DNA from: Rhytidiadelphus loreus | Lineage: Eukaryota; Streptophyta; Bryopsida; Hypnales; Hylocomiaceae | Length of the DNA: 64,000 bases | Direction: 5' to 3' | Assembly: GCA_947034895.1 (NCBI GenBank) | Contig: OX344763.1 | Span: 21,111,001 to 21,175,000, forward strand | Shown: positions 1 through 64,000 of the stretch, one piece after another | Position numbering within the stretch: the stretch's first letter is position 1 | How the letters are laid out: each line of letters starts with the position of its first letter | Notes under the pieces: generated by a model | The model's database searches: none | What the model saw: only the letters and a program-made list of their open reading frames with translations | Told to the model about the DNA's origin: nothing | Translations under genes and position numbers: made by a program

Positions 1-1340
1 TGCTGTGACGACGCCTTCAGTTCATAAGGCAGGGACCTTGAGCAAGACACCCCAAGGACGCCCCCGAACATTCTCGCCGAAGCTCGTGAGCTTTGTCACC
101 GGTGCCGCTGCCACTAGAAAAACTCGGAGAGCCTCTCACACTGGTTTTTGGGGTCTCACCGATGCCACTGCGAAATCTCGGAGAGCCTCTCGCACTGGGT
201 TTGGGGAGTCTCACCATGCCACCGTGAAATGTTGGAGAGCTTGTCGCACTGATTTCTGGAGGTCCTGCTGGCTCTCCTTTGCGGTCAGTCAGATCCGACT
301 GATCCCTGAGCCGAGTCGGTATGACCCCCCTCTTTTGGTTTTCTGTCAGACCGTCACCCTCTTGGACGTGCCTCATTTTGAACGTGTCTAATTTTTTGAA
401 CGTGTCTCCGCTCTTAAACGTGTCTCTGCGCTTCAGCATCGCCGCGTACTTCAGCTTCTCGGGCTCTTCGACATTTCACGCTCGCATCAGCGATTCAGCA
501 CTGCCCCAGCATCACCGTGTACTTCAATGCTCCAGCATCACCGCGTAAGACCACGCCCTTGAGGCACCCAACGAGTTCATCAGCCGGGGCCCTTGGAGGA
601 TGACACCCCAACGACGCATCCACCATCCTCGCCAAAGCCCTGAGCTTTCTCGCCGATACCACCATCAATTTCGGAGAGCCTCTCGCACTGGTTTCTTGGG
701 GGCTTGCCGATGCCCATGTGAAATGTCGGAGAGTCCTCGCATTGGGTTGTGGAGGTCTCGCAGATGCCAGCGTGAAATGTCGGAGAGCCTCTCACTTGTG
801 GTTCTGGGGGTCTCGCCGATGCCAGCGTAAAATGTCGAAGTGCCTCTCGCACTACCGGCACTGGATTTTGTTGATCTCGTCGATGCCTTCGTCAAATGTC
901 GGAGAGCCTGTCGAACCCAAATCTGGGGGTCCTGCTGGCTCTCCTCAGCGGTCAGTCGGATCCGACTGATCCTCGAGCAGAGTCGGCATGACCCCCCGAT
1001 TTGGGTTTTTCTTTTCTCCGGTCCCCCACTTCATTGTGACTCCGAACTTGATCTTGTTTTAATCGCCTGCTCCAGCTTCGCCTCTAGCTAAGCGCCCCAG
1101 CTACTGTGACCACGCCTCCGAGGCCCCCAAGCAGTTCATAGCCGGGGCCCTTGGAGGATGACAAACCAACGACGCCCCCGACCATCCTTGTCGACGCTCC
1201 TCAGCGATTAAGCCGATGCCACTGTGAATTCTCGATGAGCCTCAAGCACAGTTTTTTGGGGGTCCCTCAGACTCTTCTCCGAGGTCAGTCGGATCCGACT
1301 GATCCCTGGAAGGAGTCGGTGTGACCTCCCGAAATTGGTA
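1..1340. repeat. Degenerate GC-rich higher-order tandem repeat
   Basis: A block containing the phrase GGGCCCTTGGAGGATGACA (or a variant) recurs near 31, 589 and 1147, giving a period of about 558 bp. Inside each block a roughly 60-bp sub-repeat resembling GGAGAGCCTCTCGCACTGG followed by GTCTCGCCGATGCCA recurs, densest at 130-290 and 660-910. The open frames over this stretch on both strands are repeat-driven (Ser/Arg/Gly-rich, no recognisable domain) and are not called as genes. The third copy appears truncated near 1340. The array may continue beyond the left window edge. Confidence 0.8.
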
Positions 1341-2010
1341 CTTGATTCAAGCTTACCTCTTGAATTGGCTTTTTTGTTCCCTTGATCATGTAGGGTCGGG
1401 TCAAGATTTTCGTAAGGTGACCATGATTTTATACCAAGACTCTTTAACTTCTAGCACTGACATTGTCCCTTTTGTCCCGCAATCATACCAGAGTAAGTTT
1501 TTCGAGAGGGATGGGCTTGTTTAGAAGGCAATCGGCGGCATCTTCCAAAAGGAAATGACATTTGGGAAATCAGGATTCTAATTTTCTACTTGTTGGAGTT
1601 ACCTTTTCCTTGGGGTCGGGTTGACTTCATCTAGGGAAGAGTCAGATCCGACTGATCCCGGGTCATAGATAGCACGACCCCCCGAAAATGGTACATTAAC
1701 CTATTTCTTTGTTGAAAAACGCCCTTAGACCATTTAGTCATATAATTTGTGCATTTTGGTAGGCTTTCTTGACATATATTGACTCTAATGAAGGTATTTT
1801 AGAAATCACTTGAGAATAATAGAGTAACCATTCACAAGTGGGCCCACACTTCTTGTATCCTCTCTTTATTCCAAATTGAATTTGTGATATTTATTTCAAG
1901 TTTCAATATAGTAGTGTACCTATTTTGGGGGGTCAAGCTAACTCCTCCTAGGGTTAAGTCGGATCCGACTGATCCCTTGGTGGAGTCAAGGGGACCCCCC
2001 CCAAATGGTA
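285..2010. repeat. Five-fold dispersed palindrome TCAGTCGGATCCGACTGA
   Basis: An 18-bp palindrome (TCAGTCGGATCCGACTGA or a one- or two-base variant) occurs at 285-302, 952-969, 1285-1302, about 1638-1655 and about 1955-1972. Each copy is followed by a conserved tail of the type GAGTCGGTGTGACCCCCCGAAATTGGTA. Spacings are about 667, 333, 353 and 317 bp, so the last four copies form a loose ~330-bp tandem series that continues into AT-rich DNA past the GC-rich part. The stretch 1341-2160 holds nothing else I recognise. Confidence 0.75.
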
Positions 2011-2253
2011 CCTAAATTTTTTTATCATTCATTCTGTATTTGGAGGGTAAAGTCATTTGTGCATAAGAGTTAAGGTCCTCAAGGTCATTGTGAATTTTGT
2101 TTCAACCATAGATGATTATACATTGTGTAGGAATCCCATGGCTTGTGTACAACTTCATAATTGACGGCTGATTTGAAGAGATGTCATCCTTACACGCAGG
2201 TTGGAGTTGGTCAGCGTGAATCTAGACCAAATAGTCAGCCTATCAGTGCCCCT

Positions 2254-2679
2254 ATGTCTCAAGTGCCTGGCCCCTCTCAGCCTTTCACTCCCGCAAATAC
2301 CACAATGGAGGTCTCTAGTGATTCAAAAGAGGAAGAGCCTGGAAATGAAGACCTGGTAAGCTTTGATGATATTATAGATGCTGCTGATCGTGCTGTAGAT
2401 GCTCTTGAGCATTTTGAGCATAGTCGTGTTAGTGACCTTGAAGGGCATTCCCATTCTATTCCTCGGCTTAGAAAATGGCGACGCCAACATAGGACACCTG
2501 TGTTCTCCCCAGAGAGTTCGGAGACTGAATATAGCTCGGATAGTGAGATCTCTTCTTCGATTGATGGTCCACTATTTCTTGACACTTGTCAGTGTACTTG
2601 TAGCACTAGTCAGGGCACACGTGAGGTTGTGCTCATTTTCTTGAGTTCAGATGAAGATGACGATGTAGACATCGATTGA
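2254..2679 (+). CDS. Acidic Ser-rich hypothetical protein or terminal exon
   Basis: The frame runs from an ATG at 2254 to a TGA at 2677-2679 (141 codons) and is open further upstream to a possible acceptor near 2201 (TTACACGCAG). The product is rich in Ser, Asp and Glu and ends in an acidic tail (SSDEDDDVDID). No domain is recognised. A canonical donor, CTG|GTAAGC at about 2355, lies in frame (phase 0), so the beginning could be a 5' exon spliced to copy A at 2922. Alternatively the whole frame is the last exon of a gene whose upstream part is lost or unrecognised. It is similar in composition, not in recognisable sequence, to the acidic C-terminal tail of copy A. Confidence 0.4.
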   Translation: MSQVPGPSQPFTPANTTMEVSSDSKEEEPGNEDLVSFDDIIDAADRAVDALEHFEHSRVSDLEGHSHSIPRLRKWRRQHRTPVFSPESSETEYSSDSEISSSIDGPLFLDTCQCTCSTSQGTREVVLIFLSSDEDDDVDID

Positions 2680-2921
2680 TTCCATTTGATTGGAATTATC
2701 TTTTAATCATCATCATGTAGACCCTAACATGTCTATTGTACCTTTGACTATGAATTTTTGTTTATAATCATAAATATTTTATGCCTATTATGTTGCTTCA
2801 TTTTCACTCTCATATTATAGTTTTTTGTTTTATTTAAAAGCATTTTTTTATTAATTTTGGATTTGATTCACATTCTGTAATTTGTTCAATCTTGATGAAT
2901 CTTTTGTTTTCCCTTTTCAGA

Positions 2922-5900
2922 TGGATGTGTCCCCGGTCAATTTATCACAAGTGGAGCAAATTATAGAAACTCCAGGAACAGATGACACCGAGCAACCGGA
3001 GATTGGAGATGAACGTGATGGTGAAGAAGACTTTGTGGAAGACGAAGAGAAGGAGTTGTTGGAGGATGAGCTCCGAAGACTCCAGAAGGTAGACTCAGTG
3101 GCTACAATCGCATCCCTCAGAATGAAGCCAGAGAATTTGTTTCGGCTACAAATTCCACTTTGCAGACTTGTGCCGATGCCCATGGTGCGGCCAACCCTCT
3201 CTTGCGACCTTATCAAGCTTGAGTAGGAATTCGTCAATGGATACCGAGATGGAGCAACAGTATTCTATGTGACGACTACAAATGAGGCTGGAGAAAGCGC
3301 GGAGTTCACAAAGGAGGAAATGGATGCGTGGGGGCCGCTGTGGAAGGAAAAGAATGACATCTTCAACAAGTATGTCGAGTCTATGGCTATGCTCAGCTTC
3401 TTGAAGAACTTGAAGTTCTTCGTCTATGATGGGAATCACCGACGCTTGGCATGGATGAACCCTATTGCCAGACTTCATTCCACCTCACGAGATTGCCAGA
3501 TTGGCATTGTAGCGTTGACTCCATCGTATTGGACACGAAGGGGAAGATTGAATTGGTCATGCATGTTATGCATGACATAAACAAGTGAGTGCTGCATTTC
3601 ATTTTTTTCCTTCGTCTTTGTAGTCTTCGTTTGTTTTGTATGACTTCTAAATGTATTGTTGAAATATGACTTAGTGTCCTTTTATGAAATGCAGATCAAC
3701 AGAAGACTCCCATGTGAAGACTAATCTGGTACACACATTGTATCGCGTTCAGAAGTATGGTCTTCTCCCTATGGAAAGGTTTAATGAGATGCTTAGACCA
3801 TCAGAGGTCAAACGCTGTGGAGCTTTGAAAGTGAAGAAAACATGGTACTCCATGCCGGTGGAGGTCTTCACGTCATTTGTTTTCCGGGTGAGAACAACTT
3901 TGTACTCTTTTGCCTTTATCAATTATTCTTCTATATTTTGCGTATTCGTTACCAACTTTGTTTTGTAATTCATGAAACGTTTGATTGTGGCAGCAAGAGA
4001 TCGCACAGGCAGCAGATGCTGCAGTGAGAAGGTACAATGAGGTCACTCCATTTGAAGAGAAGAGTCATGAAGGTGTCGCGAATGCCATGAGAGTTGGAGC
4101 CAAAGAAAAGAATACAAAGTTGTATGTGAAAATGATCAAGTTGGTAACCGTGGCCAATCCCGCTCACGGACCTGAGTTCCTAGCTGAAGTAAGTGATGTG
4201 TTTTGAAATTGACTTGAAGGTACTATTGTATGTTGAAGTCTTAATTCTTACTACAAGTGAAAATTTCATCTTCTACAGGTAGAAAAGCATTGGAGCACTA
4301 ATGAGGTTCCAGAGATGACTCTGGAAAAACTCCAACTGGTGGCCACTTGCAACACAACTCCGTTTCACAAGATCAAGTTCCTCAAGTGGTGGAACTCTTC
4401 ATTGCCATCACGTGATGCTAGGAGGTTTCCACCACGGCCTGTATCTGAGACGTTGCTCGGGCCTTTCTTGAACAGATGTGTATGGTACGCTGGGGTAAGT
4501 GCTCCTTTGTGTGGTGTTCTTCATCCTTCCATGTAGTAATTTTTGTTATTCAATTCATTACTGTTAAATAATCAAAATTCTTGAACTAGGCTTCTAATCT
4601 TTATTATTCTAATTGCCCTTTTGTTTCCACAGATCGAAGATGCAGCTGTGGAGTACTTTGAAGACGTGGTCAGACAAGACAATATGATCATCAACATGAA
4701 AGTTCCTCAGCAGCCTGAGTTCCTGGCAGATTACATAGAAGGATGGAGAAGGAAGATCTGGGATCAAGGATTCTTGGCGGTTCTTAGAGGAGCCAACTAT
4801 TTCAAGAAAAGTGACTCTTTCATGAATTTTGATGGATCCAAACAAGCGGTTCGAAGAGTTCTTTTCCGGTAGGTTTTTTGTACTTGTTTCATGCCAGTTA
4901 CATGCAAATTAAGTAGATTTGATCACTTGTCCTTTAGTAGGAGGATTTGGTGGCTTCAATTTCCTTACTGAATTCGAGTTACATATTGCTTTTTCTAATG
5001 CCTCTACCTCTAATATGGTAATGGAAGAAGCCTTGTACCTTGCTTCTCCAATATAAATATGTTCTAAAATATGTGTGCCTGTTTCTTGCTGCAGTTACTT
5101 CAAGCATGAACTTGAGGCAAAAGGAGCCATTGGACGGACAGATCTTCCTCCATTCCTTTTTAGTTGGCTGGACCGTAGTTCTGCGGACTGCATGTACAAT
5201 CCAAACCAGCTCCGCACCTACACAACTGCTCATCCTAGTGGTGGAGGGTGGTACATTGACTGCCTTGTGTCTTACACTCATCCATCAGAAGTACAATTCC
5301 GTAACTCTTTGGAGGGCATTGGTGCTATTGACATGGAGGTGGATGAGTTCGCAGGCCTCACCGATAGACAAAGAAACAGGGCCATTGCAAAGAGGGAAGC
5401 CAACGACAGGAAAAAAGCAGCTCGGCTCCAAGTCCTTCTGGAAACAAAGAATAAGAAGGAAGCAGAACAATTGGTCAAGTTGGCAGAGAAGGAGAAGGAG
5501 AAAGAAGAAAAGCTCCTAGCCAAAGGCAAGAAGAAGGACGACAGTGGAGCCATCGTTCCAGCATCATCGACAGTGGACCAACCCTCTCATACGGAAGGTG
5601 GAGCTCAAAGTGGGGTGAAGAGGAAGGCACTTACGCAGCTGACAAAGGACGTCATCACTCAAGGGACACAAGTCATCGTTCTTGGCGATGATGAGTTGGA
5701 CAAGAGTGAAGACTTAATCATGAATATCTCAATTGAAGACCTTGTCGAAGACATGGAGACTGAGACGCCAACTTGGTATAGAGAGGTCATGGACTTCTGG
5801 AAGAAGGTAATTTGCTCGGACTTCCAAATTTCAATGTCGTACATGAATTTCAAAACATGAACATTGTGTGCAAGGTTCATTGATTGGATTTATTCTTGTG

Positions 5901-7278
5901 AGTTTGCAGTTGTCAGCGGGGAAGCCTCGCATGTTTTACGGAGTGCCAAATGCTAGGCCTGGAGTGGACCTAATCTTTTTTGATTGCCCGGAGAACTTGC
6001 CTGTACCGGGACTATCCTCTCCCCCAACAAAGGTGCCGACTTGGAATGCTGACTTGGAGAATGAGGCTCTACAAGTGGCATTTCAATTCGCTTTCAAGCA
6101 TCTACAAGACCATGGATGCATGATTGTATTTTACTCATGGAGTGCTGATGTTAGGGGCGATATTGCAGGATTGTGTGAAACTTATCGCATGGTGAAAAAG
6201 AAGGAGTGGTGGGGCATGAATCGCCTCCACTTGACTTCAGCACTGGACACTAGTTCTACGATAAATTCAATCAATAAGGCTCTTGAAGTTGTAAATGTCT
6301 TTTTCTAATGGTTATGTTACATTTGTTTCTCATGTATATTTTGTTTCCATGAGTGCAGACTCAGAGGTTTGGAATCACCCTCCTCGTCAAGGACTTTGGC
6401 GACAAAGGGAAGTCCAACTTCACTTTCAAACGCACATCGCTTATGAAGAGTGCTGGTGTGGACATCGGTCGAGATGACATGTTGATGAACTACACCAAGG
6501 AGGATGACATGGCAATGAATGATGGAAAACCATGGCAGGGGGCACGTGAAAAGGATCCTCGATTGTTTCAACTCCTCATCGAAGCTACAACCGGTGAAGG
6601 AGATTTGGTTCTTGATTGCACCGCATCAACAGGTGATTTTTAAATTCAATTATTGTCCATTCTGCACGTTTTTGTGAAAATCATCAATTTCACTAATATT
6701 TTATATTCCCTTCACTTCAGGTGCATCAGTTACCGCTTGCCGTGGAATTGGCCGCCACATTGTGGCTTTGGAGGAGAACATTGACATTTTTTATGCTCTC
6801 CTCAAACCCATGAAGAAGCCTACTCCAACTTCGATGAAGGCCCCATCTAAACCACCAACACTTAAAGTACATGATTCGGATGAAATGATGGTGGTGCCTC
6901 GGAAATTTGCTCGGAGGGGAAAATTCAGTAAGTAAGTTTGCATTTTCTTTTAGCATTTTCTTTTATCGATATCTTTGTGTTTTACAAATCTAACATTCTA
7001 TCATATCCAATTGCAGCCATCGAGGATTGACGTCGTCAAGTATGATGCTGAACAATCAGAGTCTTTTCTACAGTCCGGAAAAGACTTTTGATCTTCCACC
7101 CTATGCAGAGCACATGGCATCAGCCTTTGCGGATTTTGGTTGTCATAAACCAAAACGCCGTAAAGATACATATGCTCTCAATGTGTTACAATTCATAGAT
7201 GGATCAGCATCTGAGGGTAGAGAGACTTCAGAATCCTCTACTCATGAAGATTCAGCGACTGAGTCTACTGCAACTTAG
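2922..7278 (+). pseudogene. ParB-like / amino-methyltransferase fusion gene, copy A (disrupted)
   Basis: Ten exons are inferred: 2922-3584, 3695-3887, 3994-4188, 4279-4494, 4633-4868, 5095-5806, 5910-6290, 6359-6632, 6721-6931, 7017-7278. All introns are GT/AG, and phases agree from exon 2 to the TAG at 7276-7278. In order the product has an acidic leader, a ParB-like region (PMPMVRPTLS, then VYDGNHRRLAWMN), an unknown middle, a basic coiled coil (aa ~520-580) with a KRKA patch, and a methyltransferase-like C-terminus (LIFFDCPEN, WWGMNRLHLTS, DCTASTGAS, LEENIDIF), then a Ser-rich tail. Two lesions are visible in exon 1. A TAG at 3224-3226 stands where copy B has a Gln codon. A frameshift lies at about 3485-3510, after which homology to copy B resumes in another frame; exon 1 is 663 nt where phase requires 2 mod 3. 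Motif I reads AST where copy B has AGT. It is probably a pseudogene, although the later exons are clean. An upstream 5' exon is possible but unproven. Confidence 0.8.
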
Positions 7279-7560
7279 ATTGATGAGATAGATATATCTC
7301 ATATGTTGAACTACTATGTATGGATTTCCATTATGATTGGATCTTTGTGTTTTATGGCTACATATGGAGCTTCATTTACTTTCTTCTACACTTTTTAATG
7401 ACGTCATTCCATTCAAAATGGACCACTCTTACTTATTGAAATGAAGTCACTTATAAAAAAGAAGTAAATTTGAAAAAATGAGCTCTTCTTTTTAGATTAT
7501 CAAAATTCCATAAATCCACGGTAATAGGCTCCTCACACTTTCCTCTCCAACAAAAAAGGG
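7279..7560. other. 3' flank of copy A
   Basis: AT-rich sequence after the copy A stop codon, presumably its 3' UTR and flank. I see no clear polyadenylation signal that I would commit to, and no gene. Confidence 0.4.
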
Positions 7561-7602
7561 AGGCTCACAGGCTCACAGGCTCATGCTCACAGGCTCACAT
7601 GC
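7560..7602. repeat. AGGCTCAC short tandem repeat
   Basis: An 8-mer of the type AGGCTCAC is repeated about five times with one imperfect unit (GCTCATGCTCAC). It lies close to where the decayed CACTA element should have its lost left end, so it may mark or postdate that boundary. This last point is inference. Confidence 0.7.
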
Positions 7603-7681
7603 TAGCAACCCTGCCTCGACGTCTTCCCTTGGACGCCATATTTGGTCTGCCTCTCTTGCTATTGGTTGTAGTGCCATAAAG

Positions 7682-10600
7682 TCACACTACAAACATCTTT
7701 GGCATGATGGCGGCAGCGCATTGCGTTGTACGTCTACCCCTAACATCTATGTAGCACACCACCTTCCACCTAGGACAGTGTGGATCATTCAAGAAGAAAA
7801 ATTGTTGGCAACGTAGAGGAAAAGCAAATGAATCAACATGAACCCACCCATCCATGTGATTGAAATTTGCAATGTTGAAGCCATATCGATCTCTCTCTAT
7901 GCTTGGTTGTTGTACGTCACGTGTCCCCCTTACCCAATCACATAAGAACACTATGACACAATGGTTTCTATAATCTAGAATTAGTATTTCCTCAATGTAT
8001 CACACATACTCCTGCGTGGCTTCCAAAGGCCTCCTGTTGTGAAGGCCCCATTGAAGTTGATGGGAAAAACTCACTACCATAGTTGAGTCTCGTGTGACCA
8101 AGCTTCTCTAAGAATTGCAGATGCAAAAATGCTTTCCGGGACAATACATTTGACGGTGTAATGTTGCATCTTGTTGTGGAGTTTGCATGTACTAGACAAC
8201 ATTTTGTTTGACGTGACATCCAAAACATTCAACTTATTTCAGAGTAGACGTCAACCACTCCATGAAAGGTGAAAAGTCACTTAGTTTTGTTGGATACCAG
8301 ACACGTTTTTTTGGATGCAATGCCTAAATTGCTGACAAAAAGACTCCCACTACTTCCACCTTTGGGTCCTCGCTTTGATGTACTCCTCATGCAATGAAAA
8401 TAAAAAGTTCCGATCATTTACATAACATCCTTCAAGAATGGTGCATAGTATTTTCATTGGTAGTGTGTTCAAGAAAAAATGCAAAAATATGCATGTAAGT
8501 TTGTGACTTCTGGAAGTAGACATTGAAGACAGTTTCATGTTACTCACTATCTCCAAGTTTCCAAGCATGGTGCGCTGATGATGATTGACAAATGCATATG
8601 CATGCTCGCGCACTTCATCTAACATTCACTATGGTTGAGGCGCCTTGGAATGGATCACATCATCGTTTATGATGGTGTCTTCTTCAGCATCTTACACTCA
8701 TTCAACGGTTCTTTCATAATCTTTCATGTACTCTATGCAAAAGCCAAGTGTGTCTTCATTTCTATATCCCTTAGCTATGCTACCTTTTGGGTGTGTGTAG
8801 GTACAAACATAGTCCTTTCATGTCTTCATATATCGACAATGCAGTGGATCACAAACAAATAACTACTTTACGAGATACACCAGCAAATGTGTCATAATGT
8901 TCAAGAAAGTCATGCCTAGTAAACTCCTTCTTTTGTAGACAAGTCACCATGATTACATTTTGCATGACAGTGTCCTTCTCTGTCTCCTTCACTTCCTTGT
9001 CACAAAGTCTTTGGAACACTCTTCTGATTTTTATGATAGTGAACTGCACATTGTCATCCAAAATGTTTCGAACCACTACTAGTAGAATCTACAACAAAAT
9101 AGATGCAAGAGCATTAGTTACCTCTTGATGTTCACATAGACATTCCCAAATGCACCTAGACATTGACAAAGATATCTATCATTGCGCTAATGGCATTGGC
9201 TGCCTTCGAAGGTCTTCCGTAGGACACTCTTGTATATGTCAAATCTTGGCATATGATTGCACTGCCGTCAAAGAAGATGGTACTATCAAGTGTAGGCCAA
9301 TGCAATGTCATCACTGATGTCCTTGACAACACATCCGTCTCTATGAGCACTTTCACAGCAAACTATGTATGGTATGCTTAGAAATCAATTAAATTTTGTG
9401 CTTTGAAGAAGGGCGTGTGGTACTTGTAGTTGTAGGCAGACACTACATTCCTTTTACAAAAAATGACAAAGGCGATGGAGGCACACAAACATCGGAAGCA
9501 CCACCTTCGCCATGGACCTGTACATTCTCTCAATTGTGGAATTTGCATGACCTAGTATTATTGGAAATAAATTAAACACTTCTAAAGCAATTGATTTTGG
9601 TGTGTCTTATTTGTTGCATGAGTACGCGGTAGTCATGTGTTTTCATGTTTTGTAGTTTGCCATCCCTATCGCATTTGTGAATTGCACTGACATAGTTTGT
9701 GAGGGTGCGTAATTGCGTATGTTGCACACTATGGCTATAAACTCAGCTTGCTCCTGCGTAGTTAGAATGTAAGGTGCATGTGGCATGTAGAAATCATCAT
9801 TGCGTTGCCTTGGCGCCTACAACCTGATTTCCTCACAAATTCCTAGATCCTCGGCATTCACACGATTGCTTAGCTATCATTCATTGAAAGCAACATCTTC
9901 AAAATATTTTTGCATAAATTTTTCTCACAGTGCATTACATCCAACATGTGTTGTTCTAGGAGATCTTGCAGAAGGAAAGGTAAAACATGTCAGAAGTAGA
10001 AAAATCCATGTGCATGCCTTACCTTATTAGATGTTGTATTGAACAAAAGAATGCCTACAAAGACATCGGCTACAGATGTCATGTCTAACATCAACGTCAG
10101 CATCGACAAACAAACATTAGCACCGATGTCAGCATCGCCTCCTTTCATCCTCTATCATGATTGCGTTTTTAATATCCTATATCGCTTGTCATTCTTCCCA
10201 CCACCTTTCTTGTATAAATATCTCGTCTTCTTTTTCCCTCCGTATAATCACAATAAGGTGCATTTAAAGCTTTTATTTTGATCTAACTATCAAATGTTGT
10301 GTATTATGTATGGTAAACTATTTTTGTATATATGATGTATGTATATAATTTATATTATGTATGATGTATGTATGTATTTTATATTATGTATCATGTATGT
10401 ATATATTTTATACTATGTATGCTGTATTATGTATGTATTTTATATTATATATAGTGTATATAATATGGTACCGGTTTAGTATATTATGTATGAAATTTTA
10501 TACAATATTTATATAGAGGGCATCATGATATGGACATGTACATTATGTAAGACATATGATTGTTTTTCTAAACATCATGCTAGATAGTAAACTACTTTGC

Positions 10601-11367
10601 TTAATACATGAATGTCAAATCTGATATCATTTTGTACATCGGCTATATTGTTTCGGACATTCTGTGCTTTCTCTGATGTTGACGAAACAGTGCAAGAAAT
10701 GCTCATAGTGACATTGTTGTGTCTAGTTTACTTTGTAGGGATGCAGGCAGAAACGTCCAAAGCCAGTTGCAGGTGTTCTGTACAATGCACACTATTGCTT
10801 TCAGAGCTACACCCCATGTCACAAACAACATCCACAAAGACGACACAAAAGTCATGGACATGTCGCATTCGTTACAATGAAAACCAAAGTAGATGTCTCT
10901 AGAACAACATGTAGAATGACAACATGACATCGTTGCGGATATAGAATGTCTACTGAGATGTCTTCACAAACATCCTAGAAGATGACATGATGTCTGTGTG
11001 GTCATCATTTATGACAAAGTAGCATTCCTTCTAAACCTGTTTTCAGGCCCCCCAAAAGTGCCACGTCACACCCAAAAAATAAGCCACGTCAACATGACAC
11101 GTTATTCACGGATAATGGATGAAAAAAATCTGACTTAGCTTCCCGCGCTCATATAGCATGATAGATGGCACAATTTCAGAACCCTATTGACCAATGTTTT
11201 TTTACATCAGGCCCTGGACATGTGATGTTTGGGCAGATTTTTGATGTTTTTGCCATGTCTTAATGAACGCAAAAATTTGGATGTCTGTTTGGATGTGGAT
11301 GGACATCACTCCAGACATGAGCATGCAGAATTTGCGTGTCAAAAAAAACATGGGTTTCTTATAGCCG
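7682..11367 (-). mobile_element. Decayed CACTA (En/Spm) element, left copy
   Basis: The stretch from about 8700 to 11360 is homologous, in inverted orientation, to the CACTA element at 23025-26982, including the sub-terminal GACATC/GATGTC-rich DNA and the AT microsatellite. The right terminus (about 11351-11367, CATGGGTTTCTTATAG) matches the other element's TIR but lacks the last bases of TAGTG. On the minus strand, decayed tnp2 transposase is readable: RRVFQRLCDKEV and KKEFTRHDFLEHYDTFAG (about 8890-9080), HPKGSIAKGYRNEDTLGF (about 8740-8800), and the C-terminal-like RDRYGFNIANFNHMDGW with CQQFFFLNDPHCPRWKVV (about 7700-7930). These blocks correspond to conserved parts of CACTA tnp2 proteins. 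No intact frame remains. The left terminus could not be located, so the left boundary is only the end of the recognisable coding remnant. Confidence 0.75.
10300..10470. repeat. AT-rich TATGTATG-type microsatellite in left CACTA copy
   Basis: Imperfect tandem TATGTATG/TTATATTATG units. The reverse-complement counterpart (CATACATACATAATATAAAA units) lies at about 23930-24130 in the right CACTA copy, so the array predates the split of the two insertions. Confidence 0.8.
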
Positions 11368-14300
11368 GCTATGGAAAAGACTTGTTGAATTAGAGGGGCA
11401 AAGAGAATGAAATCCCCTACAAAATGAGTAAGAGACTAAAGAAGTTGATGCCCATCCATGCAAAAATGATGGAAGTACCACTAGCCTTTGATTCAAAGTG
11501 TAAAGTGGCAAGAGTCTTTGTCATTTTTTCTTTATAAAAGACTATTGTTGTTCCTTTCAATCTTGAGTCTAGAAGGTAGGCATAATAGCCTTATGTGGTA
11601 TTCCATACCTCAATAGGAAGAAGAAATGTAGAACAAAGATACAAGGAAAAGAACAAAGTAGGGCAAGTGCACTTCAACTAAACCTACAACAGAGTTTGTC
11701 ACAATGAGTGATGTATAATTGTATATATTGTAGGGATATTAACCGTCATTCATTCCATGACTTGCAAATTGACTTCAATTGCAACATTGTTCTGTTTTAT
11801 ATTGTAATTTGTCTTTAATGCAATGTGTTATGATTTTCATGTCAATAGATCAACTTTTATAAGTCATGTAGACCTTGAAAACTTGTGTGTAAAAGAACCT
11901 AGTGGTAATCTTGGTAGTGAGGAAAGATAAAGCATGTGTAAGAGTAGATGAAATACTAGGAAAACTAGATTGTCTAAGAAGGTGAATCATTTGGGGGGAT
12001 TTTGTAAGTAGGTAAATAGTACAAGATAGACATCATGATAAGCGACAACGTACTAGATGTGAATGACAAGGGCATGATGAATCGAGGGGACAGACTTATT
12101 ACCAATATTTTTGGATTCATTGGTGAATTTATATTGATTTCTTCAATGATCCATTAGCAGTGATGGTGAGAAGGCATGGATGGTTGTTGATGGGGTGCAT
12201 TGAGCATAGTAGACTATGGATATCATCATTATACTCAACGTATGCTTTGTGGTGAATATCTAGTCTAGATAGAGTCCCTATCAGAAGGTGCTCATTACAA
12301 AAGTAAACCTTCAAATAATAATGATGATGACTCATTTGTTTTAAAATTTGGTGGTATTTACTTTTGTGGATGTTGCACATGCAATAAAAAAAGACATAGA
12401 ACAAAGTGGGATAAAACAAAAGGCAAAGAAAAGATACAAATCCATAGAAGTCACAAGTGTGAGTGATAATGTACCCTTAGATTTCTAATCTTTGAAATGC
12501 ATAGGAGATGTGAACAAGAATTTTTTTAGAAGGACTAGAGAATTTAGTAGGCATTTAAGATGTGAATGTCTTAAGATTGGAGTTCCTATACATTATTGAC
12601 TATATGCCAAATCCCAACTAAAATAACTTGTAGAGATACATTGTACATCCGTTGTCTACAAATTCTTTTGTTTCTTGAAGAATATTTCTATGCTGGAAGA
12701 GTATTTCTAAGATGCATTGTTGGAGCATAGTGTAAACTAGAAGAAGGAGAAGAAAGACCCTAAACTGAAATCCAAGGAATTGATAGTGAACATTTTTATT
12801 CTAGTATCTTTTAAAAACTTTGAGGAGCTATTAGTTTTTTATTTTACTTTCATTATGGTGTCTTTTTCTAATGAAACTTGACATGGTGACTATGATGGCA
12901 AACTATGCTTAACTTGGAAAGAAGCAATAGACAATATAATTGAATAACAAGGAAAAAGGTCTTACTACTAAAAAGGAAAACTCCAACAATGAGGCATTCA
13001 TGGAGATAGGGAAGAACAATAGTGGTTCTATGCTTGTCTACATCAATAAGAAGGATTGTTGCTTTACAAGAATAATGTTGGAATAGCACAACTTTATTAT
13101 GCAAGTGAATGTGCAAATATAGGGAGGGCATTGGTGATGAGTAGTTTGGAATGGGAGAAATTTCATGGAGTAGGCATACATTGTCATTAAAAATGTATGC
13201 CCTCAAGTGTTGTGAACTCCCCCAACATGATGGAAAAATGTATGCCATAGTAGGAATTGTCAAAATTGAGTTAGCATTTGACTACCATATTTGGGTCAGT
13301 GTCATAAGGAGATCTTGTATGAATAAAACCCAAAAAATTTAACATAGAAAATTTGTATGCAATGTATTATTTAATATTAAATAAAATCCAATCCATAAAT
13401 TATTTTTGTTTGCAATTAAATGGATGCCAAAATTAGCCAGCCCATTGACTCAATTTTGACAATGTTTTGTAAATTGTTCAAGAATTCATCAATAATTGTT
13501 TTCTAAAGCCAAAATGACTTCAAAATTAATTGGCATGTAAGTTCATATTCTATTTGAAATCCATCTTTGTCAATATTAGAAATCCAACCTAGGGAGATGA
13601 CTCACGATTTTTAGAAAACTATGTGAGTTAAAAGATAGGGTCCATTTAATTCAAAGGGGGCAAATTTTATAATTTGTAGAACTACTATAGGGTTCATGAA
13701 ATGCTACACACTCTAATATATATAAATTAGGGCATGAAAAACATCATATAATAGGAATTCTTACTAATAAGTTAGCCTTGACAAATAGAAGCTGTGCAAA
13801 ATTTTAAATATAGATGTGGATAAATAATTTCATATGGATGATAAAATGGACATAGTCAAGAAAAACTACAATGAAGGGTGGTCAACTCAAATTGTGCCAT
13901 ATTACTTGTAGTGTATATATATAAAAAAATTAAATGTAAATATAAGACATCAACTAAAAGTGGCAAAATTGTCACATTGTATTAATAGGGAGGTTTACCT
14001 TAGTGGGTTCAACAAACTAAAAATTATACAATATGAGGATAGAATTTATAGTCCATTTAACTTTAATCTTTGAAGCCATATATGTTAATCACACTTGTAC
14101 TAAATGAAATTTTCATGGGATAGTTTCATTAGGAATTCTAAAGTGTTCAATGTTATTAACCCCTAAAGACTAGAGGATGTTTTGGAAGAGGAAAAATCCA
14201 AAATTGCCAATTTTTGATGCATTGTCTAAAATAAAAAAATATTTTAAGAAAATCCAATTGTATGAAAGTGTATTATATAGTTAAATGGGAATGTGTGTAA

Positions 14301-17120
14301 ACAATTTCAGCCCATTTGACCATGTGGATTGATAGATTATAATGTTTGAAGTGAGAAAAAAAATATTTATTTTCATTCTTGCAAACTAGGGTCATCAAAC
14401 TTCAAGCCCTCTTAAAGTAAAAATTTTGGTCTGCACAAAAAAGAAGATTTTGACTATTCATAAATATATGATTTTTAAGTTCACTTATGAAAAATCTGAA
14501 TCAACCTGCAATGCAAAGAGGTTAAGTGCATTGGCAATACACTAGTCTCTTTTTTTATGATTTCTTGTGCAATGACATTTTTTTTTAATTTAAAATCCAA
14601 ATGATTAAAAATTAGAGACAAATATTTAGAATATGTGGAAAAATTTTCAAAAACTTTGACTTCACATATTGCAAGCTAATAGCGGCATAGCGCTGGAAGT
14701 TAGAAGAAAAGTTTTTTTCTTAAAGCCACCCTAACATAGCTAATAAAGTTTGACTCCTTTGAGAATGTGATTTGAGAACTAAATTTTTTTTGACAATTGT
14801 ATGCCATATTTTATTGTTAACATAAATGCCAAATTTCAATAATTGATGAGAGTTTTTGCAAAAGATGCCTCAAAGATGCCCGAATTGCAAGGATTGCCAA
14901 AAAAGTTTAGGGTGGAATTTTTTTTAATTTCCACTTTAGAAGAGGGTACATGTTCACATCTTGCAACAAAATTTTATGATCATTTATTGACTTCATAGGA
15001 ATCTACTTGGAGTTTCAATTGTTCATTCAATGGACAATTGGCCTTTCGGGGTTAAAAATTGCCACTTGAATTCAATTGATTATTTTTGGTTTCACAATGT
15101 ACTCCTCATACATAGATGTAGTAGACGGAAGAGAAAATTTATGAAGAAGGGTGGGGGCAGGAAAAAATTGGACACTTAAAATTTTATATATAAGATAGCC
15201 CCACTTAAAAACTTGCAAGAATGAATTTATAAAAAAACTCTAGGGTATTGAAAGTATGCCTTTTTTAGCTTTTTATGTAAAAATATGATCATCTTAAATG
15301 CAATAATTAAGGTAAATAGCCCCACATCAAATACCCTCTTAACTGAGGTGTATACCTTAAATTATAAGAGTGATCTCCCTGAGAAATCCAACTATCAAAA
15401 CTCACCCCAATTTGTTTAGGATAAAAGGTGTTGACATGTAGGATACATATATTGATTGAATAGGACAACATCCCATTTAATTAGTTAATATTATATCCAA
15501 TTCAACTATACTATTCTATGTAGGTTGGAGATTTTTCACCAATGCATAAAACTCAAACCAAATTTTGTAGATTAACTTAGAAAATTATTTCTTTCTTTAT
15601 AGCTTTAGTATTTTTGGTTTGATTTTGTTATATGTAGTGAACTTTTCTTAGAGTAGAAGCATCGGTCCTATTATGTGAGCCTAAGATCTTGAGCTCACGA
15701 GCATAGGCTCCTATGTTATAAGCACCTTCCATAGTTATAGGATGTTTATATTATAGGTGCTTAATTATATTATAGGTGTCTATATTATAAGCACCTTCCA
15801 TGGTTATAGGATATTTATATTATAGGTGTCTATGTTGTAGTTACCTATGTTATAAGCACCTTCAATGGTTATAGGATGTTTATATTATAGGTGTCTATGT
15901 TATAGGCACCTTCCATAATTATAGGATGTTTATATTATAAATATTATAAACATCTCCAATAGTTGTAAAGTACCTATGTGCCTAGGCTCAAGACTTGTAT
16001 GCTGACATTTCTAGGCTCATATACTAGCACCGTTGAGAGTATAAGCAATGGTTATAAAAGTCAAATATAATTTAAATATTCAAAAAGCTCTTGCATTGCA
16101 AATTCTACTTGTAAACACAATAAGAATGAAAGTTAAATATTACATGCATAAAAAAAATATAAAGCTCATCTGTAGTTTCATGCTCCTTTATGAATTAAAG
16201 TGTCTTATTATCTACATGGATTATATTCTTTCAAATACAAAGTTACATAAATCAATTCAAGCTTCTTCAAAAATAGAAAAGTGCCACCTAAGTGCCAATT
16301 CATCTTCCTTGTGATGTTGCACATTACAATTAATCAAATCATTGTTATTTTTTGAATTATTTTCCAATTACAAGCTTATTTCAATGGATGTGTGTGTACA
16401 TTACTTTAAAACAATATTTGATTGTCTACTCTATATTAATTTAGAACTAGCCAAAAGACTTTGTTAGTAGGTATGATCCAAAGGCATGCTTCTTTATCTA
16501 GGTGAAGTCAGTCAATTCTAAAGGTCACACCGAGTCCTTTAGGTTTATTTTTGTATGTTTATTTTGAATCCCTTGCATCTTTTAATGATTAAGGTCCAAG
16601 ATGTTTGCCAAAGGCTATGAAGTATCTTTATTTATTAAAAAAATTGTTTTGATAATCTCATTTATGTGAGAAGAAAGCAAACAAGAGAAGGAATATGATT
16701 GTTTTGTTGGTAAAGCATTTTTCTAATATGTTGATATTTGCAATGTTTTGTTATTAGTTCTTCATGAGAAATCCATTAGACTAATAACATGGAATAGGTT
16801 TTATTTCAAAAATTTAGAGAAATAATACACCATTAGAAAATTCTTGAGAATGTCTTTTTAATGATATTATATATCCATGATTTAAAGCTAAACAACAACT
16901 TTAGTACAACAAGTCATAGGTATTGGAGATCTTGATATGGAACTTCATACAAAGACTTGTTTGATTTATAAATTTACCTCTTTGAAATATTAGTTTTTTT
17001 CGTAAATCCATAAAAATAAAGTTGGTCAATTCTTCCTTTTCTATTTAATTACAATTACATGTGAAAGTCAATGAATGCTTTGTCTTCAAATGTACTTGAC
17101 TAATGAACTATGTCAAGTAT
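11368..17120. other. AT-rich intergenic DNA without recognisable genes
   Basis: About 5.7 kb of low-complexity AT-rich sequence. The open frames are short and none shows a domain, codon consistency or splice context. Apart from the minisatellite at about 15700-15985, I recognise no gene, RNA or intact transposon end. Confidence 0.5.
15700..15985. repeat. AT-rich minisatellite (TTATAGGATGTTTATATTATAGG)
   Basis: The phrases TTATAGGATGTTTATATTATA, GGTGTCTAT and TTATAAGCACCTTCCATGG recur four or five times with units of roughly 60-75 bp and partial deletions. No coding potential. Confidence 0.8.
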
Positions 17121-17703
17121 CCCCTAGGGGAGGACACTCTCACTACATTTGGGGTACCCATGTGTGGCGGAGTGATTTTTTGACCCCCTATTTACTTTTG
17201 AATAAACTATAATTTCATCCTAGAATTTTGAGCTTTGTTTAACAATGACTAAAGGTTTTTATTGACAAAAATTTCAATTCCAAATAGCATAAGATATATT
17301 GTCTAAAAAGGGTTGAAAAATGAACTAAAATGACATGTTCTCCAACTAAAATATTTATAGAGCTCACATGAAGATGCCTATTGCATCAATATTCAACCAA
17401 AATAAACTTTCAATAGAAAGTTATTCTATAGAAATTTTTTTTCATTTAAAAAAAAAAAATCTTATATAATATAGAGGTGTGAAAGTTATTTTTAGCTTTA
17501 CAGTGTATCTTTTTTCTTAAAAAATTTATAACTAATTACTATTAGCATAAAAAATACTAATAATTCAATACAATTTTTTTTAAAGAAGTGAAATCTATCC
17601 ATAATTTTATTTATTTTTAAATTAAATTTATCGATGTATTACTTGTATTACTTTTTCCGCCACATGTGGATTGCTAAAACGTAGGGAGTGTCTTCCCCGG
17701 GGG
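17121..17703. mobile_element. MITE-like element with CCCC..GGGG-type TIRs
   Basis: The left end reads CCCCTAGGGGAGGACACTCT, and the right end read in reverse complement gives CCCCCGGGGAAGACACTCCC. The similarity of the two ends continues over about 55 bp to a shared ATGTGTGGCGGA / CACATGTGGCGGA block. The element is about 583 bp and has no coding frame. TAT occurs immediately outside both ends (17118-17120 and 17704-17706) and may be a 3-bp target duplication. The ends resemble neither Stowaway nor Tourist consensus, so the superfamily is not assigned. Confidence 0.65.
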
Positions 17704-19050
17704 TATCCCTTTACCAATTAGCCACAAGCAAGGTCACAACTACTCACAAAAAGTCAATAAATGCTCCATCTTTTAGTATACTTGGACCCCAAAGTTTGCA
17801 ATTCTTTTTGAATCCATGGAAGTTTAGTCAAAGTAGAGACCCAATTGACCACTTGATATGATGCAAACAAGAGCCCATTTGGTGGGATTTCACTCAAAAC
17901 TAACGAAAGGGTTGTTTGCATGCTTGGACCTGACTTGATATCTAATAGGGCCTAGGTGGTTCACATGGAGAAATAGCCAACCTAATTTTGGTTATGGAGA
18001 TTAAGTCCCTCCCTTTCAGGATTAGTAGAGCCCACTCTCCTTCCCATCAACCCAACTTATTATAAATACACAAAACTATCTTCCGTTTGTCTCTTTGTCT
18101 CTAGTTGTCTCACCTCATTCATTGGTTGCCACATGCTACTCCATCCCAAACATTGGTAGAAAACTGGATATTTTACTTGGAGAACGCGTACACGTTTGGA
18201 AGCATGATGTAGCATGGACCCAACTTTACAGCTTGGTGCCTTGAGCTCCACCTCCAATCCACGCAAATAGCACCTAATTTCCATTACAACCAGAAGACTC
18301 GCGTCACCTCGTCTCACCTCACCGAAAGACCAATTAGTCACGCTTCCATGTGCAAAGTCGACAAAAATGCTTTGTGTATTGTAGCATACTTAGCGGACTT
18401 TGCCGGCCCCCCGCCCCCAAAGTGTCCCCAAAGTGTAGCCAAAGTCGAGACCAATTGACCCCTTGCTATGATGCAAACCAAGCGGAATCTCTCTCTCCCC
18501 CAAACCCATCCCCACGCCAACAGCATGTCTGCCATGATGGGGAACGACGAACGAAATTATTCATAAATTCATCCATCCAACTAATTCATCCAACTGGAGT
18601 GGAGTGTGGACCCTTCTCATCCCCCCGCTTGTTGCCAACTGGACTTTCGTCTCCGGGACTTTGTACTGGTGAGCGAATGAGAGGGCCAGCGCATGATTCC
18701 AGAAAGGACGTGCCCATGTGAAATGGAATTGCACCCACGTGAAAAGAAGGACGAAGGGAGGTTCCCCGTCTTTTCCAGGAAGGGGGGAGGATAGCCCCCG
18801 TATCCTTATCCGAAGGTGGACGTGGACCCCACATGAATGACCTACCCTACTGTAGGGGAAAGAAACTGAGGACAGGGCGCAACCCTCCTTTTTCTTTTTC
18901 TTTTTTGGGATTGGTTCAGTTCTAGAGGGTAGGGGAAAGAAACTGAGGACAGGGCGCAACCCTCCTTTTTTCTTTTTCTTTTTTCGGATAGGGCGCAACC
19001 CGCCTGTAATAACTAATAATAACCTGAATTTTCCAGTGTGCTTAAATTAG
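17704..19050. other. Intergenic DNA with duplicated segments and TATA-like motif
   Basis: A ~48-bp phrase (AAAGTAGAGACCCAATTGACC ... ATGATGCAAAC) at 17829-17876 recurs in diverged form at about 18437-18482. A TATA-like TTATAAATA lies at about 18058 and is followed by a CT-rich stretch, reminiscent of a plant core promoter. No convincing coding exon follows it on the plus strand, and the overlapping frames at 18338-18998 lack domains. A 77-bp tandem duplication sits at 18853-19003. Confidence 0.45.
18853..19003. repeat. 77-bp tandem duplication with pyrimidine tracts
   Basis: The phrase TAGGGGAAAGAAACTGAGGA followed by CAGGGCGCAACCCTCC and a T/C tract occurs at 18853 and again at 18930. A third, partial AGGGCGCAACCC follows near 18990. 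Confidence 0.85.
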
Positions 19051-19052
19051 TA

Positions 19053-19307
19053 CTCCCTCCATCCCGAAATAATTGTCCACTTTGAATGCCATGTTTTTTA
19101 AGGTTATTTTGAGTAGGTCAAAAAAATACTTCCTTGTCGCTAATTTTATTTAGGTTGCAATGAATACATCCAATGTTCTTCATTGATTCTAGTGAATGAC
19201 ATATAATTTGAAACCTTTTTTAATTATATTTTTTACAATATGGTCAATGAAATTGGCTCAAAAAATATCAATAAAATTGTGGACAATCATTTTGGGATAG
19301 AGGGGAG
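19053..19307. mobile_element. Stowaway-like MITE with TA target duplication
   Basis: The left end is CTCCCTCCATCCCGAAATAA and the right end is its near reverse complement (TTTTGGGATAGAGGGGAG). The TIRs extend about 30 bp through AATTGTCCAC / GTGGACAATC. TA flanks both sides (19051-19052 and 19308-19309). The 255-bp length, CTCCCTCC start and TA duplication fit plant Stowaway elements of the Tc1/mariner superfamily. Non-coding. Confidence 0.92.
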
Positions 19308-19449
19308 TAGTAATAAGGTAACTTCACGTAAAATCAACCAAATAAGCAATTCACCATGGTTCCCCACTATTGTACTGAAAAAACTTTTTGAGGGGTCTTA
19401 TTGGTAATCAATAGGGGACTAGTTTTAAATCCTCTTAGAATGCATATTT

Positions 19450-21010
19450 GGGACATTGTATGAATAAAACTATAAATATTCAATGTGCTAAAAATAGGTG
19501 TTTCTAAAACCAACCCTGGACTCTTATGATGAATGGTGGGAGTACATTTTAGGCAAGAATCTATAGAGGTTAATTTTAGAAAGGAATTGAAATTAAGTGT
19601 AGTTCGCTTACAAGAAGTTTTTTTTTTCCTTTGGGGGGCTCCAATGGAGGCTATTAGTTTTGGTGAACTTTGTAGAAATCTTGAGGCTACTTAGATAGCT
19701 ACTACGTAAATTTTGGCAATTTTAGAATACATTTTCAGCAAAATTGTGGTAATAATTGGTTGAATACTCATATTTATTCCTTGAATTTACAATAGGCTTG
19801 TATCTACACCAAAATATTAATAGAAATTTGACAATATTTAGTACTCTCGAAAAACAAGAGTACCACATGGTGGGCCCTAGGGCAACATCACATGTAGTCT
19901 TTATGGACCTATTATCCTACATGAAGGTCAAATTCAGTATAAATTAAGCCATTTTTGTAGAAAAAAAGCACCACATGTCATCTTGTGAATGATGTGAGGT
20001 GACTTAGACCCTTGAGGATTTGACGTGGAAATTCAATTTTGGCACATGAGTGCCGATTCAAACCTTCACGTACGATATGGAGCAAAAACCAAAATTTTCA
20101 TTGAAATGGATAAATGTCAAATTTATTGCCTATATTTTTATCAATTGGCCAATTTTATAATTCTCAACATCTTTAAGATATAGTGGAATGGATTCCAAAA
20201 TACGAATTCAAATTCTCCAAATTTGATCATCCCCGGGAAAGATGGAGCAGGGTGGGTCCATAAGTCGAGTTCTGATTAGCCAGCCCTGTAGTTTGTCATC
20301 GGCATCTCTCCTGAATATGGTTTGGCTGGAAACTGGGGATTGTCGACAATCCCAGGAAGTAAGGAAACCACCAAATAAAAAAGTAAAATAATATTCATCC
20401 CCCTTCCAAATAGCCATTGTTTTTTTGTTTGGTTACAAAAAGAAGGAACAATTTCATTCCAATTCAAAGGAAAACAACGTAGGGTGAAAACACAAGAATT
20501 TTACTCCGGGAGAAACCATAGGATTTTTTTTTTCACACATGACAAAATTTGCAAATTTTGAATTCATATTTGCAATAATTAGAGACCCCAAACTAGCTAG
20601 TTGAGGTCACAAATGTACCCTAAACACAATACAAAATAGGAGGCAAGATTTTACTTTTACCATGGAGAACATGTATTTTCACTCTAGTCGTCCCATTTTG
20701 TGAGATGGGTTTAGCATCCTACAAAAACAACTCCACGTGCCAAAGGAGTTAAGGTTATCTAAAATCACCATCATCACTCTGGGAACATCTCCAAAGTCAA
20801 TATGTATCTCCAGTGAAGAAACAATTTTAGAACCTCTATGAGAAAAACTTTTGGACTCTTCATAACTTTTACATATGGTATCATAATGTCATGTTCTCTC
20901 ATGCGATGCCGAACCTCCTTTCATTTTCCTACAAGATAATATAAAATTTGACCAATTTAATAATAGTAACTATTCATAGCACCCAAAAGTAGTGCTTTGG
21001 AAGGTGCCTA
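19450..21010. repeat. Dispersed repeat, copy related to 43.5-45.6 kb
   Basis: Three blocks match blocks near 43.5-45.6 kb in the same orientation. TTTGCAAATTTTGAATTCAT with CAGAGACCCCAAA... (here about 20548-20660) matches 43501 and 43743. GTCATCTTGTGA..GATTTGA (about 19977-20030) matches about 45138-45180. CATATGGTAT with CGAACCTCC...AATAATAGTAA (about 20873-20970) matches about 45475-45572. The matches are clearly diverged and non-coding. It is probably an old transposon family; no terminal structure was resolved. Confidence 0.6.
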
Positions 21011-21112
21011 CCTTAGTTAATGAATGCTTGATGCTCTTGTTGTTCAACAATTCAAAAAAAACATAATAGGGAGAGTCATAGCTAATTGAAGACAAATGAA
21101 TAGTATTTCTCT

Positions 21113-21693
21113 CCTGGGGGGTTCACTCAATGTATTCTTTGTATCACTTGTGAACAAAATCTTTGACTCCCTATTTTATATGGTAAAAAATCATTTAAAT
21201 AGTTTGAAAAAATTATAGTATGTTTTACTATGTTAGAAGTTCATATTGTGAATTTTCAAAAAAATTCTTTATCTGAAATAATTACTTACAAATTTTGTAA
21301 GAAAATAAATAGACTGTATAGTTGAAAAAAAAATTCCACCCCCTATTTTATATGGTAAATAATATTTTAAAAATAATTTTTAAATTTCCAATAAATCTAG
21401 GCTTGGTTAAAGTTTATGCATACCAAAGTTGGATACAATTGTCATTCAAATGCAATCTTGATAAATATTTGAAGTGAAAATACAACCATTTTAGTGCAAT
21501 CTTCAATCGTGCATTTGGATGTCTTGTTGAATTCAATTGAATCCAATTTTTTTTCACATAAAAGATATATTGATTATGTAACAACACCCAAAAATTTGAA
21601 GCTAAATCAAAATTTATAAAAAAGTAAATAGAGATAGAAAATTTACTTGATTGCACGTGATGTCCAAAGAATACATTGAGTGACTCCCCCAGG
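21113..21693. mobile_element. hAT-like MITE with 8-bp target duplication
   Basis: The left end CCTGGGGGGTTCACTCAATG pairs with the right end, whose reverse complement reads CCTGGGGGAGTCACTCAATG. The TIR similarity continues through TATTCTTTG..ATCAC. An exact 8-bp duplication, ATTTCTCT, flanks the element at 21105-21112 and 21694-21701. The 581-bp length, absence of coding and 8-bp target duplication point to a non-autonomous hAT-type element. The TIR does not start with the usual CA, so the superfamily call rests on the target duplication. Confidence 0.85.
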
Positions 21694-21701
21694 ATTTCTC
21701 T

Positions 21702-23024
21702 GAGTTCGGTGAAATCATACGCACTTTCCTCTAGTTCAAAGAACAAGCTAGGGGAAGCTTTCACAATTGTGACTCCCCCTAATGAGACCTCAAATGAATA
21801 AATGAAGGTGCAACTTTAAGAACTTTTACTCTACTTTGTTACCATCTACAATCATCAACTTATAATTAAAGCTCCTAAAAAGATGTTACATTATTTCAAG
21901 ATCTCTTCCTTGTCCCTAAGTCTTTTTTTGACCTCTAAAAGATGGCTTTGTGTTTTTTTAAGCTCTAAATTGGATCCTATTGAAAACTTGCAATCTTGAC
22001 CAATGATCCTTTGTTTACTTTCTATAATGATTTCTTTAGTAATTTTTATGTAGCTTAGTAGTAATTTGTAAATAATTTCCATATCTTTTGACTTACTTGT
22101 TATTAATTAATTAGTGCCAAATTTTTTACCAACATATAGTTTTTGAGGAAAATTGTGATGATTTAATAATCAAATCCTTAACCATTTGGTAAGAGAAAAT
22201 TTTGTTAATCTTCAAATAATTCATATTCTATAAATATAAATTGTGTTTTGGGTGAAATGTCAATGTAGATCCATTGAAATTGATTTCAAAAACAATTTAT
22301 AAATATTTTTTCAAATTTGATTGTATGAATCATTTCTATTTATGATGCATAACATAACCTCTTATAATGAAATCCTCACAAAAGTAATAAAAGGCATATT
22401 TGAAAATATGTCTAAGTTTTGTCCAAACCTCATGGATCATTAGGGGTCAAAGTCAATATTTGTACTTTAGGATAGATTAGTGATTTGGGGTTTTGATTTA
22501 TATTTTGATATTTTAGTGCAACTTCTAAGCATTTTCTTTATGTAAAACTTTGTTTTGTAGAATTATAATGAATATTGCAAAATTTATTATTTTGCTTTGT
22601 TTTTAGAACAAACTTTGGAATTTTGGACAACTAAGAATTTTTGCCCCTTCTTCAAAAAACCGTAATATAAATTGATTTTATAATTGTATATGTAAGTGGA
22701 CAACTTTGGGTCATTCTATTTTGATTGATGAAATAAAACTTATGATAGGTTTTATTTTATGGGCAATCATGACATCTCTTATAATGATAATATTTGAGGT
22801 AGTTTTTTTTTAATTCTACTCATAATAGTTTTTTTTGGTGAAAAAAACTCACAAGGGGGAGATAGCCTTCAATAATATTCTCACCTTAAAATTGAAAGTT
22901 TTCAATTTTTTCTTGATTTATTTAACAATTTAATATTTCTTGTCAATGTGACTAGCATTTTATTTTTAAAATGGTTAGAGATTAAATATGAAGTATCTAT
23001 TGATAATTGTTCTTTAATGTATTC
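21702..23024. other. AT-rich intergenic DNA
   Basis: No gene, RNA or complete transposon recognised. A short minus-strand frame at 21891-22082 is Lys/Glu-rich and coiled-coil-like (ELKKTQSHLLEVKKRLRDK) but isolated, and may be a transposon coding remnant. Confidence 0.4.
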
Positions 23025-26000
23025 CACTAGAAGAAACCCGTGTTTTTTTTGACACGCAAATTCTGCATGCTCGTGTCTGGAGTGATGTCCGTCGATGTCC
23101 AATTAGACATTCAAATTTTTGCGTTCATAAAGACATGCAAAAAACATCGAAAATCTGCCCAGACATCACATGTCCAAGGCTTGATGTCAAAAAAAACATT
23201 GGTCGACGGGGTTCTAAAATTGTGCCATCTGTCATGCCACGTGAGCACGGGAAGCCAAGTCGGATTTTTTTTCATCCATTACCCGTGAGTGACGTGTCAT
23301 ATCGACGTGGCTTATTTTTTGGGTGTGACGTGGCATTGTTTTGGGGCCTGAAAATAGGTCTAGAAGGAATGCTACTATGTCATAAATGATGACCACACAG
23401 ACATTATGTCGTCTTCTAGGATGTTTGTGAAGACATCTCAATAGACATTCTATATCTACAATGACATCATGTTGTCATTCTAGACGTTGTTCTCGTCACG
23501 TACACTGTGAAGAGAGACGTCTACTTTGATTTTCATTATACCGAATGCAACATGTCCATGACTTTTGTGTTGTCCCTGTGGATGTTGTTTGTGACATGGG
23601 GCGTAGCTCTGAAAGCAATAGTGTGTACTGTACAAAACACTTGCAACTGACTTTGGACGTTTTCGCCTGCATCCCTACAAAGTAAACTAGACACAACGAT
23701 GTCACCATGAGCATTTCTTACACTGTTTCATTAACATCAGAGAAAACATAGAGTGTCCAAAACAATATAGTTGATGTACAAAATGATATCAAATTTGACA
23801 TCATGTGTTAAGCAAAGTAGTTTATTATCCAACATGATGTCTAGAAAAACAATCATATGTATTACATAATGTATATGTCCATATCATGATGCCCTCTATA
23901 TAAACACTGTATAAAATTTCGTACATAATATTCTATACTTGTACCATACTATATACACCATACATAACATAAAATACATACATACATAATATAAAACATA
24001 TACATACATGATATATAATATAAAATACATACATACATGATACATAATATAAAATACATACATACATCATGCATAATATAAAATACATACATACATCATA
24101 CATAATATTAAATATATACATACATCATATATACAGAAATAGTTTACCATACTTAATACACAATATTTGATAGTTAGATCAAAATAAAGGCTTTAAACGC
24201 ACCTTATTATGATTAAAGGGAGGGAAGAAGCCAATATATTTATACAAGAAAGGTGGTGGGAAGAATAACAAACGGTATGAGATATTAAAAATGCAGTCAT
24301 GATAGAGGATGAAAAGAGGCAATGCTGACGTTGGTGCTAACGTTTGTTTGGACGTCGGTGTTGATGTTATTGTTAGACATGACATCTGTAGCCGATGTCT
24401 TTGTAGGCATTCTTTTGTTTAATACAACATCTAATAAGGTAAGGCATGCACGTGGATTTTTCTACTTCTGACATGTTTTACCTTTCCTTTTGCAAGATCT
24501 CCTAGAACAATACATGTTGGATGTCATGCATTGTGAGAAAAATTTATGCGAAAATATTTTGAAGATGTTGCTTTCAATGAACGATAGCTAAGCAATTGTG
24601 TGAATGCCGAGGATCTAGGAATTTGTGAGGAAATCAGGTTGCAGGCGCCAAGGCAATGCAATGATGATTTCCACATGCTACATGCACCTTACATCTTGAC
24701 CACGCAGAAACAAGTTGAGTTCATAGCCATAGTGTGCAATATACGCAATTACGCACCCTCACAAACTATATCAGTGCAATTCACAAACGCGATAGAGATG
24801 ACAAACTACAAAACATGTAAGCACATGACTACCACAAACTCATGCAACAAATAAGATACACCATAATCAATTGCCTTAGAAGTGTTTATTTTATTTCCAA
24901 TAGTACTAGGTCATGCAAATTCCACAATTGAGAGAATGTACAGGTCCATGGCAAAGGTAGTGCTTCCGATGTTTATATGTCTCCATCGCCTTTGTCGTTT
25001 TTTGTAAAATGAATGTAGTGTCTCCCTACAATTGCGTGTACCATACGCCCTTCTTCAAAGCACAAATTTTTACTGATTTCTAAGTATATTATATATAGTT
25101 TGTTGTGAAAGTGCTCGTAGAAACGGGACATGCTGTCAAGGACATTAGTGACGACATTGCATTGGCCCGCATTTGATAGTACCGTCTTCTTTGGCGGCAG
25201 TGCAATCATATGCCAAGATTTGGCATACACAAGAGTGTCCTATGAAAGACCTTCAGAGGTAGCCAATACCATTTGCGCAGTGACAAATATCTTTGTCAAT
25301 GTCTAGGTGCATTTAGAAATGTCTATGTAAATATCAAGATGGATAATTAACTAATGCTCTTGCATCTGTTTTGTTGTAGATTCTACCGGTGGTGGTTTGA
25401 AACATTTTGGATGACAATGTATAGTTGGTTATCAAAAAAATGAGGAGAGTATTCCAAAGACTTTGTGACAAGGAAGTGAAGGAGATAGAGAAGGACATTG
25501 TCATGCTGAATGTCTACATGAGAAGGAGTTTCCCAGGCACGACTTTCTTGAACATTATGACACATTTGCCAGTGCATCTCGTAAAGTAGTTATTTGTTTG
25601 TGATCCACTGCATTGTCTGTACATGAAGACATTAAAGGACTATATTTGTACCTGCACACACCCAAAAGGTAGCATAGCTGAGGGATCTTTTGCATAGAGT
25701 ACATGAAAGATTATAAAAGAACCAATAAAATATTTGTTGCATTCTTAGTCCTCGCGCACCACATGCACTCTTTTGTTTTCTCGCAATGATTTTGTAGGAA
25801 GTACACGCATCTTAATACATTAACGTAGAATATTGGAAATGAACAATTTCTATTTGTCTATTTGAATTGAATGGTGCATGTCGTTCATTAAATTAGCTTG
25901 AACTTAGTCTAGAGGTACAATACTACAATGCTTGAAGTGCTCACCCTGTGTTAGATAGAAATGAAACGAAGAAGACGGTTAAGCATTCCAAAGTAGCCTT

Positions 26001-26982
26001 AATAAGATAATGTAAACAGATAATGTCATTGTTAGGAAGTACTCTCCTATTCGATCACTTTGTTGTTCAGGCTGCTCACTCTTTAGTAGACTAGTAGAAC
26101 ACATGAACGCCTCCAGAACATTGCTGTGCTAGAAGACAACGATGTCAGAATGAAACCAACGTATCTAAAGACATTCACATGTTACTGTCAACATCAGCAT
26201 GAGCATTGTAGTGCTTGCTAAGAAGTCCCTAGCTAAGTCAGACATCTCAAGCGACGTCCATACGAATATGTCATCTGAGACATCTAAAAAAATGTCATGA
26301 CGTTTCAGTAGGCAGTTTGAGGTTTTTGAAAACATGAAGGTCAACATTGTAGTACTTGTACAAAAGTCTCCAAGAATAAGACATTGCAGTTGATGTCTAG
26401 ACTGACGTTGAGATGTCCTCTGAGACATCTAAACAAGCGTCACGATGTCTCAACAAATACTGTCAGGAAGAACAGGGAAGACATTAAGCTCAATGCTTCA
26501 AAATCTGTGCTAACGTGGCCGGGCCACGTCAGTCAAAAAAATTGCCATGTCAGCAAATTTCCCTCAATCTCGCCACGTCATCTGCCACGTCAGCATGTCT
26601 AGAAATTTTCAAGACCGGGCACTACCCGGCCCTCCCTTTTTTCATGGCGGGTAAACATTTTAATTAAACAAAAACAAAAAATTAAAATTACAGCCGATGA
26701 AAAAAGGTCAACGATGCTGACGTGGCAATTCCGATTTTTACGAACACTATTGCAGACATGCTCATGTCCGCAAGAATGTCAGAAGAAAGGGGTATGTCAG
26801 TGGAAACAAGAAGCTGTTATCACCTAAATTTTGGCATGTCCGTTGCAACAGCCACTCAGATCTGTTGGAAATGGCAAACAATCTTCTAGACACGAAGATG
26901 TCTCCTTGGACATAGTATGTCCAACCTCGGACACTCTGCGTTGTGGGCCCGTTGTAAAAAAAAACACGAGTTTCTTTTAGTG
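23025..26982 (+). mobile_element. CACTA (En/Spm) transposon with TTC target duplication
   Basis: The left end reads CACTAGAAGAAACCCGTG and the right end reads CACGAGTTTCTTTTAGTG, a near-perfect inverted pair with the diagnostic CACTA/TAGTG termini. The trinucleotide TTC flanks both sides (23022-23024 and 26983-26985), as expected for CACTA elements. Sub-terminal DNA at both ends is crowded with GACATC/GATGTC motifs, typical of transposase-binding repeats. On the plus strand at about 25440-25720 a decayed tnp2 is readable across frames: RRVFQRLCDKEVKE, TTFLNIMTHLPVHLVK and HPKGSIAEG, matching the conserved tnp2 block usually read as FFDIMTHLPVHLV. The frame is broken, so the element (3,958 bp) is non-autonomous. 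It is the inverted partner of the decayed copy at 7682-11367. Confidence 0.92.
25438..25720 (+). pseudogene. CACTA tnp2 transposase remnant
   Basis: Readable blocks include MRRVFQRLCDKEVKE from about 25438, GTTFLNIMTHLPVHLVK at about 25530-25592, and LKDYICTCTHPKGSIAEG at about 25630-25685. They correspond to the C-terminal half of plant CACTA tnp2 DDE transposases. Frameshifts and a TAG directly after PVHLVK show that it is dead. The sequence aligns with the minus-strand remnant at about 8700-9090. Confidence 0.75.
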
Positions 26983-29711
26983 TTCTCAACTCATTTCTTC
27001 ACTATGAGAGTTTTTTTCAAATTGAAGAATAATTCTTTGATTCTTTGAATATAAAAATTTTGGATTAATTTTATTGGTGTGAAACCTACTCACAAATCGA
27101 ATGAAAATGGATAAATGTAGATGAAAGTTGGATGACAATCACACTATTTGAGAGATATTATAGACTACATTCCATTGATTTTATGTACTGTATAATATTG
27201 TGAACTTCTACATAAGTGTGCTTTACAAAACACATTTCCAAACTAGTTTAAATTAGTTTCATTTCTAGGGGGGATATTAGTTGAATTAATTTGAATAGTA
27301 GGAAAAGAGGTTTCAAACACCAAGCTATAGTATTAGGGCTTGGTTCCGAAGCCCTACATGGGACTTTGATACTAGGCTAAGACACTATAATTTGGTTATT
27401 GTATCTTTTTACAAAATCTAAGGTAAAATAATGTAACAAATACATGGCCAACATGCTTACATGGTTAGAAAAAATTTAAGATAAATATAAGGAGTATCCG
27501 CCTTTAAGATTGGAAGAGTTAGAATATGTATTTGCATATGAATATGCAAGATGCAAGATGCAAGATTATAATTGCCATTCTCCAAATACCTCTACCTTAT
27601 TGACTACCTTGGACATATTTGAGTGCATGTCTAGTAAAAAAGCATGGGTGTTGAAAGATGTTTAGAAAGGTCATCCAACAAAGTGTATTGTCTATTAAAA
27701 CTACATGCATTTGCTAAGATGATCAATTATATGTTTTTTGAGCCTTACATACATCAAATTGTACTATACCACATACTATAGATTTCTTTGGCATATGAAA
27801 TTTCTATGTAACATTCTTTCCAAGTAACACTTGGAACAAACTCTAAAGATTTTGTGTACAAGTTTTCAAAGATGTTCCCTTCACTTAGACTCCATATCTT
27901 TTACTATAATAATATACAATTTTTCTTATTGCACATGTTTAAAACTTTCTAATTTTCACAATACTTATCTAAATCATATTGAACTTGTCTCATGGATACA
28001 TAAGTCACACATACAAAATCAATCTTCATGTTTCTAAACCAAATTCATAACCAATCCTACTATTTTCTTATTTTCTTGTAGATGTTTGATTTGTAACTTT
28101 GCAATTGCAAGTTCTTAAAAGGATTGAGACTTCCATTGTGTTTGTATATAGAACTTCTAAAAAGGCATCACCATGTATTCAAATTGCCACTTTGAAATGT
28201 CTTCAACTTTATATGCAATGCAACATGGCCCTAAATTAATAGAACAATCACCATTGTGAAAGGTTTTAAGTTTTTTTATGATAAAGATGACTCTTTGATG
28301 CACCTATATAATACTTTAAAGATTCTTTTAACCCCTAAATGTCCAAGCCTTTTCAAGTGTGTTTTGACTATGAAAAAAGAATATGGGCTTATAGTTATCT
28401 CTACTGAAGCAAATTGATTTTTTTCCAAAATCTAACCATATGGATGTTTAAAGAGCTTGCTTATTAGTATGCACACCAATTTTGAGTGCAAAATTGCATA
28501 AGAGTTGTGAGATTATAACAAGAGAAATGTACATTTTTTATTTTTAGTATGCTACCCCTCTCCACAATGATTCAAAAATTTGCACATAAAAGTTTTTTGA
28601 GATTGGAGGTGACATGAACAACTACAAATTATGTTAGCACACTAAAATGCCCTTTCAAAAAGCTTAATATCACTTGAAAAGCTATTAAACTCATTACACA
28701 ATCCACCTTGCAATTGTTGAGATGCAATTTTTATTTATAAGTATAAATCACAAATAACTCCAAATCAACACTTGTTTAAATTTTCTATCATGAAAACACT
28801 TTACTCTTTCCATTGAATCATTTTTAAAATAAATAAATAAATACAAGTTTTTAGATCTCAAATCAAATGAAATTGCTCAAAGTTGAAAAATGAAGTAAAA
28901 TTAGCAAGCTTTACTCTTTCACTAATGGACATATATGGCTTTGGAGACCTCTCAACAATCAAATATGTACCGTTTTCAGTGAAAAATGAAAGTTTTCAAT
29001 AGTTAACCCTAAAAATTGACTCCCCAAAATTTTAAAACAGTCAAACGAATTTAACTGCCCAGTGCAAAATGAGCCTGAAATTTCAGATCGACCATTATTG
29101 GTTAGTCCATTCTCTTAATCAAAACGTTAATTATCAAGGTTTTCGTTTGCACACAATGAAAATGGTTCAAATCACCAAAAAAAGCTGTTCCTGCTTCAGA
29201 ATGCTAGGTAAAATGAGTCGAATTTTAATAACAATGAATTTTTGAGAGTTCCAAGCAGTCTAGATCAGAGAGCATGCTCAAAAGGTGATCACTACCACTA
29301 TGTGGAAGAATTCACTTCCTAAACAAGATGTAATATGAGTCAAAATCCCTGAAGGGGGTCTAAATTCTACTCCGTATTTTCTAAGAACAGGTTCACTAAC
29401 ACTTTCGTGTGGTCCCTGGTCATCTACAAGCTTGTACTTAAGCATAACGTAAATTCAAAATGCGAATAGAAAATAGGTGGTCTTGCAAGGATGCTGGTGC
29501 GGACCAGCAAGAATGAGAGATCAATTTTGAGGGAAAATGCAATAAATCAATGAGATGAATAAATAGTAAAATGAATCCTCTGTAACTCCAACAGGGAGGA
29601 TTGGATCACACCTTTTTCTGCCGTTCATACCCATGTATCGCCCACGTTTCACTGATCGCTCGTGCTGTTCTCGAAACAGTCAATCATATGACTGCATTTT
29701 GCTGCCATGAT
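26983..29711. other. AT-rich intergenic DNA upstream of window-right kinase 3' end
   Basis: About 2.7 kb of AT-rich sequence with only short frames lacking recognisable domains. The last few hundred bases before 29712 will include the 3' UTR of the minus-strand kinase gene. I see no other gene. Confidence 0.45.
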
Positions 29712-32700
29712 TCACTGTTTCGCAGAGTCAGCAAGCCATTTTTGATATCCATATGCCTCCCCGTTTGCAATGAGAGCTTTCACAGTGGGCAACCCAAGGG
29801 GATCAGCCTCTTCCAACACCTTCAAAACTGTACCTCCTCCTGTGAACATGTAGTACTTTGGACTGTCTAGTGCAGCATGATACAATCCTGGGTGCAAACT
29901 GTTACAATCACCCATGCAGAGGAGTCAGAACGAAACACCTCAAGCTCTCTGAAAAAAAGGCATTTCTGAAAGGAAAAAATCTATCCTGAATGGTTATGGC
30001 TGTTGTGTCACAGCTACATGGATACCACAGGATAGTACCGTGAAAAAGGACGTGGATGACAACATCCACAGGAGAGAAGATGATGTAAATAGATGGAACT
30101 AAAAGCAGCAACTGATGATGACTGTTATATTGCACATGCTGTGGATTGAGAACACCACAACCTACACTTATGAGATCATATTCAAGCATTTAACCAAAAC
30201 AATGAGGTAACTCATCACATCTCACACACAATGTGCACAAGGTCTTGAGGTCTTGCTTTCAGGCAAAGGATGCGAAGATTGAGAATATTTGAGTAGAAAA
30301 AGTGACCTTTTGAACTCCTGGAGCGTATCACCTCCTCCAAAGAATTTTTGAGCAGTGCGGTTACGGTCAATGGTTTCATCCATCTTGCTAGTTCCATGCC
30401 AGAAGGATGGCATGAGGCCCATGACGGCATTCACAAATATCGTTTTGGCAGAGTCGAGCCCCTCGTGTACTTCTGGAGTCTCAAAAGAAGCAGGGTCCAC
30501 GTCCACAATAAATTGATACTCCTGCCCTGGCTTGAAGTCCTACACAAACGAGAAACATGGAGTTGGTAAGCAGCCAGTCTACGTAGAAAGTATTCAAGGA
30601 CTTTAACAAGGTTAAACTACATATGAGAAAAATACCTTGATGTCGACTGTTCGAAACTTTCCTTCAATGCGACCTTCCAATGTATCAGACTCCACTAGGT
30701 AAGGCAGTTCCAGGACTTTTCCTTCAATTTTGTCCTGTTCCACAAGCTCCTTGGCTAACGCAATGTCGGAGTCCTGCAGAGGACCATACAGCAAATTATA
30801 ACCAAATATCCAAAATAATCCTTTGAAAAATGCAATCCAAACTAAACACTTAAGATCACATTCACACCTGATCTAAAGACTTCAATTCAAACTCAAGGAC
30901 AGATTTGATTTCAACGCACCTCCACACCCTTGATCTTCACACCATATTTAGCACACAGAAACGTGTTGTAGATAAGCCCACCGAGGATGAGATGATCCAC
31001 TCTCTTGTAGATTGCAGTCAGGGGCCCAATTTTGGTGTCGTACTTTGCACCCGCAACTATTGCTAAGAACGGCCTCTTGGGTTCTAACACTGCCCTCACG
31101 TTGGATAGCTCGTCCTGCAAAGTGAAATACTGAATGAGCAAAAGGATCTACTCCCAGATCTACCAAGTCAGTCTGCTAAATGAAACTTGTGAATGAGTCT
31201 TATTCGATACTGATAAGTGAAGCATGGTAATATTCCCAAAGGCCCAAAAGTGCCCGCATTGGTATCTACAGGTTGGGAGGAAGGTAATAAAATGTACCGA
31301 CAGAAAGAAGAAACCATTCCCTACAATTTTGAACAATAAAAATACGACTTGAAAGTTACTAAGACTTACTAGTATTAGCTTCCATAGTGGACTTTCTATA
31401 AGGACCCAAGTGCAGACCCTTGAATATAATGCAATAGTGTGATCAATAGATTGAAGGCTGTCTAGTGAATTACAGAGCTTACAGGCAAGCTTGTAGGGGA
31501 GTCATCTGCATGAAAATTACCTGCATACAAAGACCAGCGAAGGAAGGCAGATACTTGGTAACGTGGTAGGTGGAGGTATGTGGTTGCCATGAGCCGAAGG
31601 CATCGTTCACATATACATCAGCAAGCCCAGCTAGTTGCACAGCAAGGCGCTCCATTTTCTCACCCTTGTCTTCTTCTCCCTGTACATTGTCCAGGTATAA
31701 TTCATTGGTTACCGTTCCCCCACATGTTTAAGCAAAGCGAGAAACATTAAGTGTCTGAGTGGTCATATACCAAAAACATGCATGTGCAGTTTCAAAGAAA
31801 TTCATACCTCACAAACACAGTCTCCATTAGATTGACAAAGATTTTAATGTTAGGTTCACAGGTATTCGATTCATATAATCTTGTTGAATTCATGTTGATT
31901 TCGTGTTACTGTAGTGTACCGCAAATGGTGAAAGCTTCACGTTACTGTGATTGGTAGCTAAAAAATTGTGAACTTCAGGGGAAGTAGCAAAACATACCAA
32001 TAGAAAGAAGAAATCATGACTTACATTTATTTAAAATTAGAAACTTGTTTTGGAAGTTACTGTTATTGGCTAGGAGCTTCAAAAGTAACCTTTCTACTTT
32101 CAGTTCAGGAAGTAAGATTTAGTTTAACATAAAAATGGTTTAAAGTTCATCGATTTAATCAGGATGCACTTACAGCAAACCAACGAGTATTGGGCAAGTA
32201 GATGCCACCAATTTTGCGAGCGCGCAAATCATGGATTAGCCAGTTCACGGAGGTATCCACATCTTCAATCCCCTCATTCTGGAAAACATGGAACTTGGGA
32301 ATTGCGAACTTGATACGCAACTTTCGTTGCAAGTAACCCACGACAGCATCCACCGCATCATCTTGCTTGACAGTCAAAGTTTTCGTTTTCTTGTCATATG
32401 GGCGCCCAACGTGACTCATTATAATCAGCCTGTCAAGAAAATAACCTTCGTCAGAAACTGGAAAATGCAGTACATGGCTGAGTTAATACCAATGTACGCG
32501 TTTTTTGGAAAGCGTCATTATGTCTCATTTTCACAAACATCTCCATCATTGTAAGGTAGTCAAAATGTAAACAAAAATTACCTATACAGCTATATCCTAA
32601 AACTCGTCAAAAATGTTGGCTCAAGAACCTCACCTGCCACCACGTTCAATGATATTGTACATAGTTGCCAATGTGACGTCGATACGATACTGATCCAATA

Positions 32701-34046
32701 TTTTCCCTGTCAAACCCTCATCAAGTGAGCATACAATGTTACACTTTAAACCGGCACGCCAGGTGTAACACTGGTAACCAGAAATAACATAATCAATATC
32801 TACACTCAAAAGTTCAAATTGAGATTTCGTGCTCAATCCTCAATTCAACGTTTTGAGTGAATTCTTGTTGAACAGCTACTGAAAATGCATCGTAATGAGC
32901 TGAAGTGAAATACATATCCTAACTTGACATATTAAGATAATCAAAGATGTACGGCGACTCCAGAGAGAGCCAGTAAGCATTTCTGGATCAAACCATGCGA
33001 GTGATAGCTTGTTGGAAACCTACGCACATAGTGCTTCTAACAAGCCATTACCTGTGTTCTAATTCCCATTGAAGTTTTCTGGCAAGCGTTCACAATGACG
33101 ACTAGCAAGGCTTTCACACCCGGCGTTCCAGTATAAAAAACAGACTCTTCAACCATTTAACAATCAATAATATTGTTTTTTCTGCAGGTCTGGTGTTCCT
33201 TTAACTCATGTGAATGGATTCTACTACTACGGTAATCACACCTGAAACCATCCGAATAAGCATTTGAGCATGGTTCCTCTTCCTAAGTTGACTTAGCTTT
33301 TGTTAAGTCTTGCTAAGAGCCCAAAGCTTGACTCCAGATTCTTTTAGCATGCATTCTTTGGACACCCTATAAACAAACTATGAATTTTCAAAGTTCTGAA
33401 AATAAGCGTACGCAAAATCGACCTCATCGACCCAACGCTCTTAGGCTCTCATGAATAGAAGCTGTATGTTTTAGCTTCGATCGGTATTGCAAACAGGTAG
33501 CAGGTCGCAATTAGGTATAGTTACGTTACAAATTCCAGGAGATGTACACTTTCTAACGACAAAGCGAAGATTCTAGAATCTCCATCGAAAATCGTCAGAC
33601 TGTTTTGTTTTTTCTAGAAGCTACACTGATTCGTCCAATAGTGCGTGTGACACTAATGTCCCAAAGTAACACTATTTTGAATTATTTTTAGAGTTGAAAT
33701 ATTACTATTTTGTACCAATTTCAACAAAAACAAAAACAAATTGGTGAAACTAATTCTCCCCCTCATTAATAGGACAAATCAGTGTAGAGTGATAATATCG
33801 ATTCAAGTGATTGCTTAGCCTAGAACTCTCGAATGGCAAAGAGCATGGCGACATAGAATTCTGACCTTTCTTTACGACATTGTGGTCGACACGAAGCAGA
33901 ACAACTTTGTCCTCGAGATCGGCATGTTGGAGGAGCGGCAGACGAGCGTCCAGAGGCTCCTTATCATCGTGCTCGTGGTCATCCACCACGTATCCCACTC
34001 GCAAGCCGTTGCCATTGCCATCCTTTGGCTTCAAATACGGAGCCAT
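29712..34046 (-). CDS. PGK: Phosphoglycerate kinase, divergent, 8 coding exons
   Basis: Phosphoglycerate kinase converts 1,3-bisphosphoglycerate and ADP to 3-phosphoglycerate and ATP in glycolysis. Exons from 5' to 3' are 34046-33866, 32706-32634, 32429-32174, 31679-31521, 31114-30920, 30773-30636, 30539-30307 and 29898-29712. They sum to 1,422 nt (473 aa plus TGA) with unbroken phase and GT/AG at every junction. Family landmarks in order are RVDHNVVKKGKILDQYRID, MSHVGRPYD, LPNTRWFAGEE, VNDAFGSWQPHTSTYHV, IVAGAKYDTKIGPL, GGGDTLQEF and FTGGGTVLKVLEE. The N-terminus (MAPYLKPKDGNGNG...) adds about 40 residues over typical enzymes and does not look like a plastid transit peptide, so a cytosolic location is inferred. 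Several conserved positions differ: RVDHNV for the usual RVDFNV, SWQPHT where AHRAHS-like sequence is usual, and VNAVMG for WNGPMG. It is head to head with the C1D-like gene. Family membership is firm; normal catalysis is less certain. Confidence 0.93.
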
Positions 34047-35282
34047 CGACGCAATCAACTGGCTCCTGTCACTTTGTTTCTAACAGTAAGCACACAACAT
34101 GGAAATTAGTCACAAAGGTTGAATTCATCTTTCTAGACCAGTCGTGCATTAGATTGACCTACAACTCTAGGACATTGCAATATATCATACAAAACTTGAA
34201 AGCATACTCTGAAAGTGACAATAGTACACAACCAACATCAATTTCCTCAGTTCAAAATAGCACAGACTATTTTTGAGCTTAAATCCGAATTGTGAAATCA
34301 ATCTAATCTAACTAACTCGCGAGAACTACTTGCATTAGATTGACCTCCAATTCTAGGGTTCAGCAAGCAGTTCACCCAAAACTTGAAAGTACTCGATGGA
34401 ACTCGCAAAAGTAGAAGACCCAACATCAATTTCATAAGTTAAGAAACACAGGACATATTTGCAACGAAAGTAAAAGTATGGAACAGCTAATCTACGCATA
34501 CTAGACCAGTCATGCATTAGATTTACCTCCAATTCTAGGGTTCTGCAAGTCTAGGTCACCCAAACTTGAAAGCACACGGTGAAACGCGCCATAGTACAAA
34601 AACCAACAAAATAGCTCGATTTCCTCAGTTCGAAAAACACAGGAAATAATATTCGCACTGAAAGCAAATCAAGAAATTATCCTACGCAATCGCGAAAACA
34701 GCACACTCTAACTAGAAACGCAATTGCGAAGACGTACGGAAGAAAATGTTCGTTAGAACTCTCACCACAGCAACACTCCACACCAACGATCCGAAGCTAC
34801 CTCACCAAATGATCAATCGACAAAGAACAATTCAAATCAGAAAAAAAGAAATAGAATTGCGCACCACAAAGAGTCTGCGACTGCGAAGCTCTTATGCACC
34901 TTGAGGATCGTCTTCCCCAAGCAATTGAGCTGTTACGCCCCCCGCAAGTCCGCAGCATCGGAACCCCACACCGCGCGGTCTCGGTTACGCGCGCAGTTTG
35001 GCAACACTATCCCTGGTTTCTTTTGCCCTGCGCGCGGTTCCACCCTCAGTTGGGCTGCCAGTTTTCTCTGATGATTAGGCAAAGGTAGGTGCATTCGTGG
35101 TCTGTGCTCCGCGTCTTCGATTTTTCTTACCTTGCGGAGTCACGGAGTGGCCAGAGATTTTGTTCTCCTTTGCATGTGGCGAACTGCCTGGAAGTGAGGA
35201 GCGCAAGTTTCGACGTTGGTTTTAGGGTTTAGGGTTTAGTGGGGTTTGGGGGAATTTTTTTTCCCCCCCAGAGTGACTGGCT
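34047..35282. promoter_or_regulatory. Shared divergent promoter region (PGK / C1D)
   Basis: The 1.24 kb between the two divergent start codons holds both 5' UTRs and the promoters. It turns GC-richer from about 34870 to 35280 than the surrounding DNA. The kinase 5' UTR is probably spliced, since an AG acceptor-like site sits just 5' of its ATG near 34080. A TGGGCT site II-like motif is at 35051-35056 and a telo-box array is at 35220-35240. At 34090-34650, phrases such as ATTAGATTGACCTCCAATTC and ACTTGAAAG recur three times, a loose ~200-bp tandem repeat. Confidence 0.55.
35220..35240 (+). promoter_or_regulatory. Telo-box array upstream of C1D-like gene
   Basis: TTTTAGGGTTTAGGGTTTAG contains two complete telomere-like units and lies 43-63 bp before the ATG. 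Telo-boxes (AAACCCTAA), often with site II TGGGCY motifs, are a known promoter signature of plant translation and ribosome-biogenesis genes. Here they fit the predicted rRNA-processing role of the downstream gene. Confidence 0.7.
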
Positions 35283-37781
35283 ATGGCGGACTCTGCGATC
35301 CCTGCCGTTGTGCAGCGGAGCGTCTCCCAGCTTGAGGTTGCCGTGTCGGATTTGCAGAAGCAGATTCGGTTGCTTGTTTCGCCAGAATCACAGGAAGCGG
35401 TTGCGTTGCTGTCTGCCGCGGACCGTGCTTTGTATTTCTTAGCTATCTCCAAAGCGACCAACGCGCTCTTTTGCCGTAAGTGCTCTTACTGGTTGTGTGT
35501 AAGAGGTCGCTCTGTAGTTCGGTCATTTTGCTGTAGTGGTCTGGACTTTGCTATCGGCACTGCTTTCTGAAATTGTGAGTGTCTTAGTCGAAAAATTGAA
35601 CTGGAATTTGCTGTTAGGGTTTTTGAATTGAATGCAGAATGGATTTGTCGGAAGGACATGATTCTTCTCGTTGAATGTTCTCTTCGAGTTTTCACATTGA
35701 TTCTTTTCATTGGAGCTTAGGAGTGATTGTTCTACCGCTACCGTCTTGTCAAGGTTCCATTTCTGTCAAGAATTTGTCTCTTCTTGCGAAGGTTGACGCG
35801 GTAGTGGTTGCCAATTTTTGTAGTAGACTTATTGTCTCCTGGTGAAACCTAATCTAGCTTCTAAAGAGTATCCAATTAGGAGCCAGGATCATTTTTTGTG
35901 GTTTGCCGCCCTTTCTTGTGGATCTCACAAGGGTTCTTGAAATCGAAGTTAAAAATTGATTGGACAAATATCCAACTCTCGGATTCTGTTGTAACTTGCT
36001 TAGGGGTAGGGTTTAAGGGGCAGTGTGGTAGAGATAATCAAGATTATTTGCAACCACCAATCGCAATCCCTGCTTTTTCCTACCCCCACAAAGTGTAGGA
36101 AGACAGAATTCTAAGACATATTCAAGGTTTGATAACCCCTAAAAATGTGTTATGTACATGAGAATCAACCTGTGGATTTACTAGTTTAGCAGGTGTCGAG
36201 AAGTGCTTCTTGTTCTTTTTCAATTTGTGGAGTCTTGCATAATTATCATGATAATTGTGTCTATGGCATGGACAACTTCTTCATGATAATTCGTGACGCT
36301 GGGTATCGTTATGGTATGGGTATGCAGTGCACTTGAGGACTACAGGTCAGACTCCAGAGAAGCACGGCGTCAAATCTGAATTGGTATGATTCTTTTGCAA
36401 TTATATTACTCTAATAAAAAGAGTTCCCGTCACTTGGGTATTTTGCGTTTTATTTTCTGAGGTGGCCATCTGACCTGCAATATTGTGTGACATGGTTGCA
36501 GGAAAGGGTGAGCGTCTATCATGATAAAGTTGCCCATGCCATAGACAGAAGTACAGGTAAATTGCACATTGATTCTTGCAGTTTGGTATTTTTCTTGTTC
36601 GTATTTTACTGTTGCTGTCTGAGTGCTTTGTAATTTATCGAGATGTTCTTGGTTTCGGATTCATTTGAGGACATTGGAATTGGATTGTTTGCTGCATGCA
36701 GCTATACACTCCATTTTCAGGTATGCACTCCATTTTACTTACTATCTCTTTGTGTTTTACAGCTCCATCTAGACCAACATCTTCCATTAACGTGCCAGCA
36801 GCAAATAGGTTCATCGAACATGCAATTCCAGATTTGTCTGAAGGTATTCACATCGCTTTCAGAGCTCTACTTTAGCGTTAGTTATTTATCGTGATTCCTG
36901 GCTTGCAAATACACTTCACATTAGGTGTTGATGACCGGATTCTTGAACCCTCTCAAAGTTCTCTTAAACCTATTTTACATGTTTTGAAGAATAGTTGTTT
37001 ATCTTGATGTAACGTAGAGAACTCATATCCAATTCCTTAAGATTTCCATGAATAGTTCAGAGATGTGAAGTATATGGTGACAGTTAGATATTGAGAATCT
37101 AATGATTAAGGCAATATACAACTGCTGAAGAGTCAAAGCTTACTTACGGAATTCTCAACCTATGAACAAAACTTGAAAATTCGTGAGTGACATGGTAACT
37201 AAATAGCATGTTATATAGTGTGTTGGAATCCTCTCAAAAGTTTGAACAAGGCCCACAAATTTTTTTCCATTGTAATAATAGAACGTATTTCAAAGATTTC
37301 AAAGTCACAGTTCCCTACCTTATAATTCATTAAGTTGAAATTTTTGTCGAATCCAAACTTCTGACTATAAATATTGATTCTCACCTCCTCTTGTCTCAAT
37401 TTCACCATTTCCCACTAAGTTCATTATGTTAGACTATGAAGGGTGAGATGAGGTGGAATATCTTTTATCACATTTTGCTGATTCGGAGAAGAAATAGGGA
37501 GGCCTTTCACAGCTGTTTTCATATCTGTATGTTGTGGAAAACGAAATCACTTAGTGGTACATAAGCATGTGACTTATGTTATTTCTTATGTTGCAGAACA
37601 AAAACATCAAGTCCGTGAGGTGACCAGAAGGGGAAACAAACGGAGCATGACATGGGTTAGAAATCCTAATGAAAGCTCAACTCAAGCGAATAAAAGACAA
37701 TCGGTGATGGATGCAGCAGCTGCGTTTCTTGCAGAGGCCGCTAAAGATCTGGTTCCCATATCTGGTACCTCATCTGACTAG
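35283..37781 (+). CDS. C1D: C1D/Rrp47-like nuclear exosome cofactor, 5 exons
   Basis: C1D (yeast Rrp47/Lrp1) binds nucleic acid and supports the nuclear exosome in rRNA and small RNA 3'-end processing. Exons are 35283-35475, 36328-36383, 36502-36556, 36763-36843 and 37597-37781. They sum to 570 nt, giving 189 aa plus TAG, with phase kept and GT/AG at every junction. The N-terminal half matches the Sas10/Utp3/C1D domain: a helical start (VSQLEVAVSDLQKQIRLL), then LLSAADRALYFLAISKATNA, then TTGQTPEKHGVKSELERV and VYHDKVAHAID, as in other C1D proteins (YL.TQG..P..H.VK.EL.R...Y..K). The C-terminal half is basic and low-complexity (REVTRRGNKRSMTW), as expected for nucleic-acid contact. The length is normal for the family. 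The first ATG after the telo-box leader was chosen as start. Confidence 0.93.
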
Positions 37782-38832
37782 CGTTTCTCCGAATTCCAGC
37801 ACTGCAATCTCCCACCTTGAAATCTTTCTCTAATGTGAATCCTTAAGAGTCAAGCACTTGGGGCTGTCTTGCTTTTTGGATCTCAACCACATTTTATGAA
37901 GTTATCAATTGGTGTAGGAATTCAGAAATATTTTGATCCGCCATAATGAAGGATTATAGCTTAGGCCGATTCTTTTTTGTGTTAATTCTAATAGAACGTG
38001 GCAATCTTCTTAGACCTGCCACATGTACCATAGCATCTGAAAGAACTGTTCATTGATACTCCATCTCTCTACAGAGTTAAGCTTGCATCGCGGTGTCCAA
38101 TTGCATTTTCCATGATGACACGAAATCCTCCTAGCGAATATAATTTAGGGCTCAGGTCAATCATGACGCGACAGAAATCTGTGAAGAACTGTTGCACTGA
38201 ACTTAACCAGAAATTTGACAGTCTGGAAAACACTTCAAGCGGCTCTGGCACGCTACTGTAGTACAAGCTCGTGTTTTCAAGTGAGGGCCTTGTCAAACCA
38301 CCTCACTTTCGGCTCTTCACATTCCCTGCAGATGTAAGGTAGGGTTCCCTAAAAGCAACCCTAAACACAGAGTTACATTATGCTTTCTTCAATGTGCCAG
38401 TAGTGTACATTGCAGGAGGTGGTCACGTTTCAACTTCGAAAATTCGTAAAATTCGTAACTAATTTCATGAAGGTCCCAAAAATATGAAACGTGACTTAGA
38501 TGCCAATTCCATTTTTTTCTTACGAATTTTTATGAAAAGTTGTTTCAAGGAGTTTAGCTCTCCGCAAATGCAATGAGTTCTTATAAGGTCGCTGTAAGAG
38601 CAGATTACCTTACTAGCTTTTGTCAATGCAAGGCCACTGTTGGTCCAGAAACAATAAATCTAAGGGTACCAGACTTTCAAGATACCATACTATTTACATC
38701 TACCCTTCTGTGCTATATCTGAAAATTGCTACTGCTTCACGCTCTGCTTATTTCCATTGGTAATGTCAAGCTTAGGTGGAGATTTGTTTTGATTTAAATA
38801 TACTTAGATCCTCACTCGAAAACATCGATTCA
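37782..38832. other. C1D 3' flank and intergenic DNA
   Basis: Includes the 3' UTR of the C1D-like gene. A short inverted repeat pairs GTCACGTTTCA at 38422-38432 with TGAAACGTGAC at 38485-38495, with related AATTCGTAA phrases inside and just outside. No other gene recognised. Confidence 0.5.
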
Positions 38833-38904
38833 GTCGTTGTAGTATAGTGGTAAGTATTCCCGCCTGTCACGCGGGTGACCCGGGTTCGATCCCCGGCAGC
38901 GGCG
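38833..38904 (+). tRNA. tRNA-Asp (anticodon GTC)
   Basis: The full cloverleaf folds by eye. The acceptor GTCGTTG (38833-38839) pairs with CAGCGGC (38897-38903), with discriminator G at 38904. The anticodon stem CCCGC (38859-38863) pairs with GCGGG (38871-38875) around loop CTGTCAC, with GTC at 38866-38868. The T stem CCGGG pairs with CCCGG around TTCGATC. A-box (TAGTATAGTGG) and B-box (GGTTCGATCCC) promoter elements are intact, and there is no intron. 3' CCA is not encoded, as usual in eukaryotes. It matches the well-known plant tRNA-Asp. Confidence 0.97.
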
Positions 38905-39109
38905 CTGATCTGAACTGTAACTCCCTAGCGTGTGGCGTGAGTTCATTTTTTGAGTTTTTTGCACTTGTTTCATTTTATTAGAGATATGAATGATTCAATT
39001 GGAGATTTAAATTTGCAGGGTATGATATAATTGGTCTACAAGGATAGGACTCCCTCTTTTGAATATCAATAGTGCAGTGAATGAATAGACATAGACATGT
39101 CACAATTGA

Positions 39110-39790
39110 TTTTATCTTTTAAATTCTATAAGGTAGGTAGACAAGCCTATACCACCCCAACTAGCAATTTTGAATGTCTTAAGCCCAACTCTAAGAGGGG
39201 CACCCTTATATTTTTCACCTTTATAAGGTAGACAAGCCTATTATCACCCCAATTAGCAATATGAATATCTTGGGGCCAACTCTAAGAGAGGCACATAGGC
39301 CTATTACCACCCCAAATAGCAATTTGAATATTTTGAAGTCAACTTTAAGAGAGGCACATATTTTTCAAAGGTGTGCACATATTTTATAAATCAAAACCCA
39401 AGTGAAATTGTAATTTTTGCGAGTTTCTAAAGTAATCTACCCTCAAATTACAAAAACATTCAATCATAGAGTGGAATCATGAACATCCTATAAATAACTC
39501 ATAATCGCTCTCCCTTGTATCCAATGATAATTAAGCGTTCACTATTAAATGATGAACATGTTAACTCTTGTTGGCATTAATGTAATGCCGATTTTGTCAG
39601 AAAATGAACAAATTTGAATGATAGATTGGACGGAATTGGAACCCAAAGTAGGATGATTCTAATTGGGCAATAGAAAAAAATAGGTTGGTCTATCTTATTT
39701 TGTGCTTTGTAATTCCAATGCTTGATTAAATCAAAGACTTGAATTTGTAGGGGTGCAATTACTCTAGGAAGGTAAAAACACTCCATTTTG
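39110..39790. repeat. Dispersed repeat with internal ~85-bp tandem units
   Basis: The phrase GACAAGCCTATTATCACCCC..TTAGCAAT..GAATAT..CCAACTCTAAGAGAGGCAC is repeated three times at about 39135-39365. The whole segment, including the later CTTGTTGGCATTAATG (about 39568) and GGAACCCAAAGTAGGATGA (about 39639) phrases, matches about 46330-46810 in reverse complement. No coding capacity. Confidence 0.75.
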
Positions 39791-39939
39791 AAATACACAT
39801 TTTTAGAAAAAAAGAAGAGAAAATACAAGGTGGGAAAACAAGGGGATGACTTTCATATATGAATTATTTAAAATGGAGAACATCCAAAAATTCGAGAAAA
39901 TAATTTTTTTTTTAAATAATATGAATGAGTAGAAATATT

Positions 39940-40800
39940 ATAGATAAAGAGTATTATACAAAAAATTATATAAAACTCAAGAAAGAGCTTGAAGAGCCAA
40001 GAGGTTTACAAAATAAAATGAAATTGTATGAAGATGAATGCCACATTATGAAAAAATGAGGAGCTTATTAAGAAGAGAGTGTTCAAGAATTTGAAATCAC
40101 TCTTTATAAACCTGAGCAATATTTAATTCCTAATGTTGAATGCCTAAATAACTCTTTCAACATGAGGATTTCTAACTTAACCTATATGTATGATATTTTT
40201 TTAAATGAAATGTCTCATCTATAATTAAAGTAACTACAACCTAATTGTGACTTGTTTGCAGTACATCTAGATTCTTGCCTAAAATGTAAGTCTTTTGAAC
40301 ACGAAAATCTAAAGGTCAATCTTGGATACACCTATTATCAACGCTTTGAAAATGCTTAGTTTTTTCACACATTGTCTAAAAGATACATGTGATGACTTTA
40401 TGAAATCCCGTTTTCACTACCAAAAAGCTTCACCAATCATTTAGACAATTTACTAATGAGAAACAAGCTCAAATGTTTATACAATCAAATTTGGGTGGAG
40501 AACCATCTACACTGCATTGTATTTGACTCCTAGAACATGAATTATGTACTAAAATATGGCAAGACAACTACCATTGACTTGATGATTCAACAATTCACAT
40601 TTTTATTTGAATGTCATTTTAACATCTACACCTTGTTATGCTCAAATACTAAACCATTTGTAGCTTCTAAAACATGTAGAAAGTGCAATAATGATCCAAA
40701 TTGGGAGTGCCATGTGTCATTTAAAACAATTCAATATGAACACAAAATTTTGTCACTGTGGTATACCAGAGTTCATGCACCTTCTATGTCAAATAGATAA
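39940..40800 (+). pseudogene. Decayed coding remnant of a coiled-coil protein
   Basis: In-frame stops and frameshifts interrupt a readable protein trace. It has a coiled coil (LKKELEEPRGLQNKMKLYED) near 39990-40040, then LDSCLKCKSFEHENLKVNLG and YTYYQRFENA (about 40270-40360), then KYGKTTTIDLMIQQFTFLFE and KTCRKCNNDPNWECHVSFKT (about 40552-40730). The order of coiled coil followed by Cys-containing segments suggests a retrotransposon gag or similar transposon protein, but no standard CCHC knuckle is visible. I do not recognise the family. Confidence 0.5.
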
Positions 40801-41433
40801 CACCATGTTGCATCAAAAATTCAGCTATCCATACCTTTTTAGGGTTCCACTGCCATTTTACCCCCAAATCTCCAACTACGGTATCTCGCATTCTTTCATC
40901 ACAAACCCTACCCAGCATAAGAGCCTCCACTACAAACTTCGTAAACAGACTCAGAATCTTTAGCTCGGAATCCCAATCCTAAACCCTAAAAACGTAACAG
41001 TTGAGGTCTTCGGGTCGGCCAGATCATTGCATTCCAGTCCACTTACAAGCAAGCACTGCGATGGAGGGACGGCAATCGTGGGTTTCAGTTTGAGTCGCCA
41101 CTATCGTTGCAGATTCTCATCGTTTCATAGAATGTGTACTCTCGCATACTTCAACAACAACCATCGTTGCAGATTCTCACCGTTTCGTAGAATGTGTGCA
41201 CACGCATGCTTCAACAATAACGACAACAAAATTGAGAGAAGATGGAGCTTCCTTCTGGTTTGCTACCCCTTTTGCTCCTCCCTCGTATTCCAATGACGGA
41301 AGGGAATCCATCCATCCACATTCAAGGTCTCCAATCCCAAGCTCCTCTGAAAACCCACTCTTGATGGATTCGAGCTCTAGCGCAAGATTGTTTCGCAGGC
41401 AATCTCTCGGATACGTTTTCCTTGGTTGATCAA
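40801..41433. other. Flank of F-box exon with 60-bp tandem duplication
   Basis: An exact-period 60-bp duplication (ATCGTTGCAGATTCTCAYCG...) spans 41100-41220 with about 85% identity. The plus frame at 41196-41429 (Ser-rich, ends SLGYVFLG) and the minus frame at 41177-41716 both span it, but neither has a recognisable domain. If the F-box gene continues 3' through splicing, its later exons could lie here or further left. I could not identify them. Confidence 0.45.
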
Positions 41434-41688
41434 TCACCGCTTGGGGATTCGGAACTGCAAGATGAAAGTGACGAAGCTGTGGGAGTCGACGATGGCCTGC
41501 CAATGCCGGCACACGCAACTGGCGCGCACCGCCGCCTTGATCGGCATGCGGGCGAAGATGTGCTCCATAATCTCCTCGCTCAAGCTCCCCCAATCCACAG
41601 CGGGGATGGAGATGGACTCCTCCGACGGCTGGGGCTTGGAGGAGTGAAGCTCGCGCGGGACTCCCAACTGAAAAATGTATTCGTACAT
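41434..41688 (-). CDS. F-box protein, first exon or truncated gene
   Basis: The frame starts with ATG at 41688 (MYEYIFQLGVPRELHSS) and runs to a TGA at 41434-41436, 84 aa. Residues about 33-72 form an F-box: W..L.EEIMEHIFARMPIKA followed by VRASCVCRHWQAIVDSHSF, with the canonical L, I, C-V-C-x-x-W and S-x-x-F spacing. F-boxes bind SKP1 in SCF ubiquitin ligases, and the substrate-binding C-terminal domain (kelch, LRR or other) is missing here. A possible donor (AAGCG|GTGATT) just before the stop could join a downstream exon. Otherwise the gene is truncated. The upstream region to 42850 may hold its 5' UTR. Confidence 0.6.
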   Translation of the reverse strand: MYEYIFQLGVPRELHSSKPQPSEESISIPAVDWGSLSEEIMEHIFARMPIKAAVRASCVCRHWQAIVDSHSFVTFILQFRIPKR

Positions 41689-41879
41689 TTTGGAGAAGTC
41701 GAGAACGAAGCTGCAAATGAAGAAAGCAATTGTGGAAATCGAGCGATCAATTGAAGGTAACTAAGTTAAAAACTCTGCATTCCGTTGGCTAGGGGGGTGA
41801 AACAAATCAATCCCGGTGTGTGCAGTCAGTGATCTCAACACTGCTCAAGAGAATCTCCCAGGAATTTACCGAAACCCGA

Positions 41880-42690
41880 ATCAATGGCCACCAAAACTAG
41901 CACCTTAATCACACGCTGCCCATGTTTGAGAATCAAAAACACAAAACGATTCCGCACGACGGCTTCTGGCAATCACTGCGCTCTAAATCGTCCAGAAACT
42001 CGTTACTAAAGTAGTCACAAAACATTGATGTGAACTCGCGTTTGATTTCACTCCAAAGGGATTGAAATTGAGAAACGCAACCTCCAATCCACAATTCCAC
42101 AATAATGCTGCACTCGTAGAAACCTCTGGTGGAGATCGATCGATCAAAGCAGAGGCGAATGTACGAGGTTACGAAACCAATCTGTATTCACCCTGGCTAT
42201 GGCGAGAGACGAAACCAATCACCAAACCACAACAACGCTCAAGAAAACCTGCCCATGGCAAGAAAACTAGAATAGAAATCGATCAACACTACACCACCCA
42301 AATCGCATGCTTGAGATTCCGAACCCACAAAAAGAATTCTGCAAGGCTCCAGCAACCACTGAGCTCCAAATCGTTTCAACAAATTGTTACCAAAAGTGGT
42401 AACGAATCCTTGTTGCAAATTGATCAATCGCTCAAACACTTGAACACCTAGATCACAAGCGGCCAACGCTTGAGAATCGTAGCCCAAAAAGACTCTGCAA
42501 GGTTTCAACAATCACTGAGATCCAAATCCCTTTTCAAATCCTCGTTACCAAAGTAGAGTAACGAATCCTTACTGCGAATCGATCAATCGATCAACCACTT
42601 GATCAACCAAATCACAAGCTGCCGCCAATGCTCGAGAATCGGAACCCAAATACTACTCAGCATTCCTAAATCGTTACAGACACGCGAAGG
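41880..42690. repeat. Degenerate tandem repeat upstream of F-box exon
   Basis: The phrases CAAYCACTGAGMTCCAAATC, CTCGTTACCAAAGTAG..GTAACGAATCCTT, GATCAATCGATCAA and GAGAATCG.AACCCAAA recur in the same order starting near 41930, 42311, 42472 and 42631. Spacing is irregular (about 160-380 bp). Frames across it are repeat artefacts. It may be part of a transcribed leader or a minisatellite. Confidence 0.65.
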
Positions 42691-43200
42691 TGAAGACGAT
42701 CTCTGCAAAGAGGATGGAAATCACAAATTCTCAAACCTACCACCCCTAAATTACTCCCAAGAAACCGCAAGTGCTCGATGTTGCAAGTAGAGCCTACAAA
42801 TTCGGCGCCAACTCTAGCTAATTTCTGCCAAAACTCGAGCAATTCTGCGAGAAGTTGTGCGCCTTATGGTAAAATGCTCGGGACTTGGGAGATTATAAGC
42901 CCCAGTCGAAGCAGCTCGTGGACTTGATACAGAGGAGGATGCCATATGAAGTAGATGAACTACTAATAAATTGAACCCCACGGCAGTTTGGACTGACGGA
43001 CTTTGGTGACTTTGGACCTTGGACCCGTTTGGAGGTGATTCTGAAGCTATAAATAGCAAGTGGCTGAAAAGTGCCCCACTGGACTGACCTTGTGGGTGGG
43101 ATCATGAACTCTTGGAACGCAACATGTGTCTTTGGATAACTTCGAGCCTCCGACGGTCCGACCCACTTGCGCTGCTGGGGTCTGTCACTGAGTGATCAAA
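42691..43200. other. Intergenic DNA
   Basis: Moderate-GC stretch adjoining the degenerate tandem repeat. Frames on the minus strand (42814-43105) lack domains. Nothing else recognised. Confidence 0.4.
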
Positions 43201-43369
43201 TCTGATTTTTTAATCTGATTTTTAATATTTTTATTTTGGGGGAAACAAATCAGTGAAACGAAGATTTCATTGCAAAGGTCAAAAATATAGCCACCCAAAT
43301 CTGATTTTCATAATTACCTCCAGTTGTCATACCCAGGTTTTTTGTTTTTTTGTTTTTTCATTTATTTTG

Positions 43370-43915
43370 GGTAAGGTGAAGGCACCCAAAAGCATCCCTG
43401 TACCTATTCATGTGCCTTAGACTGGGCCAAGGAGAACTGACCCCCTCGCTCGGCCCTACGGGCAAACCCTGGAATTATTTATTTTCTGCACATGAATTTT
43501 TTTGCAAATTTTGAATTCATTTCTACGATCAGAGACCCCAAATTAGCTAGGTGAGGTCAAGATTATACCCTAGAATGGCCCAAAATAGGGGGCATTTTTT
43601 TTACTTGCACCCCTGATAAAGATGAGCGAGGGGGTCAATCCACCCTGATCTTAGACTGCCTCTTAATGGTCAGGGTGAATTGATCCCTTCGCTCGTCCCC
43701 GAAGGAAAACCCTGAATTTTTTTTATTTCAATACATGATAAAATTTGCAATTTTTGAATTCATATCTGCAATCAGAGACCCCAAATTAGCTAGAAGAGAT
43801 GTAGAGCTTACATTTTATGGGCACAGAATAGGGGGTCTTTTTTTTACTTGCACCCCCTGGACTGATAGGGGGGACGAGCAAGGGGGGGAGTTCACCCCGA
43901 CCTTCTTAATGTGTC
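43370..43915. repeat. Tandem ~242-bp repeat with hairpin junctions
   Basis: The phrase TTTGCAAATTTTGAATTCAT followed by ATCAGAGACCCCAAATTAGC occurs at 43501 and 43743. Between the copies, GAGCGAGGGGGTCAATCCAC (about 43624) and its near reverse complement GAATTGATCCCTTCGCTCG (about 43677) form a hairpin around CCCTGATC...GGTCAGGG. A third, diverged single copy lies at about 20548. Non-coding, probable transposon ends. Confidence 0.7.
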
Positions 43916-46330
43916 CCTGGACTTTAGTTAATGTGTCCTTCAAATGCTTACCTTTGATTCACTAACACATTTGAAGGACATAACTCTAATTTGTTAATTA
44001 CAGTTTTTTGCAAATTTTGGTTTAGGATTCACCTATATGATAGTTTTAGTGGTTTAGGCACTGGGCACTTTGAAAAATCATAAAAATTACATACGACATC
44101 CAAAAAATCTATTTTCTTTTTAATATTCATGATTTTCACTTGCTAATACTACAAAAATATCATTTTGAGGAAAAAAGTGTCTCCAACTATGCTAAATTGC
44201 TTATATTGACATTGTTAGGTGCTTCCATCTTAGTATAGAAAGCAATCTTCAATGGGGGTGATGAAGCTATTTTCATCCATGGAACGGATGAAACCTATAA
44301 TATATGGATGAAATTTTATTTTATTCATCCAAAAATTAGGGTTCATTCATCCAAAATAGAGCGATACCTTCCCAAGATTTGGTAGCTGATTTTGACAATT
44401 TGAAGCATTGGGAAAGGAAGAATGGCTTGCCCAATATTCCCTATGCAAAAATTCGGTGATGGTGAAAATTCGCTCAAAAACAAACCTTGGTCATACTCCC
44501 CTACATTTGGGTTATTAGGTTTGCAAATAAGTAAAGCAAAATTTGAAGCATGAGGGAAATAGACCAATGCCAAGGACTGAATCCACAACAGTGCTAATAT
44601 GTGAACATGTGAGCTTTGAGCATATATATAAGTATAGTAGTTGACCCCTTCTCGACCAACCACCCATTTTCACTAGTTAGGCTGCTTTGTTTCCAATCAT
44701 TTGTGGTTTAGGTGACAACTTTACACAACACAAATGTTAGGAAGGTGTACATTGGAAGCCATAATTATCACCTACATTGAAGCATAGTCAATTTTGTATT
44801 CATCCTATGGTTGGAAATACGGTGACTTACATGATAGGAATAGGTTGAACGGAATCTTCATGAAAAAAATTAATGATCATTTTTGTTTTGATAAAGAAAA
44901 TGTAAAAGAAATATCAAATCCTTCTTAAATCTATTTTTGTAAATGAAGGAAATTTTCCCCTCACCATATCCATACAATTGTTATGTTGGATTCCTTATGT
45001 GATTGGAAAGGGATCAACAACCTTAGATATCCTACAACCATTGAAGGTCCTTATAATGTAAACACCTCTGATATAGGTACCATAATATAAGGGTTAGATT
45101 TGCCATAAATTAAGTCATTTCTATAAATAAAAAAGTGCTATGTGTATGTCATCTTGTGATTGGTGTAAGAATTTGATGTGAAAAATTCAATTTCAACAAA
45201 TTCTTGCCAAAATCAGACCCTTACAAATTGTCTACTTGCCCAATCAATGTACTACTCTAAATAGTGTAATAAAATTCCCTATTGTATACTCAACCAACAA
45301 CCTCAAAGTCTCCAATGGATGACAAAGAATCATTCCTTCTAAGGTGGGCACCCCAAAAATGTACCATTGATCCTAAACCCCCATCTCCACTCCGTGTCAC
45401 ATCTCCAAAATCGTGTACCTCCAAATGTGGAAGAAACTATTTTAGTACCAAACTTTGACCCTTCATATCTTTTGCATATGGTATCCAAATGCCACATTCA
45501 TTGGTGCGTTGGAACCTCCTTCCAAGTGCCAACAAGACAATCAATAACAATCTAACCATTCTAATAATAGTAAGTAGGCACAAAAGCAAAAAGTGGCGGT
45601 TTTGGAGGGAACCCACCTTATGTAAGACAAAAAAAGTGCAAATATCAGTTCATCCTTAGAACTTTGTGTGGAAAGGAGGCTTCAATCTGGCACAGGAGTT
45701 TGAGTGACCTCCAATGAGTGCCCTTTTCGATCCCCTTTTTTTTTAAGCAAATGATACAGTACCATACCATACCCCAAAAGGGTGATTTCCACAGTGACCA
45801 GCCCAACGACGTTCTAGGATTCAAATTATTATCATAAAGAAGTTACTCGGCCTTGGGATCTCCGTCAACTGCGTCTTGACTCCGTTTTCTGCTGTGAATC
45901 TGTGCACTTGTTGTTGGATACAGTACGATTCCTTCCCTGGCCACTTGGCACATGATGTTGCGCTTTGTTGTTTTTTAAATTGAAAATTAGAACATGCGCA
46001 TGTGCTGCAAGTGATGATCTTCCTGCTGCAGCCCGTCCCTCCTGCACCTTTCTATTGAATTCGTACTGTGTATATAATCTTCAATCATCACACGCAAGTG
46101 GAGACCTTGCCGGCAAGGGCAAAAGGTCTCCATGTGCACACATGGAGTGTGCGTAGACTATGGAAATGACCGCAACTGAAGAAGAGGAAGAAGACTTGGT
46201 CTTTTTTTGCGGGTCAGTCGTGTGGGTCTTTTTGTGGGTCATTTCCGTGGTCTACCACCATAATATAATGATACCATGGAATTGTATCTGATTATGGTTT
46301 GTTTTTTCTATGCTGTCTCTTGTAGAATGT
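43916..46330. other. Repeat-derived intergenic DNA
   Basis: The part at about 45100-45640 is the diverged partner of the repeat at 19.5-21.0 kb. An inverted repeat of about 20-bp arms pairs GTAGACTATGGAAATGACC (46153-46171) with GGTCATTTCCGTGGTCTAC (about 46236-46254). No supported gene. Confidence 0.45.
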
Positions 46331-46810
46331 TGCCTCAAATGTACAATCTTTATTCATGGGAGCCGGGGGGTGATTTGTGGATGGATACATTTAAGGGAAG
46401 TCAACCCATTTTTGTTTCACTGCCTAATTTTTTGTCATCCTACTTTTGGTTCCAGTTTCGTCCAAAAATTCATTCACATCAGTTCACTTTCTAACAAAAT
46501 CACTCCATTAATGCCAACAAGGGCTAACATGTCAATCCTTTAATGGTTGAACACTTTAAGTATCGTTCAGGTACATGGGAGAGTGGTTACAAGTTGTTAA
46601 TAGGATGTTCATGACTCTATTCTATAGTGGTTTTGTAGTTTCAGGGTAGACCACTTCGTAAATTTACAAAAATTCACTTAGGTTTGATTTGTGAAACAAG
46701 CACTTAGCTTTGAAAAATACTTACCCTTCGCTCTTAGAGTTGGCCCCATGATATTGAGATTGCTAATTAAGGTGGTAATAGTCTTGTCTACTTTGTAGAA
46801 AGTATGCCAA
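46330..46810. repeat. Inverted partner of the 39.1-39.8 kb repeat
   Basis: In reverse complement this segment contains CTTGTTGGCATTAATG, GGAACCAAAAGTAGGATGA, and the block AAGTAGACAAGACTATTACC..TTAGCAAT..GGGCCAACTCTAAGAG. These match 39568, 39639 and 39130-39260 in order. It carries one unit of the internal tandem repeat instead of three. Confidence 0.7.
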
Positions 46811-49800
46811 TGACCAAGCAAATTTTAGTCATGGACCTTGCACCAAACATAGCTTATTTCAATTGCAAATTAACGCTACAACTCAATTAGTGCACGGTGA
46901 AATATTAGTACTTGGTGAATTAGATGTCTAAGCTATTTTCAACACTTAAATTTATTTATTTGGTGTGCAAAAAATTGCATTCTTAGAGTTTCTAAAATCC
47001 GCTTTTGCCTCCAAAGTCCCAACAAAACTTAGGAATTGTGCTCAAATGTTCAAATTCTAATGACTTTTAATGATTTACATTAAGTTGTGTTTCCACTAGT
47101 GTTGGAAATTGTTGATGTATCATCAAATTCATTCTCTAGATTCTTTATTTTTTATAAACAAAACTATATTACCTATTAGGCCTGAATTTATGTGGAAAAA
47201 TGAAATTAATGTGATTATTGATGTTATTTTTTTAAATCATGTTAATTATAAAAAATCTCCAAAACATTTGTTTGTTTGGGAAGGAGTATAAGCCACTTTG
47301 TATATTTTACATATAAAATAATGGTTTTAATTTTGAAATTCAAAACATAAACATGTTCAATAGTATAGTAGGGCTTTAAGTCTTTGATGCATAGAACTAA
47401 AAAATGCAATTAAATGCTAAATGTATAGGTATTTTAGATTTTAAATTGAATTAAAAACTAAACTTGAACTTTGATTCTTAAGTTGACTTAAAAGCCCTAA
47501 AAATCATATTAAAGATGAAAAGAAGTTTTGACCAAAAGGCATCCTCTATGTGCATGTTTGAACCTCAAAGGTTCAACACATGAAAATAAAATGTCTTTGG
47601 TTAATTTTATAATTGAGACTATCTAATATTGATTTGCTTAATAGTGTTCAAGAATTTAAAACTACAAAACACTCTATATTTAGCCATTTACCATGGCTCG
47701 TTTAATAATGTTATGTGCATTCTTTGGTAGGTTGAAATCTCCTTTGATTTGTTATCATAAATATAGTTTGTTTTTTAATAAAAAAAGTAGTGGTTGGACA
47801 TTTTAATAATAAAAGATATTTTCATTTTGTTAAAGACTATAAAACCAAACTATAATTTTTTTAATTCATTATTAGCATAATTATAACAAATTCTAGCACA
47901 AAATCTATTAAAAAATTGAATAGTTGCATAGAATCATCTATTCTATATAGCTATTTTAGGTAGACATTTGTGAAATCATCAATGCAAAAATATGGAATTT
48001 GTGAAGATATTTTAGCCACACATTTGTGAAAATAATTTGCTAAATTCATTTTCTAAGTTTCCCGCTAAGTTTTGTCATTAAATACAAATGTATGAGTACC
48101 GACTACAATTGCATGAGTCATTTTGAATATATTTATGTATATAGCTACATAGGAAAAATTGTAGTAAGAAACCTAATTTCTTAGTGGGGGAGGAGGGTGA
48201 TACCCCTAGTGATGCTTCCAACTATAAGCTTGAATTTTGGAGGGAGTGCACACTAGGAGTATTGTCCCCCCCTCCAGACAAAAAAACTTACACTAAAGAG
48301 ACTTTAGTGATGGCCATGTCTTTAGATCATGCAATTCAATGTATTGTACGTAGTCATTTGAGAGACCTAGAGCACATGGTAAGATTTTCATGATTTGTTT
48401 CGAAAACAATTCAAGTGACAATCCTTGGATCAAAATCATTTTAGGTAATCATTTTTTTGGTATTGAAGAATATATTGTATGTAGGATGTGCAATTTTCTA
48501 TATTGATAAAGATAAGGTACATTTGTAAGGGAGACACAACTAAAACCATCAAATTTAGAAGCCACCATAATGATTAACCCCTAAAGTCCCAAGGCCATTT
48601 TTCTGTCAAAAACCACTCAAAACTGCCATTTCTACTGCGTTAGTCCAAAAAAACAAAACAAAAACTTTTTTTGGAACTGAACCGTAGGATCTTAAACTTT
48701 ACTTGTTTTAGATCATGTAGTAAACATTTCATGAAGTTTGACCGTACAGATTGAGAGATAAGAGCATTCAAAGTTGAAAAAACAAGTTTTTTTGAACACT
48801 GGACTGCAATTTTAAATGACTTTGATCTCTATTTCTGGAAAAAAATTACACTGTGGAGTTTGAATTTAAAATTTATTGTGTTGAAGAATTGAGTTGGGAG
48901 TCTAGGAAAAAAATTTCAAAAAATAAAAACTTTATTTTCATACTTCAAAAAATTGTCAAGTAGAAGTAGGTCCAAGATTGAAAGAAAAACTAAATTGATA
49001 ATGGCTCTTAGATGGGATTGAAATACAATAATCCCAACGGTGAGATTGTTCTAACAAGAAAATTTAACCTTTTCGAAAAAAAAAAATTTGAAAAAATTTG
49101 AAAATTGCATTCTGAGATGAATCCTACAAGTTTTTTTTTCCAAAAAGATTCTTAGATTGCCCGAAACATAAGATTGTTCATAACTTTCACATCACTAATC
49201 AAAGTGGAATGAATCAAAGCTTTAGATGTAGACAAAAACATTATGTTTGAGAAAAAAAAAAAAAATTAATTATTTTGAATTTTTGCAATATTTTTTGTGT
49301 TGCCCGCCGAGTTTAGTTTCAGGCTTTTTGTGGTATAACTTTTGCTTCCAGGCACCGATTGAAATAAAAATTATATTCCCACAAAGCTTATCAAATTTTC
49401 TATCTTCAAAAAAAGTTTCAAAAAATTAGGGTAAAATTTGAAATTTCAGCCCATAGGAACCTGCCTGAATTCCAAATTGTCCCCCGAGGGGACAATGGCA
49501 ACGAAGCTAGTATACGAGCATAGAGCGTGAGCGTGGAGCATAGAGTGGAGAATTCAGAGCGTGGAGCTCCTATATTAAACAACATAGAGGGAAAAAATTG
49601 ATGAAATGTGAAGTAGGATTGAAAAAAAAAATTTAGAAATTGGAAGGAGGTGGATGAAGAATATTGAATTGGTATATTTTAGGGAATAAGAGGAGAGTTA
49701 CAAATGCTCCGGTTTAGGGTAATTACATAAAGTAGATAAAAAGTGATGCAAGTGTAGTAAAGAGTAGATTTTAGAGAATAGATGGAAGTAAATTAAATTT

Positions 49801-50100
49801 TTGGCATCCAATTTGACCTTAAGAACTAGATGAAATTGGATGTTAGTATGGATGAAAGAAAATAAAAAAAGGATGGAAGTAGATGAAAATAAATGATGAA
49901 AGCAGATGAATACAATGGATGAAAGTATATGCCCGGATGGATGAAAATGAATGTTGCAATGGATGAAAATACATTACAATTTGGATGAGGAAGGATGAAA
50001 ATTTGAGATGCACGTGACTTGAAGAAGTAGATGAAACTAGGTGGAAATGTGAATGAAAGAAAATGATAAAAGGATGAGAATACATGACATAATCAGTTCA
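46811..50100. other. AT-rich intergenic DNA with palindrome and GGATGAAA minisatellite
   Basis: No convincing gene. A 21-bp palindrome at 49476-49496 has arms ATTGTCCCC/GGGGACAAT around CGA. Just downstream, GAGCGTGGAGC-type short repeats sit at about 49516-49566. From about 49800 to 50100 an imperfect minisatellite of the form GGATGAAARTANATGAAA recurs about a dozen times. A short frame at 48184-48393 has no recognisable domain. Confidence 0.5.
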
Positions 50101-50886
50101 AATTAGATGATAGGGCAAAGGACCGTGGATGAAGAAGTCATCAACAATGATTTGAATAATACCATTCTAGTGGATGAACACTTGGGTGGAAAAAGATGGA
50201 AAAATAAAGTAAAGTCATTAGAGGGGATTCAGCCCCTTTGGAGGGTTATGAGTTCCCTTGGTCTGGGAACAACCCCCCAACAGTTCCCAGTAGTTTGCAG
50301 CAATTTGCAGGTGCTGCTTGACGTGGCAAGGCGACTACCACGTCATTTTTAAAAAAAATTCAAAAAATATAAAATTCAACTCAATCTTTCATTTTAGAAT
50401 TCTCAAAAAAATAAAAATCTGGCAGTGGCCGTTCCCGGACTATTGGGGGAACAACGCTGGGAACAGGCTTGAAACGGCCCTCTTGACCCCCAAAATCTCA
50501 TCTAATGGGTTAAACCAAATTTTTAGGGGGACTAAAATCAATTGCTAGTGATTTGAATGAATAGGTGACAAGAGGGGTAGATGTGAATGGAGGTATATAA
50601 AAGCAGTGGTTTAGAAAGACATTACAATTTTCTATGTAGTACTTACTTGGAGGTTTAGGACAAACATGACGGATTCACAATACTGTTATTAAAAAAACAA
50701 TACAATAAAGCAACAAACTCTGCAATCAGAACAAGACTTTAACCATGCATCTTATTAAGGATATAAGAAATCAAGTAGTGGCCCTTGTAGTCTCACTACA
50801 ATATATAATAACATCTATATACATAAATGTTATGAAGAACACAGTTTGGCGAACTAAAAATACCCTTGTCACAATTGTGTAGTGTA
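50101..50886. other. 3' flank of MULE-like gene with inverted GGGAAC/GTTCCC and CACGTC motifs
   Basis: CTGGGAACAACCCCCCAACAG (about 50257) and GGGGGAACAACGCTGGGAAC (about 50444) flank a core with the near-palindrome GACGTGGCAAGGCGACTACC followed by ACGTCA (50319-50345). This looks like transposon end debris, but no target duplication could be fixed. Confidence 0.4.
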
Positions 50887-53800
50887 CTATAGAAGTATAT
50901 TGGAATTCAAGATTCCGCAATCCAACAATTGACGAACCTCATTGAAGCTGAAGCTTGGAGCGTGAATGAAGACATCTATAGCTAAGTCTAAGTGGCAAAT
51001 GACTACAAATAAATAATAAAGATGCTTGCAGTTGGCCCATTGCCCTCTTTTTCCTAATGCTTTCATTGCCATTTCTTTGAAATTTGGGCAGGAGCATTCT
51101 GGAAATGAACCTATAGTCAAGATGTAGTGATGGAAGTCCGGCTCCAGACCAGAGTCCATGTTGACAATGCAGCCAAAGCCAGGATGTGGAATCACTGTCA
51201 CATGACGGAGAGAGGCCTTCAATGTGAGCGCCGAAGCACAATTGTTTGCTTGTTTAACTGTAGGTGCGTTTGGATTTCTTCGAATTTTTTTACCTGCCCT
51301 TGTGCTGGGGTGCTCTGCAGGAAATGGTGGAACTTTGCAATTTGATACGTATGATTGTCCATCATTGACTCCAAAAAGTCGTCGGGGTGAAATTTCTGGG
51401 CGTTGAGGGAGACGGAATCCAGCATTTTGAAGTTGCAGTACCTCTGTAGGTGTTAAGTTCGTTCCAGACTTCACTGGCCAAATGGTAGGCACATCAGGTC
51501 TCGAAAGAACCCACTTCCTCCGCGAACCCTTCACGCATCGCTCGATGTCATCGTTGCAGAAGAAGAACTGGTGCCTCTCAATTTTATTTTTCTTGTAATT
51601 GTTCATGTTGCCGGTATAAGAGGGTGCAACTGTCGCCTTGTTGCATTGCACAATCTTAGCAACACATTTCTTCTTTGTCACGGCCTGCAAGGCAAAGCAC
51701 GCTTTTGCCGAATTTTTACACAAGCGAGCAATGTGCCACTCAGCCTCATCACATACTGTTTCTTCTACATGAATCACTCGAAATGGCTCGGAAGTACTAG
51801 GTGCGGTTGTGCATCCGATAGAAAACTCCACCTCTGCATGTTCTTCGCTCTGGAGTGGGACATCTTCAGAGATCGAATCCAAGTGAATAAGTGTTGCACT
51901 TGCTCGGGTGGTCTTGACTAATGTTTTAGGCCTGGAAAAGTTGACTTTATCGGGTCGATGTGAATCGAATTGCGATCCTGGCGGTAAATTAGGCATACGG
52001 CTTTCAGACCCGAACACTTCTTCACCTTCGAGATGGAGATCCCGCGTGCAATACATACCAACTCCTGGGACCGTTGCCATGGCAGCATTTAATCCTTTCG
52101 GATTTCCAGTGCGTTGAGTATATCATTGTGCTACACGAAGCACCAGCTCTTCTCTTCCCGGGCCTGTTCCTGGGTTCTCACCCTTCAAAAATTGATAATA
52201 ACGAACCATCTGCATGAACGCACGCACATAATCATCTACAGTTGCCACGTAGAGGTCATTCCCACGGTTTCCAGATTGTTGTAGCCATTTGTTGTGAACT
52301 GTCTCGGCCAAATTGCAAGACGGCATCTCCGCCAACTCTTCAGTGGACAGATCCTGTAGTGTATCACATGTATGAGGATAAATGACAAATAACAAAGTCC
52401 AAGAAAAGGAGGTGTTCATTTTTAAAAGAAATCAATATAGCAACTAGAAGACCAACAATGCAACAACCAAATGAAGCCACAAGAAATCAAAATCAGGTCA
52501 CTCATTTTAAAAATTAAATTAGGATGACTAGAGGGACTCATATATAGAGTCTTGGTTCCCCTCAAAATGTCACAACCAAAAAAAATATTATCCAAAAAAA
52601 TCTGAAAAAGTGCCTGAGATCCACCGCCGGCAAATCCCTGTCATAGGGGGTGTGCTCTTTCAAAGGTCCTCTCGGCCCCGAGAGGACTTTGGGATAGAAC
52701 GACATTGTGCACATCAATACATAGAGTATACAAAGAACATTATTTTATATCATACGAAAGATTGAAGGATCTATAGAGGGTCATGGAGCGGTTTTGTACA
52801 GACAAGGTAAATAAAAAAGTATGAGGCACTTACCATGTGCATAAAACCTCCCCATTGCCTATATCGGAAGTGCCAAAATGATAACCACAAATCCAATCGT
52901 TGAACCCCTTCAGATGTTGTTGCTCCAGAAGAGTGCCACCAAGCACGAATGGCGTGGTAGCGAATCTCTGAATCAGTCGAGGAAACGGCATCTTTATATT
53001 GCTTGCACAACCTCCGGTGTTGATCTTGCATGTCAGCCCGAATATCTACTTTTGTGTGCTTCTCCATTGACTGAGTCCAGTGAAATAGGCACGTGCGCTC
53101 TCGGTTGAGCATGGGTTGTGATGGATCACCGGATCCATAGATTTTCCTAACTGCATTCCAGTTCGCTTGTGCACTATCTGCCATGAAACCCTTGAAATAC
53201 GGTAAAGGAATACCATGTCTTGACATCACTGCGTTTAAATTTGTCCAAAAATGACTTTGAGCAACCGTATCTTCAGATTGCATATCACACACTACAACGG
53301 TCATCACACGGCAGTAGATTGGATCATAAACATGGCATGCTAATGTTGTCCACTCCTTAACTCGCTTGACATGATCAAACATCATCCAAGAGTCTTGCAA
53401 GTCACCACCAGGCTGCATTCTGGTTACCATGTCTATGCCACTACCTGGACCGACTTCAGACATTTTGAACACATAAACCTTGTCTGTCTCAGAGCCTTGT
53501 CCTGGAAATTTGTTCTCCTGTATGTAAGCCCAATTGCTACATCCCCTTAACTTCGTTATGCTATCCATAACTCCGAAGCGTCGAAAATGCTTAAAGGTCG
53601 TAACCTCGTTTCGAATGCTAGGTGAACTCATGAACTTGCATTTCTCTAGGATTGGCACAAGCTCGTCTAATCCAAACTTTGTTGGTGTTGTTCCTTCAGC
53701 TCGAAGGAGCATCTCTCCTACGAGCTCCTTGCTGGCCTCTAAGACTATAGATGAATTTGTTGCTGCTGGATTCCTTTCAACTTGGTCAAAAATCAATGAT

Positions 53801-54945
53801 TTAGTCTTGTTCTTGAAGTCACGATAGTCACCATCTTTCACTGGGTGAGAGTGTATTCCAAAGTGGACACATGCACGACGCATGTCGCACTTCCCAACAA
53901 CATAGTATATTCTTGCTTGGCAGCTTGCAACACATGTTGGAATAAATGAACAAATCTTGCAAATAATAGACGAACCAGGAGGAGGAGTACATGAAACCTG
54001 AAAGGGAGTAGGAGAAGACCCATCCCATTCAGTTTCGTTCACGATTGAAACACGGTGCTTCCGATGGAGGTAGTCACAAGAGGAGTTGTCACAACGAAGG
54101 TGACCCACGCATGAAGCTAATTGAAAAGTTAGTCCATCCTCGTTCTTGATATTTGTTGTATGAGTATTGGCCCAAACATGACCGTCGTGGCGTCTCTCCA
54201 TTCCGCTTAAGAGCTTCGCCTGAGAATCTGATGTAGACAATCCAAGGGGCGGTAACTCAAATATCACATCACCATTAAATATTGGTGGAACAAAGTCGAC
54301 CTGTTGAATAGGAATAGAACTATAATCAACCTTCTTGAAGGGATTCCGAGATCCTTTACTATGACAGAGCTTCCGAAGATAAGGAATGATTGATAACCCT
54401 ACACAATTAGATTCTGTAATTGAGACTTGGAAAGGCACGGAAGAGGTGCTAGGGGCTTTAGATAGAGGAGACACACTATGTTTCAATAGTTTCCTAGGAG
54501 GTGAGAAGTCTTCTGAGTCGTCACTCTCTAGTGCTATGACATCTATCCCAGGCTCAATCTTTACACGAGTAGGTAGGCGATTGTGGAGAATTGTAGAGGT
54601 AGTAATTATAGGAACACCTTCGCTAGACAACGGCACAACAAGTGGTTCAGGCAATCCATACGCTATGTATTTCCCTATAGGCAAATGCCACTGACGAGGA
54701 GAGCTTTCGAAAACATGGTCTTGACCTATTGTATGAATTATGGCACCTGTAGCAGAGTCAAAAACTTCTTCATCAATATGTATAGTCCTCTCCAACAACG
54801 AGAACCGAACACTCAATCGGAATGCACTAACCACAGCGAATCCTTGGTCACCAACAAGAAATGCTATAGGCACACTCTCTCCATCCGCCCTCACCAGTGC
54901 AATTGAACTAGACAACATGATCTCCCCACTTGCTAGAATTGACAT
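50887..54945 (-). pseudogene. MULE-like transposase with FLYWCH-like and SWIM zinc fingers, one nonsense codon
   Basis: Two exons: 54945-52834 (704 codons from ATG) and 52353-50887 (489 codons), joined in phase 0 by ATG|GTAAGT and CTACAG|GAT. Mutator-type transposases cut and paste DNA. Visible parts are a long N-terminal region, a Cys/His region around aa 295-400 (CDNSSCDY, CKICSFIPTC, ACVHFGIHSHP) resembling the FLYWCH/WRKY-type finger of MULE proteins, and a DDE-like core (VVVCDMQSED near aa 554, GFMADSAQANWNAVR near aa 590, RTCLFHWTQSMEKH near aa 618). Near the C-terminus there is a SWIM finger (ECSCPNF ... WANCKHLYYL). A TGA at 52125-52123 interrupts an otherwise open frame; the 14 codons after it remain in frame up to the next ATG (52080). 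It is probably a recently inactivated transposase. No terminal inverted repeats were found around it. Confidence 0.82.
52666..52687. repeat. 22-bp palindrome in MULE-like intron
   Basis: Arms GTCCTCTCGG / CCGAGAGGAC around CC. The same CTCTCGG..CCGAGAG core occurs at 62151-62168 in an intron of copy B, and as TCTCGGTCCCGAGA in the minisatellite at 57.5-59.5 kb. Confidence 0.85.
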
Positions 54946-57309
54946 TATCTTGGCACTACATCAATAAGTCTACGGAGAAGATAGTAATCTCAACAATAAG
55001 AAATGCTTTATGATGCAAGGGATGAATGGGTCCAACATGTAATGAATTCAAATATATTCAAATGTACGTGCCTTACATAGGAAAGGGAAGAAGTGGCGGC
55101 CATTAAAGGAGAATGATGGGAACTACTTATTGACAGCAAGCAATTACTGTGGTTAAAATTTTGCATGCCAACAGACACCACTACGAAATATATATTGGAG
55201 TATTAGTTCCATTATTGGGTTCAAATACATGTTTGAAACCCCTAAATTCAAGAATCACAATATTCCATACATGAATGAAACCATAATCAATTCATCCTAT
55301 TAATTAACGTTTGTACAATTCCTTCCATGACAGGTAATAGATGCTTGAAATTTATGCCTCATTACTCTATTATAGTGTATCATGCTTTTACATTTTAGTA
55401 TATCATCAAGTGGTTGCCTTTAATGTCCACTAGTTATCATCTCATGAAATTGTATTCAGTCCCCATTATTAGCTTCTGAAATAGTAAGTGGCATTGGGTA
55501 AATGTCAGATGTACTTTATAATATATTCGGGAATAAGAGCATTTCCAACAGTCTGCGCGAGGTGGAAGCGCCAAACTATTGGAGATCGTGTAAATATGGC
55601 CCCAAGGGGGCGGCACATTGCCAAGACCCTAGCACCCCCCATGTTGCAAGCTGCGTCAGAGGTTGTTTCGTCAGGAGTTCAAGAAATAAGAAAGAATGTA
55701 ATGCAATAAAATCGGGCACCTTTGGGCAATACTGTTGGGCTACAAGTGAGGCACGCCCCCCAAAAACTGAGCAAATGAGTTGGCTCCCAAAACTGGGAGT
55801 TCTTTTGAAGGGTGGTTTTGGAAACTTGTTAGTAGCTCTTGCTTCTTTTCTTTGTTCTCCACTTATTTTAAATTCAAAGAATTTGTTTATAAATAATTTT
55901 CTTTATTCTACTATTAAAAAAATAATTCAAAAAAGGTATTATTTATTTTAAATGTAAAACAAAAAAAGAACTTCATATAAAAAAAATCATTTACTTTATT
56001 ATCCACTTATATTTTTAGGACCATAAGTTATAATTTTAATACAAAATAAATAAATATAATTAAGTTTCTTTTACTTTGAATTAATTTTTAAAAATAGATA
56101 AAAAAATTTACTTTGAATTCTCTCTAATTTTTTAGCATTTTTTGTGGAATATGTTGTGATTTGTCACTAATGTCACTAACCCCCCAGAGGGGACTTAGTG
56201 ACATTAGTGACAAATCACAACATATTCCACAACTTTTGAATGAAGGGACCAAATCCTCTAAGACTTTGCGCATATGTTCAAGCGTATGAGGTCCACATCC
56301 ATGCCAATTTTTGAAAGCTTTAGTCACTTTTAGAATATTTTACAATTTGTTGATTATTTTCATTTTCAACCCCAAAATGAATAAGAGTGGGGGCTAACAT
56401 GTCCAATTTCTTGTGCAAAGATGCTTGCACAAAGACCTAGGCAAGCATTTTTCTTGCAATAAATCATATTTCTGGATGTTTTGAAAGTTTTTAAATGGAG
56501 TAGGATGATAAATTATAGCTTCATTTTCAGATGTATTAAGTCATGAATAGGACGGTAAATGGTTCCATCATAGACTGTCTAGAATGCAGGAGCATAATAA
56601 AATATCGTCATGTACTACATAATGGATTATGAGCCTAGAGGGTCAATTTAAATGCCGGTGTAAGTTACATATATATTAGAATGAGGCAAGAGTGCCCAAT
56701 TGCCCTCACAGAAATGTTAAAGGAATATAAGGACCGTCAGCTTGTTGAAGATTACATTTAGGAGCCGAATTTATTATTTTTTGTGGATATAATTTAGAAG
56801 TCACCCATGAATGGGTTTAAACATTACGGATAAAATACACACATACCATTAAATCAGATGGAAATTCATTTGAAAGTGAAAAATGATCCAACACAACCCT
56901 AAATACCAATGTTAAATACCGCATCAACTTTTCAATGAGTTATGAAATAAGAGAAACAACTGTAGGGCATTTGAATCCCATCAAGAAGGCCGAAGTAAGC
57001 CTAACCTGGTCGCCTATGGAACTCAACGGTGTGTTGATCAACACATGTGCCTGCATGACCAAGTGCCACGTGTAGCTGAAGCACGTATCTGGTTCTGAGA
57101 TGATCCACCTGAGAAGGTAAACCCTAGCATGCAAAATCGCCTCGCAAGGAACCCTATCTTTCTTCCTCGTTTTCATGTGGTTCTCCACCTTTGAGGCCAT
57201 TGCAGGTAGACTTGTCGCATTTGTTCATGCACAGGGGCTCGGGAGTTGAATTCAGTTGATGCTGCCGTGGGCATTTGCAGGCTTCCTATCGACCATTACA
57301 GTGTCCGTA
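54946..57309. other. Intergenic DNA between MULE-like gene and copy B
   Basis: Contains a GC-richer island at about 55530-55830 starting GAATAAGAGCATTTCCAACAG, a phrase typical of plant MITE ends, but no matching opposite end was found. Also contains the perfect hairpin at 56142-56232. A minus-strand frame at 56940-57200 (86 aa) lies head to head with copy B but has no recognisable domain. Confidence 0.45.
56142..56232. repeat. Perfect inverted repeat, 38-bp arms
   Basis: The left arm 56142-56179 (starts TTGTGGAATATGTTGTGATT) is the exact reverse complement of 56195-56232. The 15-nt spacer CCCCCCAGAGGGGAC can itself pair partly. A transcript of either strand would form a long perfect hairpin. 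There is no ORF, no polyT terminator and no known small-RNA sequence that I recognise. Confidence 0.92.
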
Positions 57310-60300
57310 ATGGCAGAGCGGATCTTGAGATCCAGAAAAGGTCAGGCCACCATTGTCGACGTTGGAGAAACTGCGACAGAAACACAAGATCAGCAAGAAG
57401 AGGTACATTTCGTCCAACTTGATACTCATCACATTTGGATATTGTGGTAATAAATGGGTATCCAAATATCTCCAGTAATAGTAGACAATTGTGTTTGGGT
57501 GTCGGGAATGATGTGGTTGAGTAGGGCATTGAGGAATTTTGTCCCGGTCTCAGTCTTGGGGAAGGTCAAGCTTGCAAGACGATCTTGCCCCATATTCTTT
57601 TTAGAGTGTGGGGCATGTGTATTTGTCTATCGGGATTGTCGTGAATGAACAGGGCGTTGTGATACTCACGGCCCATCTCGGTCCAGAGACCGACTCGAGG
57701 GAGGCATGGCTTGCCCCATTTTATTTTTGCAATTCGGGGCGTATGTTGATGTGTGTTGGGTCTGTCGTGGTGAGCAGGGCACTCTGGCACTCAAGCCTTG
57801 TCTCGGTCCCGAGATCGACCGGGAGGGAGGCATTGCCTTTCCCCATATCATTATTTTATTGTTGGGTGTGTGTATTTGTGTAGCAGGGCGTGTGTGTTTG
57901 TGTGTAGGGCTGTCGTGGTGAGTAGGGCGTTATGGCTCTCAGGCCTCGTCTCGGTCCTGAGACCGACATGGAGGAAGGCATTGGCTTGCCCATATTATTT
58001 TTTCAGTTTGAGGCGTGTGTTGATTTGTGTCAGGGTTGTGTGTACTTGTGTGTTTGGATTGTTGCAGTGAGCAGGGAGTTGTGGCATTCATGCCCATCTC
58101 GGTCCTGGGGAAGGTCGGGGTGGCAGGACGACCTTGCACCATATTATTTTTGGAGTACATGGCGTGTGTTGTTAGTCTGGGCTGTCGTGAATGAGCAGGG
58201 CGTTATGGCTCTCAAGCCTTGTCTCGGTCTCGAGATTGATAAGGAGGAAGGGATGGGCTTGCCCCATATTATTTTTTCAATGTAGGGCTTATGTATGTGT
58301 GTGTCGGGGTTGTCTACTTGAGCAGGATGTTGCGGCTATCAGGCCCCATCTCGGTCCCGAGACCAACAGTGAGGAAGGCATGGGCTTGCCCCATATAATT
58401 TTATCAATGCAGGGTGTGTGTATTTGTGTGTCGGAGATGAGTGTGTTTGTACATCGGGGTTGTCGTGTTGAGCAGGGCGTTATGGCACTGAGGGCCCGTC
58501 TCGGTACCGAGACCGACCGGGAGGGAGGCTGCGCCTTGCCCTATATCATTATTTGATTGTGGGGCGTGTATTGATGTGTGTTGGTGTGTGTGTATTTGTA
58601 TGTCGGGGCTATCAAGTTGAGCAGGGCATTGTGGCTCTCAAGCCTTGTCTCGGTCCCGAGACCGACAGGGAGGAAGGGATGGGCTTGCCCCAAATTATTT
58701 ATTCAATGCAGGGCGTGTGTATTTGTGTGTCGGGGCTGTCAAGTTGAGCAGGGCGTTGTGGCTATCAGGCCCCATCTCGGTCCCGAGATTGACAGTGAGG
58801 GAGGCATGGGCTTGCCCCATATCATTATATTATTGTGACACGTGAATTGTTGTGTGTCAGGGTTGTGTGTGATTTCTGTATTAAGGCCTTATTCATTATA
58901 ATTGGACAATCGACAGATTTTGAGACTTTTTCCCTAAAACAATTGTATGGATTTATCCTCGAGTCGAGGATAAATTGAGACTGCAACCTTTTGGCAATGA
59001 AAGGTTTCTTTACATAGTAATATTTTAAAGTCTCAAATTTCCAGATAGTCTCAAAATTGAATAGTTATGACTGTTTATCCTCGAGTCGAGGATAAATTGA
59101 GACTGCAACCTTTTGGCAATGAAAGGTTTCTTTACATAGTAATATTTTAAAGTCTCAAATTTCCACATAGTCTCAAAGTTGAATAGTTATGACTGTTTAT
59201 CGTTGAATAGTTATGACTGTTTATCCTCGAGTCGAGGATAAATTGAGACTGCAACCTTTTGGCAATGAAAGGTTTCTTTACATAGTAATATTTTAGAGTC
59301 TCAAATTTCCAAATAGTCTCAAAATTGAATAGTTATGACTATTTATCCTCGAGTCGAGGATAAAATTGAGACTACCATTTGTCCAAATATAACGAATAAG
59401 GCCTTTATTGGGGCTGTTCGGTGAGCAGGGCGTTGTGGCACGGAGGCCCTTTCTCGGTCCCGAGACCGACCACGGCAGATGGAAAGGCCTACTCCGTAAT
59501 TGTGGTTTGCTTTGCCTACTCGTGGAGATACTTAGTTTCGGTTCTAGCTAAACAATTGATCTCTTGTTGATTTGAAGTAATACTAACATTTGATATGATT
59601 TGTATACCGAACCAGGTGGGCATGGCGTCAGCAGAAGTGCAGACCCACGAACGTCAAGTTGATAATATATTAGAGATGCCCATAGACGATGGCAAAGAAG
59701 TTAATGTCATCTTCATGCAATCTGAGCGACAATTTGTGAGTATAGATAATGTAATTAGGGACATAGATGAGGTCTCATCGTATTCAATTGTTGATCCAGA
59801 CATTCATATTTTGTGTTGCAGACAGTATAGGTCATTAAGTTTCCAGTGCATTCCTGATTTGTGAGTTTGTGACGAGGCTTCCCTGTAATTTTACATATAT
59901 TTTTTGTTCAATTGTTACATAATTTTTTATTTTAGAATATGACTCCTATAGATTTACAACTGTCATTTGTGTATCTAATCGATGGTCGTGTATTGTATTT
60001 TGAATATCACAGGAGATTGCACAGGCACAATCCATGGCCAAGCCACATCCTGCCACTATTTCATCAGTAGTGGAGGTTGATGACGAACCTGAAAATATTT
60101 CAGAGTCTGATTCAGATGACAATGGGACCCTTGGAGTGTTGAAGGACGCCTTGGAAGATGACATCCGTAAGACCCAAAAGATTGACATTGTGTCTATTCT
60201 ACATGGATTGAGATTGACATCCACGGACGCGTCTCGAATAAAGATCCCATTGTGCCGAATGATTCCTATGCCCATGGTCCGCCCGACTCTATCTTGCGAT

Positions 60301-63300
60301 TTGACACTACTCGAACACCAGTTCAGTGGTGGATACGAAGAGGGGGCTAGAGTCTTCTACGTGTCAATCTCAAATGAGGAAGGGCATACCGGGGTGTTTT
60401 CTGCTGAAGAAAAAGAAGCGTGGGGGCCAATTTGGAATTCTGTCAATGACGAATTCAATTCATTTCTGAGGTCCCAACCTGTTGTGAAGCATCTTGTGGA
60501 CTATAAATTCTACGTGTGTGATGGAAATCACAGGAGGATTGCATGGATGAACCACATCAAACGGTTGCACTCAACGGAGAAGGGGTGGCATATCTCGGTG
60601 GACTCCATTGTGCTGGATATGGCAAACCGAACTGGATTGGCAATGCAAGCAATGCATAACATAAACAAGTAATGCTTATAATCTTTATTTTTACATTGTA
60701 TACATGTTTCAATCTTGTGAATACTATGGAAATTTTGTATTCCCACAATTGACTTCATGATTGTTTATACAGGCAAACGGAGAGTTATCACGTGAAGACA
60801 AATCTCGTGCATACCCTATACCGTGTTCAAAAGTACGGAGTTATGGACCTTGAGAAGTTTAAAGATCTTCTAACAGCCGATGAAGTGAAGCCATGCCAGA
60901 ATAATACACGTGTAAAGTGGTACAACATGGCACTTGAGGTTTTCACGTCTTTCATATTCAAGGTAAGATTAATTCAAGTACTTGAATCATTTCTAGGAGT
61001 CGTCTAAGTATATTTCTTCATTCTATTAACATTTCCAATTGCATGAAATGTGTGTCTCAGCAAGAAATCTCGGCGGCGGCGGAGATTGCTATTCGAAAGT
61101 ACAAGGAAGATACCCCTTCTGATGAAGTGACAGAAAAAGGTGTTGCAAAGGCGATGAGGGCATTGATAAAAGATTCCACTGACAAGTACTATAAGAAGCT
61201 ATCCAAGATTGTTTCAGTCGCCAACCCAGCTCTTGGACCCGAATGGCTAAAAGAGGTTTGTTGGAATTCATCAAACAATACTCATCATGAATATTAATTG
61301 GAATTCAAATGCACTAACTAGTTTGGCATTGCATCTCACAGATCGAAAGGCATTGGAATCTGTTTGCTACTCCCGAGTTGAGTCTTGAGAAGTTGCAAAT
61401 GATATCAACTTCAAATGCTACATCAGAGTCAAAGGTAAAGTGGCTGAAGTGGATGAACTCATCTGGACCTACTAGAGAGGCCCGCTGTTTTCCACCACGT
61501 ACGGTGAATGAAGAAAAATTAGCGCTATTTTTAGCGAGGGCATGCTGGTACTCAGGGGTAAGGACATCTTGTTATCATTCTAACATTTTTCCAAGACATC
61601 ACAGTTTTTTAAAATTTAGACTGCTCTTTGCGTTTTCCATCACTTTACTTCATTTCCGGTCAATACTACTTCATATGAAAATTCATTTTTGATCATATAT
61701 GCTTGCAGTTGGAGGACGCTGCTACTGAGTTGTATGACACAATTATTCCTTCGGATAATATTCCAATAAATATGGCAATTCCCACTGAGCCGGTAACTCT
61801 AAAAGAATATTTAGAGGGTTGGAGAATGAAGGTTTGGGATATGGCGTTCACGGGCATGTTCAGAGGGGGGGACGCATTCAAGAAGTCAGACACCTTCAAG
61901 GATTACAAGGGGGCAATGCTTGCAGTTCATCGGCTAATTTTCAGGTTTCACTCACTCCATTATTGGATTGATTGATATGTTATAATGATACCAACATCAA
62001 ATTGCAGGAGTCATAAGTCTATTTTTTCCTCATATTACTTTGTGCAATGTTCATTAGTGTACGGTGATATCTTCTTATTCATTAATATCGAGACTATTTT
62101 TCATTCACAAGTCATGTCTCTTTGTGCAAGATGATCACCCTATTTGGGTTCCTCTCGGGACCGAGAGGACCTTTCATGTGTCCTAGAGTCTGCAACATTG
62201 GATTTCTATTGTAAGTACGAAAACGATCCCATATTTACTTAGAATAATTATTAGATGACTTATTCTTTTCCGGGTTTAATTGAACAGGTATTTCATGTAT
62301 GAGTTGTATACCAAGAAGGCCATTGCCAAACAAGATTTGCCGCCTTTTATGACGACTTGGTTGGACAGATCAAAAGACGACTGCATGTTCTCAGCTTGGC
62401 AACTACGGAATTGGACGACTCCACATCTCCAAGCCTGCCCTTGGTATCTTGAATGCAATATTGGGTCCATTCCACTTGAGGAGGCTGATCTTTTCAAGTC
62501 ATTGAAGGAGAACGCTCCTGTGGAGGCAGATTTTGATGAATTCACCGGACTTGATGCTGAGGCCCGTGCTAAGGCTATCACAAAACGAGATGCAGTTGAC
62601 AAAAAGAAATTGGAGAGACTAGAAGAGGCAAAAAAGAAGACAGAAGACATCAAGGCGAAGAGGTTGGCCTTGAAGGCTGAGAAGGAGGAAGAGAAGGCCA
62701 ACAAGAAAAGCAAAAAAAGGAAGGCTGAGACTGCCATGCCAGCTACAAGTGCAGCTGACTTGAAGGACACCTCCTCGAATTTTTCTCTCACACAGGACCG
62801 CTTGGTGCATGGCTTGACGCCCACTGTTCTGAATTTGGATCATGCCCATGACATCGACGAGTGCATCTTGAACATTTCATTGCGAGCTCTTCCCGCGGAC
62901 GAAAAGGCGATGGACAACGTCGAAGCCTTCATAACAATGGTATTTGCATGATTCTGTTTGGCATATTTTGTATTCCTTGTAACACAACGTAATGAAACTT
63001 GTATTACTTGATTTCTAACAGTTCAAATTTAACATCTCCCTCCAATGAACTTTTTTCATTTTCTCACTATCCTCTTGTCATTCAAATGTTTTGGTGCAGC
63101 ATGCCACTGACAAACAAAGGTATTTCGATGGTGTATTCAGTACAAAACCTATGGTGGATTTGATAATTGTCGACATTCCTGAAGGACTTCATGTACCTAC
63201 CGTCTCGGCTCCTCCTGGTCCTATTCCTACTTGGAACCAATTTTCAGAAGATTGGTTGGTCCCAATCTTCGACTTTGCTCAAGGTTACCTTCAAGACAAC

Positions 63301-64000
63301 GGAGGTCTTCTTCTAATGTATCCATCTCCTTCTAAACCACATAGAAGCCAACTTCTTGGGTGTTGCAAGGAATACGGATTCAAGATTCTTCTTGACTGGT
63401 GGGGCATGAACCATCTTCACTTGACATCACCTATTCATCCAAAGAAGACAGTACTAGCCCTTTTCCATCCAATCATAATTTCTTTTCTATCTAAGATTAT
63501 GAACATTCAAATCTCACTTTTAATTTTGTGCAGACTCAACGCTTCGCCATCTCGCTCGTGGTAAAGAACACTGGCCCTAAAACTAAGGACGACTATCCTT
63601 TTCAGTATGTTCCATCGCATGCAAAGGTGGGTGTTACTGTAGGCAAAGACGATTGCCTACGAAACTTCTGTTTTGCAGAAGACGTCACCATGAATGGTGC
63701 CAAACCATGGCGGGGACCTCAGGAAAAGGCATCGGGATTCATGGCCATGCTCGTGGAGGGATGCTGTGAACCCGAATCTGTTGTAGTTGACTGCACAGCA
63801 GGAACAGGTATTTTTCCCAATATTTTGTTAATTCTTGGAAATTTTCTCACACCCTTTAGTTTTGATTGACATCCTCTCATGGTTTGGCATATGTTGGAAA
63901 TGGATGCAGGAACAAGCATTCAAGCATGCCGAGCCACTTGGCGTCATATTTTGGCATTTGAGGAAGATAAGGCGATCTTTGATGCACTTATCAAACCTGT
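57310..64000 (+). CDS. ParB-like / amino-methyltransferase fusion protein, copy B (runs off window)
   Basis: Exons are 57310-57402 and 59616-59735 (both inferred), 60013-60668, 60773-60962, 61061-61255, 61342-61557, 61709-61944, 62288-62939, 63100-63450, 63534-63807 and 63910 onward. All introns are GT/AG and the frame is open for about 1,024 codons. In order the protein has an acidic leader, a ParB-like region at aa ~150-265 (IPLCRMIPMPMVRPTLSCDL, then CDGNHRRIAWMNHIKR), an unknown central part, a Lys/Glu coiled coil at ~666-725 with KKSKKRKAE (nuclear-import-like), then a methyltransferase-like C-terminus. That part has LIIVDIPEG near 810 in the motif IV position, GYLQDNGGLLLMYP, WWGMNHLHLTS, and DCTAGTGTS near 990 followed by an acidic FEEDKAIFDAL, the motif I-II arrangement of beta-class N6A/N4C enzymes. 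Motif IV is D-x-P-E, not D-P-P-Y. The function is unknown: DNA or RNA modification, or a non-catalytic role. The 3' end, probably a short tail exon as in copy A, lies outside the window. Confidence 0.8.
57480..59490. repeat. GC-rich minisatellite with ~126- and ~149-bp units
   Basis: Units contain GAGCAGGGCGTTGTGGC, TCTCGGTCCCGAGACCGAC and GGCTTGCCCCATATTATTT. The TCTCGG landmark falls at about 57549, 57676, 57801, 57949, 58097, 58222, 58349, 58499, 58649, 58775 and 59452. Spacings are therefore about 125-127 or 148-150 bp. The last gap becomes about 153 once the 521-bp MITE and its 3-bp duplication are removed. The many frames across it are repeat artefacts. It lies inside the proposed first intron of copy B. 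Confidence 0.88.
58884..59404. mobile_element. Tourist-like MITE with TTA target duplication and internal tandem repeats
   Basis: The TIRs AGGCCTTATTCATTATAATT and (reverse-complemented right end) AGGCCTTATTCGTTATATTT extend about 26 bp through GGACAA. TTA flanks both ends (58881-58883 and 59405-59407), as expected for PIF/Harbinger-type MITEs. Inside, a 122-bp unit is repeated, each headed by the 23-bp palindrome TTTATCCTCGA-G-TCGAGGATAAA at 58952, 59074, 59220 and 59342. The third interval has an extra 24-bp duplication. Its insertion splits one minisatellite unit. Confidence 0.88.
62151..62168. repeat. 18-bp palindrome in intron of copy B
   Basis: CCTCTCGG / CCGAGAGG around GA, within the intron between 61944 and 62288. 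That intron is the longest of those downstream of exon 3. It shares its core with 52666-52687 and with the minisatellite. Confidence 0.8.

Follow-up and report, generated by a model that had tools for sequence, protein, structure and literature searches.

A ParB-methyltransferase-like gene and element-associated palindromes on a likely DNA transposon of the moss Rhytidiadelphus loreus

The closest described systems are the VANDAL elements of Arabidopsis, Mutator-like elements (MULEs) that combine a transposase with an accessory protein, VANC. In the portions of the reports available to us, short motifs proper to each family are arrayed in their introns and upstream regions, vary from one family to another and evolve through tandem repetition (PMC5735166, PMC10398659). 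Fungal DNA transposons encode TET/JBP dioxygenases that are thought to aid escape from silencing, and ParB domains and site arrays do not appear in the accessible part of that work (PMC12730594). Single proteins that join a ParB-CTPase fold to a PF01555-type domain are reported to be frequent in phages; the available sections of that survey of ParB proteins name sulfiredoxin as the most common eukaryotic representative and describe no eukaryotic ParB-methyltransferase fusion (PMC12704722). Additionally, bacterial-type amino-methyltransferases are present in eukaryotes as host genes, i.e., the bdelloid N4CMT, which has an SPPY motif, and a Marchantia enzyme (PMC8885841, PMC12344493). Among the titles and abstract openings of the literature on comparable elements, none describes a transposon of the kind reported here.

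In the genome of the moss Rhytidiadelphus loreus, a window of 64,000 nucleotides (the whole stretch of DNA analysed) contains a ParB-methyltransferase-like gene that is part of a repeated element with common ends. The features concerned are:

49499 to 64000, no strand assigned: mobile element, delimited by blastn against seven near-identical copies; 1647 bp more lie beyond the window (to 65647 in window numbering), 16149 bp in total
49503 to 49551, plus strand: left imperfect terminal inverted repeat of about 50 bp, whose partner sits at the right end, outside the window
50890 to 52431, minus strand: transposase-like exon B, ending in a SWIM-like C-x-C..C-x-H pattern (by eye)
52791 to 54945, minus strand: transposase-like exon A, with a D..D..CxxH core and N-terminal Cys/His clusters (motifs named by eye), conserved in six loci including that of the window
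57310 to 64000, plus strand: ParB-methyltransferase-like gene; the window covers 11 exons, and exon 11 continues past its edge
57310-57402, 59616-59735, 60013-60668, 60773-60962, 61061-61255 and 61342-61557, plus strand: its exons 1 to 6
61709-61944, 62288-62939, 63100-63450, 63534-63807 and 63910-64000, plus strand: its exons 7 to 11
60013 to 60668, plus strand: exon 3, ParB-CTPase-fold domain (DGNHRR)
63100 to 63450, plus strand: exon 9, methyltransferase-like motif IV (DIPE) and the following strands
63534 to 64000, plus strand: exons 10 and 11, motif X-like stretch and motif I (DCTAGTGTS)
2921 to 7275, plus strand: copy A, a decayed paralog found by tblastn, 48% identical to the gene of the window element over the ParB exon

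Comparison by blastn shows that the left end of the element is common to five of the seven near-identical copies, the right end likewise to five, and both ends to four. The direct repeat GGGACAATGG flanks the element at the window locus, and flanking direct repeats are clear at three of the five copies with both ends (10, 10 and 8 bp); Mutator-like elements make a target duplication of about 9-11 bp. The terminal inverted repeat attains a local alignment score of 46, whereas none of 200 letter shuffles scored above 34. Together with ParB matches at no fewer than 205 places in the genome, the common ends, the flanking repeats and the pieces of the element found at site clusters (see below) support the proposal of an earlier note, made from the letters alone, that the gene is element-borne and transposon-associated, and the element is likely a large, many-copy DNA transposon. 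That note had overlooked the 16.15-kb repeat starting at 49499, including its minus-strand gene. A bacterial contaminant as the source of the gene is rejected in view of its many introns and its position on an 85-Mb contig of a 407-Mb assembly.

Two genes are recognised in the 16.15-kb element, arranged head to head. The minus-strand gene, spanning 50.9-55 kb, appears transposase-like on account of a DDE/C2H and SWIM-like pattern seen by eye, and a Pfam search yielded no match up to E 10, the MULE domain PF10551 included. In the window copy, exon B bears a nonsense codon at 52123-52125 that is absent from four other copies and not resolved in a fifth. The dN/dS values of the transposase exons are 0.39 and 0.50, and that of the ParB-methyltransferase-like gene against the seven near-identical copies, in each of which the latter gene has at least one stop, lies near them at about 0.46. 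This value, and the abundance of homologous exons in other sequences (two domain-alignment searches gave 55 and 267 proteins, in addition to the genomic places noted above), indicate that the gene is not a product of chance.

The ParB-methyltransferase-like gene is, as had been proposed, a single spliced and intron-rich frame: all 10 introns are of the GT..AG type with consistent phases, and the joined frame runs for 1024 aa without a stop and holds the predicted motifs PMPMVRP, CDGNHRR, D-x-P-E and DCTAGTGTS, with about 500 aa between the ParB and methyltransferase-like domains. The paralogous pair noted earlier was likewise recovered, but its second member, copy A, is a pseudogene because it carries an in-frame stop and a frameshift; eight of its introns lie at corresponding places in the same phases, one donor being shifted by 30 bases. 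A whole-protein search of a 5.8-billion set gave no match, probably because most family members listed there are exon-sized frames, and the domain alignments did find members; a search of viral contigs for the family found none.

The proposed fusion of a ParB-like with a beta-class methyltransferase-like protein held for the first half by fold and for the second by controlled profile comparison, the structure model of the latter being poor. In the structure model compared with Foldseek, the N-terminal domain shows the ParB-CTPase/sulfiredoxin fold, with no match reaching E 0.001. Sequence-based searches of this half gave no ParB match in Pfam, none among solved structures with the ParB alignment, and one chance match (E 7) by tblastn against phages. 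The DGNHR motif is kept in 108 of the 120 listed homologous exons, and the fold match allows its arginine to be read as the conserved arginine of the P motif (Box II), which the available part of the ParB survey describes as important (PMC12704722).

Profile comparison shows a beta-class-methyltransferase-like domain with a changed catalytic motif: the order IV - X - I of beta-class amino-methyltransferases (PF01555) is present, and hhalign to the methyltransferase profile gave 98.6% and 99.0%, as against 0.0-1.0% for 11 controls (one reversed and 10 shuffled). The scores of 19.5 bits for the domain and 16.6 for the whole protein lie below the PF01555 gathering score of 26.7, and tblastn against phages gave only weak hits, which were ordinary methylases, 0.02 being the lowest E value listed. 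The AlphaFold2 model of a partial domain, that of the Ceratodon protein P0002, which is without motif I, was poor (pLDDT 61), with an uninformative Foldseek list and no useful structure match. The aromatic residue of motif IV, (D/N/S)PP(Y/F/W), is expected to stack on the target base. It occurs in none of the 56 aligned rows (55 listed proteins and the window exon, at least one row being misaligned at this motif), so the role in DNA modification that had been suggested for the gene appears doubtful. D-x-P-E itself is found in 43 of these rows, its D in 55 and its E in 51, and the retention of both residues across rows points to a conserved change and not to the decay of one copy. Motif I is retained as DCTAxTG in all seven members compared, six of which have Ser or Ala in place of a Gly.

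Short palindromes accompany both genes. In the window they are:

287 to 1970, no strand assigned: five AGTCGGNNCCGACT-class sites upstream of copy A, three exact and two with one mismatch
52666 to 52687, no strand assigned: 22-bp palindrome of the TCTCGGNNCCGAGA class in the transposase intron
57676 to 59465, no strand assigned: nine TCTCGGNNCCGAGA-class palindromes in intron 1 of the ParB gene, six exact and three with one mismatch
62150 to 62169, no strand assigned: 20-bp palindrome of the TCTCGGNNCCGAGA class in intron 7 of the ParB gene

These sites form two arm classes around a common TCGGNNCCGA core, with one class per locus in all 11 loci that have both sites and gene pieces. Palindrome counts were 1576 vs 16 and 571 vs 5, as set against 13 vs 12 for an unrelated palindrome, and five of the first six site clusters of C1 contain pieces of the element, one being merely a 32-aa fragment. 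At the loci examined, palindromes are present in the stretch separating the two genes, within the intron of the transposase gene, and in introns or the 3' flank of the ParB gene; the co-occurrence of transposase, ParB gene and sites is judged from the fetched loci. One of these, L031, has an open ParB exon, yet the 9 kb fetched around it contained a site of neither class. In L032 a site is present, and 9 kb yielded no gene of the element. L028 has no exact site and ten with one mismatch in a tandem array of 96-bp units. The fusion gene, together with site arrays that differ between subfamilies, looks like a means of self-recognition for the element.

We consider it probable that the gene serves a Mutator-like DNA transposon family as an accessory gene and that its product binds the palindromes and shields its own family from host silencing. 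ParB dimers bind a two-fold palindrome at parS, and the ParB domain, dimeric and probably NTP-bound, would bind the palindromes likewise, spread along the element DNA and bring in the methyltransferase-like domain, which may bind DNA and/or S-adenosylmethionine without canonical amino-methylation. Once bound, the protein would protect its family from host silencing in the way that VANC protects VANDAL elements, and would thereby sustain transposase expression. A bolder form, to which we give somewhat less than even credence, is that the transposon has its own ParB/parS-like system, in which a ParB-fold clamp, fused to a methyltransferase turned to another catalytic use, is loaded onto palindromes specific to the element, spreads over it and marks it as a distinct chromatin domain that escapes silencing, the arms and the protein having evolved together so that one genome has at least two specificities.

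The likeness to VANDAL elements is one of working, i.e., a transposase, an accessory protein and short-motif arrays in introns and upstream. Unlike VANC, however, the moss protein has no DUF1985 or DUF287 match in Pfam (up to E 10) and is of a ParB and methyltransferase type, its motifs are two-fold palindromes, and anti-silencing would be ascribed to it by analogy. The phage ParB-N6_N4-methyltransferase fusions share both domain types in one protein, whereas the moss gene is nuclear and intron-rich, has its long spacer and D-x-P-E, and resides on a eukaryotic DNA transposon; the fungal TET/JBP transposons share a captured enzyme acting on DNA modification, but of another class. If the proposal is correct, a ParB/parS-like module would work in a eukaryotic nucleus, and a transposon would have independently invented family-specific self-recognition using a protein type known from phages. 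The element offers a direct test of how a transposon might ward host silencing off itself only, with the site arrays as ready-made probes, and the conserved D-x-P-E raises the question of the role of a methyltransferase domain without the aromatic residue.

Other readings of the gene itself fare less well. Since the gene is nuclear and rich in introns, and dN/dS among its copies is below 1, it might be a single gene of bacterial origin that the host has domesticated, as happened in bdelloid rotifers or Marchantia, and the earlier note had allowed for domestication. This is not supported because the gene is multicopy and sits in a repeated element with a transposase-like gene, and the near-identical copies with common ends and flanking direct repeats make it extremely improbable; the N4CMT type, a host gene with SPPY, also differs from a ParB-fused, mobile gene with D-x-P-E. 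The protein might instead be active in methylating DNA (or RNA) and place an unusual mark on the element, D-x-P-E being a new variant of motif IV, as could fit the conserved nature of the change, the retained DCTAxTG and the existence of horizontally acquired 4mC methylases in eukaryotes (PMC8885841). We regard this as unlikely in view of the missing base-stacking aromatic and the altered Gly of motif I, and replacement of the Ser and Tyr of SPPY in bdelloid N4CMT, in the portion of that report available, abolished activity (PMC8885841).

The palindromes, for their part, might be bound by the transposase or regulate its promoter, with the ParB-methyltransferase-like protein doing something else: the transposase gene has the arrays immediately upstream and one site in its intron, and its product has the N-terminal Cys/His clusters seen by eye. 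However, the sites of the window element are internal, none lying within 3.1 kb of its left or about 640 bp of its right end, others occur in intron 7 of the ParB gene and, in L045, 3' of that gene, and two-fold palindromes fit ParB dimers at parS, so that we deem this fairly unlikely; a host factor could also bind them. That they are mere passengers, satellite-like tandem repeats spread with the element and devoid of a binding role, appears quite improbable. Many do belong to tandem arrays, with repeat units of 96 to 171 bp in L028, L029, L037 and the window element, and slippage could amplify such arrays, but single sites occur outside arrays. The same transposase intron has an exact palindrome in L029, L034 and L035 and one with one mismatch in L037, four loci whose introns align poorly, and the other arm class occupies it in L043; the arms differ in their letters yet stay palindromic.

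The splice chain proposed in the earlier note is borne out: 11 exons between 57310 and 64000, separated by ten GT-AG introns, join into a single open frame of 1024 amino acids. The ParB-methyltransferase-like gene (ParB gene) extends beyond the window, exon 11 reaching to about 64087, and its end may lie at 64468, where a frame similar to copy A's tail stops. The paralog that had likewise been claimed is indeed present at 2.9-7.3 kb (copy A), with eight introns at matching places and phases, one donor being displaced by 30 bases; it carries one in-frame stop and one frameshift. The features of the window are:

2161-2676, acidic, serine-rich frame with palindromic sites of the AGTC class on one side and copy A on the other; it may be a 5' exon of the copy A element
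2921 to 7.3 kb, copy A, the decayed paralog
30225-34079, minus strand, exon-like frames resembling, by eye, a gene of phosphoglycerate-kinase type
41437-41760, minus strand, F-box-like frame recognized by eye
49476-49496, flank palindrome ATTGTCCCCCGAGGGGACAAT, adjoining the mobile element and overlapping its direct repeat
49499 onward, mobile element of 16.15 kb (element B)
57310-64000, plus strand, ParB gene
58885-59395, apparent nested insert in ParB-gene intron 1, with inverted ends AAGGCCTTATTC..; every one of its 122-bp repeats contains a 23-bp palindrome

The ParB gene is located in a mobile element. Similarity among seven near-identical copies spans window positions 49493-49499 to 65646/65647 and ends there, with identities mostly of 96-99% that are lower within the repeats of intron 1; their alignment suggests that they vary in the number of 122-bp repeats. 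The left end is common to five of the seven copies, the right end also to five and both to four; two other copies have one end beyond the fetched stretch or cut, and one copy (c4_10.5) is without either end and without the transposase. The direct repeat GGGACAATGG stands on both sides of the window copy, and two further copies are flanked by direct repeats of their own (CGGTGAACCT and TTCCAATG, respectively), while two additional copies with both ends have no clear flanking direct repeat. Together the two ends make up an inverted repeat, imperfect and about 50 bp long, scoring 46 versus at most 34 in 200 shuffles.

Inside the element lies a second gene, on the minus strand, with two exons and conserved in relatives, whose pattern by eye is transposase-like (D..D..CxxH, Cys/His clusters and a SWIM-like end). 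Since a Pfam search of this gene gave no match, the label "MULE-like" for the element rests on this pattern, the direct repeats and the inverted ends. In the window copy the transposase-like gene has one nonsense codon and the ParB gene is open across its 11 exons; the seven other copies each carry between one and five stops in theirs. Relative to the window copy, dN/dS of the ParB gene is 0.46 (151 synonymous and 253 nonsynonymous changes, summed over seven non-independent comparisons), and that of the transposase exons 0.39 and 0.50. On this rough scale, the ParB-gene cargo has been retained with a strictness similar to that of the transposase.

A palindrome, TCTCGGNNCCGAGA, is found in non-coding stretches of the element. 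It has eight occurrences in the window plus 10 kb, none of them outside the element: the transposase intron has one, ParB-gene intron 1 six and intron 7 one. Allowing one mismatch there are 12, again all within the element. Genome-wide, the pattern occurs 1576 times versus 16 for its backwards-read form. Sites in the copy A region have an identical core and different arms, and their pattern AGTCGGNNCCGACT, picked on account of copy A, occurs 571 times versus 5; an unrelated control palindrome of equal design gives 13 versus 12. In 11 of 11 loci with both sites and gene pieces a single class is present, the TCTC class in nine (element B, L028-L030, L033-L037) and the AGTC class in two (copy A, L043-45).

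Of the first six clusters of sites on contig C1, sampled irrespective of gene content, four have long transposase and/or ParB-gene matches, L033 has a 32-residue ParB-gene fragment only, and L032 matches neither gene. Three of four diverged ParB-gene loci selected by identity alone have sites with one mismatch allowed (L028, 10; L029, 5; L030, 7), and L031 has none. Recurrent positions of the sites are the interval separating the two divergent genes and the intron of the transposase gene. The intronic site is exact in the window, L029, L034 and L035 and has one mismatch in L037, a result that is unbiased in just two of these cases, the window and L029, as L034, L035 and L037 were picked for holding sites; L043 has a site of the AGTC class in this intron, and the 75-bp intron of L028 is without one. 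Five aligned transposase introns show pairwise identities of 36-51% (90% for the close relatives L037 and L029), and the arms past the core differ in letters while remaining palindromic. L037 further contains a satellite-like array of 20 units of 171 bp (L037 5247-8676), most with a palindrome, at nucleosome-like spacing.

The methyltransferase-like half of the protein (METHYLTRANSFERASE half) matches Pfam PF01555 with E 0.001, which is under the Pfam cut-off, and a PHROG DNA methyltransferase family with E 6e-6; its two-row profile matches a solved methylase with E 1.6e-4. Comparison by hhalign of two family rows with four methylases gives 98.6%, and of seven family members with five methylases 99.0% (E 8.6e-18), the latter match spanning the domain in the motif order IV-X-I, versus 0.0-1.0% for reversed and ten column-shuffled controls. 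Across 56 aligned rows, comprising the window exon and the 55 proteins listed, motif IV reads D-x-P-E, with D in 55, P in 47, E in 51 and an aromatic residue in none; at least one row is misaligned there. Among seven members from the window genome, copies A and B included, six have D-x-P-E, all have motif I as DCTAxTG, and six have a glycine in it replaced by serine or alanine. Seen across these rows and members, the altered motif IV is a family feature and not the decay of a single copy. Replacing the Ser and Tyr of SPPY in bdelloid N4CMT abolishes methylation (PMC8885841), and hence canonical amino-methylation would not be expected here. We consider it probable that the domain binds rather than methylates.

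ParB reads parS. By analogy, the ParB-fold protein would read the palindromes of its element, a role suggested because they are two-fold palindromes with class-specific arms in non-coding parts of the encoding element. The main rival explanation is that the transposase binds them. The nearest working parallel to a ParB-fold reader is Arabidopsis VANDAL/VANC, with motif arrays in its own family's non-coding DNA: VANC21 binds YAGTATTAY motifs arrayed in such regions, where DNA methylation is lost, and VANC6 has other motifs (PMC5735166; PMC10398659). Fungal DNA transposons with TET/JBP enzymes are a further parallel (PMC12730594). These parallels and the placement of the palindromes are the grounds for proposing binding and an own-family effect. 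Class-specific binding by the ParB part is somewhat favored, and a protective or activating effect upon its own element family is a more tentative possibility. Transposon self-recognition is already known from VANDAL, as are ParB-methylase fusions from phages (PMC12704722). No report combining ParB-methylase and self-recognition in a plant transposon was found in the open-licence literature; if binding and spreading were shown, a ParB-methylase transposon would rank as a separate kind.

A query with the whole protein found no homolog. In searches with two-row domain alignments, the methyltransferase part matched 56 proteins, including P0056, an ordinary PF01555 methylase that matches weakly, and the ParB part matched 267 (120 listed). 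The 22 homologs inspected in sequence are mostly single-exon frames continuing into introns. This is probably a moss family, because the one homolog with a species name, P0002, comes from the moss Ceratodon purpureus, where it is annotated as a hypothetical protein, partial (M758_UG251900); its tag may denote the U sex chromosome of that species. In the window genome (407 Mb, 489 contigs), the ParB part has at least 205 matches, a lower bound from scoring 150 of 2247 first-look candidates. Six ParB-gene loci have identical scores, each with a 348-residue frame, which suggests that a diverged subfamily, too, has recently been amplified, in a second such event.
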